Positions 1-40,635 of a stretch of DNA of 40,635 nucleotides are shown here, piece after piece. This stretch comes from a virus. Numbering within the stretch: the stretch's first letter is position 1; every line of letters starts with the position of its first letter. The notes below the pieces were generated by a model that was given only the letters and a program-made list of their open reading frames with translations, was not told the DNA's origin and did not search any database. The position numbers were made by a program, and so were the translations under genes. Location: the IMG/VR virus record IMGVR_UViG_3300031951_000422, positions 1-40,635 of that record; one strand, written 5' to 3'.

Positions 1-1
1 T

Positions 2-328
2 GGTTATGATTATTCTGCTCATTGAATATCTGCAACAAATACAGATTCAAGGGGTCTTTTTATAGCTAGTATAACATCTTCAACAAGTCAGAAAATAATT
101 AAAAACGGCTCTGTATTAGTAACAAACACAACGGCTCAGACTCAAAGTGCGCTACCTTCCTATTCTATGTATTTAGGGAACAGAAATGATGCAGGGACAA
201 TTACGGGACCATACGACAACAAAGAACTTGCCTTCGCTTCAATCGGAGACGGTCTTAATGATACTGAGGCAGCGAACTTCTATACAGCAGTTCAGGCATT
301 CCAAACAACTTTATCTCGTAACGTATGA
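2..328 (+). CDS. C-terminal part of a lectin-like tail fibre / receptor-binding protein (cut by window edge, in-frame TGA)
   Basis: This frame runs from the left edge to a TGA at 326-328 and has no internal ATG that looks like a native start. The last ~100 residues, with the stretches SRGLFIAS, MYLGNRND and LAFASIGDGL, resemble the end of the concanavalin-A/laminin-G-like domains found in phage fibres. From family knowledge these bind host surface glycans. An in-frame TGA at 23-25 separates GYDYSAH from ISATNTDSRG, although both sides look like the same domain. The gene may therefore carry a nonsense mutation, or the contig edge may hold an error. The next gene overlaps its stop (ATGA). A second lectin-like gene followed by the same kind of small protein lies at 3054-4138. 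The upstream part cannot be seen, so length and full domain order are unknown. Confidence 0.6.
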
Positions 329-546
329 TACAAGTAGGACTATTAACAGAGGTACAGAAAGACGAATTAGTAGGACAGCTATATGATGATGATTCATATT
401 TCAATCCTATACAGGACATAGATGATAATTGGATAATCTCAGTAGAAGAGATGGAGTATAATGTTAACCCAAACTTTGCGTGGGTTAAGGACTTGCCATT
501 GATTAATTACAACCCGAAGCCTTCTCCATTTCCTCCTTTTGAGTAA
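325..546 (+). CDS. small protein trailing the lectin-like fibre gene, ends SPFPPFE
   Basis: A 73-residue protein whose ATG overlaps the TGA of the preceding lectin-like gene, suggesting translational coupling. It is acidic, with a run of aspartates near residues 21-34, and ends in KPSPFPPFE. The 82-residue protein at 3890-4138 ends in QPSPFPPFE and also follows a lectin-like gene, so the two are paralogues of one module. The function is not known to me. The position directly behind a receptor-binding gene suggests a fibre chaperone, fibre cap or attached small subunit, but that is inference. The strongly conserved C-terminal tail next to a variable body is the most informative feature. Confidence 0.75.
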   Translation: MIQVGLLTEVQKDELVGQLYDDDSYFNPIQDIDDNWIISVEEMEYNVNPNFAWVKDLPLINYNPKPSPFPPFE

Positions 547-581
547 GCATAACCACGTATCTCAAAGTCAATAAAAATTAC

Positions 582-589
582 TATTTTTG
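582..589 (+). promoter_or_regulatory. TAnnTTTG promoter box for the lysis cassette
   Basis: TATTTTTG matches the Bacteroidetes -7 consensus TAnnTTTG and lies 4 nt before the ATG at 594. If transcription starts about 7 nt downstream of the box centre, the mRNA is leaderless or nearly so. No clear -33 TTTG is found about 20 nt upstream. Confidence 0.6.
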
Positions 590-593
590 CGTC

Positions 594-824
594 ATGGATC
601 CAATAGCAGTAATTGAGGCAGCAAAAAAACACGGTATATCAGTATTACTGATTTTCGCTTTAGTATGGATGAATAACCGTCTATCGAATGTTGAAGAAAA
701 ATTGTATGACTGTCTTGAGGACAGGGCTCAAGCTTCTTCGCCAATGAGTGAAAAACAATACAAGCATATCGAGCAGACATATGCTATACTTCCTGAAAAA
801 TTAAAGATTAAATGTTCAGCTTAA
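594..824 (+). CDS. small single-span membrane protein of the lysis cassette (holin or antiholin candidate)
   Basis: A 76-residue protein with a hydrophobic segment at about residues 14-26 (GISVLLIFALVWM), followed by a charged, mostly helical cytoplasmic-type tail. It begins 4 nt after a TAnnTTTG box, which supports this ATG. Its end overlaps the next gene by 13 nt, and that gene encodes another small membrane protein. The four genes from 594 to 2123 overlap one another and include an endolysin, so this product is most likely part of the lysis machinery, either as a holin or a holin regulator. No named holin family is recognised. The assignment rests on size, one membrane span and context. 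Confidence 0.65.
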   Translation: MDPIAVIEAAKKHGISVLLIFALVWMNNRLSNVEEKLYDCLEDRAQASSPMSEKQYKHIEQTYAILPEKLKIKCSA

Positions 825-1045
825 TAGCGTCATTCATATCTGACGTTTTGCATGATACTTTAACTAGAAATGGTAAGTGGTCTAGAACGTCACTTACTAT
901 GTTCTCTGCGTGGGTTGTAGTATTATTCATGGCTATATTTGATTTCTGCAGAAGGGGCTTACAGTTTGACGTTTGGGTGACGCTTGTTGTTGTGGCTACT
1001 GGTATAAAGATTACTGACGCATGGAGCAAGAAGATCATAAAATAG
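812..1045 (+). CDS. two-span small membrane protein, probable holin
   Basis: A 77-residue protein with two hydrophobic segments, at about residues 29-44 (TMFSAWVVVLFMAIF) and 53-68 (DVWVTLVVVATGIKIT), and a basic C-terminus ending WSKKIIK. Similar two-span proteins of this size, with an aspartate-alanine-tryptophan-serine-lysine motif near the end, occur beside endolysins in Bacteroidetes phages as I recall them. Family knowledge of holins (small, two or three spans, charged tail) and the operon position make it the best holin candidate here. It would open the inner membrane to start lysis. It overlaps the gene on each side by 13 and 25 nt. Confidence 0.65.
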   Translation: MFSLIASFISDVLHDTLTRNGKWSRTSLTMFSAWVVVLFMAIFDFCRRGLQFDVWVTLVVVATGIKITDAWSKKIIK

Positions 1046-1557
1046 ATTTTAAGCGTATGATAATGGTGGGCATCCTATGGCTTGCTTTTGTCATAGGGAT
1101 TATGTTTGCTATGGCCTCTTGCTCTGCAGAAAGACATTTAAAAAAGGCAGATAAGCATATCAAGAAGGCTATCGAAAAGGGTGCTGTTATAACGCCAGAT
1201 ACGCTATACAAATATATCTACAGAACTGACACGCTATATGACGTTAAGACGGATACATATACAATTACTAACACTATTGTTGACAGCATACCTTACCTTG
1301 TCACGGAGAAAGTATATGTCCCGATGTCAAGACAAGAAAGACTCAAATATAGAGATTCATTAGATCATATTAGACGGCTATATAAATTGCAGAACGAGCG
1401 TCTTAAGGAGGCTCAAAAGCAAAAAACGAAGCAAGTAAAGCAAGAGCAGAAGACAGAGCGAAAGAATAGTCCAGCGAGAGTTATAAGAAACTTATTGTGG
1501 TTGCTTGTTGTTCTGTCCGTGATATATGTAGTAATTAAATTTTACCGTAAGTTATGA
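1021..1557 (+). CDS. lipoprotein with C-terminal membrane span, candidate unimolecular spanin
   Basis: A 178-residue protein. A hydrophobic N-terminal segment (about residues 13-32) ends in a lipobox-like MASC, with Cys34 as the possible lipidation site. The middle is hydrophilic, with a helical Lys/Glu/Gln-rich stretch at about 105-150. A second hydrophobic segment (about 153-174) near the end is followed by a short basic tail. A lipid-anchored N-terminus plus a C-terminal transmembrane helix is the architecture of unimolecular spanins (T1 gp11 type), which join inner and outer membranes in the last step of lysis. It sits between holin-like and endolysin genes. A caveat is that the lipobox is imperfect (Met at -3). 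An ATG at 1057 is an alternative start closer to the signal sequence. Confidence 0.6.
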   Translation: MEQEDHKIDFKRMIMVGILWLAFVIGIMFAMASCSAERHLKKADKHIKKAIEKGAVITPDTLYKYIYRTDTLYDVKTDTYTITNTIVDSIPYLVTEKVYVPMSRQERLKYRDSLDHIRRLYKLQNERLKEAQKQKTKQVKQEQKTERKNSPARVIRNLLWLLVVLSVIYVVIKFYRKL

Positions 1558-2123
1558 GTTTAATAGAGAAGTACGTTAAGTTTGTATACAAGTGGGAGGG
1601 TGGCCTATCAAGAGATAAGGCTGACTCTGCTAGTAAGTTCCCATGTCCAACGCCACATAAAGGTCTTACCGGATGGCATACAAACATAGGTATTACATAT
1701 GCTGTATGGAAGCAGATGTATGGCAAGAATAGTGACGATAGATTTTATGCTATGGACGCTGATGACTGGTGGAATGTATTCAAGACGTTATATTGGAATG
1801 CTGTCAGAGGAGACGAGTTTTCGTCACAAAATGTTGCTATATTTGTTACAGGCATGGCTTGGGGCAGTGGCAAGGTTCAGGCTGTAAAATCTTTGCAGCA
1901 AGCTATCATAAATTGCGGTGTTTCGGTAGTTAAAGACGGCATACTTGGTAATAGGACAATTGCTGCGGCAAATGGTCTTGACGCTAGAGTTCTATTTGAT
2001 GCGCTTGTAGCAGAGAGAAAGAGGTTCTTTGAGTATATCGGTCGTCCAGGCACTAAGAATAGCAAGTTCTTGAAAGGATGGTTGAATAGGTTAGCGGATT
2101 ATGTAAAGACATTTAGGCCATGA
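1554..2123 (+). CDS. endolysin, GH108-type muramidase with peptidoglycan-binding C-terminus
   Basis: A 189-residue protein. The N-terminus carries the WEGG motif (Glu15), expected to be the catalytic acid, followed by a TNIGIT-like block at about residues 43-48, as in glycosyl hydrolase family 108 lysozymes. The second half (about 75-185), with AWGSG, ILGNRT and a conserved RKRFFEYIG stretch, resembles the PG_binding_3 region usually paired with GH108. The enzyme would cleave peptidoglycan glycan strands at lysis. No signal peptide is seen, so release through a holin is expected. Between the two catalytic blocks lies an insertion around CPTPHKGLTGW that is longer than I remember for the family. 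It overlaps the spanin-like gene and the next small gene by 4 nt each. Confidence 0.85.
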   Translation: MSLIEKYVKFVYKWEGGLSRDKADSASKFPCPTPHKGLTGWHTNIGITYAVWKQMYGKNSDDRFYAMDADDWWNVFKTLYWNAVRGDEFSSQNVAIFVTGMAWGSGKVQAVKSLQQAIINCGVSVVKDGILGNRTIAAANGLDARVLFDALVAERKRFFEYIGRPGTKNSKFLKGWLNRLADYVKTFRP

Positions 2124-2257
2124 GTAAGAAATTAGATTCAGTAAAAGCGTTAGTTAAGAAGAGTGTTAAAAGACCTGGTGTTCATGCTAAAAGCAAGTCG
2201 TCAAAGATAAAGACCTCAAAGAACTACGTTAAGTCTTATAGTAGACAGGGTAAGTAA
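2120..2257 (+). CDS. tiny very basic protein (45 aa)
   Basis: A 45-residue frame starting with an ATG that overlaps the endolysin TGA (ATGA) and ending in TAA at 2255-2257. About a third of the residues are lysine or arginine, and there is no hydrophobic segment. It ends the lysis operon just before the next promoter box. The tight overlap and high coding density support a real gene. It resembles in composition the small basic proteins encoded at 12225-13296, but I see no clear sequence match. The function is unknown, and nucleic-acid binding is a guess based only on charge. Confidence 0.55.
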   Translation: MSKKLDSVKALVKKSVKRPGVHAKSKSSKIKTSKNYVKSYSRQGK

Positions 2258-2265
2258 TTAATTCT

Positions 2266-2273
2266 TATCTTTG
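2266..2273 (+). promoter_or_regulatory. TAnnTTTG promoter box upstream of fibre genes
   Basis: TATCTTTG followed by CA, 16 nt before the ATG at 2290, in a 32-nt gap between genes. It is the same form as the boxes at 4144, 17089 and 24556. Confidence 0.55.
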
Positions 2274-2289
2274 CACAAAACAATATATT

Positions 2290-3051
2290 ATGCCTAATAT
2301 ACCATCGGGAACGAAATTCATGGGTGTAAACCCAGACGTAGAGACACCATTGAGTAGATCTTCATTAAGTAATAGCTATCAAGAGTTTTATACTATTGAC
2401 GACATTGTAGCTGACGCTATTGCAAACGATACTAATATCTATAATACTGACGGAACGCTTACAGGGTCAAGAGTAGTAGATTGCAATGGTAATTATTTGA
2501 ATATTGATAACACGGACGGAAATGTAACAACTCAAATAGTATCTGATGCAGATATCGTTAGACTATCAGCCGCTAGTGTTAATTTAAGCTCTTTTATTGA
2601 GGTGTATGAAAATGAAATAGTATTACACTCGGAAGATACTGGAGATGTTTCACAAGTAGTTATAAGTGGTACAAATGGTATTACAGGTCTTCCTGTAGAT
2701 ATACAAGTGGCTTGCTCTGATGAAACAACGGCATTAACTACAGGAACTGCTAAGGTTACATTTAGAATTCCTAGGCCAATGACTTTGGTTGGTGTCCGTG
2801 CTTCACTTACTACTGCTCAGACTTCAGGAAATATTTTTACTGTTGACATTAATATGGATGGAGTTTCTGTTCTTGGGACTAAGCTGACTATTGATAATAA
2901 TGAGAAAACATCTAAGGCGGCAGCAACTCCAGCTACTATTACAACTTCTGCTCTTGATGCAGATGATGAAATAACAATAGATATTGACCAAATAGGTAAT
3001 GGAACTGCTACAGGTTTAAAAGTAACATTATTAGGATTTAGCTCTATATAA
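2290..3051 (+). CDS. phage virion / tail fibre protein with beta-rich C-terminal domain
   Basis: A 253-residue protein. The first ~130 residues are Asp/Asn/Thr/Ser-rich and repetitive, like fibre shaft sequence. The C-terminal half (about 140-253) contains TALTTGTAKVTFRIP, ASLTTAQTSGNIFTVDIN and DADDEITIDIDQIG. I recall this as a recurrent C-terminal domain of phage structural proteins from many hosts, usually at the end of fibres. It is probably an all-beta head domain. It stands first in a three- or four-gene receptor-binding block and has its own promoter box. No enzymatic motif is seen. The exact role (fibre tip, decoration or adaptor) cannot be told from sequence. Confidence 0.7.
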   Translation: MPNIPSGTKFMGVNPDVETPLSRSSLSNSYQEFYTIDDIVADAIANDTNIYNTDGTLTGSRVVDCNGNYLNIDNTDGNVTTQIVSDADIVRLSAASVNLSSFIEVYENEIVLHSEDTGDVSQVVISGTNGITGLPVDIQVACSDETTALTTGTAKVTFRIPRPMTLVGVRASLTTAQTSGNIFTVDINMDGVSVLGTKLTIDNNEKTSKAAATPATITTSALDADDEITIDIDQIGNGTATGLKVTLLGFSSI

Positions 3052-3053
3052 CT

Positions 3054-3890
3054 ATGGCCTTTATAATAAATCCATACTTAGTACAGCCTAGTGTACCTGC
3101 ATTTACAGGGCTTCTTGACACATATACAGGTTCTGCTGCTGCATATTCATTGCGTAGATTGAGCTCTTCATATACAGGCTCTTTAATTCGTGTAAGAAGA
3201 AGTAATGATAACGCAGAGCAAGACATAGGATATACAGCTGGAAATATTCTAGATGAATCTGCTCTCACTACATTTGTAGGTTCAAATAGTGCTTTTATTA
3301 CAACTTGGTATGACCAAAGCGGAAATGGTAGAAATGTAACTAGAACTACTGCAATAGAACAGCCTAGAATTGTTAATGCAGGAACTATAGAAACAGATGG
3401 CTCTAAGCCAGCAGTGAATTTCGATTCTTATAAACCATTAGCATATAGCACTGGTGTTTCTTATTCTGCTGCCGCAATAGTAGCAAGAGTTACAACTGCT
3501 ACTACTGTTAATTATGCTGTTGGTGGTACTGGTGTAGGATTGTTTTATAATGGTTCCGCTGGTGCTGGTATTTATGGTCTTGGTGGTTTTGATGGTAGTA
3601 ATGTGGGAACACTACTTACAGCTGATTTGAATAGGCATTTAGGATGGTTTAATATGACATCATCAAGACTTTATGTAATAAGAGACAATGGAAGCTTAAC
3701 AGATTTAAGTGCATTTGCTTCTTCTATATCTATGGGGAATTCTACTGATGGTGTTGGAGGTAGAGATATTGGTAGTGATGTATTATGCTTTAGGGGAAAG
3801 ATGCAAGAAGTCATCTTATGGTCTTCTCAACAGGCTTCTAATGCTACTGGAATAAGGTCAAATATTAACACATTCTATTCTATTTACTAA
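3054..3890 (+). CDS. lectin-like tail fibre protein (arabinofuranosidase-B-like concanavalin fold)
   Basis: A 278-residue protein. Residues ~17-90 hold AAAYSLRRL, YTGSLIRVRRS, EQDIG and TTWYDQSGNGR. This signature is shared with the N-terminal concanavalin-like domain of GH54 arabinofuranosidases and with many phage fibre proteins. The remainder is Gly/Ser/Thr-rich beta sequence ending in a conserved FRGKMQEVILWSS block. From family knowledge this fold binds or degrades surface carbohydrate. The catalytic residues of GH54 were not identified, so binding is the safer call. It starts 2 nt after the previous gene. The small downstream gene overlaps its stop by one base (TAATG). It is paralogous in layout to the truncated gene at the window start. 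Confidence 0.75.
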   Translation: MAFIINPYLVQPSVPAFTGLLDTYTGSAAAYSLRRLSSSYTGSLIRVRRSNDNAEQDIGYTAGNILDESALTTFVGSNSAFITTWYDQSGNGRNVTRTTAIEQPRIVNAGTIETDGSKPAVNFDSYKPLAYSTGVSYSAAAIVARVTTATTVNYAVGGTGVGLFYNGSAGAGIYGLGGFDGSNVGTLLTADLNRHLGWFNMTSSRLYVIRDNGSLTDLSAFASSISMGNSTDGVGGRDIGSDVLCFRGKMQEVILWSSQQASNATGIRSNINTFYSIY

Positions 3891-4138
3891 TGAAAGTTAC
3901 AGGATATAAATATACAACTGAGCTAGACGCTATAAATGCAAGAGAAACTTGTGATGCTTACTATGGGATTCCTGTTTCTCCTGATGATGTGACGCAGAAT
4001 TGGGTAAACTATCAAACAGCAGATTTAGACACTCCTGTATTTTGGTATATTAAGGCAGATGACAGTTTAAAACCAGTTTTAGGAGAACCTACTGAGTTTG
4101 ATGTTACTCAGCCTTCTCCGTTTCCACCTTTTGAATAA
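3890..4138 (+). CDS. small protein trailing the lectin-like fibre gene, ends SPFPPFE (paralogue of 325-546)
   Basis: An 82-residue protein beginning KVTGYKYTTELDAINA, with an aromatic/acidic middle (PVFWYIKADDSL) and the C-terminus TQPSPFPPFE. The tail and position match the product of 325-546, while the N-terminal part differs. In both cases the gene overlaps the lectin-like gene and is followed by a TAnnTTTG box four bases before the next ATG. From memory, proteins starting with GYKYTTE follow fibre genes in other Bacteroidetes phages, but no function is established to my knowledge. A folding helper or small fibre subunit is a reasonable inference. Confidence 0.75.
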   Translation: MKVTGYKYTTELDAINARETCDAYYGIPVSPDDVTQNWVNYQTADLDTPVFWYIKADDSLKPVLGEPTEFDVTQPSPFPPFE

Positions 4139-4143
4139 ATAAC

Positions 4144-4151
4144 TATCTTTG
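4144..4151 (+). promoter_or_regulatory. TAnnTTTG promoter box, 4 nt before ATG
   Basis: TATCTTTG followed by CATT and the ATG at 4156. The same CATT-ATG spacing is seen at 17089-17101. It predicts a leaderless or almost leaderless transcript. A TTTG occurs only 10 nt upstream, so no standard -33 element is present. Confidence 0.6.
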
Positions 4152-4155
4152 CATT

Positions 4156-4587
4156 ATGGCAAACATTAATACATATACTCCAGAGTCAGTTCGTATAAAC
4201 GATAAGATTTTAGCATCTGATGGCATCAGTGGAGCAACAAAAAATATAGAGGCAGGTGACATTGCTGAACTTGCAGGGTGCAAAGTATACCGAGCGTTCT
4301 TGAATCAGACAAGTACCAATGCACCAGTTCCAACTATAGTCGGAACTAATACTATTGGCACTCTTGTTTGGGCGCGATCAACTACAGGTATTTATACAGC
4401 TACGCTAGTTAATGGCTTCGTGGGTAACGTAACAATGCTTACAGGTACTGCAGGACCAGCTTCAATACCTACAAGATTTGGATTTACTAAAAACAGTTCT
4501 GATGTTATTACATTGAATGTATATTCAAATAACGTTTCAGTGGACGGTTTCTTGACAGATCAATATATAGAAATACGAGTATATTAA
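4156..4587 (+). CDS. putative small fibre or virion protein
   Basis: A 143-residue protein. It has a short N-terminal segment with an amphipathic look (VRINDKILASDGISGATKN), then Thr/Val/Gly-rich sequence with regular alternation expected of beta strands, ending in DGFLTDQYIEIRVY. No catalytic motif, signal peptide or membrane span is seen. It is the last gene of the receptor-binding block, has its own near-leaderless promoter and is followed by a strong terminator, so it may be transcribed alone. The composition and place fit a fibre tip or accessory virion protein. I do not recognise the family with certainty. Confidence 0.65.
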   Translation: MANINTYTPESVRINDKILASDGISGATKNIEAGDIAELAGCKVYRAFLNQTSTNAPVPTIVGTNTIGTLVWARSTTGIYTATLVNGFVGNVTMLTGTAGPASIPTRFGFTKNSSDVITLNVYSNNVSVDGFLTDQYIEIRVY

Positions 4588-4610
4588 TAGTTTCATAGGT
4601 AGGTTAGGTT

Positions 4611-4636
4611 GGAGGGATTATTCCCTCCTTTTTTAT
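4611..4636 (+). terminator. rho-independent terminator after the fibre block
   Basis: A 7-bp perfect stem, GGAGGGA with TCCCTCC, around a 4-nt loop, followed by a run of seven T and then ATTTT. It closes the transcription unit ending at 4587, and a promoter box follows within 20 nt. Confidence 0.85.
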
Positions 4637-4654
4637 TTTGTCGTAAAAATCTAC

Positions 4655-4662
4655 TATATTTG
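4655..4662 (+). promoter_or_regulatory. TAnnTTTG promoter box for the packaging operon
   Basis: TATATTTG followed by CG, 24 nt before the ATG at 4687, immediately after the terminator. A TTTTG lies 14 nt upstream, closer than the usual 19-21 nt of the Bacteroidetes -33 element. Confidence 0.6.
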
Positions 4663-4686
4663 CGACAACTAATTAAATAAAATACA

Positions 4687-4917
4687 ATGTCAAAAGAAAA
4701 ATCAAAAGGTCTTACTGAAGAGGAATTCAATAAGTTGAAAAGCGCAAACGAATCTTACGTTACAGCAAAAAGTCGCGTAGGGGATGCAGCATTGTTCCAT
4801 AAAAGAAGTGTAGACATCTTAGATGCCACAGAGCGAAATCTACAGAACCTTCAAGATGAATTGGTAGCTAAATATGGCGAAGTGTCCATAGACGCTACGA
4901 ATGGAATGTTTAAATGA
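4687..4917 (+). CDS. small helical protein at head of packaging operon
   Basis: A 76-residue, highly charged and probably all-helical protein. Residues ~10-65 show heptad-like spacing (LTEEEFNKLKSANES and ILDATERNLQNLQDEL), suggesting a coiled coil. It opens the operon that leads to the terminase and overlaps the next gene by 4 nt (ATGA). No family name is known to me. Small genes of this type commonly precede the terminase in related phages. A terminase-associated role is only positional inference. Confidence 0.7.
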   Translation: MSKEKSKGLTEEEFNKLKSANESYVTAKSRVGDAALFHKRSVDILDATERNLQNLQDELVAKYGEVSIDATNGMFK

Positions 4918-5126
4918 TTCGAAAGATATCCATAGGAAATGACTTGTTGAATGCGATGCATTATGTCGTTGGTCAGGCTGTGCTCGACAAGAGCTATGTC
5001 ATAGAGGCCATTCGATATGAAGACATGCATGTCGTTATATATATCCGTAGAGAGGACGAGATATTGCGATGGAAGTCATTGAATGGAAATGTTCCTATTA
5101 CTATCGAGTATAAAATAGATTTCTGA
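4914..5126 (+). CDS. conserved small hypothetical protein
   Basis: A 70-residue protein starting MIRKISIGNDLLNAMHYVVGQ, with alternating strand-like segments and no membrane span. A similar opening (IRKISIGND followed by a Gly-Gln-x-Val motif) is familiar from small genes next to the terminase in other Bacteroidetes phages. It overlaps both neighbours (4 nt with the upstream gene, 1 nt with the downstream gene), so it is almost certainly translated as part of the packaging operon. The function is unknown. Confidence 0.7.
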   Translation: MIRKISIGNDLLNAMHYVVGQAVLDKSYVIEAIRYEDMHVVIYIRREDEILRWKSLNGNVPITIEYKIDF

Positions 5127-5698
5127 TGAGATCACCATACTGCTTTATCATAGAGCCTATAGGCGATAAGAGATATAGCAACACAAAGGAATTTGACGGG
5201 CATGAGCTTATTCTGTCCGCGTCAAAAGAAGATCACACAACTACAAATAGACAAGCTGTAGTATTAGCAACACCATTATATTACAATGGACCTATAGAGC
5301 CTGGGGATGTAGTGATAGTGCATCACAATGTTTTCAGGCTTTATTATGACATGAAGGGCAGAGAGAAAAGCTCATGGTCATTTTTGAGGGATAATACATT
5401 CATGATAACTACTGAGGAGTTATTCTTGTATAGAAAGCCAAATGGCGATTGGTGTGCTCCAGCTCCTTATTGTTTTGTGGAGCCTATAAAGGCAAAAGAG
5501 AAAGAGATACTTTCTGGAGAGATAAATGAGGCGTTGTTTGGTACTATGGTATATAAGAATAGCGACCAAGAAAACGTCCAAGAAGGCGACCAAGTAGTTT
5601 TTAGTCCTGACACTGAGTATGAATTTAGGATTGACGGCAGATTGTTATATCGAATGAGAACTCAAAATATATGTCTAATAAGCGACAAGAAATATTAA
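5126..5698 (+). CDS. GroES-like co-chaperonin protein with two tandem Cpn10-like units
   Basis: A 190-residue protein. Residues 3-104 contain SPYCFIIEPI, QAVVLATP, EPGDVVIVHHNVFR and TTEELFLY. Residues 113-188 repeat the layout with APYCFVEPI, LFGTMVYKNSD, QEGDQVVFSP and RMRTQNICLI. The order (start strand, V-V-A block, GD-V-V-F, EYLI-like ending) is that of the ~95-residue GroES/Cpn10 fold, so this looks like two fused units. Phage co-chaperonins such as T4 gp31 replace GroES so that GroEL can fold the capsid protein. A similar role here is inference. It lies upstream of the terminase and portal and overlaps the next gene by 28 nt. No GroEL-type gene is in the window, so a host GroEL partner would be needed. 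Confidence 0.65.
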   Translation: MRSPYCFIIEPIGDKRYSNTKEFDGHELILSASKEDHTTTNRQAVVLATPLYYNGPIEPGDVVIVHHNVFRLYYDMKGREKSSWSFLRDNTFMITTEELFLYRKPNGDWCAPAPYCFVEPIKAKEKEILSGEINEALFGTMVYKNSDQENVQEGDQVVFSPDTEYEFRIDGRLLYRMRTQNICLISDKKY

Positions 5699-5955
5699 AT
5701 GCTGCAATGAAGGCTATAGATGAATTGATAGGAGTACTTAGAGATCCTATTACGTCTAATCCTGAAGATGCTTTATCTGCTGACAAGATGAAGAATGCTG
5801 CGGCTGCAAAAAGACTTGCATTTGACGATGCTCTGTATATGCTTGAGAGAGTTGAGCAGTTAAGCAATGCTGATGACAAGTCAGCTGTAGAAGCAAAAGC
5901 TGCTGAGATTCCAGTTAGCTTTGTTGAATCAATGGCAAAAGATAAAAAGAAATGA
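5671..5955 (+). CDS. small helical protein upstream of terminase, candidate small terminase subunit
   Basis: A 94-residue protein, largely helical by composition (Ala/Asp/Glu/Lys/Leu), with conserved-looking stretches AAMKAIDELIGVLRDPIT and DKMKNAAAAKRLAFDDAL. It overlaps the large terminase start (ATGA), the usual place of a small terminase subunit, which recognises the packaging site and stimulates the large-subunit ATPase. No helix-turn-helix could be identified with confidence, so the role is positional inference. Its start lies inside the end of the GroES-like gene. A second ATG at 5707 would give a shorter protein. Confidence 0.55.
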   Translation: MSNKRQEILNAAMKAIDELIGVLRDPITSNPEDALSADKMKNAAAAKRLAFDDALYMLERVEQLSNADDKSAVEAKAAEIPVSFVESMAKDKKK

Positions 5956-8900
5956 GTCTTTATAGTGTTCTTCCTGACTATATATCTAACTCTGTTAAGC
6001 ATAGCAAGGAGTGGAAGTATGGGTATGACGAAAAGTATGATATGGTCGTTATATCTAAGGACGGAACGCTTGGAGATGTATATGAGATAAATGGCCTAAA
6101 GGTAGGTCTCCCAAGAGTACCAAAAAATGGTATTCCAAAAGAAGAGAATAGATGGCAACCTAAAGAATATCCGCAAGAGCTATCGAGAATCAAAAGTATA
6201 TTTGAGTGGAATTCCAAGTCTAACGAATTCAAGGTAAAATGGGTTGACTATATACAGTCAGAGTTTGAGAACAGAGAGAATGGACATTGGTTCATGAATA
6301 AAGGCGTGCCTACCTATATTACGGGTAGTCACTATATGTATCTACAATGGTCCAAGATAGATGTCGGTCTTCCGGACTTCCGTGAGTCCAACAGGATATT
6401 CTTTATCTTTTGGGAAGCATGTAAAGCGGACGACAGAGCGTTTGGCATGTGCTACCTAAAAAACCGTCGTTCTGGTTTCTCATTTATGTCTTCATCAGAG
6501 ACTGCTAATATAGGAACCATATCTAAGGATGCAAAGCTTGGTGTATTGTCAAAGACAGGTGCTGACGCCAAGGAAATGTTCATTAATAAGATTGTTCCAA
6601 TAGTCAGAAACTATCCATTCTTTTTTAAGCCAATACAAGACGGTATGGACAACCCGAAGACAGAGCTATCGTTCAGGGTTCCAGCCAAGAAGATTACTAA
6701 AAAGAACATGTCGGATATTGACGATGATGATATCGTTGGTCTTGATACAACAATAGATTGGCTTAATACAGCAGACAACTCATATGACGGTCAAAAGCTT
6801 TTAAATTTAGTTCATGATGAATGTTATGACCCAAATACTTTGATAATGATGGGTGATTGGACATTCAAACCAATAAAGGATATAAACATTGGAGACAAGG
6901 TTATGATATCTGGAGGACTAGTAAGGACTGTAGTTAAGAAAACAGAAGGTAATACAGATATGTATACCGTAAAGCAAAAATGGGGAGAAGATTATATAGT
7001 AAGTAAAAATCATAGACTTGTATTTGAGCAGTATATATATAACGGAAGAAATAAATCAAAGAAAAAAGTAGAGAAAATAATGACTCCAGAAGAGTATATT
7101 TCTTTATCTAAATATAAAAAACAACATACATTTTCAGTAAAATCAAAACCTATTCAATCTGAAGATTCAGATATGATAACTATACATCCATATCTTCTTG
7201 GATTATGGCTTGGTGATGGTAGGAAAAACGAATTTACAATAATAGTAAATAAAGAAAAAGATCCAGAGCTGCTTGTTTATTTAGGCAACATGTCTCAAAT
7301 ATTTAATATACCATTTGAAATTAAAAAAAGCACTAGTGAATCTGCTGTGTATTTTAAATTTAAAGGAATAAATAATGAATTAAATAAAATTGGAGTAAGA
7401 AATAATAAACATATACCTGATTTTTATAAGACATCTTCAATAGATACTAGGCTTCAACTATTAGCTGGACTTTTAGATTCAGATGGTTATTCAGACCAAA
7501 ATAAAAACTGCATAACATTTGGAATGAAAGATAAAAAAATAATAGAAGATATTAGAATTATAGCTATGTCATGTGGTCTATCTTGCAGTAATGTAAAAGA
7601 GAAGAATACAAATTTTAATACTAAATCATATAACATTAGTATATCTGGAAACTTAAGCATAATACCTTCAATTATAGATAGAAAATCATTTCATAATTAT
7701 TCTGAATCATATTCAAATAGAAGATGTGGAGTAGATGTTGAGTATTTAGGAAAAGGAGATTATGTAGGAATACAAGTTGACGGTGTAAATGATGATGAAA
7801 GAAAATTAATATTAAATGATTTTACTGTAAGTTTAAATAGTGGAAAATGGCTTGCACCGAATAACATATTAAATAATTGGCGTGTAACAAAAACATGTCT
7901 CCGTCTTGGTAGCAGGATAGTGGGTAAGTGTATGATGGGATCCACTGTTAACGCACTAGCGAAAGGTGGTCAGAACTTCAAAGATCTATACTCTGATTCT
8001 GATCCACATAAAAGAAACGCTAACGGCCAGACTAAAAGTGGGTTGTATTCTTTGTTCATACCTATGGAATACAATATGGAAGGATTCATAGATGAATACG
8101 GACATGCTGTTATAAACGATCCAGAAAAGCCAGTAATGGGAATAGATGGAAGAGAGATACGTGTAGGAGCTGTTACATATTGGCAGAACGAAGTGGATGC
8201 ATTGAAGAATGATGCAGATGCACTTAATGAGTTTTACCGTCAGTATCCACGAACTGAATCACATGCCTTCAGGGATGAGTCAAAGCAGTCTTTATTTAAC
8301 CTGACAAAGATATACCAGCAGATAGACTATAATGACTCTTTGATTAGAGACAGAGTACTTACTAGAGGTTCATTCCATTGGAAGAATGGAGAGAAAGACA
8401 CTAAAGTTGTTTGGACTCCAGATCCTAGAGGTAGGTTTCTTGTGTCATGGATACCGCCTGAAAGGCTACAGAACAACTTCATAATGAAGAACGGAAAACG
8501 ACATCCAGGAAATGAGGAGTTAGGTGCTTTTGGATGTGACCCATATGATATATCTGGAGTTGTTGGTGGAGGTGGATCCAATGGAGCCCTTCACGGACTG
8601 ACTGGAACGGCTCTTGATCCTGATGTTCCGTCAAATATGTTCTTCCTTGAGTATGTAGCGCGTCCACAAACGGCAGACATATTCTTTGAGGAGGTATTGA
8701 TGGCTTGTGTGTTCTATGGTATGCCTGTGCTTGCTGAGAACAATAAGGCAAGGATGCTATATCATTTTAAGAACAGAGGATATAGGGGGTATGCCATGAA
8801 TAGACCAGACAAGAATGTCGCTCAACTAAGTAAGACCGAGCTTGAGATAGGTGGTATTCCAAACACATCTGAGGATATAAAGCAAACACATGCTGCTTGT

Positions 8901-9176
8901 ATTGAGTCGTACATAGAGCAGTACGTAGGATTTGATACAGAAGGTACGTACAGGGATCCAGACCTTATAGGAGATATGTATTTCATAAGAACTCTTGAAG
9001 ACTGGGCAAGATATGATATTAATAACAGAACTAAGTTTGATGCCTCTATCAGTTCAGGTCTTGCAATAATGGCTACTCGTAAACATATGTTTAAGACGGA
9101 GCCGAAGAAATCGAAAATTATGCTTAACTTTGCGAGATACGACAATAGAGGTTCTAGTAGTCAGATAATTCAATAG
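5952..9176 (+). CDS. terL: terminase large subunit interrupted by an intein
   Basis: A 1074-residue precursor; removing the intein leaves about 735 residues. It packages DNA into the prohead as an ATP-driven motor and cuts genome units. A Walker A-like KNRRSGFS lies at residues 170-177 (a deviant form without GK[ST]). The Walker B LLNLVHDE ends at 290. The intein fills 291-629, after which the host protein resumes with SGKWLAPNN and a conserved RVTKTCLRLGSRIVGKCMMGST block. The RNase H-like nuclease follows, with an aspartate in FGCDPYDISG (Asp863), an acidic residue in VLAENNKARM and FDASISSGLA near the end. It overlaps the upstream gene by 4 nt, and its TAG directly abuts the portal ATG. 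The identity is strong. Whether the intein splices efficiently is unknown. Confidence 0.92.
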   Translation: MSLYSVLPDYISNSVKHSKEWKYGYDEKYDMVVISKDGTLGDVYEINGLKVGLPRVPKNGIPKEENRWQPKEYPQELSRIKSIFEWNSKSNEFKVKWVDYIQSEFENRENGHWFMNKGVPTYITGSHYMYLQWSKIDVGLPDFRESNRIFFIFWEACKADDRAFGMCYLKNRRSGFSFMSSSETANIGTISKDAKLGVLSKTGADAKEMFINKIVPIVRNYPFFFKPIQDGMDNPKTELSFRVPAKKITKKNMSDIDDDDIVGLDTTIDWLNTADNSYDGQKLLNLVHDECYDPNTLIMMGDWTFKPIKDINIGDKVMISGGLVRTVVKKTEGNTDMYTVKQKWGEDYIVSKNHRLVFEQYIYNGRNKSKKKVEKIMTPEEYISLSKYKKQHTFSVKSKPIQSEDSDMITIHPYLLGLWLGDGRKNEFTIIVNKEKDPELLVYLGNMSQIFNIPFEIKKSTSESAVYFKFKGINNELNKIGVRNNKHIPDFYKTSSIDTRLQLLAGLLDSDGYSDQNKNCITFGMKDKKIIEDIRIIAMSCGLSCSNVKEKNTNFNTKSYNISISGNLSIIPSIIDRKSFHNYSESYSNRRCGVDVEYLGKGDYVGIQVDGVNDDERKLILNDFTVSLNSGKWLAPNNILNNWRVTKTCLRLGSRIVGKCMMGSTVNALAKGGQNFKDLYSDSDPHKRNANGQTKSGLYSLFIPMEYNMEGFIDEYGHAVINDPEKPVMGIDGREIRVGAVTYWQNEVDALKNDADALNEFYRQYPRTESHAFRDESKQSLFNLTKIYQQIDYNDSLIRDRVLTRGSFHWKNGEKDTKVVWTPDPRGRFLVSWIPPERLQNNFIMKNGKRHPGNEELGAFGCDPYDISGVVGGGGSNGALHGLTGTALDPDVPSNMFFLEYVARPQTADIFFEEVLMACVFYGMPVLAENNKARMLYHFKNRGYRGYAMNRPDKNVAQLSKTELEIGGIPNTSEDIKQTHAACIESYIEQYVGFDTEGTYRDPDLIGDMYFIRTLEDWARYDINNRTKFDASISSGLAIMATRKHMFKTEPKKSKIMLNFARYDNRGSSSQIIQ
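6822..7838 (+). mobile_element. intein with LAGLIDADG homing endonuclease inside terL
   Basis: A 339-residue in-frame insertion beginning with Cys (CYDPNTLIMMGDWTFKPI, splicing block A) and ending LNDFTVSLN just before Ser (block F, then +1 Ser). A block B-like segment with NHRLVF lies about 60 residues in. Two LAGLIDADG dodecapeptides are visible: LLGLWLGDGRKN (Asp at intein residue 132) and LLAGLLDSDGYS (Asp at 219 and 221). The endonuclease therefore looks intact and would spread the element into intein-free terL alleles. The insertion lies immediately after the Walker B acids. The DNA is visibly more A/T-rich than the flanking terminase sequence, a sign of separate origin. The penultimate residue is Leu instead of the usual His. 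Confidence 0.9.
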
Positions 9177-11600
9177 ATGGACAAACCAAGTATTATAATT
9201 GGGAACAATGCATTTCCAGATCAATTAGCGTCTGATGCTGAAAAAGCAACGCAAGAATATGGTCTAAGAGTAGGAAAGGCTCTGGAATCAGAGTGGTTCA
9301 AAAGAAAAGGGGGAAGCTGTAGATATTACGATCAATTCGGTCATTTCCATAGATTAAGATTGTATGCTAGAGGTCAACAGCCAATAGCAAAGTATAAGAA
9401 CGAGCTATCTATAGATGGCGACTTATCCTACATGAACCTAAACTGGGAGATTGTTCCAATCATACCTAAGTTTGTAGATATCGTAGTGAACGGAATGTCT
9501 GACAGGCTTTACAAAATAAAGGCCGAAGCACAGGACGTTATATCAGCAGAAAAGAAGAACTTATTCCAAGACATGGTCGAGGCAGATATGATTGCCAAGC
9601 CATTGCTTATGAAGGCCAAGAATGAGTTAGGTATAAATGCATTCAATGTAGACCCATCAGAGCTTCCTGAGAATGATGAGGAGCTTGGTCTATATATGAA
9701 TCTAAAGTACAAGCCATCTATTGAGATAGCGGAAGAGATTGCTATTGACACTATACTTAACGTGAATGACTTTCCAACTGTCAAAAAGATGGTGGATAGA
9801 GATCAGACTGAGATAGGTGTTGGCGCTGTCAAGCATGAGTTTGTTAAAGGAAAGGGAGTTAGCGTAGAGTACGTTGACCCTGCCAATATGATATGGAGTT
9901 ATACTGAAAAACCTGACTTCTCTGACTGTTACTATTTTGGAGAGGTGAAACAGGTTCATTATACTGAAATTAGAAAGATAAAGCCAGAGATTACTAACGA
10001 AGAGCTTCAGGAGATTAAAGACCAAGGTTCTGCGTGGTATAGTGCATTCCCTGTAATATATAAATACCAAGATGACTTGTTCTCTAATGAGTTAGTCACA
10101 CTCATATACTTCAATTATAAAACAGACAAGAAGTTTGTTTATAAGAAAAAGAAATTAGATAATGGTGGAGAGAGAGTCATTCGTAAGGATGAGACTTTCA
10201 ACCCTGAAGACAGTGAGTACTTTGATAGAGTAGATATCTCTAAGGAGGTATGGTACGAAGGCGTTCTTGTTGCAGGTAGCAACATCTTGCTTAAATGGGA
10301 GATGAGTAAGAATATGGTTCGACCTAAGTCAGCTACCAATAAGGCTCTTCCAAACTATGTGCTGTTTGCTCCAAGAATGTACAAAGGTCAGATAGACTCA
10401 CTTGTAAAAAGAATGATTCCTTTTGCGGATCAGATTCAGCTTATACATTTAAAGCTACAGCAAGTACAGTCACGTATTGTGCCAGATGGTGTATTTATTG
10501 ATGCTGATGGAATTAATGAGGTAGACCTTGGTACTGGAGCTGCATACAACCCAGAGGATGCATTGAGATTATATTTCCAAACGGGATCTGTTATTGGGCG
10601 TTCATATACTGGAGAGGGTGAGTTTAACAATGCTCGTGTTCCTATTCAAGAGCTATCAACTAATTCAGGACAGTCTAAGATTATGGCTCTAATAGGCAGT
10701 TATAATCACTATCTCAATATGATACGTGATGTGACGGGTCTTAACGAGGCTAGAGATGGGTCTATGCCAAGCCCCGATGCTTTGGTAGGTCTTCAGAAGA
10801 TGGCTGCACTTAATAGCAATACAGCAACAAGACACGTACTTGAAGCTGGTCTAGCTATGGTTAAGAGATTAGCTGAGTGTATTGCTGTTCGATTGTCAGA
10901 TATACTTGAGTATTCTCCATACAAAGAGCAGTTCGCTATGCAGATAGGAAAATACAATATGGCGATACTCAAAGATGTAAAAGACTTGTACCTACACGAC
11001 TTTGGTATATTTATAGAGATAGATCCAGATGAAGACGAGAAGGAAATGCTTGAGAGAAATATTCAGATAGCCCTTCAAAGAGACGCAATAGACCTAGAGG
11101 ACGCTATAGATATTCGTAACGTGAAGAACATAAAAGTCGCTAACGAATTGTTGAAGGTCAAGCGTAAGCGTAAACTTGCAGCACAACAACAACGTGAGGA
11201 TCAAGTGATGCAGGTTCAGGCCAACAATAATGCAATGTCTCAACAAGCAGCAGCAGAGTCATCCATGCAGAAAGTTCAAATGGAGGCTCAGGTTAAATCT
11301 CAAGTTAAGCAAGCTGAGATTGCGGCTGAGATGGAGAAGATGAAACTTGAGGCTGAATTGAAAAGACAGTTGATGGATATTGAGTTCCAATACAATATGC
11401 AACTCAAAGGAATTGATGCAGACAGTCTGCAAAGAAGAGAGGATGAGAGGGAGAAGGCTAAAGATAAACGAGTGGACTTACAGGCAACTCGTCAGTCAGA
11501 GCTTATAGAGCAACGTCAGAAACAACTTCCTGCAAAGAGTTTCGAGAGTACAGAGGACTCGTTAGACGGATTTGATTTAGAATCATTTGGACCTAAGTAA
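9177..11600 (+). CDS. portal protein
   Basis: An 807-residue protein directly after the terminase. The portal forms the dodecameric ring through which DNA enters and leaves the capsid. The N-terminal ~500 residues have the mixed alpha/beta character of portals, with a stem/crown-like region and conserved-looking stretches such as YVDPANMIWSYTEKPDFSDCYY and MIRDVTGLNEARDGSMPSPD. The latter, followed by QKMAALNSNTATRH, is typical of portal proteins in Bacteroidetes phages as I remember them. Residues ~660-780 are a long Gln/Ala/Glu/Lys-rich coiled coil, longer than in most portals, possibly reaching into the capsid. The next gene overlaps the stop by one base. Confidence 0.88.
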   Translation: MDKPSIIIGNNAFPDQLASDAEKATQEYGLRVGKALESEWFKRKGGSCRYYDQFGHFHRLRLYARGQQPIAKYKNELSIDGDLSYMNLNWEIVPIIPKFVDIVVNGMSDRLYKIKAEAQDVISAEKKNLFQDMVEADMIAKPLLMKAKNELGINAFNVDPSELPENDEELGLYMNLKYKPSIEIAEEIAIDTILNVNDFPTVKKMVDRDQTEIGVGAVKHEFVKGKGVSVEYVDPANMIWSYTEKPDFSDCYYFGEVKQVHYTEIRKIKPEITNEELQEIKDQGSAWYSAFPVIYKYQDDLFSNELVTLIYFNYKTDKKFVYKKKKLDNGGERVIRKDETFNPEDSEYFDRVDISKEVWYEGVLVAGSNILLKWEMSKNMVRPKSATNKALPNYVLFAPRMYKGQIDSLVKRMIPFADQIQLIHLKLQQVQSRIVPDGVFIDADGINEVDLGTGAAYNPEDALRLYFQTGSVIGRSYTGEGEFNNARVPIQELSTNSGQSKIMALIGSYNHYLNMIRDVTGLNEARDGSMPSPDALVGLQKMAALNSNTATRHVLEAGLAMVKRLAECIAVRLSDILEYSPYKEQFAMQIGKYNMAILKDVKDLYLHDFGIFIEIDPDEDEKEMLERNIQIALQRDAIDLEDAIDIRNVKNIKVANELLKVKRKRKLAAQQQREDQVMQVQANNNAMSQQAAAESSMQKVQMEAQVKSQVKQAEIAAEMEKMKLEAELKRQLMDIEFQYNMQLKGIDADSLQRREDEREKAKDKRVDLQATRQSELIEQRQKQLPAKSFESTEDSLDGFDLESFGPK

Positions 11601-12232
11601 TGGCTTATATAGAGCACAATTTCTTTCCATTAAAAGTATTTGTTCGTAACGAATACATGTATCAATTTAAAAAAGGACTTGGAGAATTTACGGAAGGCAC
11701 TATAGTTTCTGTAAGATGTTTGCCAGGTCAAGCGGCTTTATTTCAAGTATTGCTTAACAATGGGGTGATGAGAGACAAGTTACCATCTCATGCTTTACTT
11801 ATAGAAGACAAACTTCCTAGTCCAGACCTTCCGTTTCATTTTCTTCAGATATGGAATTGCTTTTCGTATAATTTTACAATTACTCAACTATCGTATGTTT
11901 ATGATACAAAAGTTGAGGTGTTTATGAAGGATAAAAAATGGTATAGTGGGTCTTATTATGCTACAATAAATTGGGGCTCTAACGACATAAATACAGATAT
12001 ATCGTTAGCTGAGGATCCATTAGAGCATAAATCGCATCATATAATATTGCTTGACAATGGACAGATTGCTCTTCAGCCTAACAATAGGATAAAATGGTCT
12101 GAACCTTCGTTTGTCACTAAGGCATTCCCTGAGAAGCCAGACTACTTGGTGAATGATACGTACTTTAACTGTGAAGGTTATGAGAAGTGGAGTACAGAGG
12201 ATTCTTATATAATGTTTTATAGCAATGATTAA
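11600..12232 (+). CDS. conserved hypothetical protein next to the portal
   Basis: A 210-residue protein with many aromatic residues and a beta-rich look, without signal peptide, membrane span or recognisable catalytic motif. Segments such as FTEGTIVSVRCLPGQAALFQVLL and MRDKLPSHALL may form a small barrel-like N-terminal domain, and the middle has KWYSGSYYATINWG. It is tightly coupled to the portal gene (TAATG). I recall similarly placed ~200-residue proteins in related phages, usually left unnamed. A structural or assembly role is possible by position but not shown. Confidence 0.7.
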   Translation: MAYIEHNFFPLKVFVRNEYMYQFKKGLGEFTEGTIVSVRCLPGQAALFQVLLNNGVMRDKLPSHALLIEDKLPSPDLPFHFLQIWNCFSYNFTITQLSYVYDTKVEVFMKDKKWYSGSYYATINWGSNDINTDISLAEDPLEHKSHHIILLDNGQIALQPNNRIKWSEPSFVTKAFPEKPDYLVNDTYFNCEGYEKWSTEDSYIMFYSND

Positions 12233-12416
12233 AATGAAACAAAAAGCAAAATCAAAGGTGAATCAAGCTGGAAATTATACTAAGCCAGGCATGAGAAAGT
12301 CCTTGTTTGAAAAGATAAAAGCTGGCACAAAAGGTGGAGATCCAGGAGAATGGTCGGCTAGAAAAGCACAATTGTTAGCTAAAGAATATAAAGCAAAAGG
12401 GGGTGGTTACAAATGA
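12225..12416 (+). CDS. small lysine-rich conserved protein (63 aa)
   Basis: A strongly basic protein containing NYTKPGMRKSLFEKIKAG and GDPGEWSARKAQLLAKEYKAKGGGYK. The second block is familiar as a recurring small phage protein in which W-SARKAQ is conserved. No function is established to my knowledge. An ATG at 12234, just after the stop of the preceding gene, is an equally possible start giving a 60-residue product. It belongs to a run of five overlapping basic genes between portal and scaffold. Confidence 0.7.
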   Translation: MIKMKQKAKSKVNQAGNYTKPGMRKSLFEKIKAGTKGGDPGEWSARKAQLLAKEYKAKGGGYK

Positions 12417-12685
12417 AAAGTTTATCTAAATCTCAAAAAAGTTTAAAGAATTGGACTGAGCAAGAATGGATGACTTCAGGTACATATTCAAACTTGAAGA
12501 AAGGAAAGTCCAAAGAGGTGAAGTCAGCAGGTAAGAAGAGATATTTGCCTAAGTCAGCATGGTCTTCTTTGACGGATAAAGAGAAAGAGGCTACAAATAA
12601 AGCTAAGGCGAAAGGAAACAAAGAGGGAAAGCAGTTTGTATCTCAACCAAAAGAGATAAAGGCAAAAACTAAAAGACATAGATAA
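12413..12685 (+). CDS. small lysine-rich conserved protein (90 aa), KKSLKNWTEQEW type
   Basis: A 90-residue basic protein with SLKNWTEQEWMTSG near the start and GKKRYLPKSAWSSLTDKEKEATNKAKAKG in the middle. This pairing (a tryptophan-centred N-terminal motif and a K-R-Y-L-P-x-x-A-W block) is a recurrent signature of small proteins in phages and some plasmids, placed in a DUF5872-like family from memory. The function is unknown. It overlaps both neighbours (ATGA-type with the previous, one base with the next). The positive charge suggests contact with DNA or RNA. Confidence 0.7.
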   Translation: MKSLSKSQKSLKNWTEQEWMTSGTYSNLKKGKSKEVKSAGKKRYLPKSAWSSLTDKEKEATNKAKAKGNKEGKQFVSQPKEIKAKTKRHR

Positions 12686-12996
12686 TGGCAGCAAGTAAAG
12701 ATTCAAGACTAGCAAGAGCTGGAGTAAGTGGCTACAATCAGCCAAAGAGAACTCCGAGCCATCCAAAAAAGTCTCACATTGTTGTAGCTAAGGTAGGTGA
12801 TGTTATAAAGACAATACGTTTCGGGCAGCAGGGAGTAAAGACAAATCAGACTGCAGGACAGCGTGAAGCATTTAAGTCTAGACACGCAAAGAATATATCT
12901 AAGGGAAAATTATCAGCTGCATACTGGGCCGATAAGGTTAAATGGAGCCCAAGTAAAACTGCATCACCAAGTAAAAAATGGGTTAAAGGATCATGA
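12685..12996 (+). CDS. small basic conserved protein (103 aa) with SRHAKNISKGKLSAAYWADKVKW motif region
   Basis: A 103-residue protein. The N-terminal part has DSRLARAGVSGYNQPKRTP and SHIVVAKVGDVIKTIRFGQQG. The C-terminal part (about residues 63-88) has a His/Lys-rich segment, AYWADKVKW. I recall this three-part layout from many phage genomes, including marine phages, where it is annotated only as a domain of unknown function. The conserved Gly-Gln-Gln-Gly and the Arg-His-x-x-Asn segment look like nucleic-acid contacts, but that is inference. It starts on the last base of the previous stop and overlaps the next gene by 4 nt. Confidence 0.75.
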   Translation: MAASKDSRLARAGVSGYNQPKRTPSHPKKSHIVVAKVGDVIKTIRFGQQGVKTNQTAGQREAFKSRHAKNISKGKLSAAYWADKVKWSPSKTASPSKKWVKGS

Positions 12997-13235
12997 AGAC
13001 TGTATCTATACAAGGCGTTAAGCATTTGGTTAAGAAGAACAAGAAAGGGGATGTTGTCGTAGAACATACCAATATACATAATGGGAAATACGACAAAATA
13101 AACCTAACTAAAAAAGCTAAATCAAAGACTGTATCAGAAGGAATTAAGGCAACAAAAAAATGGCATAAAGACAATCCATATGAAAAGCATAAAGACACCA
13201 AAGGCTCCAAAGCCAAAAAAACTACCAATAGGTAA
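12993..13235 (+). CDS. small basic hypothetical protein (80 aa)
   Basis: An 80-residue protein starting MKTVSIQGVKHLVKKNKKGD, with VVVEHTNIHNGKYDKINL and a lysine-rich C-terminal half containing ATKKWHKDNPYEKHK. No domain is recognised. Its start overlaps the previous gene (ATGA). Its 3' end overlaps a further small frame at 13180. It is the fourth of five basic genes here, and co-transcription is expected. Confidence 0.6.
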   Translation: MKTVSIQGVKHLVKKNKKGDVVVEHTNIHNGKYDKINLTKKAKSKTVSEGIKATKKWHKDNPYEKHKDTKGSKAKKTTNR

Positions 13236-13296
13236 GATACCAAAAAGCAGGATGGCGACTAAAGCGCCAGTGCCTAAAAACCCTAAAAAAATGTGA
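13180..13296 (+). CDS. tiny Lys/Pro-rich protein (38 aa) overlapping the previous gene
   Basis: A 38-residue frame from ATG at 13180 to TGA at 13294-13296, shifted by +1 relative to 12993-13235 and overlapping it by 56 nt. The product is almost wholly lysine, proline and small residues (KTPKAPKPKKLP, KAPVPKNPKK). It fills the space up to the next promoter without leaving a gap, which favours a real gene, but the composition is low in complexity and it could be fortuitous. Confidence 0.45.
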   Translation: MKSIKTPKAPKPKKLPIGKIPKSRMATKAPVPKNPKKM

Positions 13297-13311
13297 TATC
13301 GTTTTTTTAGT

Positions 13312-13319
13312 TAATTTTG
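13312..13319 (+). promoter_or_regulatory. TAnnTTTG promoter box upstream of scaffold/capsid genes
   Basis: TAATTTTG in the 44-nt gap between 13296 and 13341, 21 nt before the ATG. It is preceded by a T-run, and no clear -33 element is seen. Confidence 0.5.
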
Positions 13320-13340
13320 TAACAATTTAAATTAAATATA

Positions 13341-14450
13341 ATGAGTGAGTTTAAAGTAAGAGCTGTTGATTTTGAAGAGAAGTCTGCAGTTGAAATGGAG
13401 CAAGAGTTAGTTGAACGACACGAGAAAGAACTAACTGGAGAGCCAACGGGAGAAGTTTCTACAGATGAGCCTAAAGAGGTTACAGAGGAAACGGTAGTAA
13501 AAGATGAAACAAGTGAACAGGCAGTACCTGTCACTTACGAAATAAAAGACGAAGACGTTCTTTCACATATTAGAAACAGATACAACAAAGAGATTAACTC
13601 TATTGATGATCTGTTCGCGCAAAGAGAGGCTAACGATGATTTGCCGGAAGACGCTGCCGCATTCTTGAGATTCAAGAGGGAGACAGGCAGAGGCATTGAG
13701 GACTTCGTTAAATTGAATAGAGATTACGGTAGCATGGATGAAAAGTCTTTGCTTGCTGAATACTATTCAGTTACTAATCCTGAATTCGATAAAGAAGATA
13801 TAGCTTGGAAAATAGACGAGCTTTCTTACGATGAGGATTATGATGACGAAAAGACTATTAAGTCTAAGAAGTTAGCATTAAAACAAGAACTTAAAAGAGC
13901 GAGTGATTTCTTTGATAAGCAAAAGGAGCAATATAGAGTTCCGCTTGAGTCAAGCAGAAACTCTGCACCGATTGTAGATGAAGAATACGAGCACTTTAAG
14001 CAATACAAACAGCAGTCAGTCCAGGCTGAAGAGGAGACGCGTAAAAAGTCTGATTATTTTGTTGCTAAGACAAACGAGTTGTTTTCTGAAAAGTTCGAAG
14101 GTTTCGAATTCAATTTAGATGACAGTAAGGTTGTGTATAAACCAACAGATATCAGTACTCTTAAAGAGCAGTCAGATATGGCGAAATTCGTAAAAGGATT
14201 TCTAAATGAAGACGGATATCTTAAAGACGCAGCTGCATTTCATAGGGCTATTGCTATCGCATCCAATCCTGAAAAATTTGCCAAGTTCTTTTATGACAAA
14301 GGTAAATCTGATGGAGTAGGAAGCATTGCAGAAGAATCTAAAAACATTGACATGGGAAGACCTGCTACGACGATAACGCCAAAGCAAGGGTTCTCAGTTA
14401 GGGCTTTAGAATCTGAAGCACCAGATTATAAAATAAGAGGTAAAAAGTAA
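13341..14450 (+). CDS. capsid scaffolding protein (probable)
   Basis: A 369-residue, strongly acidic and mostly helical protein directly upstream of the major capsid gene. The first ~75 residues are a disordered Glu/Thr/Val-rich region. Residues ~170-230 contain highly charged helix (ELKRASDFFDKQKEQYR, EEYEHFKQYKQQSVQAEEETR). The C-terminus becomes basic at the end (PDYKIRGKK), as expected for the capsid-binding tail of scaffold proteins. Scaffolds shape the prohead and leave or are cleaved before packaging. The role rests on position and composition, because scaffolds diverge too much for motif recognition. Confidence 0.7.
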   Translation: MSEFKVRAVDFEEKSAVEMEQELVERHEKELTGEPTGEVSTDEPKEVTEETVVKDETSEQAVPVTYEIKDEDVLSHIRNRYNKEINSIDDLFAQREANDDLPEDAAAFLRFKRETGRGIEDFVKLNRDYGSMDEKSLLAEYYSVTNPEFDKEDIAWKIDELSYDEDYDDEKTIKSKKLALKQELKRASDFFDKQKEQYRVPLESSRNSAPIVDEEYEHFKQYKQQSVQAEEETRKKSDYFVAKTNELFSEKFEGFEFNLDDSKVVYKPTDISTLKEQSDMAKFVKGFLNEDGYLKDAAAFHRAIAIASNPEKFAKFFYDKGKSDGVGSIAEESKNIDMGRPATTITPKQGFSVRALESEAPDYKIRGKK

Positions 14451-14472
14451 AAACAACTAAAAACAAAACAAA

Positions 14473-15900
14473 ATGGCAGGTTCATTAGCAGTAAGTCCTA
14501 CGTACGACTTACAACCAAGTTCAAAAAAGGCTACGTTGCAGAGCAACTACCTTACTAATTTCGATTTCTTAAATCAGTATCTTCCTGATACTATGGAGAA
14601 AGAATTCGGTCGTTATGGAGATCGTTCTATCGGAGCTTTCCTTCGTAATATGAGTGCTGAGATTCCTTCTAACTCTGACTTGATTAAGTGGTCAGAAGAA
14701 GGTCGTCTTCACACTAAATATATCAATGTTACATCTGCTGCTGCTTTAAATGCTGATACAGCTGTATTGACTATCAATGATACAGATGGAGCTGGTAATT
14801 ATTTGAATTGTAATTTCAGAGTAGGACAAGTTGTGTTCCTATCTGCAAACGCATCTAGCAGCTCAAATAAAGCCATCATTACAGCTACAACAGCAGCTGT
14901 TGGAGCAGTAACTCCATCTACATTCACTGTTGCTTATTATGCTGCTGGTGGTCAAACATTTGCTGCAGCAGCAGTAGTTACTGCATTCGTTTATGGTTCT
15001 GAATTCAAAAAAGGAGCTAACGGAATGCAGGGATCATTGGAAGCAGAAACTGAAATCTTCGAAGTATCTCCAATCATTATCAAAGATAAATTTGCTATCT
15101 CTGGTTCTGATATGGCTCAAATCGGCTGGATTGAAGTTGAAGGTGACAATGGTACAGGATACCTTTGGTATTTGAAGTCTAAGCACGAAACTCGTCTACG
15201 TTTCGAGGATTACCTTGAAATGATGATGGTTGAGCACGTTGAAGCTGAAGTTGGTTCTGGTGCTATTGCTATTTCAACAACTGATGTTGGAAACAAAGGA
15301 TCTGAGGGTATGTTCGCGGCTATTGAAGCTCGTGGTAACGTATGGTCAGGTGGTGTTCCTTCTACACTTTCTGATTTCGATACTATCCTTAATCGTCTTG
15401 ACAAGCAAGGTGCTATAGCTGAGAACACTATCTTCGCTAACCGTACATTTGCTTTGAACATTGACGATATGTTGGCTGCTCAAAACAGCTACGGAGTAGG
15501 TGGTACTTCTTACGGATTGTTCGACAACGACCAGCAAATGGCTCTTAATCTTGGATTTACAGGTTTCCGTCGTGGTGGTTATGACTTCTACAAGTCTGAC
15601 TGGAAATACCTTAACGATGCTACACTTCGTGGTGGTCTTGTTGGAGGTGCCGTAAATGGTGTATTGGTTCCTGCAGGATCTACTAACGTGTACGACCAAG
15701 TTCTTGGTAAAAACACTACACGCCCGTTCTTGCACGTTCGTTACCGTGAGACTGCTAACGAGAATCGTAAGTACAAAACTTGGATTACTGGTTCAGCTGG
15801 TGGAGCACAAACTAGCGACTTGGATGCTATGGAAGTACACTTCCTTTCTGAGCGTGCTTTGTGTACACTTGGTGCAAACAACTTCGTGATCTTCAAATAA
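14473..15900 (+). CDS. major capsid protein
   Basis: A 475-residue protein between scaffold-like and downstream virion genes. The N-terminal FLNQYLPDTMEKEFGRYGDRSIGAF block, the long helix-like KSKHETRLRFEDYLEMMMVEHV region (about residues 235-258) and the conserved end AMEVHFLSERALCTLGANNFVIFK fit an HK97-fold shell protein. Residues ~85-175 are an Ala/Thr/Val-rich beta insertion, probably an extra surface domain. Codon use shifts visibly to CGT, GGT, GCT and CTT compared with neighbouring genes, as expected for a very abundant product. A terminator follows. Identity is from context, composition and remembered family features. Confidence 0.85.
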   Translation: MAGSLAVSPTYDLQPSSKKATLQSNYLTNFDFLNQYLPDTMEKEFGRYGDRSIGAFLRNMSAEIPSNSDLIKWSEEGRLHTKYINVTSAAALNADTAVLTINDTDGAGNYLNCNFRVGQVVFLSANASSSSNKAIITATTAAVGAVTPSTFTVAYYAAGGQTFAAAAVVTAFVYGSEFKKGANGMQGSLEAETEIFEVSPIIIKDKFAISGSDMAQIGWIEVEGDNGTGYLWYLKSKHETRLRFEDYLEMMMVEHVEAEVGSGAIAISTTDVGNKGSEGMFAAIEARGNVWSGGVPSTLSDFDTILNRLDKQGAIAENTIFANRTFALNIDDMLAAQNSYGVGGTSYGLFDNDQQMALNLGFTGFRRGGYDFYKSDWKYLNDATLRGGLVGGAVNGVLVPAGSTNVYDQVLGKNTTRPFLHVRYRETANENRKYKTWITGSAGGAQTSDLDAMEVHFLSERALCTLGANNFVIFK

Positions 15901-15916
15901 TCACAAGTAAATAATC

Positions 15917-15950
15917 GGAGGGGGCTTCAGCCTCCTCCTTATTTTTAATT
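15917..15950 (+). terminator. rho-independent terminator after the major capsid gene
   Basis: A 9-bp stem, GGAGGGGGC with GCCTCCTCC (one G-T pair), around a TTCA loop, followed by TTATTTTTAATTT. It probably sets the high capsid transcript apart from downstream genes. Confidence 0.8.
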
Positions 15951-15965
15951 TAAATTCAAATAAAA

Positions 15966-16697
15966 ATGGCAACAAAAACGTTTTTGCTGAAAAGCAACAA
16001 ATCACCAGTATCTTTTATTCTTCAATCAAGAGATACTCCAACAAAAAGACTCCTTTACTTTGACGAGTCAAAAAAGAAAAACAGAAGCTTGCGATATGCA
16101 AGCAATCAACAATCACCATTTCAAGACGAACAAGATGAAAATGCTATACTAGAGGCTATAGTATTTGAAGATGGTATACTTAGAGTTGATGATACAAATC
16201 CTGTATTATATGAATTCTTAAAATTGCATCCTGGAAATGGAGATATTTTTTACGAATGGGATCCAGCTAAAGATGCAGAAGAAAGACTTAAAAACGAAGA
16301 GTTAGTGCTTGATGCTAAAATTGCAGCTCGTTCATTGACTCCAGATAAGATGGCATCTGTAATAAGAGTTTTCACTGGAGGAAATCCAGGAAATATGTCA
16401 ATTAATGAAATGAAATGGGAAGTAATGAAGATAGCTGAGGAATATCCTGAAGATTTCTTGGATTCACTTGATGATCCAGAGATGGCAGTAGATGACATCG
16501 CATTCAGAGCATTTAAAGACGGATATGTGGCTACTAGAAATCATGGCCGTGATGTTCATTACAACTTGAAAGATAATAGAAAGCGTGCTTTTTCAGTTCC
16601 TTTGAATGAGACACCCGAAGCAGCATTTTCTGCTTGGTTGAAATCAGAGGAAGGGCAAGAGTTCTATATGTATCTTGTCAGAGAATACGAAGCATAA
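15966..16697 (+). CDS. conserved hypothetical virion-region protein
   Basis: A 243-residue acidic protein just behind the capsid terminator. It begins MATKTFLLKSNKSPVSFIL, then has a region rich in charged residues (FDESKKKNRSLRY), a helical middle (DAEERLKNEELVLDAKIAA) and NPGNMSINEMKWEVMKIAEEYPEDFLDSL, which may be DNA- or protein-binding helices. No signal peptide or membrane span is visible. Its place between the capsid gene and a small abundant virion protein suggests a head or head-completion role, which is inference. No clear TAnnTTTG box precedes it, so it may depend on read-through. Confidence 0.65.
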   Translation: MATKTFLLKSNKSPVSFILQSRDTPTKRLLYFDESKKKNRSLRYASNQQSPFQDEQDENAILEAIVFEDGILRVDDTNPVLYEFLKLHPGNGDIFYEWDPAKDAEERLKNEELVLDAKIAARSLTPDKMASVIRVFTGGNPGNMSINEMKWEVMKIAEEYPEDFLDSLDDPEMAVDDIAFRAFKDGYVATRNHGRDVHYNLKDNRKRAFSVPLNETPEAAFSAWLKSEEGQEFYMYLVREYEA

Positions 16698-16704
16698 TAA
16701 TTGC

Positions 16705-16712
16705 TATATTTG
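16705..16712 (+). promoter_or_regulatory. TAnnTTTG promoter box before the small virion protein
   Basis: TATATTTG followed by CA, 30 nt upstream of the ATG at 16743. A TTG reading frame starting at 16701 would run through this box, so the ATG is the better start. Confidence 0.55.
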
Positions 16713-16742
16713 CACTTTATTAACCAAAAAAAACAAAAAGAC

Positions 16743-17036
16743 ATGGAGAAGTTTTTAAAAATCCCTGTAACTGGTGAGCAGTATCAACTTGTTTCTGCTA
16801 CTGGAATCGTTCTTATTGAGCAAGCAACAACAGGAACAGTTACTATTGCTTACAAAGGTGGAAGTACATCAACTGATGTTGTAACAATTACACACGCTAC
16901 TGCAGGTGCAGGAGACGAGACTATGCGTGATGCTATCCAAGATGCAGTAGTTGCTGCATTGCAGACTCCTTGGTATTCTGTTGCTTATGAAGTGACAAAC
17001 TTGCCATACGCAGTATCTGGTATCGCAGTTGCATAA
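16743..17036 (+). CDS. small abundant virion protein, candidate head decoration protein
   Basis: A 97-residue protein starting MEKFLKIPVTGEQYQLV. The N-terminal ~60 residues alternate like beta strands (VLIEQATTGTVTIAYKGG), followed by a helix (DETMRDAIQDAVVAALQT) and another strand. Codon use matches the capsid gene, which suggests high expression. It has its own promoter box and is followed at once by a terminator, so it may be a single-gene unit. A decoration or capsid-associated protein is the best guess. No named family is recognised. The ATG is chosen over a TTG at 16701, which lies within promoter sequence. Confidence 0.65.
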   Translation: MEKFLKIPVTGEQYQLVSATGIVLIEQATTGTVTIAYKGGSTSTDVVTITHATAGAGDETMRDAIQDAVVAALQTPWYSVAYEVTNLPYAVSGIAVA

Positions 17037-17060
17037 TAGTTTTATCTATTGAGCTTAAAG

Positions 17061-17086
17061 GGGTCAGCAATTGTTGACCCTTTTTT
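17061..17086 (+). terminator. rho-independent terminator after the small virion protein
   Basis: An 8-bp stem, GGGTCAGC with GTTGACCC (one G-T pair), around an AATT loop, followed by six T. The following promoter box begins 3 nt further on. Confidence 0.85.
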
Positions 17087-17088
17087 AT

Positions 17089-17096
17089 TATCTTTG
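17089..17096 (+). promoter_or_regulatory. TAnnTTTG promoter box for the connector/tail operon, 4 nt before ATG
   Basis: TATCTTTG then CATT then ATG at 17101, the same arrangement as at 4144-4156. The adjacent terminator and box form a compact unit boundary. Confidence 0.65.
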
Positions 17097-17100
17097 CATT

Positions 17101-17844
17101 ATGATTAATCAAATCAGAAATACCGTCCTGTCTATATTAAGCAAAGACAATCGTGGATACATAACTCCAGAGGAGTTCAATCAGTTTGCAAGGCAGTCTC
17201 AGATGGAATTGTTCGAGCAGTATTTCTATGACTATTCAAACAACTTGAATAAGACAAATGCAAGGCTACATAACTCTGGGTATTCAGATATAACCGGAAG
17301 ATTATCTGAGGTGTTGGATAGATTTTTAGAGGAGACGACATTGGTTTACAATGGAACGTCAGACAGGTTTTATATGCCAGGAGATGATCCGTTAAATCCT
17401 AATGAGCCAAAGCCATATAGAGTGTTAAGACTAACGTACAATGGTTCTAAAGAAATAGAGAAGGTATCTCAGCAAAAGATACTAAACTTACTTTCTTCTA
17501 ATCTGACTGCACCAACGACTGCATACCCAGTTTACGCATTGTATAAATATAACGACAGTGGAACAGCTGGAATTGATGTTAGACCTACAAGCATAACGTC
17601 AAACGTCAGCATGTTATATGTAAGGCATCCTTTTGATCCTAAATGGACATATACATCTTTGTCTGGAGGACAGCCTATCTTTAATCAGTCTGCTTCTGAC
17701 TATCAAGACTTTGAGCTTCCATTGAGTGACGGACCAAGACTTGTGGTAAAGATATGTGCTTATTCTGGTGTATCTATTCGTGAGGCAGATGTCGTTCAGT
17801 TGATGAACTCAGAAGAAGTAATGGATATACAACAAAAAAACTAA
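17101..17844 (+). CDS. putative head-tail connector protein
   Basis: A 247-residue protein beginning MINQIRNTVLSILSKDNRGYITPEEFNQFARQ. I remember this opening from proteins encoded downstream of the capsid gene in Bacteroidetes phages, where they are annotated only as structural. The middle is beta-rich (YRVLRLTYNGSKEIEK, SMLYVRHPFDPKW) and the end helical. The gene order (capsid, small head protein, this gene, then a long tail-nozzle-like protein) fits an adaptor ring between portal and tail. The start is fixed by the promoter box 4 nt upstream; a TTG at 17071 would overlap the terminator. The role is inferred. Confidence 0.65.
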   Translation: MINQIRNTVLSILSKDNRGYITPEEFNQFARQSQMELFEQYFYDYSNNLNKTNARLHNSGYSDITGRLSEVLDRFLEETTLVYNGTSDRFYMPGDDPLNPNEPKPYRVLRLTYNGSKEIEKVSQQKILNLLSSNLTAPTTAYPVYALYKYNDSGTAGIDVRPTSITSNVSMLYVRHPFDPKWTYTSLSGGQPIFNQSASDYQDFELPLSDGPRLVVKICAYSGVSIREADVVQLMNSEEVMDIQQKN

Positions 17845-17847
17845 CAG

Positions 17848-18756
17848 ATGGCTTACATAAGCGACTCTCAATATTACAACAACAATAACGTTTCGCCAAC
17901 AAATGAGAATTGGGGATCGTATCAATATGTGTCTTTGTCTGACGTTATAAACAATTTCATGTTGATTAATGTCGGGGATGACAAAGCTATTAATAACGTT
18001 AAGCGTTATGAGGTTATGTTCCATGCAAAGAGAGGAATACAAGAGCTTCATTATGATGCGTTACGTTCTTTTAAAAAGGTTGAGATAAATTTAGGTGATA
18101 GCCTAAAGTTAGTTATGCCTCCAGACTATGTTAATTATGTAAGGATATCTATAAACGTAGATGGTATTCTTTATCCAATGCATGAGAACAGGCAGACACA
18201 GTCTGCTGTTGCTTATTTGCAAGATAACAATAATAATATATTGTTTGACAACGAAGGCAATATAATTACTGGTACATCTGTGCTTGACATTAAGACGGGC
18301 GAGATGCAACAATACTTTGGACCTGGCGATTATGACGGGTGCTGGGGATGGTGCTGGGACAGCAATTGGTACTTCGGATATCAAGTAGGTGGCCGATATG
18401 GATTAGATCCAGAGACAGCCAATCAGAATCCAACATTTACTGTAAACAAAGAAGCCGGTGTAATTGACTTCAGCTCTGGTGCTAGAAACCATCTTATTGT
18501 TATTGAGTACATATCTGACGGACTAGAGAACGGAAATGACGAAAATGTTTCTGTTCATAAATTTGCAGAGGCTTTTATATATGCATATGTTAAGTGGGCT
18601 ATATTTAGCAATAAATTTGGTATACAAGAGTATATGATTAGAAGGGCTAAAGACGAGAAGGCAAAAGAATTGAGAAACGCTAAAATAAGACTTTCCAACA
18701 TTCATCCATCAAGGCTTATCATGGCATTGAGAGGACAAGGAAAAATAATTAAATAA
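17848..18756 (+). CDS. putative tail adaptor / tail tube-like protein
   Basis: A 302-residue protein. Residues ~60-110 have FHAKRGIQELHYDALRSFKKVEINLG followed by KLVMPPDYVNYVRISINVDG. This helix-then-strand arrangement recalls the adaptor proteins of short-tailed phages, such as T7 gp11-type tail tube A proteins. A loop at ~162-185 is very rich in Trp, Gly and Tyr (GCWGWCWDSNWYFGYQ). The C-terminus is helical and basic (HPSRLIMALRGQGKIIK). It starts 3 nt after the previous gene and overlaps the next by one base. The function is assigned by order and general resemblance only. Confidence 0.6.
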   Translation: MAYISDSQYYNNNNVSPTNENWGSYQYVSLSDVINNFMLINVGDDKAINNVKRYEVMFHAKRGIQELHYDALRSFKKVEINLGDSLKLVMPPDYVNYVRISINVDGILYPMHENRQTQSAVAYLQDNNNNILFDNEGNIITGTSVLDIKTGEMQQYFGPGDYDGCWGWCWDSNWYFGYQVGGRYGLDPETANQNPTFTVNKEAGVIDFSSGARNHLIVIEYISDGLENGNDENVSVHKFAEAFIYAYVKWAIFSNKFGIQEYMIRRAKDEKAKELRNAKIRLSNIHPSRLIMALRGQGKIIK

Positions 18757-21700
18757 TGGCAGAAATCAAAAACAGTTTCTTAAAGGGGTCCATGAATAAG
18801 GACCTAGATGAGAGGTTGATACCTGACGGACAATATGTCGATGCGCTAAATATAGATGTTGAGCCTACACAAGGTCAAGATTCTGGTGCTGCAAAGAACA
18901 AACTAGGCAACACTCTTGTATCCGACCTTGATACTATATCTGGTGAAGACGCGTCTACAGCAAGAACAATAGGAGCTGTTGAATATGAAGCATTAAATAA
19001 GATATATTGGTTTGTTGCATGCGATACCTTTGATGGTATATATGAGTATGACGAAGAAACAGGAGCTAATGCAAGAGTGCTTCAGTCAAACAAGGCGACT
19101 CCGACTACAGAGTCTAAGTTGAACCTTAGAAAAGAGTATGCCATAACTGGAGTAAATTATATCAATGGCCCAGATGGTCAGAACTATCTTTATTGGACAG
19201 ACGACTATAATCCACCAAGAAGAATAAACATATCTAGAGCTAAGTCGTATGATATTGATGACGCTAGAATTGATGATGATATAAGCGTTATTATTGAGCC
19301 GCCTCTTTATGCTCCGTCTATAGATACGTATATAGATGAAACTATAAATGACTCTAACAATATGTCAGAGAAGTTCTTGTACTTCTCATACAGATATAAA
19401 TACGTTGACGATCAGTATAGTTCAATGTCTCCATTCTCTGCTGTAGCTTTTAGGCCAAGCGAGTATGAGTACGACTATGGTGTTGGAAACAACAAGTCAA
19501 TGACTAACAAGTTTAATTCTGTATACATAACTTTTGAGACTGGAAATCAGTTTGTAAAGGAGGTACAACTTCTTGTTCGAGACACTAGAAATATAAACGT
19601 AAGTATCATTGACTCTTACTCAAAGAGTAAGTTGCAGTTAGCTAATGACAGCTCATATACAGTTACGTTCAACAACAACAAAATATATGCAGCTCTTCCT
19701 ACAGATCAGCTGACAAGACTTTACGACAATGTGCCATTACTGGCCAAGTCTCAGGATCTTGTTGGAAACAGATTGGCTTACGGCAACTATCTTCAGTTTA
19801 GAAACATTGTTGATTGCGACAATGAAGAGATATTGATAGACTATACTTTAGGTATACGTGAGAGCGAGGCATCAGAGATTGACCCACAACCTACTTGGAG
19901 ATCTGATAGAGATTATGAGGTAGGATTAGTGTATCTTGACAAGTATGGAAGGATGACTACCGTACTTAATACTAGCAATCCTGAATACAATTCGGTCTAT
20001 ATACCTGCCGATAATTCTGCATCAGCCAACTCTATACAACTCACTATAAAGAATGAGCCACCTTGCTGGGCTACACATTATCGTGTATATGTAAAGCAAT
20101 CCAAGAAGTCATACTATAATGTATTTCCTATTATATCTTATTCTAATGGTTTGTTTAAATACTTTCTGATAAACGAATCTGACCTAAATAAGATAAGAGT
20201 GGGGGAGTATGTTATTTTTAAATCTACATCTGCTGGTCCTACCTTTTCAAATAAGAAGTACAAGATACTTGAGATAGAGCAAAAGGCATCTGGATTTATT
20301 TCTGGAGCGATAGCAGGATTGTATTTTAAAATTAAAGTAGACAATCCGCAAGAATTGTCTGGAGCTGGAGTGGAGATATATAGTTCTCAAGGTGTTGGTG
20401 GTGGTGTTGTGTCAGGGGCTAGTAATAAATCTCCTGTAAACATAATTGATAGCTCTGGCACTCCTAGTACATCCGGAGTTTTTGGACCAAGATGGGTTGA
20501 AAGACCTATATTTTATGGCTCTGGAGATTCTAGTGGAATATCTTTGCCAAATACAACTGGACAAAGTTATGCTTGGTATACAAATCCAGATTATGAAGAT
20601 ACAAGAATAACTATACAGATAGACAGTCCAAATACATACTCTGTATTTAAGAACTCGATAAATATATATACTCAAGAGAATAACAACGTATTAATACAAA
20701 GTTCTCAATCTATATCTGTCGGCTCTCCTACATCTATAGCATTTGGATATTTTGATGTTATATTCAATCAAGATACTTATAATATTGGTGATAGATGGAT
20801 TTTTAATTGTAGAAGTGGAGACTGTAGTGGAGAGTTTTCAGATTCAAATGATAATGGAAACAACATTGGAACGGGGGATTGCGCTGCTATAATACCAGGT
20901 ACAAGTTGGTCGGAAACTACTCCAGAAACAGATAGAAATATTCTTACTGGTGCATTGATACAAATACAAGTAGTAGAGGATACATACAATCCTGGTGGTT
21001 CTTCTCAACCGTTAATTGAATTTCCTCCATCGCCTCAAGAATATGCAAATATAGAAGAGTGGTGGTATGAGTCTGGAGCAAGAGATTTGTTTCAGTATAC
21101 AGATGTTTACGGAAATCCAATAAAAGGATCTAGAGTTAGATTTAGAAGAGGAAAAAATTGGGGGTTATACCCTGGTAATAACACTACATTCGAATCTAAC
21201 TCTATACAAGTAGAAGGAGATAATTTAAGTGCATCTGAATATCCTGTTAGGATGATTATTTTTTCTTCTGTGCCTAATAATCCAGGAAATGATGGTTCAT
21301 TTGCAGCTGGATTATATAATGGAGAAGGGAGCGATTTGAATAAGCAGAACAAATTAGTTGTAAACTTCAAGATAACTCAACAGGAAAATCTAAATATTTG
21401 CGAGACTGTCCCTGTAGAAGAAGAGGCAGATATTTATCACGAGACATTCCAAACGTATCCTATTGAAAACGGATACCATAAAGTTCTTTGGAGATATAGC
21501 GACTATGAGTTTTACTCAGGAAATACTAGATTAAGACAATTTGACAAAGCTATACCTCACTACTTTAATGTTGGAGACTCTGTAGATGTAAATACAACAA
21601 TACCTGGAATTAATGGTACGTTTACAGTTACCGATATTGAGGATGCCTACTCTATTGTCATAGATGCCGCTTTTCCTGGCGCTGGTCCTGTAACTCCAGG

Positions 21701-22787
21701 CACAGTAACTGTTGCTGGTGCTTTTGAGTTTGACCAAGTTGCAGGACAAGACGCAGTCATACAAATAAACAAGCCGTCCGTTGCAAACAGTGAGTTTAAT
21801 GCTTGGTGTTGGGGGAATGGTCTTGAGTCTGACAGGATATATGATGACTTTAATGAGACCAGAAAGGATTTAAGTCCAAGAGTTCAAGTTCCTATAGAGG
21901 ACTATAAGCAAGTCAGAAATGAAGCTGCTATATGCTATAGTGGTGTATACAGAGATAACTCATCTTTAAACAGGTTGAATGAGTTCAACTTATCGTTAGC
22001 TAACTTCAAGTATTTAGAAAGAGATTTCGGATCTATACAAAAGTTGTATGCTACAGATACAAATCTTTATGTCTTCCAAGAGAATAAGGTTAGTCAAGTT
22101 CTTTATGGAAAGAATATATTGTTTGATTCAGTTGGAGGAGGACAGGTAGTCTCTATACCAGAGGTGCTTGGAAATCAGATACCAATGAATGGCGAATGGG
22201 GCATAAGTAGACATCCGGAGTCATTTGCTAAATACGGAGAGGACGTATTCTTTACAGATCAGAGGAGAGGTGTTGTTCTACAGATGGTTGGTCAGCAGAT
22301 ATTAGAGATATCTTCTTTAGGTATGACTGACTACTTTAGAGATTTAATGAAGGACAATTCTAGCACACAAAAGTTAGGTGCATACGATCCGCATAACAAT
22401 ATGTATGTTCTTGCGTCAAATGACCAAAGTTCTGTGCCTTGCGTTCTTATAATAGCTCCTAACAATAGGACCATACCTAGAAATGGACCGCTTACGCATT
22501 TCTTGTTCACAATCACAACAGATGTCGCGTGGACAATAACGTTAGTGAATACAGGATATGGAACAGGATGGGTGTCGAATTTTCCTGCTAGTGGAACAGG
22601 CTCACAAGATATATACGCTACATTTGCAAGCAATCCTTTCTCTTACAATAGAACCATAGAGTTTGATGTTGATTATTGTAATGGGCTTACTCAAACATTT
22701 ACTTTAACACAAGGTAGGGGAGCAAAAGGAAGACCTGTTATATTTGTAGTATCAAATAGCGATACAAGACCAGTAACAAAAAATTAA
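18756..22787 (+). CDS. large tail nozzle-like virion protein with C-terminal BACON-like domain
   Basis: A 1343-residue protein. The start, with FLKGSMNKDLDERLIPDGQYVDALNIDV and GNTLVSDL, followed by repeated strands with aromatic residues (KIYWFVACD, NYLYWTDDYNPPRRINI), matches a large structural protein common in phages of marine and gut bacteria. It looks like a beta-propeller and may form the tail nozzle or stopper. The propeller-like sequence resumes near 1120-1235, with DRRGVVLQ-type strands. A central region (about 460-900) is Ser/Gly-rich and probably inserted. Residues ~1246-1325 (LFTITTDVAWTITLV, GTGSQDIYATF, GLTQTFTLTQG) match the BACON domain pattern, which is associated with glycan or mucin binding. 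The function is inferred. Confidence 0.7.
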   Translation: MAEIKNSFLKGSMNKDLDERLIPDGQYVDALNIDVEPTQGQDSGAAKNKLGNTLVSDLDTISGEDASTARTIGAVEYEALNKIYWFVACDTFDGIYEYDEETGANARVLQSNKATPTTESKLNLRKEYAITGVNYINGPDGQNYLYWTDDYNPPRRINISRAKSYDIDDARIDDDISVIIEPPLYAPSIDTYIDETINDSNNMSEKFLYFSYRYKYVDDQYSSMSPFSAVAFRPSEYEYDYGVGNNKSMTNKFNSVYITFETGNQFVKEVQLLVRDTRNINVSIIDSYSKSKLQLANDSSYTVTFNNNKIYAALPTDQLTRLYDNVPLLAKSQDLVGNRLAYGNYLQFRNIVDCDNEEILIDYTLGIRESEASEIDPQPTWRSDRDYEVGLVYLDKYGRMTTVLNTSNPEYNSVYIPADNSASANSIQLTIKNEPPCWATHYRVYVKQSKKSYYNVFPIISYSNGLFKYFLINESDLNKIRVGEYVIFKSTSAGPTFSNKKYKILEIEQKASGFISGAIAGLYFKIKVDNPQELSGAGVEIYSSQGVGGGVVSGASNKSPVNIIDSSGTPSTSGVFGPRWVERPIFYGSGDSSGISLPNTTGQSYAWYTNPDYEDTRITIQIDSPNTYSVFKNSINIYTQENNNVLIQSSQSISVGSPTSIAFGYFDVIFNQDTYNIGDRWIFNCRSGDCSGEFSDSNDNGNNIGTGDCAAIIPGTSWSETTPETDRNILTGALIQIQVVEDTYNPGGSSQPLIEFPPSPQEYANIEEWWYESGARDLFQYTDVYGNPIKGSRVRFRRGKNWGLYPGNNTTFESNSIQVEGDNLSASEYPVRMIIFSSVPNNPGNDGSFAAGLYNGEGSDLNKQNKLVVNFKITQQENLNICETVPVEEEADIYHETFQTYPIENGYHKVLWRYSDYEFYSGNTRLRQFDKAIPHYFNVGDSVDVNTTIPGINGTFTVTDIEDAYSIVIDAAFPGAGPVTPGTVTVAGAFEFDQVAGQDAVIQINKPSVANSEFNAWCWGNGLESDRIYDDFNETRKDLSPRVQVPIEDYKQVRNEAAICYSGVYRDNSSLNRLNEFNLSLANFKYLERDFGSIQKLYATDTNLYVFQENKVSQVLYGKNILFDSVGGGQVVSIPEVLGNQIPMNGEWGISRHPESFAKYGEDVFFTDQRRGVVLQMVGQQILEISSLGMTDYFRDLMKDNSSTQKLGAYDPHNNMYVLASNDQSSVPCVLIIAPNNRTIPRNGPLTHFLFTITTDVAWTITLVNTGYGTGWVSNFPASGTGSQDIYATFASNPFSYNRTIEFDVDYCNGLTQTFTLTQGRGAKGRPVIFVVSNSDTRPVTKN

Positions 22788-22790
22788 ATA

Positions 22791-24551
22791 ATGATATCCA
22801 ATCAGAAATATTCATTTACAGGTAGCTCAAACTACACCTTTAACAATGTAGAGATACCTACAAATGGTATAGCATTGTTCAATACAAATACAGGTATTGG
22901 CGGTGTGGACTACATGCCTGCAGATGGCGATACTGTGACTGTTATCACTGGATATGTAGATCCGACATCAAAGATAGAGTCCAAGATGTTCTCGCCTGAC
23001 TTCAATAATGTTATATACTATTTAGTATCTGACATTGCCTATGGACCAAATGATAGGGACACTATAATATCTTTAGCCACTAGCGTTCCGGTAACTTATA
23101 ACATGATGTTGGCTCAGTATGAGGGTACGTTTGTATTTAGTAATCCAAATGATAGCGAGTATTTATATTTGGTATTTGACTATACTGACAATTTAGACTT
23201 AGGGACTATAACATATACTGGTTCATTTACAGATAGGATAGTTGATGTTGACTATGGAACGAATAGAGGTATTGCTGGTATTGACTATGTTACAACAAGC
23301 GAGCCTGTAAGATATCAGCTTTATTGGAACAACTACCTTATTCAAGATACTGGATACATTGGTCTTAATACACTTGGAAATTACAATGCTTTAATATCTC
23401 TTGGCATTGATCCAGCTGATATAAACTTGTCGTTTCCATATAATGGACTTGTAAATAATGGAACTGGCTCTATAAGATTTAATAAGTTTACAACATTACA
23501 AAATGCAATTGTCGCAATATCAGCACCACTTGCCAACACTAACTTTACAATTACAAGGGTTGACCCTGCTCTTACTGATTTCTTTTTAGATCCAGCAAAC
23601 GGGGATCTGACCACCGTTTGTGCCCAAGTTCCATCCACAAAGTACAGACACGATGGGGCTGCTGCACTTCCAACTATAGGAGATAGGATTTACGTGGACT
23701 CTGGAGGCGTTACGCTTTATGACGGAGGAAATGCCTACCACCAATACAATACTGTTGCAGCGGCTACAGGAGACTATATACTGATAGACAGCAATGGAGT
23801 TGTTACGAATGTTGGAACTTGTAATTGTGCTGAGATAGCAGACCCTGTTATTACTCCTGCAGCTTATGTATTCACATTGGGGCAGATTGTAAATGTGAGA
23901 CTTGAAGCTACAAACAATCCTACATCTTGGGCAATAATTAACACTTGTGAGGAGTACACTTTAGATGGAGGTACAACTGGAACTATATTTAATTATACAG
24001 ACTGTAGCTCAGTAGTTAAAGATGTAACGGTAAGTATTGGAGAGACAGTTCTAGTTTGCTCTGCTGCTGCTCCTACTGTAGTTGGTGGAGATGGATCGGC
24101 TACTTTAAATGGAGTATGTCAATCGTTCATCCTTCCTAAAGGCCTGTCTTTCGATATAAATACAGGAACTCTGTCTGGAAGTATAAACGACGAGTGCGAC
24201 TTCTCTTTTGATGTTGAGGCTACAAACTGTTTTGGTACATCTGTTACAGAAACAATAACTATATCTATAGTGTCTAAAAATAACTTTAAGCCGTTCTTGA
24301 TTGACGTTGAGAACTTCGGAAACACAAATACTGAGGCTTGTGCTATAGTGTCTCCATTGTATTCAGTTCTTTATCAGAATGGTGCTGGAGATACGCCTGT
24401 AGTTGGAGACTATATAATCAGAACGTACACTAACCAAGCGAGTGCAGAGCCGTTCTTCGGTGGCTGTAAGTGGTATGTAGTGTACGGAACAAATGACGTT
24501 ATTAAAGTTTGTGAGACTGGTAAAGTTTGCGACATATATACTTGCCCATAA
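22791..24551 (+). CDS. tail protein with He_PIG-type immunoglobulin-like domain
   Basis: A 586-residue, beta-rich, Thr/Asn/Gly-rich protein. Residues ~440-490 contain LPKGLSFDINTGTLSGSI and FSFDVEATNCFG, close to the putative Ig-domain (He_PIG) pattern of GLxxDxxTGxLSG followed by FTVxATxxxG. It has many cysteines in the second half (for example TCNCAEI, NTCEEY, CEEYTLDGG, VCDIYTCP), unusual for a cytoplasmically assembled virion protein and perhaps metal-binding or disulfide-forming outside the cell. It starts 3 nt after the nozzle-like gene. A tail appendage or adhesin role is likely from composition and context. Confidence 0.65.
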   Translation: MISNQKYSFTGSSNYTFNNVEIPTNGIALFNTNTGIGGVDYMPADGDTVTVITGYVDPTSKIESKMFSPDFNNVIYYLVSDIAYGPNDRDTIISLATSVPVTYNMMLAQYEGTFVFSNPNDSEYLYLVFDYTDNLDLGTITYTGSFTDRIVDVDYGTNRGIAGIDYVTTSEPVRYQLYWNNYLIQDTGYIGLNTLGNYNALISLGIDPADINLSFPYNGLVNNGTGSIRFNKFTTLQNAIVAISAPLANTNFTITRVDPALTDFFLDPANGDLTTVCAQVPSTKYRHDGAAALPTIGDRIYVDSGGVTLYDGGNAYHQYNTVAAATGDYILIDSNGVVTNVGTCNCAEIADPVITPAAYVFTLGQIVNVRLEATNNPTSWAIINTCEEYTLDGGTTGTIFNYTDCSSVVKDVTVSIGETVLVCSAAAPTVVGGDGSATLNGVCQSFILPKGLSFDINTGTLSGSINDECDFSFDVEATNCFGTSVTETITISIVSKNNFKPFLIDVENFGNTNTEACAIVSPLYSVLYQNGAGDTPVVGDYIIRTYTNQASAEPFFGGCKWYVVYGTNDVIKVCETGKVCDIYTCP

Positions 24552-24555
24552 TTAG

Positions 24556-24563
24556 TATCTTTG
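24556..24563 (+). promoter_or_regulatory. TAnnTTTG promoter box, 4 nt before ATG
   Basis: TATCTTTG then TAAT then ATG at 24568. This is the fourth case of a box exactly 4 nt from a start codon. It lies in a 16-nt gap between genes. Confidence 0.6.
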
Positions 24564-24567
24564 TAAT

Positions 24568-25293
24568 ATGGCAGAGATAACAGTAACATATGACCCTAAT
24601 AGCCAAGGATGGACATCTTTTTGGTCATACAATCCTGATTGGATGATAGGCATGAATAATGTCTTTTACACTTGGAAAAACGGCAGTCTATATAAGCACG
24701 ATACGAACGCCACTAGGAATAGATTCTATGGGGTTAACTATCCATCTACCATTACTACCATATTCAATGAAGACCCACTTGATGTTAAGATGTTCAAGAC
24801 AATGGCCATTGAGAGTAATGAGCCGTGGGATGCAGATCTAGAGACAGACCTCAATACAGGTATGATTGACAAAACTTACTTTACTGATAAAGAAGGTACT
24901 TGGTTTGCATACATAAGAAGAGATCCTAACACTATTGATTTACAGGCTATATCTACTCAAGGTATTGGGCAAGTAGCCACATACGGATCTCTTACAATAA
25001 ACTTTGGATTCAACATTGGTACAAGTATCAGTCAGGGAGACAAGGTATACAGAGTTACAGCAGGAGCCTTGGTTCTTATAGGCACGGTTGCATCTCATAC
25101 TGACAATTCCATAACTTTAGTCTCTGCAGCTGTTACTCCTGCACCTGGCGACATGATAGTATATGTTAAGGATAGCACGGCAGAGTCTTATGGAGCAAGG
25201 GGTTATTATATGCAAGCTAAACTGACGAACAATAGTACGGCTGCTGTAGAAATATTTAATGTTAATGTAAATACTTTCAAGAGTAATCCATAA
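24568..25293 (+). CDS. putative tail/virion protein
   Basis: A 241-residue protein with an aromatic N-terminal part (GWTSFWSYNPDWMIGMNNVFYTWKNG) and a repeated-strand C-terminal part (KVYRVTAGALVLIGTV, NSITLVSAAVTPAPGDMIVYVKD). From memory, proteins opening with the sequence type S-x-G-W-x-S-F-x-S-Y-x-P are common next to tail genes in phages of Bacteroidetes and marine bacteria. No catalytic motif is seen. It has its own near-leaderless promoter, so its dose may be set separately. The exact place in the virion is unknown. Confidence 0.65.
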   Translation: MAEITVTYDPNSQGWTSFWSYNPDWMIGMNNVFYTWKNGSLYKHDTNATRNRFYGVNYPSTITTIFNEDPLDVKMFKTMAIESNEPWDADLETDLNTGMIDKTYFTDKEGTWFAYIRRDPNTIDLQAISTQGIGQVATYGSLTINFGFNIGTSISQGDKVYRVTAGALVLIGTVASHTDNSITLVSAAVTPAPGDMIVYVKDSTAESYGARGYYMQAKLTNNSTAAVEIFNVNVNTFKSNP

Positions 25294-25308
25294 TAAGGCT
25301 TTTTTAAT

Positions 25309-25316
25309 TATCTTTG
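25309..25316 (+). promoter_or_regulatory. TAnnTTTG promoter box before the internal virion protein operon
   Basis: TATCTTTG preceded by a T-run, 19 nt before the ATG at 25336, in the 42-nt gap after 25293. Confidence 0.55.
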
Positions 25317-25335
25317 TGGGAATAATAACATCAAG

Positions 25336-26010
25336 ATGATAGGAGCAATTTTAGGAGGTTTATCAGCCGTTGCATCTGGTATATCAGCAATACAGAACTT
25401 TCAGCAAGCAAAACAAGCAGATAAGGCTGCTCAGGCGTTTGGAAACAAACTGCAAGGAATGATGGAGGTAAACAAGATGGCTGCACTACAAGCGCCAGAT
25501 TTAGCTGCATTATCAAGACAACAAACTGCACAGCAAACAGCCGGTGCAACTCAAGCTATTCAAGGTATGGGTCCAGAGGGCGCTGCTCAAATAGCAAATG
25601 TATATCAAGCTGGTAGAGAGGCTGAAGCACAGACAGCACAGCAACAAGCTCAGATAAATTTTGACGTTGATGCAGCAAAGGCTCAAGCAGCACAAAACAT
25701 TGAGTATAGGAATCTTGAGAGACAAAGAGAACTTGAGTCAATGAGATTAGCTGGCGCTCAACAAAAGGCAGCCGAGAAAAGAGCTGCTGGTCAACAAGCC
25801 GTTGCTGGATTAATTGGTGGACTTGGCATGGCCGCTGGGGATATATTGGGGCTTAGTGCGTTTGATTATGGTAGTGCTGAACTAAAAGCCAATATGGCAG
25901 CAAGACAAGCAAATAGAGCAAAACGAAAGGCTGTTAATTCTGGAGAATATTTTAGTTTTGATCAGTCTACTCCAGCGTATATGGGTGATTTTAATATATT
26001 GCCTGAATAA
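25336..26010 (+). CDS. internal virion (ejection) protein, small alanine/glutamine-rich type
   Basis: A 224-residue protein. A hydrophobic N-terminal segment (residues 2-19, IGAILGGLSAVASGISAI) is followed by a long Ala/Gln/Glu-rich helix (about 20-155) with coiled-coil character. A second hydrophobic Gly-rich segment follows (about 157-175, VAGLIGGLGMAAGDILGL). This resembles in size and layout the small ejection proteins of short-tailed phages (such as T7 gp14), which leave the capsid with the DNA and line a channel through the envelope. It is followed by two larger internal-type proteins. The function is inferred from architecture and order. Confidence 0.7.
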   Translation: MIGAILGGLSAVASGISAIQNFQQAKQADKAAQAFGNKLQGMMEVNKMAALQAPDLAALSRQQTAQQTAGATQAIQGMGPEGAAQIANVYQAGREAEAQTAQQQAQINFDVDAAKAQAAQNIEYRNLERQRELESMRLAGAQQKAAEKRAAGQQAVAGLIGGLGMAAGDILGLSAFDYGSAELKANMAARQANRAKRKAVNSGEYFSFDQSTPAYMGDFNILPE

Positions 26011-26022
26011 AATAATTTAATC

Positions 26023-27546
26023 ATGGCAGAATACGCAGGATATATACCAGGACAATCTATTGATTGGCTGTCTTTAGCTAAAGGAGTAAAGGCAGATATA
26101 GATCAAGGACTCAAAGCTCGTGAAGAAAGAAAAGCAGCAGATCAAAAGCTAGTTACTGATGTTGCGTCTAAGTTAAAAGGATGGGAGTCTACTCAAAATA
26201 AAGCATTCAATCAAGTTGTTTTTGGCGGTTTAGATAAGGCTAGAAATCAATCATTAGAGTGGAATAGACAGCTCAGAAACGGAGAGATAAATAGAGCTGA
26301 GTATCAAATGAGAATGAATAATCTTAACGAATCATTTGATGCGTTTTCTACAGCTACAAAAAACTTTGATGAATATGTTGTGGGAATAAATCAAAGAAAT
26401 CAAGAAGGTTTATCTTCTTCATTTGAAATGTTCTCTGCAAACATAAACTCAAGATTGATGAATCTTGGGACAAAAGAAATGCAGATAGGGGAAAGTGGAG
26501 ACTTCTTTTTTTCTGATGCAGATGGATCTATTCAGAACGTTAGGAATTATACTAACATGAATAACATTGTGGATAATAAGATTGACGTAGCAAAGTCAGT
26601 TGATCAAGTTGTTTCTAAATGGGACGATGTAACTAGACAAACATTATTGGCTGGAGGAAGGACTGTTTTAGAAACAGACCCTAGAATAAATGCTGCATAC
26701 AATAAAACTAAAGCCGACCTTATTGGATCATTGGTAGACGCTAACAATCCAAGAGGGATTACTTCTATTCTTTTAGATAATTCAGATCTCGACTACAATC
26801 TATATTACACTGCAGACGATGCAAGGAATATTATTTCTAAAGCCGTGTCAAATGAAGAGATGGCATTAGGAAGAACAATGACTGATGACGAGAGAGAGAA
26901 GTTCAGCGAAAAGTACTTCAATGAAAACATGATTCAAGTCGTTCAGGACAACGATGGAAACTATCAGCCAAGACTTAACGACAAGATGATTGCAGATGCA
27001 AAGAAGGTTGTTGAGAATCAAATAGAGCAACAGTTAGGATTTAAGAAAGAAGAAGAGAGAGGATTTGCTCCATCTGGTGGCGGTGGAAGAAGCGGTGGCG
27101 GTGGCGGTAAAGACGACGAAATAGATGTAACTCTATGGGATACACTTGCTGGTGCGTGGATGAAATTTGATGAGACTACACTTAATTCATATTTGAAGGA
27201 TAAGGGAAAATATAAAGTTGAAAGAAGCACTAAAGACCCTAAAAAATATGTGCTATATGAACTAAGAAGGGATCCTCTTGACTTTGAAAACAAAAAACCT
27301 GCAGTTCCAATAAAGAAATTCGCATCTGACGATCTTACTGACTTTATACCATATTATTTTGGTACAGGTCCAGCCGCTGAGAAGAAAGCGAAAGAACAAA
27401 GGGATGAGTGGAGAGCAAAATATAGACCTAGTTCTACAGCTAATGCCACATCAACATACAGCATTAAAGGAAAAACATATACGCTTCAAGAGCTTGAAAA
27501 AATGGGATATACCGCAGATCAAGTAGAACAATATAAAGTTAAATGA
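26023..27546 (+). CDS. internal virion (ejection) protein, middle-sized
   Basis: A 507-residue, mostly helical, charged protein with a linker of alternating glycine runs at residues ~350-365 (PSGGGGRSGGGGG) between an N-terminal helical part and a smaller C-terminal domain. The C-terminus, TYSIKGKTYTLQELEKMGYTADQV, ends in a short helix-hairpin motif. I recall this ending on several proteins of this genome region in related phages, where it may serve as a packaging or docking element. The gene overlaps the next by 4 nt. An ejection or internal core role is inferred from its place between two other such proteins. No enzyme motif is seen. Confidence 0.65.
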   Translation: MAEYAGYIPGQSIDWLSLAKGVKADIDQGLKAREERKAADQKLVTDVASKLKGWESTQNKAFNQVVFGGLDKARNQSLEWNRQLRNGEINRAEYQMRMNNLNESFDAFSTATKNFDEYVVGINQRNQEGLSSSFEMFSANINSRLMNLGTKEMQIGESGDFFFSDADGSIQNVRNYTNMNNIVDNKIDVAKSVDQVVSKWDDVTRQTLLAGGRTVLETDPRINAAYNKTKADLIGSLVDANNPRGITSILLDNSDLDYNLYYTADDARNIISKAVSNEEMALGRTMTDDEREKFSEKYFNENMIQVVQDNDGNYQPRLNDKMIADAKKVVENQIEQQLGFKKEEERGFAPSGGGGRSGGGGGKDDEIDVTLWDTLAGAWMKFDETTLNSYLKDKGKYKVERSTKDPKKYVLYELRRDPLDFENKKPAVPIKKFASDDLTDFIPYYFGTGPAAEKKAKEQRDEWRAKYRPSSTANATSTYSIKGKTYTLQELEKMGYTADQVEQYKVK

Positions 27547-30500
27547 TGCAAGATAATAACGATCCACTAGGAATACTTGGTGAAAAAAAGCCATCAAATA
27601 ATGGTAATGATCCACTTGGTATTTTAAAAAAAAAAGAAACTACGGTATCACCATCCGTACAAAAACAAGAACCTACTTCTTCGGTTACTCCTCCCAAGGG
27701 GCCTCAAAAGCCTTCGGTTTCTTCTGTATCAGAAAAGCCTGAGGGATTATATAAATTCCCAGGTAACGAAAAGGCTATATACAAGAAGCAAGGTAATGAA
27801 TGGTATGTAGACCCAAGTGGATCAGGTAAATTTACCAAGCTTTACAAAGGAGATGTAGAGGAAAGGGTTAAACTTCTAGAGGGGAAGGCTGTATCTTATT
27901 CAAGTAAAAAAGAAGAAAATGGAATATTTTCTGGAGTTCCTGGAAAGGAAGAAACAGAATATGTTTTAGATACATCCGGTGACAATCCAGTATGGGCAGA
28001 AAGGCGATTAAGTAGAATGCCTGATGGTACTGTAATAAAAGTCGTAAATAATCAAACTGGAAAATCAGAAGACAAGTATCATACTGTTCCAATAACCGAT
28101 CCTACAAGAGTTCAATATTTAAATAAATATTTTAAACAGAACGCTTCTACAGATAGAAATGAAAAAATATTTACAGGCCTACCAAACAAGGAGAAGAACG
28201 AATATAAGATTGAAGATGGTGTTTGGTTAAGACGACAGCCAGGTCAAGATGATTGGACAAAGATATATGACGAAACTGCTGTTTCTTATTTAAATAAAAA
28301 CTTTAATCAAAATGTAAAGGTAAGTCCTGCAGCTAGTAAATATGCTAAGTTTACTGAAGATGTAGATCAAGTAGAATTAAAAAATCTTGATAATAGACTG
28401 AGCTCTATAGATAAGTCTTTGGTTGGAAAGGAAGAAGAAGATGTGATAGTCGGTCTTAGGTCAAGGTTTCCTGAGTTCAAATTTGAAAAGGCTGGATTAA
28501 TGACTGATGAAATTATTGTTATTGCTCCAAACAAAGAAATAAAAACATTTCCACTTGACAACTTTACAGATAAAGCAGATGTAGCTGTTGCAAATGATAT
28601 GAAGGCTTGGATGAGAGCCAATTCAAATCTTAGGGGAATAGAGAATATAAAAGAATCTGAAAAAAATCTAGAGGAAAAAGAAAAACAATTAAGAGATCAG
28701 AAACTACCAGTATACAATCCTCAGATAAAGTTAGGAGAAGGATATGGACTAAGTCCTGAAATGAATGCTCAGATAACAGAGAAAGCACCAGATAATAAAG
28801 TAAATATAATGGTTGCAGAGCAGGAGGTGCGTGATGCTAGAAAGGAATATGCTAGTACTGTTTCTGGAGCATTTAAAGATATAAGAGATAGACAAATAAT
28901 AGCATCTAGAAGTGGAAATAGTCTTAGCGAAGATCAAGTTGCTGCAGAACTAGCTCAACTTCCAAAAGATTACACAGCGGTAAAGCGTGCCAATGAATAT
29001 ACAAATGATGTTAAGGAGTCAGTTAAAATGTATGCTGACAGAGTTAACTCATTGAATAAATATGCTAGTGATATATACGCAAAAGTAAATAGCGGAGAAA
29101 TAAGCAAAGAACAATTTGAGTTAGACTACAAACCATTAATAGATAAGTCAAGAGAAGCAATAGCACAAGAAGGAGAGCAGATAAATAACCAAGTTAAAAA
29201 TATGGGTTATATAGATGCATCTATAAATGAATCTGTTGGTCAGCAGTATGTAATAAATGAAGCTAAAGGATCTTTTGGTGGTGGACTTGCTTATAGGTTT
29301 GTAAAGGGAGTTACATATTTACCTAGACTTGCTGGGTCTATAGCTGCAGAAATTGCAGGAGAAACTACATTTACAAAAGAAGATCAAGACAGTTTTGCTA
29401 GAATGATTGTTGGCTCTGGTACCACTGAAGAGTATATGGAGTCTAAAGAGAGAAGTGATTTCTCGAAGGCTATGTTCTCTTTATCTGAGTCTATGGGCGC
29501 TTTAGCATCTGGAGGAGTTCTCGGTGGTGGCCCAGCTACTTATGCTGCATTTTATGCTCAGTCTTATTATGAGATGAAAGATGAGCTTGACCAAGTAAAA
29601 GGAATATCTGATACCGAAAAAGTATTAATGTCATCTGTTTATGGTGCGGTAAGTTCAGTTCTTGAAAAATTTGGTATTGACTTCGCTATGCAGAAAACTG
29701 GATTTGGTAAGAACATAACCAACTCAATAGTTAAGTCTGTACTTATGGATATGCCTAAGAATGCTCCAAAAGAATTTATTGAGGCATCTATAAGAAATAA
29801 TATTTCATCTACATTATTAAAAGCCGGAATAAGAACTGCAGGAGCTGGAATAGTAGAGGGCGCAACAGAAACGGCTCAAGCTCTATCACAAGTTGGAATT
29901 CAAGAAGTATATGACATAGCAAAAGGAACAGAGTACTTCAATAATAAATCTGGGTGGGAGATATTATCTGATGCAGCGTATGAAGGATATCTAGGAATGC
30001 TAGGTGGTCACGTAATGGGTGTTGTTTCAAACAGCAAGCAAGTTGCTACAGAGGGTATACAGAAATCAATGAATAAAGAACAGATGGAAGTTCTTTTTAA
30101 TTCAGCTAAGATGGATGGTATACCCGAGGCACTTCTTACGAATCTAAAGTCAAGCATAATATCTGGCAAGATATCCAAGCAAGAGGCTCAAGAGATTTAC
30201 AATTCATATGGAGAGGTTAAATCTAAAATTCAGTCTATACCTGAAGAGTACAGTGTTGAAAGCAAATCTGTCGCTTTAGATTTAATGCTTGAGAAAGATA
30301 GAATTAACAAACAAATAGCAGGTAAAGATGCAAACCTTGTCAAACCACAGATGGACAGAATTGCAGAAATAGATAACCAACTTAAAACAATAGGAGAAAA
30401 TGCCGTTAAAGAAAGCACAAAGCCAGTCCAAGAAGTCACTGCAGAAGGCGGTGGCATTCAACGTGAGGGAGCTCAAGAAAGACAACCTGAAGTCAGGGAA

Positions 30501-33500
30501 GGAGAGAGGCCAGTCGGGGAAACCGCGCAGCCAGAAACAGATCTTGGCAATCGCCCTATCGAAGGCAGGAGTGAAGAGGAAGTAGATAAGTTAATAGAAG
30601 ACAGAATAGCTAAATATAATCTACAGCCTGATGATTTATTTGCCGATATGAGTGAAGCAGATAATAATATAATTGAAAAAGCATCAAGAGGAGATTCTGT
30701 AGATATTAATGCTTTAAATGGAACTATTGATTATTTGTACAACAAGTACAAGGAAATAACCAATTTAAAGAAAAACAATGAAGAAAGGTTAAATAAGTCT
30801 ACTACACTTGGAAATTTAAATGATATCCAACAAGAGATTGAAAACGATCTTGACTTCTTGATTACTTATAAAGGAGAGGTAGAACAAGGAAACAATCCTA
30901 TAACTATAGAAGAGTTTAATAGCAGACCTATAACTGAGCGTAAAGTTTCTATGGAAGAAGCAGCTCTAGATATTGTACCGACTGAACCAACAGCAATCGA
31001 AGAAACAGTAGTTGAGCAGCCTGTAATCGAGAAAGCAGCTGTAGTCGAAGAGGTAGAGCGTTTAGGAAAGCTTTTAGAAGGAACAGCCGAGCAGATTGAT
31101 GAGCAAGTTGGTGGCCTCAAGATATCTAAGGACAATAGCAGGGTTGCTCAGTCTATATCAAATGCTGCAAAAGCAATCGCTAAAATTTTACCTGACGTTA
31201 AATTTGTCGTTCACGATACTGATGCATCATATCGTCAAGCTACTGGTGAGCAGAACAGAAAACAATCTACAGCTGGAGAATACAATCCAAAGACAAGGAC
31301 TATACATATAAATAATACTAAGGCTAATAATAGAACGGCAGCTCATGAAGTATTTCATGCCGTTATTCTTAATAGTGTAAAAAGCGATGCTGAAGCATCT
31401 CGAATTACAAAGGCAATGGTTGATTCTGTAAGAAAATCATTAGTTAACGTAGAAGGTGCTGGACAAGTAATTACATATTTAAATGATTTTACTTCTAACT
31501 ATGAAGAAAACATTCAGAACGAAGAAAAGTTAGCTGAATTATTTGGAATATTGTCAGATAATTATGCTACTCTTCCTGCACCTACGCAAAGTCTTATTAG
31601 AAGATTCTTAGATAGAATTGCAAAAATGTTCGGGTTGAAACCACTTACTGATAGAGAGGTTATTGATTTTATGAATGTAGTGTCTCAGAAGGTTGCTCGT
31701 GGTGAAGAGATACAGGCAAAAGAAATAAAATTATTTGGACCTAAAGAACAAGGGGACGGTGGAGAAGTTGGAACGTTTTCTATACCAAGGCAACAAAAAG
31801 AATCTAAGGTAATAAAAGCGCCAAGTGTAAAAAATGATGAAAGGTCATTTATTAGAAATATTGTACAAGATGTTGATATAAGAGAATTTAATGGAAAACC
31901 ATTTATAACTAACATGTATGATTACACTAATGCTGGAGAAACAAATCTTGGTAATGGTCTTACAATAAATCTTTTTGGAGGAAAAGGATATGTTCCATAT
32001 ATGATGGAATTAAAAGGAAAGAATATTGGAGAAGTATCTAACTTAGCTGCATTTAACACTAAAGCACAGGCAGAGACATTTATAAGAAATTCGATAAATG
32101 GTAATGCAAATTTATTTGCGCCTCATTCTGGAACATTAGATCAATCTTGGCAATTCCAACAGCATATGTTTGCTGAATTAGTAAATTTAATTTTAAAAAA
32201 CAATATTTTATCTAACTCTGAATTGATAGAATTATTCAATAATACTATAAAATCAAATGAAAAAACAATAAAAGCATTTAATGCATTTAAGAATAAATAT
32301 GGACAGGATATAAATAACTTTAATTCATTTGAATCAGATCCGAATGAAATAGTTAGGCTACTTGATATAGAAAATAATTTCTCTCCTGATTTGAGGAAAG
32401 CACTTAATAATGCCATACCTGCAAATAAAAAATTTAAAGACTCTTTAGGAATAAATAATAAAGATCAATTTTACAAAAAAATAATGGATCCACTAAATGA
32501 TGGAGTTGAAGGTGGAGAAATAATTAGTATAGTACAATTTGATCCAAATACTTTTGAGATAGTACAGACAAAACCAGGTGAAATTGATCATCACCCGTCA
32601 TTTGGATGGACTCTTTTAGCTAAAATAGATGGAGTTTATCAACCTACTGAGTTCTATAAATCATACGATGTAACTGAAACTTATACTAAATATAATAAAG
32701 ACAAAACCGAAGTATCAAGAAAAACAGAAGAAGAAAAATTTGCTCAAAAAAATGTAATGAGTAGCGCTGGAGCTATTCCTAAAATAGCAGAATTAAAATC
32801 TATCCGCAAACAGATAGACAATTCGTTCGAGGCGCGTAACCAAAAGCCGAAAAGTATAACTGCCATCATAAATGCAGCTAAACAGAACGGTTTCTCTGAT
32901 GCTGCTATTGAACAATATTTATTGGGGCAGGGATATAGTCAGCAAGAAATTGCCAATGCGATGACATCAAGATCTGCATCTGGGACAACTGTAAAAGACG
33001 TATTCAAGAAAAGCAAAGAAGAATTAGAGGCAAAATATAAAAAGCCATCAATATTCAAAAGATTTATGGAAGGCATAAAATCTTTTAGAAAAGCTATGTT
33101 TGATAGGCAGACAGACCTCAAGAGGGGAATGCGTGGCATAAAAAATAAAGAGGCCAAGCAAGCACATGCTAAATTGGTTGATAAAGCTGGAGCATCTGGA
33201 TTTGCAGGATTAAGATTTAAAATACTTGATAAAAAAATATATAGAGGCAAATTTAATAGAATGCTTCCTAAACAAGATTTAGATGCATTGGATGAAATCA
33301 TATACAGCAGAAGGATGATTGCCATAAATGAGAATAGAGCTAAATTAAGAGAAAAAGCATATAATGGATTGACCGAAGAATCTAAAAAAGATTTAGACAA
33401 TATAGTAAAATACAAAGAGAGTAAAAATACTAATGAACTAAATAAAATAAAAGATAGAGTAGGTGAAAAAGCATATAAAGATCTTTTAGATAGATCTGAA

Positions 33501-36104
33501 ATATATAAGGAACCGTATACTGGTCAAGATGGATTTAATGAATCAGATGCACAAAGAGATCTTGAAGACAAAAGAGCTGAACTTGGAGAAAAGAAATTTA
33601 ATGATTTGAATAGAAGGGCTGATATTTATTTTGATGCATTTTCAGAAAATTTAAAAATTCTTAAGGATTCTGGAAGGATAAATGAAGAGACATACAACAA
33701 TCTAAAGGACGTAGAATACTCTCCAATAAAGACGATTAAATATATCATTGATGATAATAAAGATTTATCAGATATTGATAGAGAGGCTGCTAGAATTGGA
33801 ATAACAAAAGACGACATAATGTCTCTTACTAATAAAAACGAAAATGGTATTATAAGTGATTCAAGGTGGTTATTAATGATGAATCTTAATACAGTAACTA
33901 ATAGAGCTTTCGAGAATCAAATGATAAATGAAATGGTAGATGCTTTAGAAAAAGCTACTCCAAAAGAAAAGTCTACTTTGTCTGAATATTTCATATTAGA
34001 TAATCCAGTTGTTGGAGAATTTAAAGATGGTCGTCCAAAAAGAAAGTACGATAGTGAGTCTATGCCTGATGGATATAGAAAAGTACATTACTTTAAAAAT
34101 GGAGTAGATAATTATATAATTGCAAGAGAGGACATAGCAAGACAAATATTGGATGTAAAAGAAACTAAAGTTGTCCCAGCTATAGAGCAATTTAACGAAG
34201 ATGTTCCAATATTAGGATGGTTATTAAAGAACATAGCATTGACTCCATCTAGAATGTTGCGGTTCTTTGCAACTGGTGGCAACCCATTCTTTATACTTCG
34301 AAATGTTCCAATGGACTGGGGTAATGCGGTTTTCTTTACTGATGTTTATTCTCATAAATGGTATGAATATTTCAAATTAATATCTGGAGTAAAAGCAGCT
34401 GTAGGATTTACTAAGAATTTTACAAAAAAAATGTTTAATGATCTTAAGAGAACAATTTTAAATGGAGAAATAGATAAGGTATACATGGAATATGCAGCAC
34501 ATGGAGGTCTAATGGAATCAATGTCTCAAGAAGGATTAAGAGCATTAAAAGAACTGAAGCCAAAAGGCAGAATAGCCAGTAAGATACCAAATGCTAAACT
34601 TACATCTGCACTTGAATTTACTGTAAATGCTCCATATAGAATATTGTCTGCATATGGAACTGCATTATCTTATTTAGGAGAAACATCTGAAATAGCCATG
34701 CGACTTGCTGTATATGAAAAGATGAAGAAAAATCTAATAGATGATTACAAGAAAGAAAATAATGGAGAAAACCCAACAGGAAAAGATCTTGACGATATAA
34801 TGTGGGAAGCATCCAGAGAAGCTAGAGAGCTTATAGACTTTAATCAAGGAGGTACATGGGCAAAAGAAATGGATGTTTTCATGCCATATTTTAATGCTGG
34901 TATGCAAGGGTTAAGGAAACCTTTAGATTTTGCAGAACAAAAGCCAGCTCAATTTGCATCTAGCATGGTTCAATTAGCTATAATGGGTGGAGTATTAGCT
35001 GGCACTTCCGTAGCTACTGCACTCGCAGCATTTGATGATGATGAAGATGATGAGGAGGAAAGAAAAAAGAAAGTGAAATTTGCTCTTGACTCAATATCAG
35101 TTCATGAAAAAGCAAATTATCATATAATTTTTACTGGTAAAAAAGATAAAAATGGAGAGTTACAATACATAAGAATAAAAAAACTTCCAGTTGCTTCTAT
35201 AATAACTACTGCAGCTGAGAATTTAATGTATAGTACTCAATTAGGATATGACAATAAGAAAGTTTTAGGCAAGACTTTAAAAGCATCTACTCCAGTATGG
35301 CCAACTGAAATACCTGGAAGAAATCCAATGATAGCTGCTATTGTAGCATATTATGGATATGACTTATTTACAGAAGAGCAAGTATTTAGAGCTCCTAAAA
35401 ATAAAAAAATACTTCCTATAGCTGAAGGATTGGAAGACGATAGAGTAGAAGCTATATATAAATCATTAGCTCCAAGTTTGGGCCTTTCTCCAGCAAGGTC
35501 AAAAGCATTCGTAGAGAAGATAATAACAAATGAAAGTACAAATCCTACGATTAATATTATCTATGCTGCTGCTAATGGAATATTTGATAGATCAACTCCT
35601 TTCGGACAAAATTTTACAATAATGTCTGATGAACTTTTAAAGCATGCAGAAAAACAATCTGTTAGGTATACAAACAAAGACATTGTAAGATACAGTCTAC
35701 AAGATGAATTCGAGAAGAAAGAAATGAAGAGAGAGACTGAAATATACCTTAAAGAACAAAAGGTATACAATCAGATTAAGAAAATTTATGACGAAGGAGG
35801 ATCACTTACAGTGGGAGAGCTTGAGAATATAGTAGAGAAGAACTTTGATAAAGCAAGGCAACTAACTGAGCTTAAAAAGTACTATGCGTATACTAGAAAC
35901 ATGAACATAGATAAATCAATGCTTGACATAGTTTATGAGGAAAATCCAGAGGTTCAGTCTATGAGAATATTTGAAAGATATGGAAATATAATAGACAAGG
36001 AGGAAGTAAAAGAGCTAGGTCAAATAATAGGAAATACAGGAAAACGAATAAGTCCTAAAACCTGGTACTATTATGAAAAAGAGTTCAAAGGAAAAATACA
36101 ATAA
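27543..36104 (+). CDS. giant internal virion polyvalent protein with zincin motif and LPD38-like region
   Basis: A 2853-residue protein. In order: two DPLGIL motifs (residues 7-12 and 23-28); three related repeats starting near 68, 127 and 209; coiled-coil region; hydrophobic stretches (about 575-680) and a GAGIVEGATETAQA block near 775; acidic Pro/Glu linker (950-1040); a zinc-protease-like domain with HEVFH at 1268-1272 and NEEKLAE near 1327; an unidentified domain (about 1430-1740); basic helical region; then GNPFFILRNVPMDWGN (near 2247) and DFNQGGTWAKEMDVFMPYF (near 2432). The last two match the large polyvalent protein associated domain LPD38 as remembered. A hydrophobic segment before an acidic run ends that region. 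Such proteins are thought to enter the host with the DNA. The protease activity is a prediction. Confidence 0.75.
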   Translation: MMQDNNDPLGILGEKKPSNNGNDPLGILKKKETTVSPSVQKQEPTSSVTPPKGPQKPSVSSVSEKPEGLYKFPGNEKAIYKKQGNEWYVDPSGSGKFTKLYKGDVEERVKLLEGKAVSYSSKKEENGIFSGVPGKEETEYVLDTSGDNPVWAERRLSRMPDGTVIKVVNNQTGKSEDKYHTVPITDPTRVQYLNKYFKQNASTDRNEKIFTGLPNKEKNEYKIEDGVWLRRQPGQDDWTKIYDETAVSYLNKNFNQNVKVSPAASKYAKFTEDVDQVELKNLDNRLSSIDKSLVGKEEEDVIVGLRSRFPEFKFEKAGLMTDEIIVIAPNKEIKTFPLDNFTDKADVAVANDMKAWMRANSNLRGIENIKESEKNLEEKEKQLRDQKLPVYNPQIKLGEGYGLSPEMNAQITEKAPDNKVNIMVAEQEVRDARKEYASTVSGAFKDIRDRQIIASRSGNSLSEDQVAAELAQLPKDYTAVKRANEYTNDVKESVKMYADRVNSLNKYASDIYAKVNSGEISKEQFELDYKPLIDKSREAIAQEGEQINNQVKNMGYIDASINESVGQQYVINEAKGSFGGGLAYRFVKGVTYLPRLAGSIAAEIAGETTFTKEDQDSFARMIVGSGTTEEYMESKERSDFSKAMFSLSESMGALASGGVLGGGPATYAAFYAQSYYEMKDELDQVKGISDTEKVLMSSVYGAVSSVLEKFGIDFAMQKTGFGKNITNSIVKSVLMDMPKNAPKEFIEASIRNNISSTLLKAGIRTAGAGIVEGATETAQALSQVGIQEVYDIAKGTEYFNNKSGWEILSDAAYEGYLGMLGGHVMGVVSNSKQVATEGIQKSMNKEQMEVLFNSAKMDGIPEALLTNLKSSIISGKISKQEAQEIYNSYGEVKSKIQSIPEEYSVESKSVALDLMLEKDRINKQIAGKDANLVKPQMDRIAEIDNQLKTIGENAVKESTKPVQEVTAEGGGIQREGAQERQPEVREGERPVGETAQPETDLGNRPIEGRSEEEVDKLIEDRIAKYNLQPDDLFADMSEADNNIIEKASRGDSVDINALNGTIDYLYNKYKEITNLKKNNEERLNKSTTLGNLNDIQQEIENDLDFLITYKGEVEQGNNPITIEEFNSRPITERKVSMEEAALDIVPTEPTAIEETVVEQPVIEKAAVVEEVERLGKLLEGTAEQIDEQVGGLKISKDNSRVAQSISNAAKAIAKILPDVKFVVHDTDASYRQATGEQNRKQSTAGEYNPKTRTIHINNTKANNRTAAHEVFHAVILNSVKSDAEASRITKAMVDSVRKSLVNVEGAGQVITYLNDFTSNYEENIQNEEKLAELFGILSDNYATLPAPTQSLIRRFLDRIAKMFGLKPLTDREVIDFMNVVSQKVARGEEIQAKEIKLFGPKEQGDGGEVGTFSIPRQQKESKVIKAPSVKNDERSFIRNIVQDVDIREFNGKPFITNMYDYTNAGETNLGNGLTINLFGGKGYVPYMMELKGKNIGEVSNLAAFNTKAQAETFIRNSINGNANLFAPHSGTLDQSWQFQQHMFAELVNLILKNNILSNSELIELFNNTIKSNEKTIKAFNAFKNKYGQDINNFNSFESDPNEIVRLLDIENNFSPDLRKALNNAIPANKKFKDSLGINNKDQFYKKIMDPLNDGVEGGEIISIVQFDPNTFEIVQTKPGEIDHHPSFGWTLLAKIDGVYQPTEFYKSYDVTETYTKYNKDKTEVSRKTEEEKFAQKNVMSSAGAIPKIAELKSIRKQIDNSFEARNQKPKSITAIINAAKQNGFSDAAIEQYLLGQGYSQQEIANAMTSRSASGTTVKDVFKKSKEELEAKYKKPSIFKRFMEGIKSFRKAMFDRQTDLKRGMRGIKNKEAKQAHAKLVDKAGASGFAGLRFKILDKKIYRGKFNRMLPKQDLDALDEIIYSRRMIAINENRAKLREKAYNGLTEESKKDLDNIVKYKESKNTNELNKIKDRVGEKAYKDLLDRSEIYKEPYTGQDGFNESDAQRDLEDKRAELGEKKFNDLNRRADIYFDAFSENLKILKDSGRINEETYNNLKDVEYSPIKTIKYIIDDNKDLSDIDREAARIGITKDDIMSLTNKNENGIISDSRWLLMMNLNTVTNRAFENQMINEMVDALEKATPKEKSTLSEYFILDNPVVGEFKDGRPKRKYDSESMPDGYRKVHYFKNGVDNYIIAREDIARQILDVKETKVVPAIEQFNEDVPILGWLLKNIALTPSRMLRFFATGGNPFFILRNVPMDWGNAVFFTDVYSHKWYEYFKLISGVKAAVGFTKNFTKKMFNDLKRTILNGEIDKVYMEYAAHGGLMESMSQEGLRALKELKPKGRIASKIPNAKLTSALEFTVNAPYRILSAYGTALSYLGETSEIAMRLAVYEKMKKNLIDDYKKENNGENPTGKDLDDIMWEASREARELIDFNQGGTWAKEMDVFMPYFNAGMQGLRKPLDFAEQKPAQFASSMVQLAIMGGVLAGTSVATALAAFDDDEDDEEERKKKVKFALDSISVHEKANYHIIFTGKKDKNGELQYIRIKKLPVASIITTAAENLMYSTQLGYDNKKVLGKTLKASTPVWPTEIPGRNPMIAAIVAYYGYDLFTEEQVFRAPKNKKILPIAEGLEDDRVEAIYKSLAPSLGLSPARSKAFVEKIITNESTNPTINIIYAAANGIFDRSTPFGQNFTIMSDELLKHAEKQSVRYTNKDIVRYSLQDEFEKKEMKRETEIYLKEQKVYNQIKKIYDEGGSLTVGELENIVEKNFDKARQLTELKKYYAYTRNMNIDKSMLDIVYEENPEVQSMRIFERYGNIIDKEEVKELGQIIGNTGKRISPKTWYYYEKEFKGKIQ

Positions 36105-36108
36105 AAAA

Positions 36109-36136
36109 GAACCCTGCCGAAAGACAGGGTTTTTCT
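36109..36136. terminator. bidirectional terminator between convergent late and early blocks
   Basis: A stem AACCCTG with CAGGGTT around an 8-nt loop. On the plus strand it is followed by a T-run with one C. On the minus strand the complement of the AAAAAAGA before it gives TCTTTTTT. It sits between the 36104 stop (plus) and the 36148 stop (minus), so it serves both directions. Confidence 0.85.
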
Positions 36137-36147
36137 TTTGTTCACAA

Positions 36148-37155
36148 TCATCTTACTTTTCCTTCTATGATTCGTAAATTCTTGACCTCAAAGTCTCCGC
36201 TTGCTTCCGTCTCTACCCAAGCGAAGCCGTGATTCCATTTATTGTACGGCATATACTCTGGCATTAACCCACATAAACATCCCATAGACCAAGTAGTAAC
36301 AACGTTGCCGTTTAAGTCCTTCTCTGAATGCTCAGATGTTTGATGGTGGTGTCCAACAATTGAATATGCTTTAGAGCGCATATAAAGACCTCTAGCAGCG
36401 TTTACAGGGCTGAATACCGAATGACCAAACTCGTGGCCGTGTAGGATATTTAAATGGCCTGCTTTAATACTTTGCTTAGACTTAATCTCAGTAACTCCAA
36501 GCTCTCCAAATCTAAGTACGTTTCTAAGTTCAAAATCTGCTATTCCTAAAAGCTCTGGTGCTACACTCTTCAGATAGTTCTCCCATCTGTCCTCGTGGTT
36601 TCCTAGCTTGAAATATATAGGGCAGTCGAACTCTTCTTTAAGTTGTTTAAGGAACTCTCTAGTAATGTTAATCTCTCCTGATAAATCACGAAGCCTTCTG
36701 TCCTTAATAAATCGTGAAGCCTGGTACATATCAATAGTATCTCCGTTTAAGATAATAGCATTAGGGTTCTTATTGTATCCCCATTCTAGAGCTATGCTTA
36801 GTGCTTGCTCATCGTGGTAAGGCAAGTGTATATCCGAAAGCATTAGTATTCGGTTATTACCTTGAGGCATAATAAAAGCCTCTTGTTCTTTATAGTCGCT
36901 TTCAGGAAGTTTACTCCATCCTTGCCTATTTTTTCTTTCTTCCATAGATGTAAAATGAGAAGTATCTCTTAATGACTTGCTATTTTCGTGTTCCCCTCTA
37001 TAGTATCTAATATGCCCTCTAGCTTGTTCAAGATTAATAAAATCTAAAGGATACCTCTCAAAAAGTATACTTGCTAATGAACGAGTAGAAGCATTAGGAA
37101 ATTCTTCTAAAATCGATTTAACTAAATCTGTTTTATAAGTTTGCCTATCATTCAT
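36148..37155 (-). CDS. calcineurin-like metallophosphoesterase
   Basis: A 335-residue protein with the five metallophosphoesterase motifs in order: DIH (Asp108, His110), NGD (Asp139), GNHED (Asn186, His187), HGHE (His239, His241) and GHHHQ (His269-271). These bind a two-metal centre that cleaves phosphoesters. The substrate cannot be told; nucleic acid or nucleotide is plausible in a phage. The N-terminal ~100 residues precede the enzyme domain and contain a possible helix-turn-helix (STRSLASILFERYP, then LEQARGHIRYYRG), suggesting DNA contact. It is the last gene of the minus-strand block, overlaps the small gene before it by 8 nt, and ends just before the bidirectional terminator. Confidence 0.88.
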   Translation of the reverse strand: MNDRQTYKTDLVKSILEEFPNASTRSLASILFERYPLDFINLEQARGHIRYYRGEHENSKSLRDTSHFTSMEERKNRQGWSKLPESDYKEQEAFIMPQGNNRILMLSDIHLPYHDEQALSIALEWGYNKNPNAIILNGDTIDMYQASRFIKDRRLRDLSGEINITREFLKQLKEEFDCPIYFKLGNHEDRWENYLKSVAPELLGIADFELRNVLRFGELGVTEIKSKQSIKAGHLNILHGHEFGHSVFSPVNAARGLYMRSKAYSIVGHHHQTSEHSEKDLNGNVVTTWSMGCLCGLMPEYMPYNKWNHGFAWVETEASGDFEVKNLRIIEGKVR

Positions 37156-37300
37156 CTTTTGATTTTTGGATGTCTCGCAGGACAGCGTTAATTTTCTTGA
37201 CTACTTCTTTTGATTCGTCATCGTTCTTGTCCGCAAGAGCCTCATACAGTTCTGCACAAAGGTCATATAGCTCCTTCATGGTCGAGTTGACATACTGCAT
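37148..37300 (-). CDS. small acidic helical protein (50 aa)
   Basis: A 50-residue frame from ATG (complement of 37298-37300) to TGA (complement of 37148-37150). The sequence, starting MQYVNSTMKELYDLCAELYEAL and continuing with alternating Lys/Glu/Asp, is probably a single long helix. It overlaps the metallophosphoesterase start by 8 nt and stands 17 nt after a well-formed TTTG-N20-TATATTTG promoter on the same strand. Both support a real gene. The function is unknown. In-frame GTG codons at 37312 and 37330 could give longer forms. Confidence 0.6.
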   Translation of the reverse strand: MQYVNSTMKELYDLCAELYEALADKNDDESKEVVKKINAVLRDIQKSKDE

Positions 37301-37317
37301 GTAGTTATTCACGGAGC

Positions 37318-37349
37318 CAAATATATGGACAAATTATTATATTAACAAA
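37318..37349 (-). promoter_or_regulatory. complete Bacteroidetes-type promoter, TTTG-N20-TATATTTG
   Basis: Reading the minus strand, TTTG (37349-37346) is followed by 20 nt and then TATATTTG (37325-37318), matching the -33 and -7 elements and spacing known for Bacteroidetes primary sigma. It would drive the 50-aa gene and the metallophosphoesterase. It partly overlaps the end of the upstream gene. Confidence 0.7.
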
Positions 37350-37750
37350 TCGTCTACTAATTTATCCCATTTGGTCCTTACCTCATCTTTTATGTTCTTA
37401 GATACTCTTGACTTGTACGAAGGATCTTCAGATAGTTCGTATCCTGTTTCTAGATGAACGTTGCCCTTGACAATTCTTACAGATATTGGATATAGACCTT
37501 TCTCTATCCATTCATCCATGTTCTCTAGTACCACATTTTCAACTTGTGGGTTAGGCTTGCATCTATTTATATAGTGCCATGTCTGGTCATGTCTTAGGAA
37601 TGTGATAGACTTTATGTGTCTTGACTTAGCACCTTCTCTGTGCATCCTAAGTGCAAATTGCTTTCTTACCTCGGACATCCATAATCCCATTCTAATACCT
37701 TTTGCTTTCTCAAAATAATTTTTCGCTTTAATCAATTCTTCAGGTTCCAT
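37337..37750 (-). CDS. hypothetical protein with possible helix-turn-helix
   Basis: A 137-residue protein. Residues ~27-62 (VRKQFALRMHREGAKSRHIKSITFLRHDQTWHYINR) read like a helix-turn-helix: an Ala/Gly turn followed by a Lys/Arg/His-rich helix. The rest has a strand-rich stretch (LYPISVRIVKGNVHLETG) and an acidic/basic C-terminus. It overlaps the upstream gene by 11 nt, so both are likely co-translated. A small phage regulator or DNA-binding accessory is possible but not shown. No family is recognised. Confidence 0.6.
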   Translation of the reverse strand: MEPEELIKAKNYFEKAKGIRMGLWMSEVRKQFALRMHREGAKSRHIKSITFLRHDQTWHYINRCKPNPQVENVVLENMDEWIEKGLYPISVRIVKGNVHLETGYELSEDPSYKSRVSKNIKDEVRTKWDKLVDDLLI

Positions 37751-38003
37751 ATACTTTCGTGCTAAATTTTGGGTTTGTGTATTTAAGTGTTACAACATAG
37801 TTGTCGTAATTTACTGCTTTATTTTTCATTAGTGACTTACAGACTCTTTTCTTACAAGACTCGACAATGATACCTCTTTCGTCTAATACGACTGGATACT
37901 TGTCTGCCTTTATAGTTATCGGATGAAGCCTAGACTTAGGTAGTCTCGGAACAGCCTTCATCTCCAAGTCCACTATGTATACTCCATGTTCCATCGTAGA
38001 CAA
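37740..38003 (-). CDS. hypothetical protein (up to 87 aa)
   Basis: A short, basic, strand-rich protein (HPITIKADKYPVVLDERGIIVE, NYDNYVVTLKYTNPKF), probably a small beta domain, without recognisable motifs. The longest frame starts at 38003 and overlaps the nuclease gene by 68 nt. Internal ATGs at 37994 and 37961 would shorten the overlap, and the last is nearest to the usual few-base overlaps seen here. The downstream gene overlaps its end by 11 nt. Function unknown. Confidence 0.55.
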   Translation of the reverse strand: MSTMEHGVYIVDLEMKAVPRLPKSRLHPITIKADKYPVVLDERGIIVESCKKRVCKSLMKNKAVNYDNYVVTLKYTNPKFSTKVYGT

Positions 38004-38238
38004 ATGATTTTATTGAGTGATCTCTTAGCTCTTTCATCCTGTACTCCTGCAATGGCTTTGGCTTTTTGCCTTGCTGCTTAACTTCAAAGAACACTGCATT
38101 GCATCCTTTCGGCAAAGCTATAATGTCGGGTATACCAGGCTTGTTTGTTACAGAGAGCTTAAGGACATAATATCCTTGTGACTCTAACTCCTTAATTAGT
38201 TTCGACTGTATCTTTGATTCCATCAAGATAATCATCAA
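37936..38238 (-). CDS. VRR-NUC family nuclease (PD-(D/E)XK fold)
   Basis: A 100-residue protein with the VRR-NUC layout: an N-terminal ESKIQSKLIKELESQGY helix, then KPGIPDIIAL (Asp38), VFFEVKQQ (Glu52, Lys54) and PLQEYRMKEL (Gln64). Together these form the PD-(D/E)XK catalytic site. Stand-alone VRR-NUC proteins of about this size are common in phages and are thought to act on structured or Holliday-junction DNA during replication and recombination. The start at 38238 gives MMIILMESK; the ATG at 38223 (MESKIQ) fits family N-termini better. The last ~15 residues do not look like the family. Confidence 0.82.
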   Translation of the reverse strand: MMIILMESKIQSKLIKELESQGYYVLKLSVTNKPGIPDIIALPKGCNAVFFEVKQQGKKPKPLQEYRMKELRDHSIKSFVYDGTWSIHSGLGDEGCSETT

Positions 38239-38542
38239 AGTTTGCGAATGGGAGTTCTTCCTGGAATCCGGAGTAGTATGCCTCTTTCATCAAGGAGATG
38301 AGATCCTTGTTCAGTCTGTTTACATTTGTAACAAACCAACGATTGAAGTTACGCTCATCGTTCTTAAGCCACATTTCGTAGATTTCGTCTATTGGTGATT
38401 TCATTTCATTTACTTTACCTGTACCATTACACATTTCACACTTTACTGTTTCATAGCATCCACCACAACAAGCGCTTGCCGGCATACTACAGTTCGGACC
38501 TACTTCATAAGTTCCGCTTCCAAAACAATTTTTGCATTCCAT
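38192..38542 (-). CDS. small zinc-ribbon (DnaJ CXXCXGXG-like) protein
   Basis: A 116-residue protein. The N-terminal 43 residues carry CKNCFGSG (Cys3, Cys6) and CEMCNGTG (Cys35, Cys38), the repeat type of the DnaJ zinc-finger region, plus Cys18, 25, 26 and 29 between them. This is a zinc-binding mini-domain without a J domain. The C-terminal ~70 residues are helical and acidic and unrelated to DnaJ as far as I can see. DnaJ-type ribbons bind unfolded protein; some phage versions may bind nucleic acid. It overlaps the nuclease gene by 47 nt. Confidence 0.65.
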   Translation of the reverse strand: MECKNCFGSGTYEVGPNCSMPASACCGGCYETVKCEMCNGTGKVNEMKSPIDEIYEMWLKNDERNFNRWFVTNVNRLNKDLISLMKEAYYSGFQEELPFANFDDYLDGIKDTVETN

Positions 38543-38589
38543 AAAATTACATTTAAAAATTTAACTTAACTAAAATTTGCGCTTATTTT

Positions 38590-38964
38590 TTATTTGTTGC
38601 GCCTATATTCTATTTCTTTTCTAATAATATTAATATGCCATTCTGCACCACCATAATCCAAGACAGCCTGTAGGTAGTCATCATCCATATCGCATATCGC
38701 AATCCACGATAACGGCTGATCTCCATTCGGGCCTCGGCTACCTCTTACGGCATGCTTTCTTACAATCTCAAAGTCGTCATCGTCATAGACATCTATCTTT
38801 TCAATCTTACTCATGTCCTTAGCTCCATATCTACCATAAGCTGTTCCTCCATCAACCATCGCTCCGTTCGGACAGCCGCACGTTTTGTAGTCATGTCTGC
38901 TGTAACTAACTAACAGTTCATTGCACTCTAAGCACCTAACTGCATTATATACTATTTGTTTCAT
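38590..38964 (-). CDS. zinc-ribbon protein with conserved phage C-terminal region
   Basis: A 124-residue protein. The N-terminal part contains NAVRCLECNELLVSYSRHDYKTCGCPNGAMVDGG, where Cys11, Cys14, His24, Cys29 and Cys31 can bind zinc. This matches a small domain of unknown function (DUF7695 as I recall) seen in many phages. The C-terminal ~45 residues (PLSWIAICDMDDDYLQAVLDY, then IIRKEIEYRRNK) form a second conserved unit found in other phage proteins. Its start lies just downstream of the inverted repeat at 38999-39026. The function is not established. Confidence 0.7.
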   Translation of the reverse strand: MKQIVYNAVRCLECNELLVSYSRHDYKTCGCPNGAMVDGGTAYGRYGAKDMSKIEKIDVYDDDDFEIVRKHAVRGSRGPNGDQPLSWIAICDMDDDYLQAVLDYGGAEWHINIIRKEIEYRRNK

Positions 38965-38998
38965 ATCTTATAAATAAACGGATAAATATCGATTATAT

Positions 38999-39026
38999 GT
39001 CCAGTTTTTTGCACAATAAACTGGAC
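38999..39026. repeat. perfect 9-bp inverted repeat, possible operator or mRNA hairpin
   Basis: GTCCAGTTT and AAACTGGAC are separated by 10 nt. On the minus strand this lies between a TAGTTTTG box (39045-39038) and the ATG at 38964. It may be a repressor site or a structured 5' leader of the zinc-ribbon gene. The absence of a T-run makes a terminator unlikely. Confidence 0.55.
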
Positions 39027-39037
39027 TATTAACAAGC

Positions 39038-39045
39038 CAAAACTA
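39038..39045 (-). promoter_or_regulatory. possible TAnnTTTG box upstream of the zinc-ribbon operon
   Basis: The minus-strand sequence TAGTTTTG fits the -7 consensus. No TTTG is found about 20 nt upstream, so this is weaker than the 37318 site. It is followed by the inverted repeat at 38999-39026. Confidence 0.35.
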
Positions 39046-39078
39046 CGATTTTTCATGAGATTTGGCTGCATATAAATA

Positions 39079-39125
39079 TAACAAAGTATAAGCGCAACTA
39101 TCGCTGCGCCTATACGAATGTTAGC
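39079..39125. repeat. attC-like folded element (or plain hairpin) in the 38965-39132 non-coding stretch
   Basis: Read on the plus strand: TAACA, AA, an 11-nt arm GTATAAGCGCA, an 8-nt loop, the arm TGCGCCTATAC (one mismatch on this strand, a G-U pair in minus-strand RNA), GAA, and TGTTA followed by GC. Outer 5-bp and inner 11-bp stems separated by unequal unpaired bases are the layout of integron attC sites (R box, spacer, L box, terminal loop). It stands just behind the stop of the 39133-39336 gene. The outer boxes match the RYYYAAC/GTTRRRY consensus only in part. A transcriptional pause or terminator hairpin is the main alternative. Confidence 0.4.
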
Positions 39126-39132
39126 AGTAATG

Positions 39133-39336
39133 CTACTTTCTTCGTAAATCAAACTTTTCTTTAAGTTCATTGTAAACAGCTTCACCATCTAAATACATAT
39201 CACCACTTTTATTCTGTTGAAATTTCCAAGCAAGTATTCCAAATAAATCATCCCATGCTTTAAACTCCGCACTACTGCTAACATCGGCTATATTCAATGC
39301 CTTAGTTTCTTCTACTTTTGAATTTTCGTTTTCCAT
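39133..39336 (-). CDS. small acidic hypothetical protein (67 aa)
   Basis: A 67-residue protein starting MENENSKVEETKALNIADVSSS and continuing with an amphipathic, Trp-containing part (AEFKAWDDLFGILAWKFQQN, then YLDGEAVYNELKEKF). It has no signal peptide or membrane span. It is preceded by a 65-nt gap with a small inverted repeat and followed by the attC-like element. Its position as a single gene backed by a folded element is what makes it notable. The function is unknown. Confidence 0.6.
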   Translation of the reverse strand: MENENSKVEETKALNIADVSSSAEFKAWDDLFGILAWKFQQNKSGDMYLDGEAVYNELKEKFDLRRK

Positions 39337-39375
39337 TTTAAATTTTATTTTATAAGTTAATTTAGTTTTTATAAG

Positions 39376-39395
39376 TCGGCACTAAATATAGCCGA
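39376..39395. repeat. short inverted repeat containing a TATATTTA box in the 39337-39401 gap
   Basis: TCGGC and GCCGA pair around ten A/T-rich bases. The loop on the minus strand reads TATATTTAGT, one base away from TAnnTTTG. It could be a promoter with a small operator for the 67-aa gene, or chance. Confidence 0.3.
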
Positions 39396-39401
39396 GAAAC
39401 G

Positions 39402-39623
39402 TTATATCACTTTCTTACATCTCTCTATCAATTCAGCTAGCTCGTCAAGACTGTCTATCGACCAACCTGTCGGTGTTCTTAGAACAATGTAGCATTCGCC
39501 ATCTTCTATAACGGTAGATGATTCTAGTTCGATAGTTAGTTCTTCCACTTCATTTGTGGATCCATTGCAATTTCCTTCCTGAGAAAATTCAAATTTCGCA
39601 CTGTGTAAAATAGGTTTTTCCAT
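39402..39623 (-). CDS. small acidic hypothetical protein (73 aa)
   Basis: A 73-residue protein with two strand-rich parts (SAKFEFSQEG, VEELTIELESSTVIEDGECYIVLRTPTGW) and a C-terminal acidic helix (SLDELAELIERCKKVI). It overlaps the end of the helicase gene by 35 nt, so it is probably co-translated with it. The composition is like small phage inhibitor or adaptor proteins, but no family is recognised and no function is claimed. Confidence 0.65.
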   Translation of the reverse strand: MEKPILHSAKFEFSQEGNCNGSTNEVEELTIELESSTVIEDGECYIVLRTPTGWSIDSLDELAELIERCKKVI

Positions 39624-40635
39624 AATCCTTCTTAAAAATATTAGTTGTATACTTCTTCTTTCCTTTAACTACTTTATAGATCTTGTCCTCTATACCTCCT
39701 TCAGAGAATATCCAATAAACTTTATTGAACAGCCTATCCATAGTCGTAAGGCGATCCCTAGCCTGCCAATAAGACACGGCACTATGTTGAATGTTATAGA
39801 ACACAAGATACTCTGCATTTTTTAAGGATATACCCTCACGACCAGATACAATTTGTAAAGCAATACTCTTATTATCTGTAAAGTTAAACTCATCAAGATC
39901 TGTTGTCAAGTTTTCTGATCCAAATACTTGACACAATGCATTCAGCTCTTCCTTAAAGACATAGAATATACCAATCTTCTTGCCTGCAAATCGTTCTTTG
40001 ATAAACTCAGCTTTGGTTGTGTCAAGGATCATAGAGTTTCCAGACTCAAACTTAACTGTACCACTATATATCTGATGGACTTTCTGCAGCAACTTGGCGG
40101 GTGTATCGCCAAGTATAACCTCATCCTTTCCTTCGACAACAAGGTCTTTAAGCAGTTTGTTAGCTATGTCATACGTTCTTTGCTTCATCTTTACATGTAG
40201 CACTTCTTCCTCAATGACAGACTGAAAGCCAGCTTGCTCCTGAGTAAAGGTAATCATGTACTTAGACACATCGGACATTATTTTGTCCTCTATACCTGCA
40301 GAGTAGTCGTTTACAGTGAAGCTGTTTATCTTCTTTTGTCTTACGTTAACATAGTCAGCGGCCCACTTGTAGAAGTTGATATAGCGTGACCAAGGAGATC
40401 TGTCGCTTACCCAAAACTGATGATACATCTGAGAAAAACTCTCTGGACTTGGAGTTCCTGATAAGAACACCATCGGCCTATCAGAGAAGTTTATCCTAAA
40501 TATTTTTGTAGCCCTTCCTGGTTTTGGGAAAGCGCCGAATCTATGATGCTCATCATGTATAATGAAATCAAAGTTACGTCCAACCTTGTGCATGCTCTCG
40601 TCATTCACAATCATAATTTCGAAGTATTCGGAGTA
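39589..40635 (-). CDS. SF2 DNA/RNA helicase, C-terminal part (5' end beyond window)
   Basis: The frame stays open to the right edge (seven further codons before the first internal ATG), so the N-terminus with motif I is missing. Visible motifs: II as IIHDEHH (DExH box), III as LSGTPSP, V as VSGREGISLKNAEYLVFYN, and VI as QARDRLTTMDR. This is an SNF2/DEAD-like superfamily 2 helicase, about 348 residues visible. Phage SF2 helicases of this layout work in replication, recombination or branch migration. It leads the minus-strand operon seen here and overlaps the next gene by 35 nt. Motif VI is QARDR instead of the commoner QxxGRxxR. Confidence 0.88.
   Translation of the reverse strand, partial: YSEYFEIMIVNDESMHKVGRNFDFIIHDEHHRFGAFPKPGRATKIFRINFSDRPMVFLSGTPSPESFSQMYHQFWVSDRSPWSRYINFYKWAADYVNVRQKKINSFTVNDYSAGIEDKIMSDVSKYMITFTQEQAGFQSVIEEEVLHVKMKQRTYDIANKLLKDLVVEGKDEVILGDTPAKLLQKVHQIYSGTVKFESGNSMILDTTKAEFIKERFAGKKIGIFYVFKEELNALCQVFGSENLTTDLDEFNFTDNKSIALQIVSGREGISLKNAEYLVFYNIQHSAVSYWQARDRLTTMDRLFNKVYWIFSEGGIEDKIYKVVKGKKKYTTNIFKKDYGKTYFTQCEI

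Follow-up and report, generated by a model that had tools for sequence, protein, structure and literature searches.

An attC-type recombination site that probably ends a small mobile cassette in a tailed phage, and its relatives in the gene arrays of large viruses

In the current study, we detected an attC-like hairpin in a 40,635-nt stretch of viral DNA (the whole stretch analysed, hereafter the window). On the sequence evidence it is very probably an attC-type site at the 3' end of a mobile cassette of a tailed phage, moved by a tyrosine recombinase acting in trans, with the cassette body tagged in frame by a long attC-like site lying upstream. Relatives of these sites in gene arrays of large viruses often appear to supply the start of the next protein. 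What the DNA itself shows comprises the sites and their covariation, paired cassette ends, tags fused in frame, and sites located beside a recombinase.

We infer that a tyrosine recombinase acts on these sites in trans, cutting G^TTA in their folded form, and that cassettes would leave and enter as circles. The enzyme would be borrowed by the smaller phage from outside the window, either as a XerA/IntI-like recombinase encoded beside arrays in larger, possibly co-infecting viruses, or as a host integron integrase. The upstream partner would be a long attC-like site with a start codon in its loop, where a crossover within a GTT (Val) codon would lead to an incoming start-less body being translated in frame behind a site-encoded N-terminal tag, the fused body stopping at or just before its own R''.

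The short attC-like site

The features of the window discussed here, all on the minus strand, are as follows.

39079-39126, short attC-like site: R'' TGCTAAC 39126-39120, spacer 39119-39116, L'' GTATAGGCGCA 39115-39105, loop 39104-39097, L' TGCGCTTATAC 39096-39086, spacer 39085-39083, R' GTTA 39082-39079
39279-39404, long attC-like site: TAAC 39404-39401, left stem 39395-39378, right stem 39301-39284, R' GTTA 39282-39279, with a start codon in the loop
39280-39336, putative site-encoded tag MENENSKVEETKALNIADV, spanning codons 1-19 of the 67-aa gene, with a presumed crossover core at codon 19 (GTT)
39133-39279, start-less cassette body, codons 20-67 and stop, with signs of purifying selection in frame
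39082-39281, inferred mobile cassette, extending between G^TT (long site) and G (short site)
39402-39623, 73-aa gene, ending in the R'' of the long site (TAA of TAAC)
39030-39065, possible remnant of a third site, AGCCAAA...TTTTGGCT-T-GTTA, in which the TAAC half is missing (from reading the sequence and blastn)
38238-39589, variable stretch with the cassette, from helicase to VRR-NUC (Hjc-like) gene

Read on the minus strand, on which the genes between 36148 and 40635 are encoded, the short site runs TGCTAAC-ATTC-GTATAGGCGCA-loop-TGCGCTTATAC-TTT-GTTA (39126-39079). The outer TAACA/TGTTA stem, inner 11-bp stem, 8-nt loop and unequal spacers (ATTC / TTT) that a sequence-only reading had described are indeed present at 39079-39125. 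A single A.C mismatch interrupts the inner stem on the plus strand; on the minus strand this pair is G.T and the stem is unbroken. Folding of both strands, which that reading had proposed as a check, gave z -4.35 for the minus strand (0/200 dinucleotide shuffles as good) and z -2.39 for the plus strand (3/200).

As in attC sites, which conserve no letters beyond these, R'' contains AAC (TAAC 39123-39120) and R' contains GTT (GTTA 39082-39079), and the site is an imperfect palindrome with an L stem, an unpaired central spacer and a variable terminal loop; in the wider site set, the TAAC/GTTA boxes are partly there by construction, the sites having been picked by TAAC/GTTA. The R''-L'' arm of attC sites is described as carrying two or three extrahelical (unpartnered) bases in the accessible text of PMC2727003. 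Such bases are absent from the window site, both arms of which have 11 bases, and in their place stands the G.T pair of the coding strand (A.C on the bottom strand). The attC reading of the hairpin was largely right. Taken together, the sequence supports an attC-type recombination site that would end a small mobile gene in a phage.

The same hairpin has the form of an intrinsic terminator, a G+C-rich hairpin followed by a T run, and a terminator scan picked exactly this minus-strand hairpin (13 pairs, tail TTTGTTATAT; 1 found vs 0.4 expected), the G.T pair leaving the RNA stem uninterrupted on the coding strand alone. Yet an ordinary terminator behind the 67-aa gene, that is, a minus-strand RNA hairpin with a U-rich tail, needs neither TAAC/GTTA outside the stem nor the same outer box recurring behind different sequences; it leaves the cassette-end match and the in-frame fusion described below unexplained, and relatives differ at this spot. 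Termination is unlikely to be the sole role of the hairpin, and as a complete account of it we regard an ordinary terminator as highly improbable. Terminator likeness and a recombination site are compatible, neither excluding the other.

Searches of the window with Rfam gave no family at the gathering score; a weak tmRNA match near the element (E 0.15, 38556-38609) was well below cut-off and was rejected, and no tRNA or tmRNA was found in the window. A 75-aa ORF reading through the hairpin (38961-39188, minus) was dropped as a gene, its matches being short and partial (43 aa, 56%, in L082 and copies; also L115/L135). At 38577-38607, in the 3' end of the DUF7695 gene, the stem letters recur in part (TATAGGCGCAA ... 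AAGCGCAA) without forming a hairpin, and similar letters occur in L083 (1286-1316).

Detection against background and covariation

The sites were scored with a purpose-built detector (TAAC, spacer, stem, spacer, GTTA) in which bulges are disallowed, so that bulged sites elsewhere would be missed. The short site scored 11.5, only just beyond chance by this test alone, since one match of at least 11.5 (maximum 12.0) also arose when the whole window was Markov-shuffled 100 times and both strands were scanned. The long site (39404-39279) scored 16.0, above every one of the 100 shuffles.

As a substitute for the IntegronFinder model, a covariance model (R1) was built from 14 short sites of other phages (loci L002, L006, L022, L087, L093, L142, L143, L148, L153, L161, L168 and L170), with all GTATAGGCGCA sites held out. 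The covariance scan that had been suggested for this element came out in its favour: R1 gives the window site 38.2 bits (E 1.5e-6, the E-values of the tool being rough), with the runner-up over the full 40,635 bases at 14.2 bits (E 0.87). Matches of R1 in the window, L016, L031/L032, Polaribacter phage P12002L and all GTATAGGCGCA loci are independent of its training, and those in L002/L004/L005, L006, L022, L087/L132 and one in L093/L128 are not. All 11 inner-stem pairs of the 14 short sites vary on both sides, with a covariation of 0.716 vs 0.226 in shuffles and at most 0.170 in slid versions; as the detector that picked these sites requires boxes and stem, it is the variety of pairs that counts and not the share paired.

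In 229 kb of the large phage G007 outside its array, R1 found nothing at E up to 1. The detector background in the same 229 kb amounted to seven matches of at least 11, of which two resemble a stray tagged site and its neighbour (about 194,240-194,930) and five, in three places, are AT-rich hairpins. The former place (L184, 16238-16925), far from the array, has a long site with a tag (MAKSNKELQDEIDNSRALFIADV) and another site after it.

The long site, the 67-aa gene and the inferred cassette

A repeat search of the window showed that 39378-39395 pairs with 39284-39301 (18 nt), forming the stem of the long site, and that 39118-39133 matches 39269-39284 (16 nt), joining both ends of the stretch between the two sites. 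Of the surroundings of the element, the earlier reading had seen the hairpin correctly and had missed the second site (39404-39279) and the cassette-end match (39282-39269 with 39133-39120). The own ends of the window cassette, GTTAGCAGTAGTGC (39282-39269) and GCATTACTGCTAAC (39133-39120), pair over 15 bp with one G.T, and its rejoined circle form folds at -22.3 kcal/mol vs -12.3 kcal/mol for the site as it stands (coding strand, DNA parameters).

The proposal that the whole 67-aa gene (39133-39336) is a mobile cassette stands for codons 20-67 and the stop; codons 1-19 lie outside the cassette, because they are encoded by the upstream long site. Since this site holds the start codon and the first 19 codons, the body is fused in frame to a site-encoded peptide. 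The 67-aa frame shows signs of purifying selection, as suggested by pS/pN values for the whole gene of 0.182/0.039 vs L082 and 0.258/0.096 vs L083, and for the body alone (codons 20-67, few sites) of pS 0.260 and pN 0.046 vs L082 and pS 0.327 and pN 0.117 vs L083.

Relatives of the 67-aa gene were found in three viral contigs, L082 (91%), L083 (81%) and L084. In L084, the first 31 residues alone match the 67-aa protein (71%), the remainder being a different protein, and the DNA homology with the window spans 39406-39269, i.e., the long site and little more. L083 has kept tag and body, without the left arm of the long site and without the short site behind, and L091 has nearly the same tag as the window and another body. 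A relative of the 73-aa gene in L193 (58%) has no site behind it. In L006, homology to the window restarts (24 nt) adjoining the GTTA (39026) of the possible decayed third site.

Place of the cassette in related phages

Relatives were fetched by the helicase gene (80 of 168), giving 81 loci with the window. Helicase and VRR-NUC genes lie on one strand in 70/81 loci, with an intervening stretch of 42-2778 bp, in which other short sites occur in three kinds of relatives. Related phages thus vary at this spot, and the constant gene order that would have pointed to an ordinary hairpin was not what we observed.

At a detector score of 10, the window alone has sites in the helicase-VRR-NUC stretch among the 81 loci. 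At a score of 9, a short site appears in the same stretch in L002/L004/L005 (near-identical), L006 and L022; elsewhere in the 80 loci there is one site in L016 and a probable chance match in L039. R1 adds two further sites, one in L031 and one in L032, both past the VRR-NUC gene. In L112, the record of L016, a long site bearing the tag MKTEFNNTENEALNKTDV is followed by a body unlike that of the window and then by a short site with stem GTATAAGCGC; as read from the DNA, this is the layout of the window with another gene. After the cassettes, L016 840-1100 resembles by eye a split tRNA or a group I intron, with no tRNA called. Elsewhere in the window, 27543-36104 encodes a 2853-aa protein with an HEVFH motif, by eye probably a very large virion protein.

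Recurrence of the sites in other viruses

The stem of the short site was found by pattern search in 13 viral stretches and is preceded by TAAC and followed by GTTA in 11 of them (L106-L115, L117). The other two were rejected, L105 having the stem without TAAC and L116 an unrelated palindrome, as were the pattern matches in L099, L100 and L101, which are not site-like in appearance. L112 and L114 share the preceding gene and L108 starts at the site, which leaves nine different preceding sequences. The expectation that the same element would occur behind different sequences in other viruses was therefore borne out, with at least nine distinct preceding sequences among the 11 stretches (compared at the level of sequence).

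The right arm of the long site (TTGAATATAGCCGATGTTA) occurs in 12 viral stretches, mostly with different coding sequences after it. Exceptions are L087/L094, which share one coding sequence, and L086/L091, which share another; L088 is cut short, L089 corresponds to the record of L082 and encodes a relative of the 67-aa body, and in L091 two sites follow each other in tandem. No similar DNA was found in the plasmid collection, and the one match in the phage collection, to a Pelagibacter phage, was weak (E 7e-3) and covered 18% of the query. A match in genome_contigs (L097), the sole one of a single exact-pattern scan, lacks the left arm and was dismissed as chance.

Pairing of cassette ends and the conserved wobble

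Were a cassette to form a circle with its join at G^TTA, its two ends would be expected to pair with each other. This pairing was counted over 12 positions beyond GTTA/TAAC, which the detector does not use, in 96 cassettes from 26 sources (15 gaps were dropped for size or edge). Ends of one cassette had on average 8.23 Watson-Crick pairs of 12 vs 4.36 between the halves of one site, and shuffled partners gave 4.34 (sd 0.16, maximum 4.90 in 2000). The own end paired better in 83/96 cassettes, with 4 ties and 9 worse, and the pairing falls off past 11 positions. Watson-Crick pairs are rare at position 7 (9/96), where a mismatch or wobble almost always stands instead, the left base being G in 71 cassettes and the right base T in 94. 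The complementarity of own R'' and R' that circle formation by attC sites calls for is thus present in the 96-cassette set and in the window cassette. Judged from these sequences, end pairing is a mark of cassette exchange through circles, which would themselves be formed by the recombinase.

A G.T pair 14 nt inside GTTA is present in 40/41 medium and 72/73 long sites whose stem reaches there (44 medium and 78 long sites in all, kept if the 5' spacer is at least as long as the 3' spacer), always with G on the R'' arm. Short sites have a G.T pair at 8 nt in 7/28 cases, the window site included.

Matching cassette ends could also be the 15-bp terminal inverted repeats of a transposon-like unit moved by a transposase, the stems then being chance or regulatory hairpins. 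Neighbours in tandem arrays nevertheless share one site, the stems between cassettes are palindromic with a fixed wobble, and the sites lie upstream of a tyrosine recombinase in all testable loci (see below), and we find a transposon hardly credible.

In-frame fusion of site-encoded tags

Among 113 cassettes from 28 sources, 58 lie behind long sites, and in 31/58 the ATG of the site is open into at least half of the cassette, with 26 in the GTT frame, 5 in frame 2 and 0 in frame 1; the remaining 27/58 long sites have no tag. A site ATG opens into the cassette in 0/29 cases behind medium sites and 2/26 behind short sites. The five long sites read in frame 2 (L143, L148, L149, L160, L168) perhaps mark a second phase class of cassettes. 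For cassettes below 700 bp, an own ORF over 70% of the length is absent in 18/32 tagged ones and present in 14, and it is present in 55/75 untagged ones and absent in 20. As tagged cassettes often have an ORF of their own, the tag is not always indispensable.

In a later test, TTGAATATATCTGATGTTA was searched in viral contigs, giving 70 matches in 64 stretches, which after setting apart 5 at edges and 11 repeats of one context leave 54 distinct contexts, 45 of them new and nine already in the earlier loci. These LNISDV-type sites have an in-frame ATG in the GTT frame in 54/54 cases, and none in another frame, before 54 differing bodies; 52/54 open at least 30 codons past GTT, and the left arm TAAC...AGATATATT was matched in 38. 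With the own R'' of a cassette defined as the best-pairing TAAC within 900 nt, 48/54 cassettes have one with at least 11 of 15 pairs, and the stop falls within -25 to +3 nt of R'' in 47. Since the pattern was chosen for the tag, these counts show consistent use and not universal tagging of such sites.

Bodies of one family (59% over 74 aa) occur with two different tags, at 5798-6118 (minus) in L122 and from 4559 on in L091. From the sequences, tag and body seem to be exchanged separately.

Arrays of sites beside a tyrosine recombinase

The long-site record G007 (265,845 bp, 265.8 kb) has a 97-nt exact terminal repeat and was for this reason taken as circular. PHROGs matches include a baseplate wedge subunit, a major head protein, a DNA polymerase and a ribonucleotide reductase; phage marker genes were checked in G007 alone, the other recombinase loci being viral by IMG/VR class. 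On its minus strand, eleven sites scoring at least 8.5, and more by eye, lead up to a gene for a 267-aa tyrosine recombinase. Relatives of this enzyme, whole or part, were found in 38 loci, 29 of them full-length and 25 of those with at least 700 nt upstream. Same-strand sites lie within 4 kb upstream of the recombinase in 25/25 of these testable loci (one site in 4 loci, 2-11 in 21), amounting to 105 sites upstream vs 1 within 4 kb downstream. Because L145/L146/L147, L150/L152 and L157/L158 are near-identical, the independent loci are fewer than 25.

Residues R133, K158, K161, H217, R220, H243 and Y252 of the recombinase are kept in 20/20 aligned sequences. Its closest profile is the XerA-type NF040815 (177-189 bits, cut-off 220), and it falls below every curated NCBIfam cut-off listed, including that of the integron integrase TIGR02249 (158 bits, cut-off 265). 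It skips positions 208-253 of the integron-integrase profile, a stretch which we take to be the IntI-specific domain, and has 37 residues where IntI4 (2a3v) has 85. With a score below the cut-off and this stretch missing, the array-linked enzyme would fall outside the IntI family. The predicted structure (pLDDT 78.7) is closest to 4a8e (Z 18.3), and its PDB matches comprise Xer, Cre, lambda-type and IntI4 chains, so that the structure rules out no family.

The earlier remark that the window has no integrase agrees with our search, in which no recombinase of this family was found in the window record. The 30 records chosen for sites or for the 67-aa gene hold the whole enzyme in one case and a fragment in one. 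Related recombinases (36-43% identity) of two Bacteroidota plasmids and two flavobacterial phages had no sites at score 10 in the regions examined.

In L123 (record G015, 9195-9536, minus), a C-terminal tyrosine recombinase fragment forms an in-frame fusion with a site tag (MSNLAQTPQLNIADVSGS...) and may represent a recombinase that decayed and became a cassette. Site loops with tRNA T-arm-like stretches (GGTTCGATTCC, GGGTTCGACTCCC) occur in L149 (2205 and 2596) and L170 (7478). ARAGORN called no tRNA in L149 and 23 in L170, none of them at the T-arm-like loop; these 23 tRNA genes lie around the sites at 597-14156.

Comparison with integrons and phage-borne attC sites

The attC sites of the virulent Polaribacter phage P12002L, one of two tried having been recombined by IntI1, were described by Qi et al. 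2023 (PMC9892861, accessible text). R1 finds sites of the same form in this phage, with scores of 46.3, 43.9 and 35.3 bits; matched positions are 30005-30058, 30906-30957 and 38876-38938, and two of these sites share their loop, TCGTTTTAATG, with the short sites studied here. Their flanking methyltransferase genes suggest that they are the sites of Qi et al., as far as the available text of that article allows. With attC-like sites also at 32220-32283 and 38035-38090, besides that at 38876-38938, P12002L (L188) has more of them than the two of the published assay.

These parallels also suit a reading that overlaps with ours and differs in the enzyme, namely that the sites are true attC sites from chromosomal integrons of the hosts (Bacteroidota), with a host IntI as the enzyme that moves them, and that phages just pick up the cassettes. 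The recombinase-linked arrays, however, sit in viral records themselves, and we consider a purely host-driven origin possible, though on the unlikely side. The preferred reading, a trans-acting recombinase with in-frame tagging by the long site, has its own counterweights, namely the enzyme below the integrase cut-off, the site-free related recombinases, the absent bulges, the detector background and the terminator score.

Phage CALINs (attC clusters without integrase) such as that of P12002L likewise comprise attC-like sites and small cassettes in a lytic-type phage, as reported in the consulted text of PMC9892861. The main text of Qi et al. does not contain the words 'start codon' or 'in-frame' and does not describe a site-encoded tag, and an array-plus-recombinase unit in a giant phage was not found in the accessible text of that study (PMC9892861). 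In class 1 integrons, translation is aided by ORF-11/17/18 in attI1 and by short ORFs in attC (PMC8876359), and an accidental fusion of the gcuF1 and blaOXA-28 cassettes is on record (PMC3375312), both according to the retrieved portions of these articles. There too, a site or an upstream cassette affects or supplies the translation of the next cassette, but as coupling or as a single two-cassette fusion in those portions, whereas here dozens of different cassettes share a frame across the crossover.

A recombinase codirectional with the cassettes is also known from some integrons; in those, intI points at attI and precedes the array, whereas here the array occupies the upstream side of the recombinase gene and is directed toward the 5' end of that gene. 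Archaeal XerA and bacterial XerC and XerD are closest to the phage enzyme by profile and structure, from which it differs by the adjoining attC-like sites. Compared with classical integrons, the sites have no bulged bases, the recombinase lacks the IntI-profile stretch and the cassettes point toward the recombinase. The system would thus work like an integron, and strict membership, judged from sequence features, fails on extrahelical bases and integrase.

Overall, the window appears to hold a genuine attC-type site and cassette in a phage, of a kind described in 2023, and a probable variant of it, with site-encoded gene starts and a phage-borne recombinase, that we did not find described. In the consulted parts of the open-licence PMC literature, preprints excluded, we found neither a giant-phage array with recombinase nor an in-frame attC tag, and we did find phage CALINs and translational effects of attI and attC. 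These results point to integron-style gene exchange resident in large phages and to a gene route between phages. A recombination site that acts as the coding start of the next gene would solve the expression of start-less cassettes, and the shuffling of protein modules by site-specific recombination becomes directly testable.

A possible capsid leader in some tags

A more speculative and rather doubtful extension is that giant phages have an integron-like machine with their own non-IntI recombinase and sites serving as portable gene starts, that an LNISDV leader loads interchangeable virion proteins for injection into the next host, and that the window cassette is an LNIADV module passed to a smaller phage. 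Should the leader direct proteins into the capsid, it would give phages a plug-in cargo loader. For T4 IPIII, the available text of PMC9026906 reports that the first ten residues suffice for head entry, also of foreign proteins. Some LNISDV tags and nine untagged G030 proteins have a leader resembling the capsid targeting sequences of T4 internal proteins, which are N-terminal leaders attachable to unrelated proteins; in T4, as far as that text describes it, the leader is part of each gene, whereas here it would come from the recombination site (PMC9026906).

The tag MKDLKHIKRFNESEENLNISDV has nine residues in common with another G031 protein, MKHIKRFNESDKKIK, near which no site was detected. 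The leader motif was searched with four regular expressions, all tried after viewing the tags, and the leader is absent from the window tag (LNIADV class, sister of LNISDV); because of this later tuning and of the leader-less window tag, the capsid leader stays hypothetical, with post hoc, weak to moderate support from sequence. In 102 loci, one expression matched six untagged proteins N-terminally among 1645 ORFs vs 7/6130 internal windows, and another had no N-terminal match in G030, G031 or G007. A third matched 11 untagged proteins among the 474 ORFs of G030, 8 among 323 in G031 and 3 among 528 in G007 (internal windows 0.9%, 0.3% and 0.6%). The expression shaped on T4 internal proteins and tags matched 9 untagged proteins among the 474 ORFs of G030 (0.65 expected from shuffles), 2 in G031 (0.35) and 0 in G007 (0.70). 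No sites at score 8.5 lie within 3-3.5 kb of the five leader proteins checked. Among ten leader proteins, PHROGs gave unnamed families for two and named ones for two, an endolysin and a protein which we interpret as Dps-like from the label 'starvation-inducible transcriptional regulator'.
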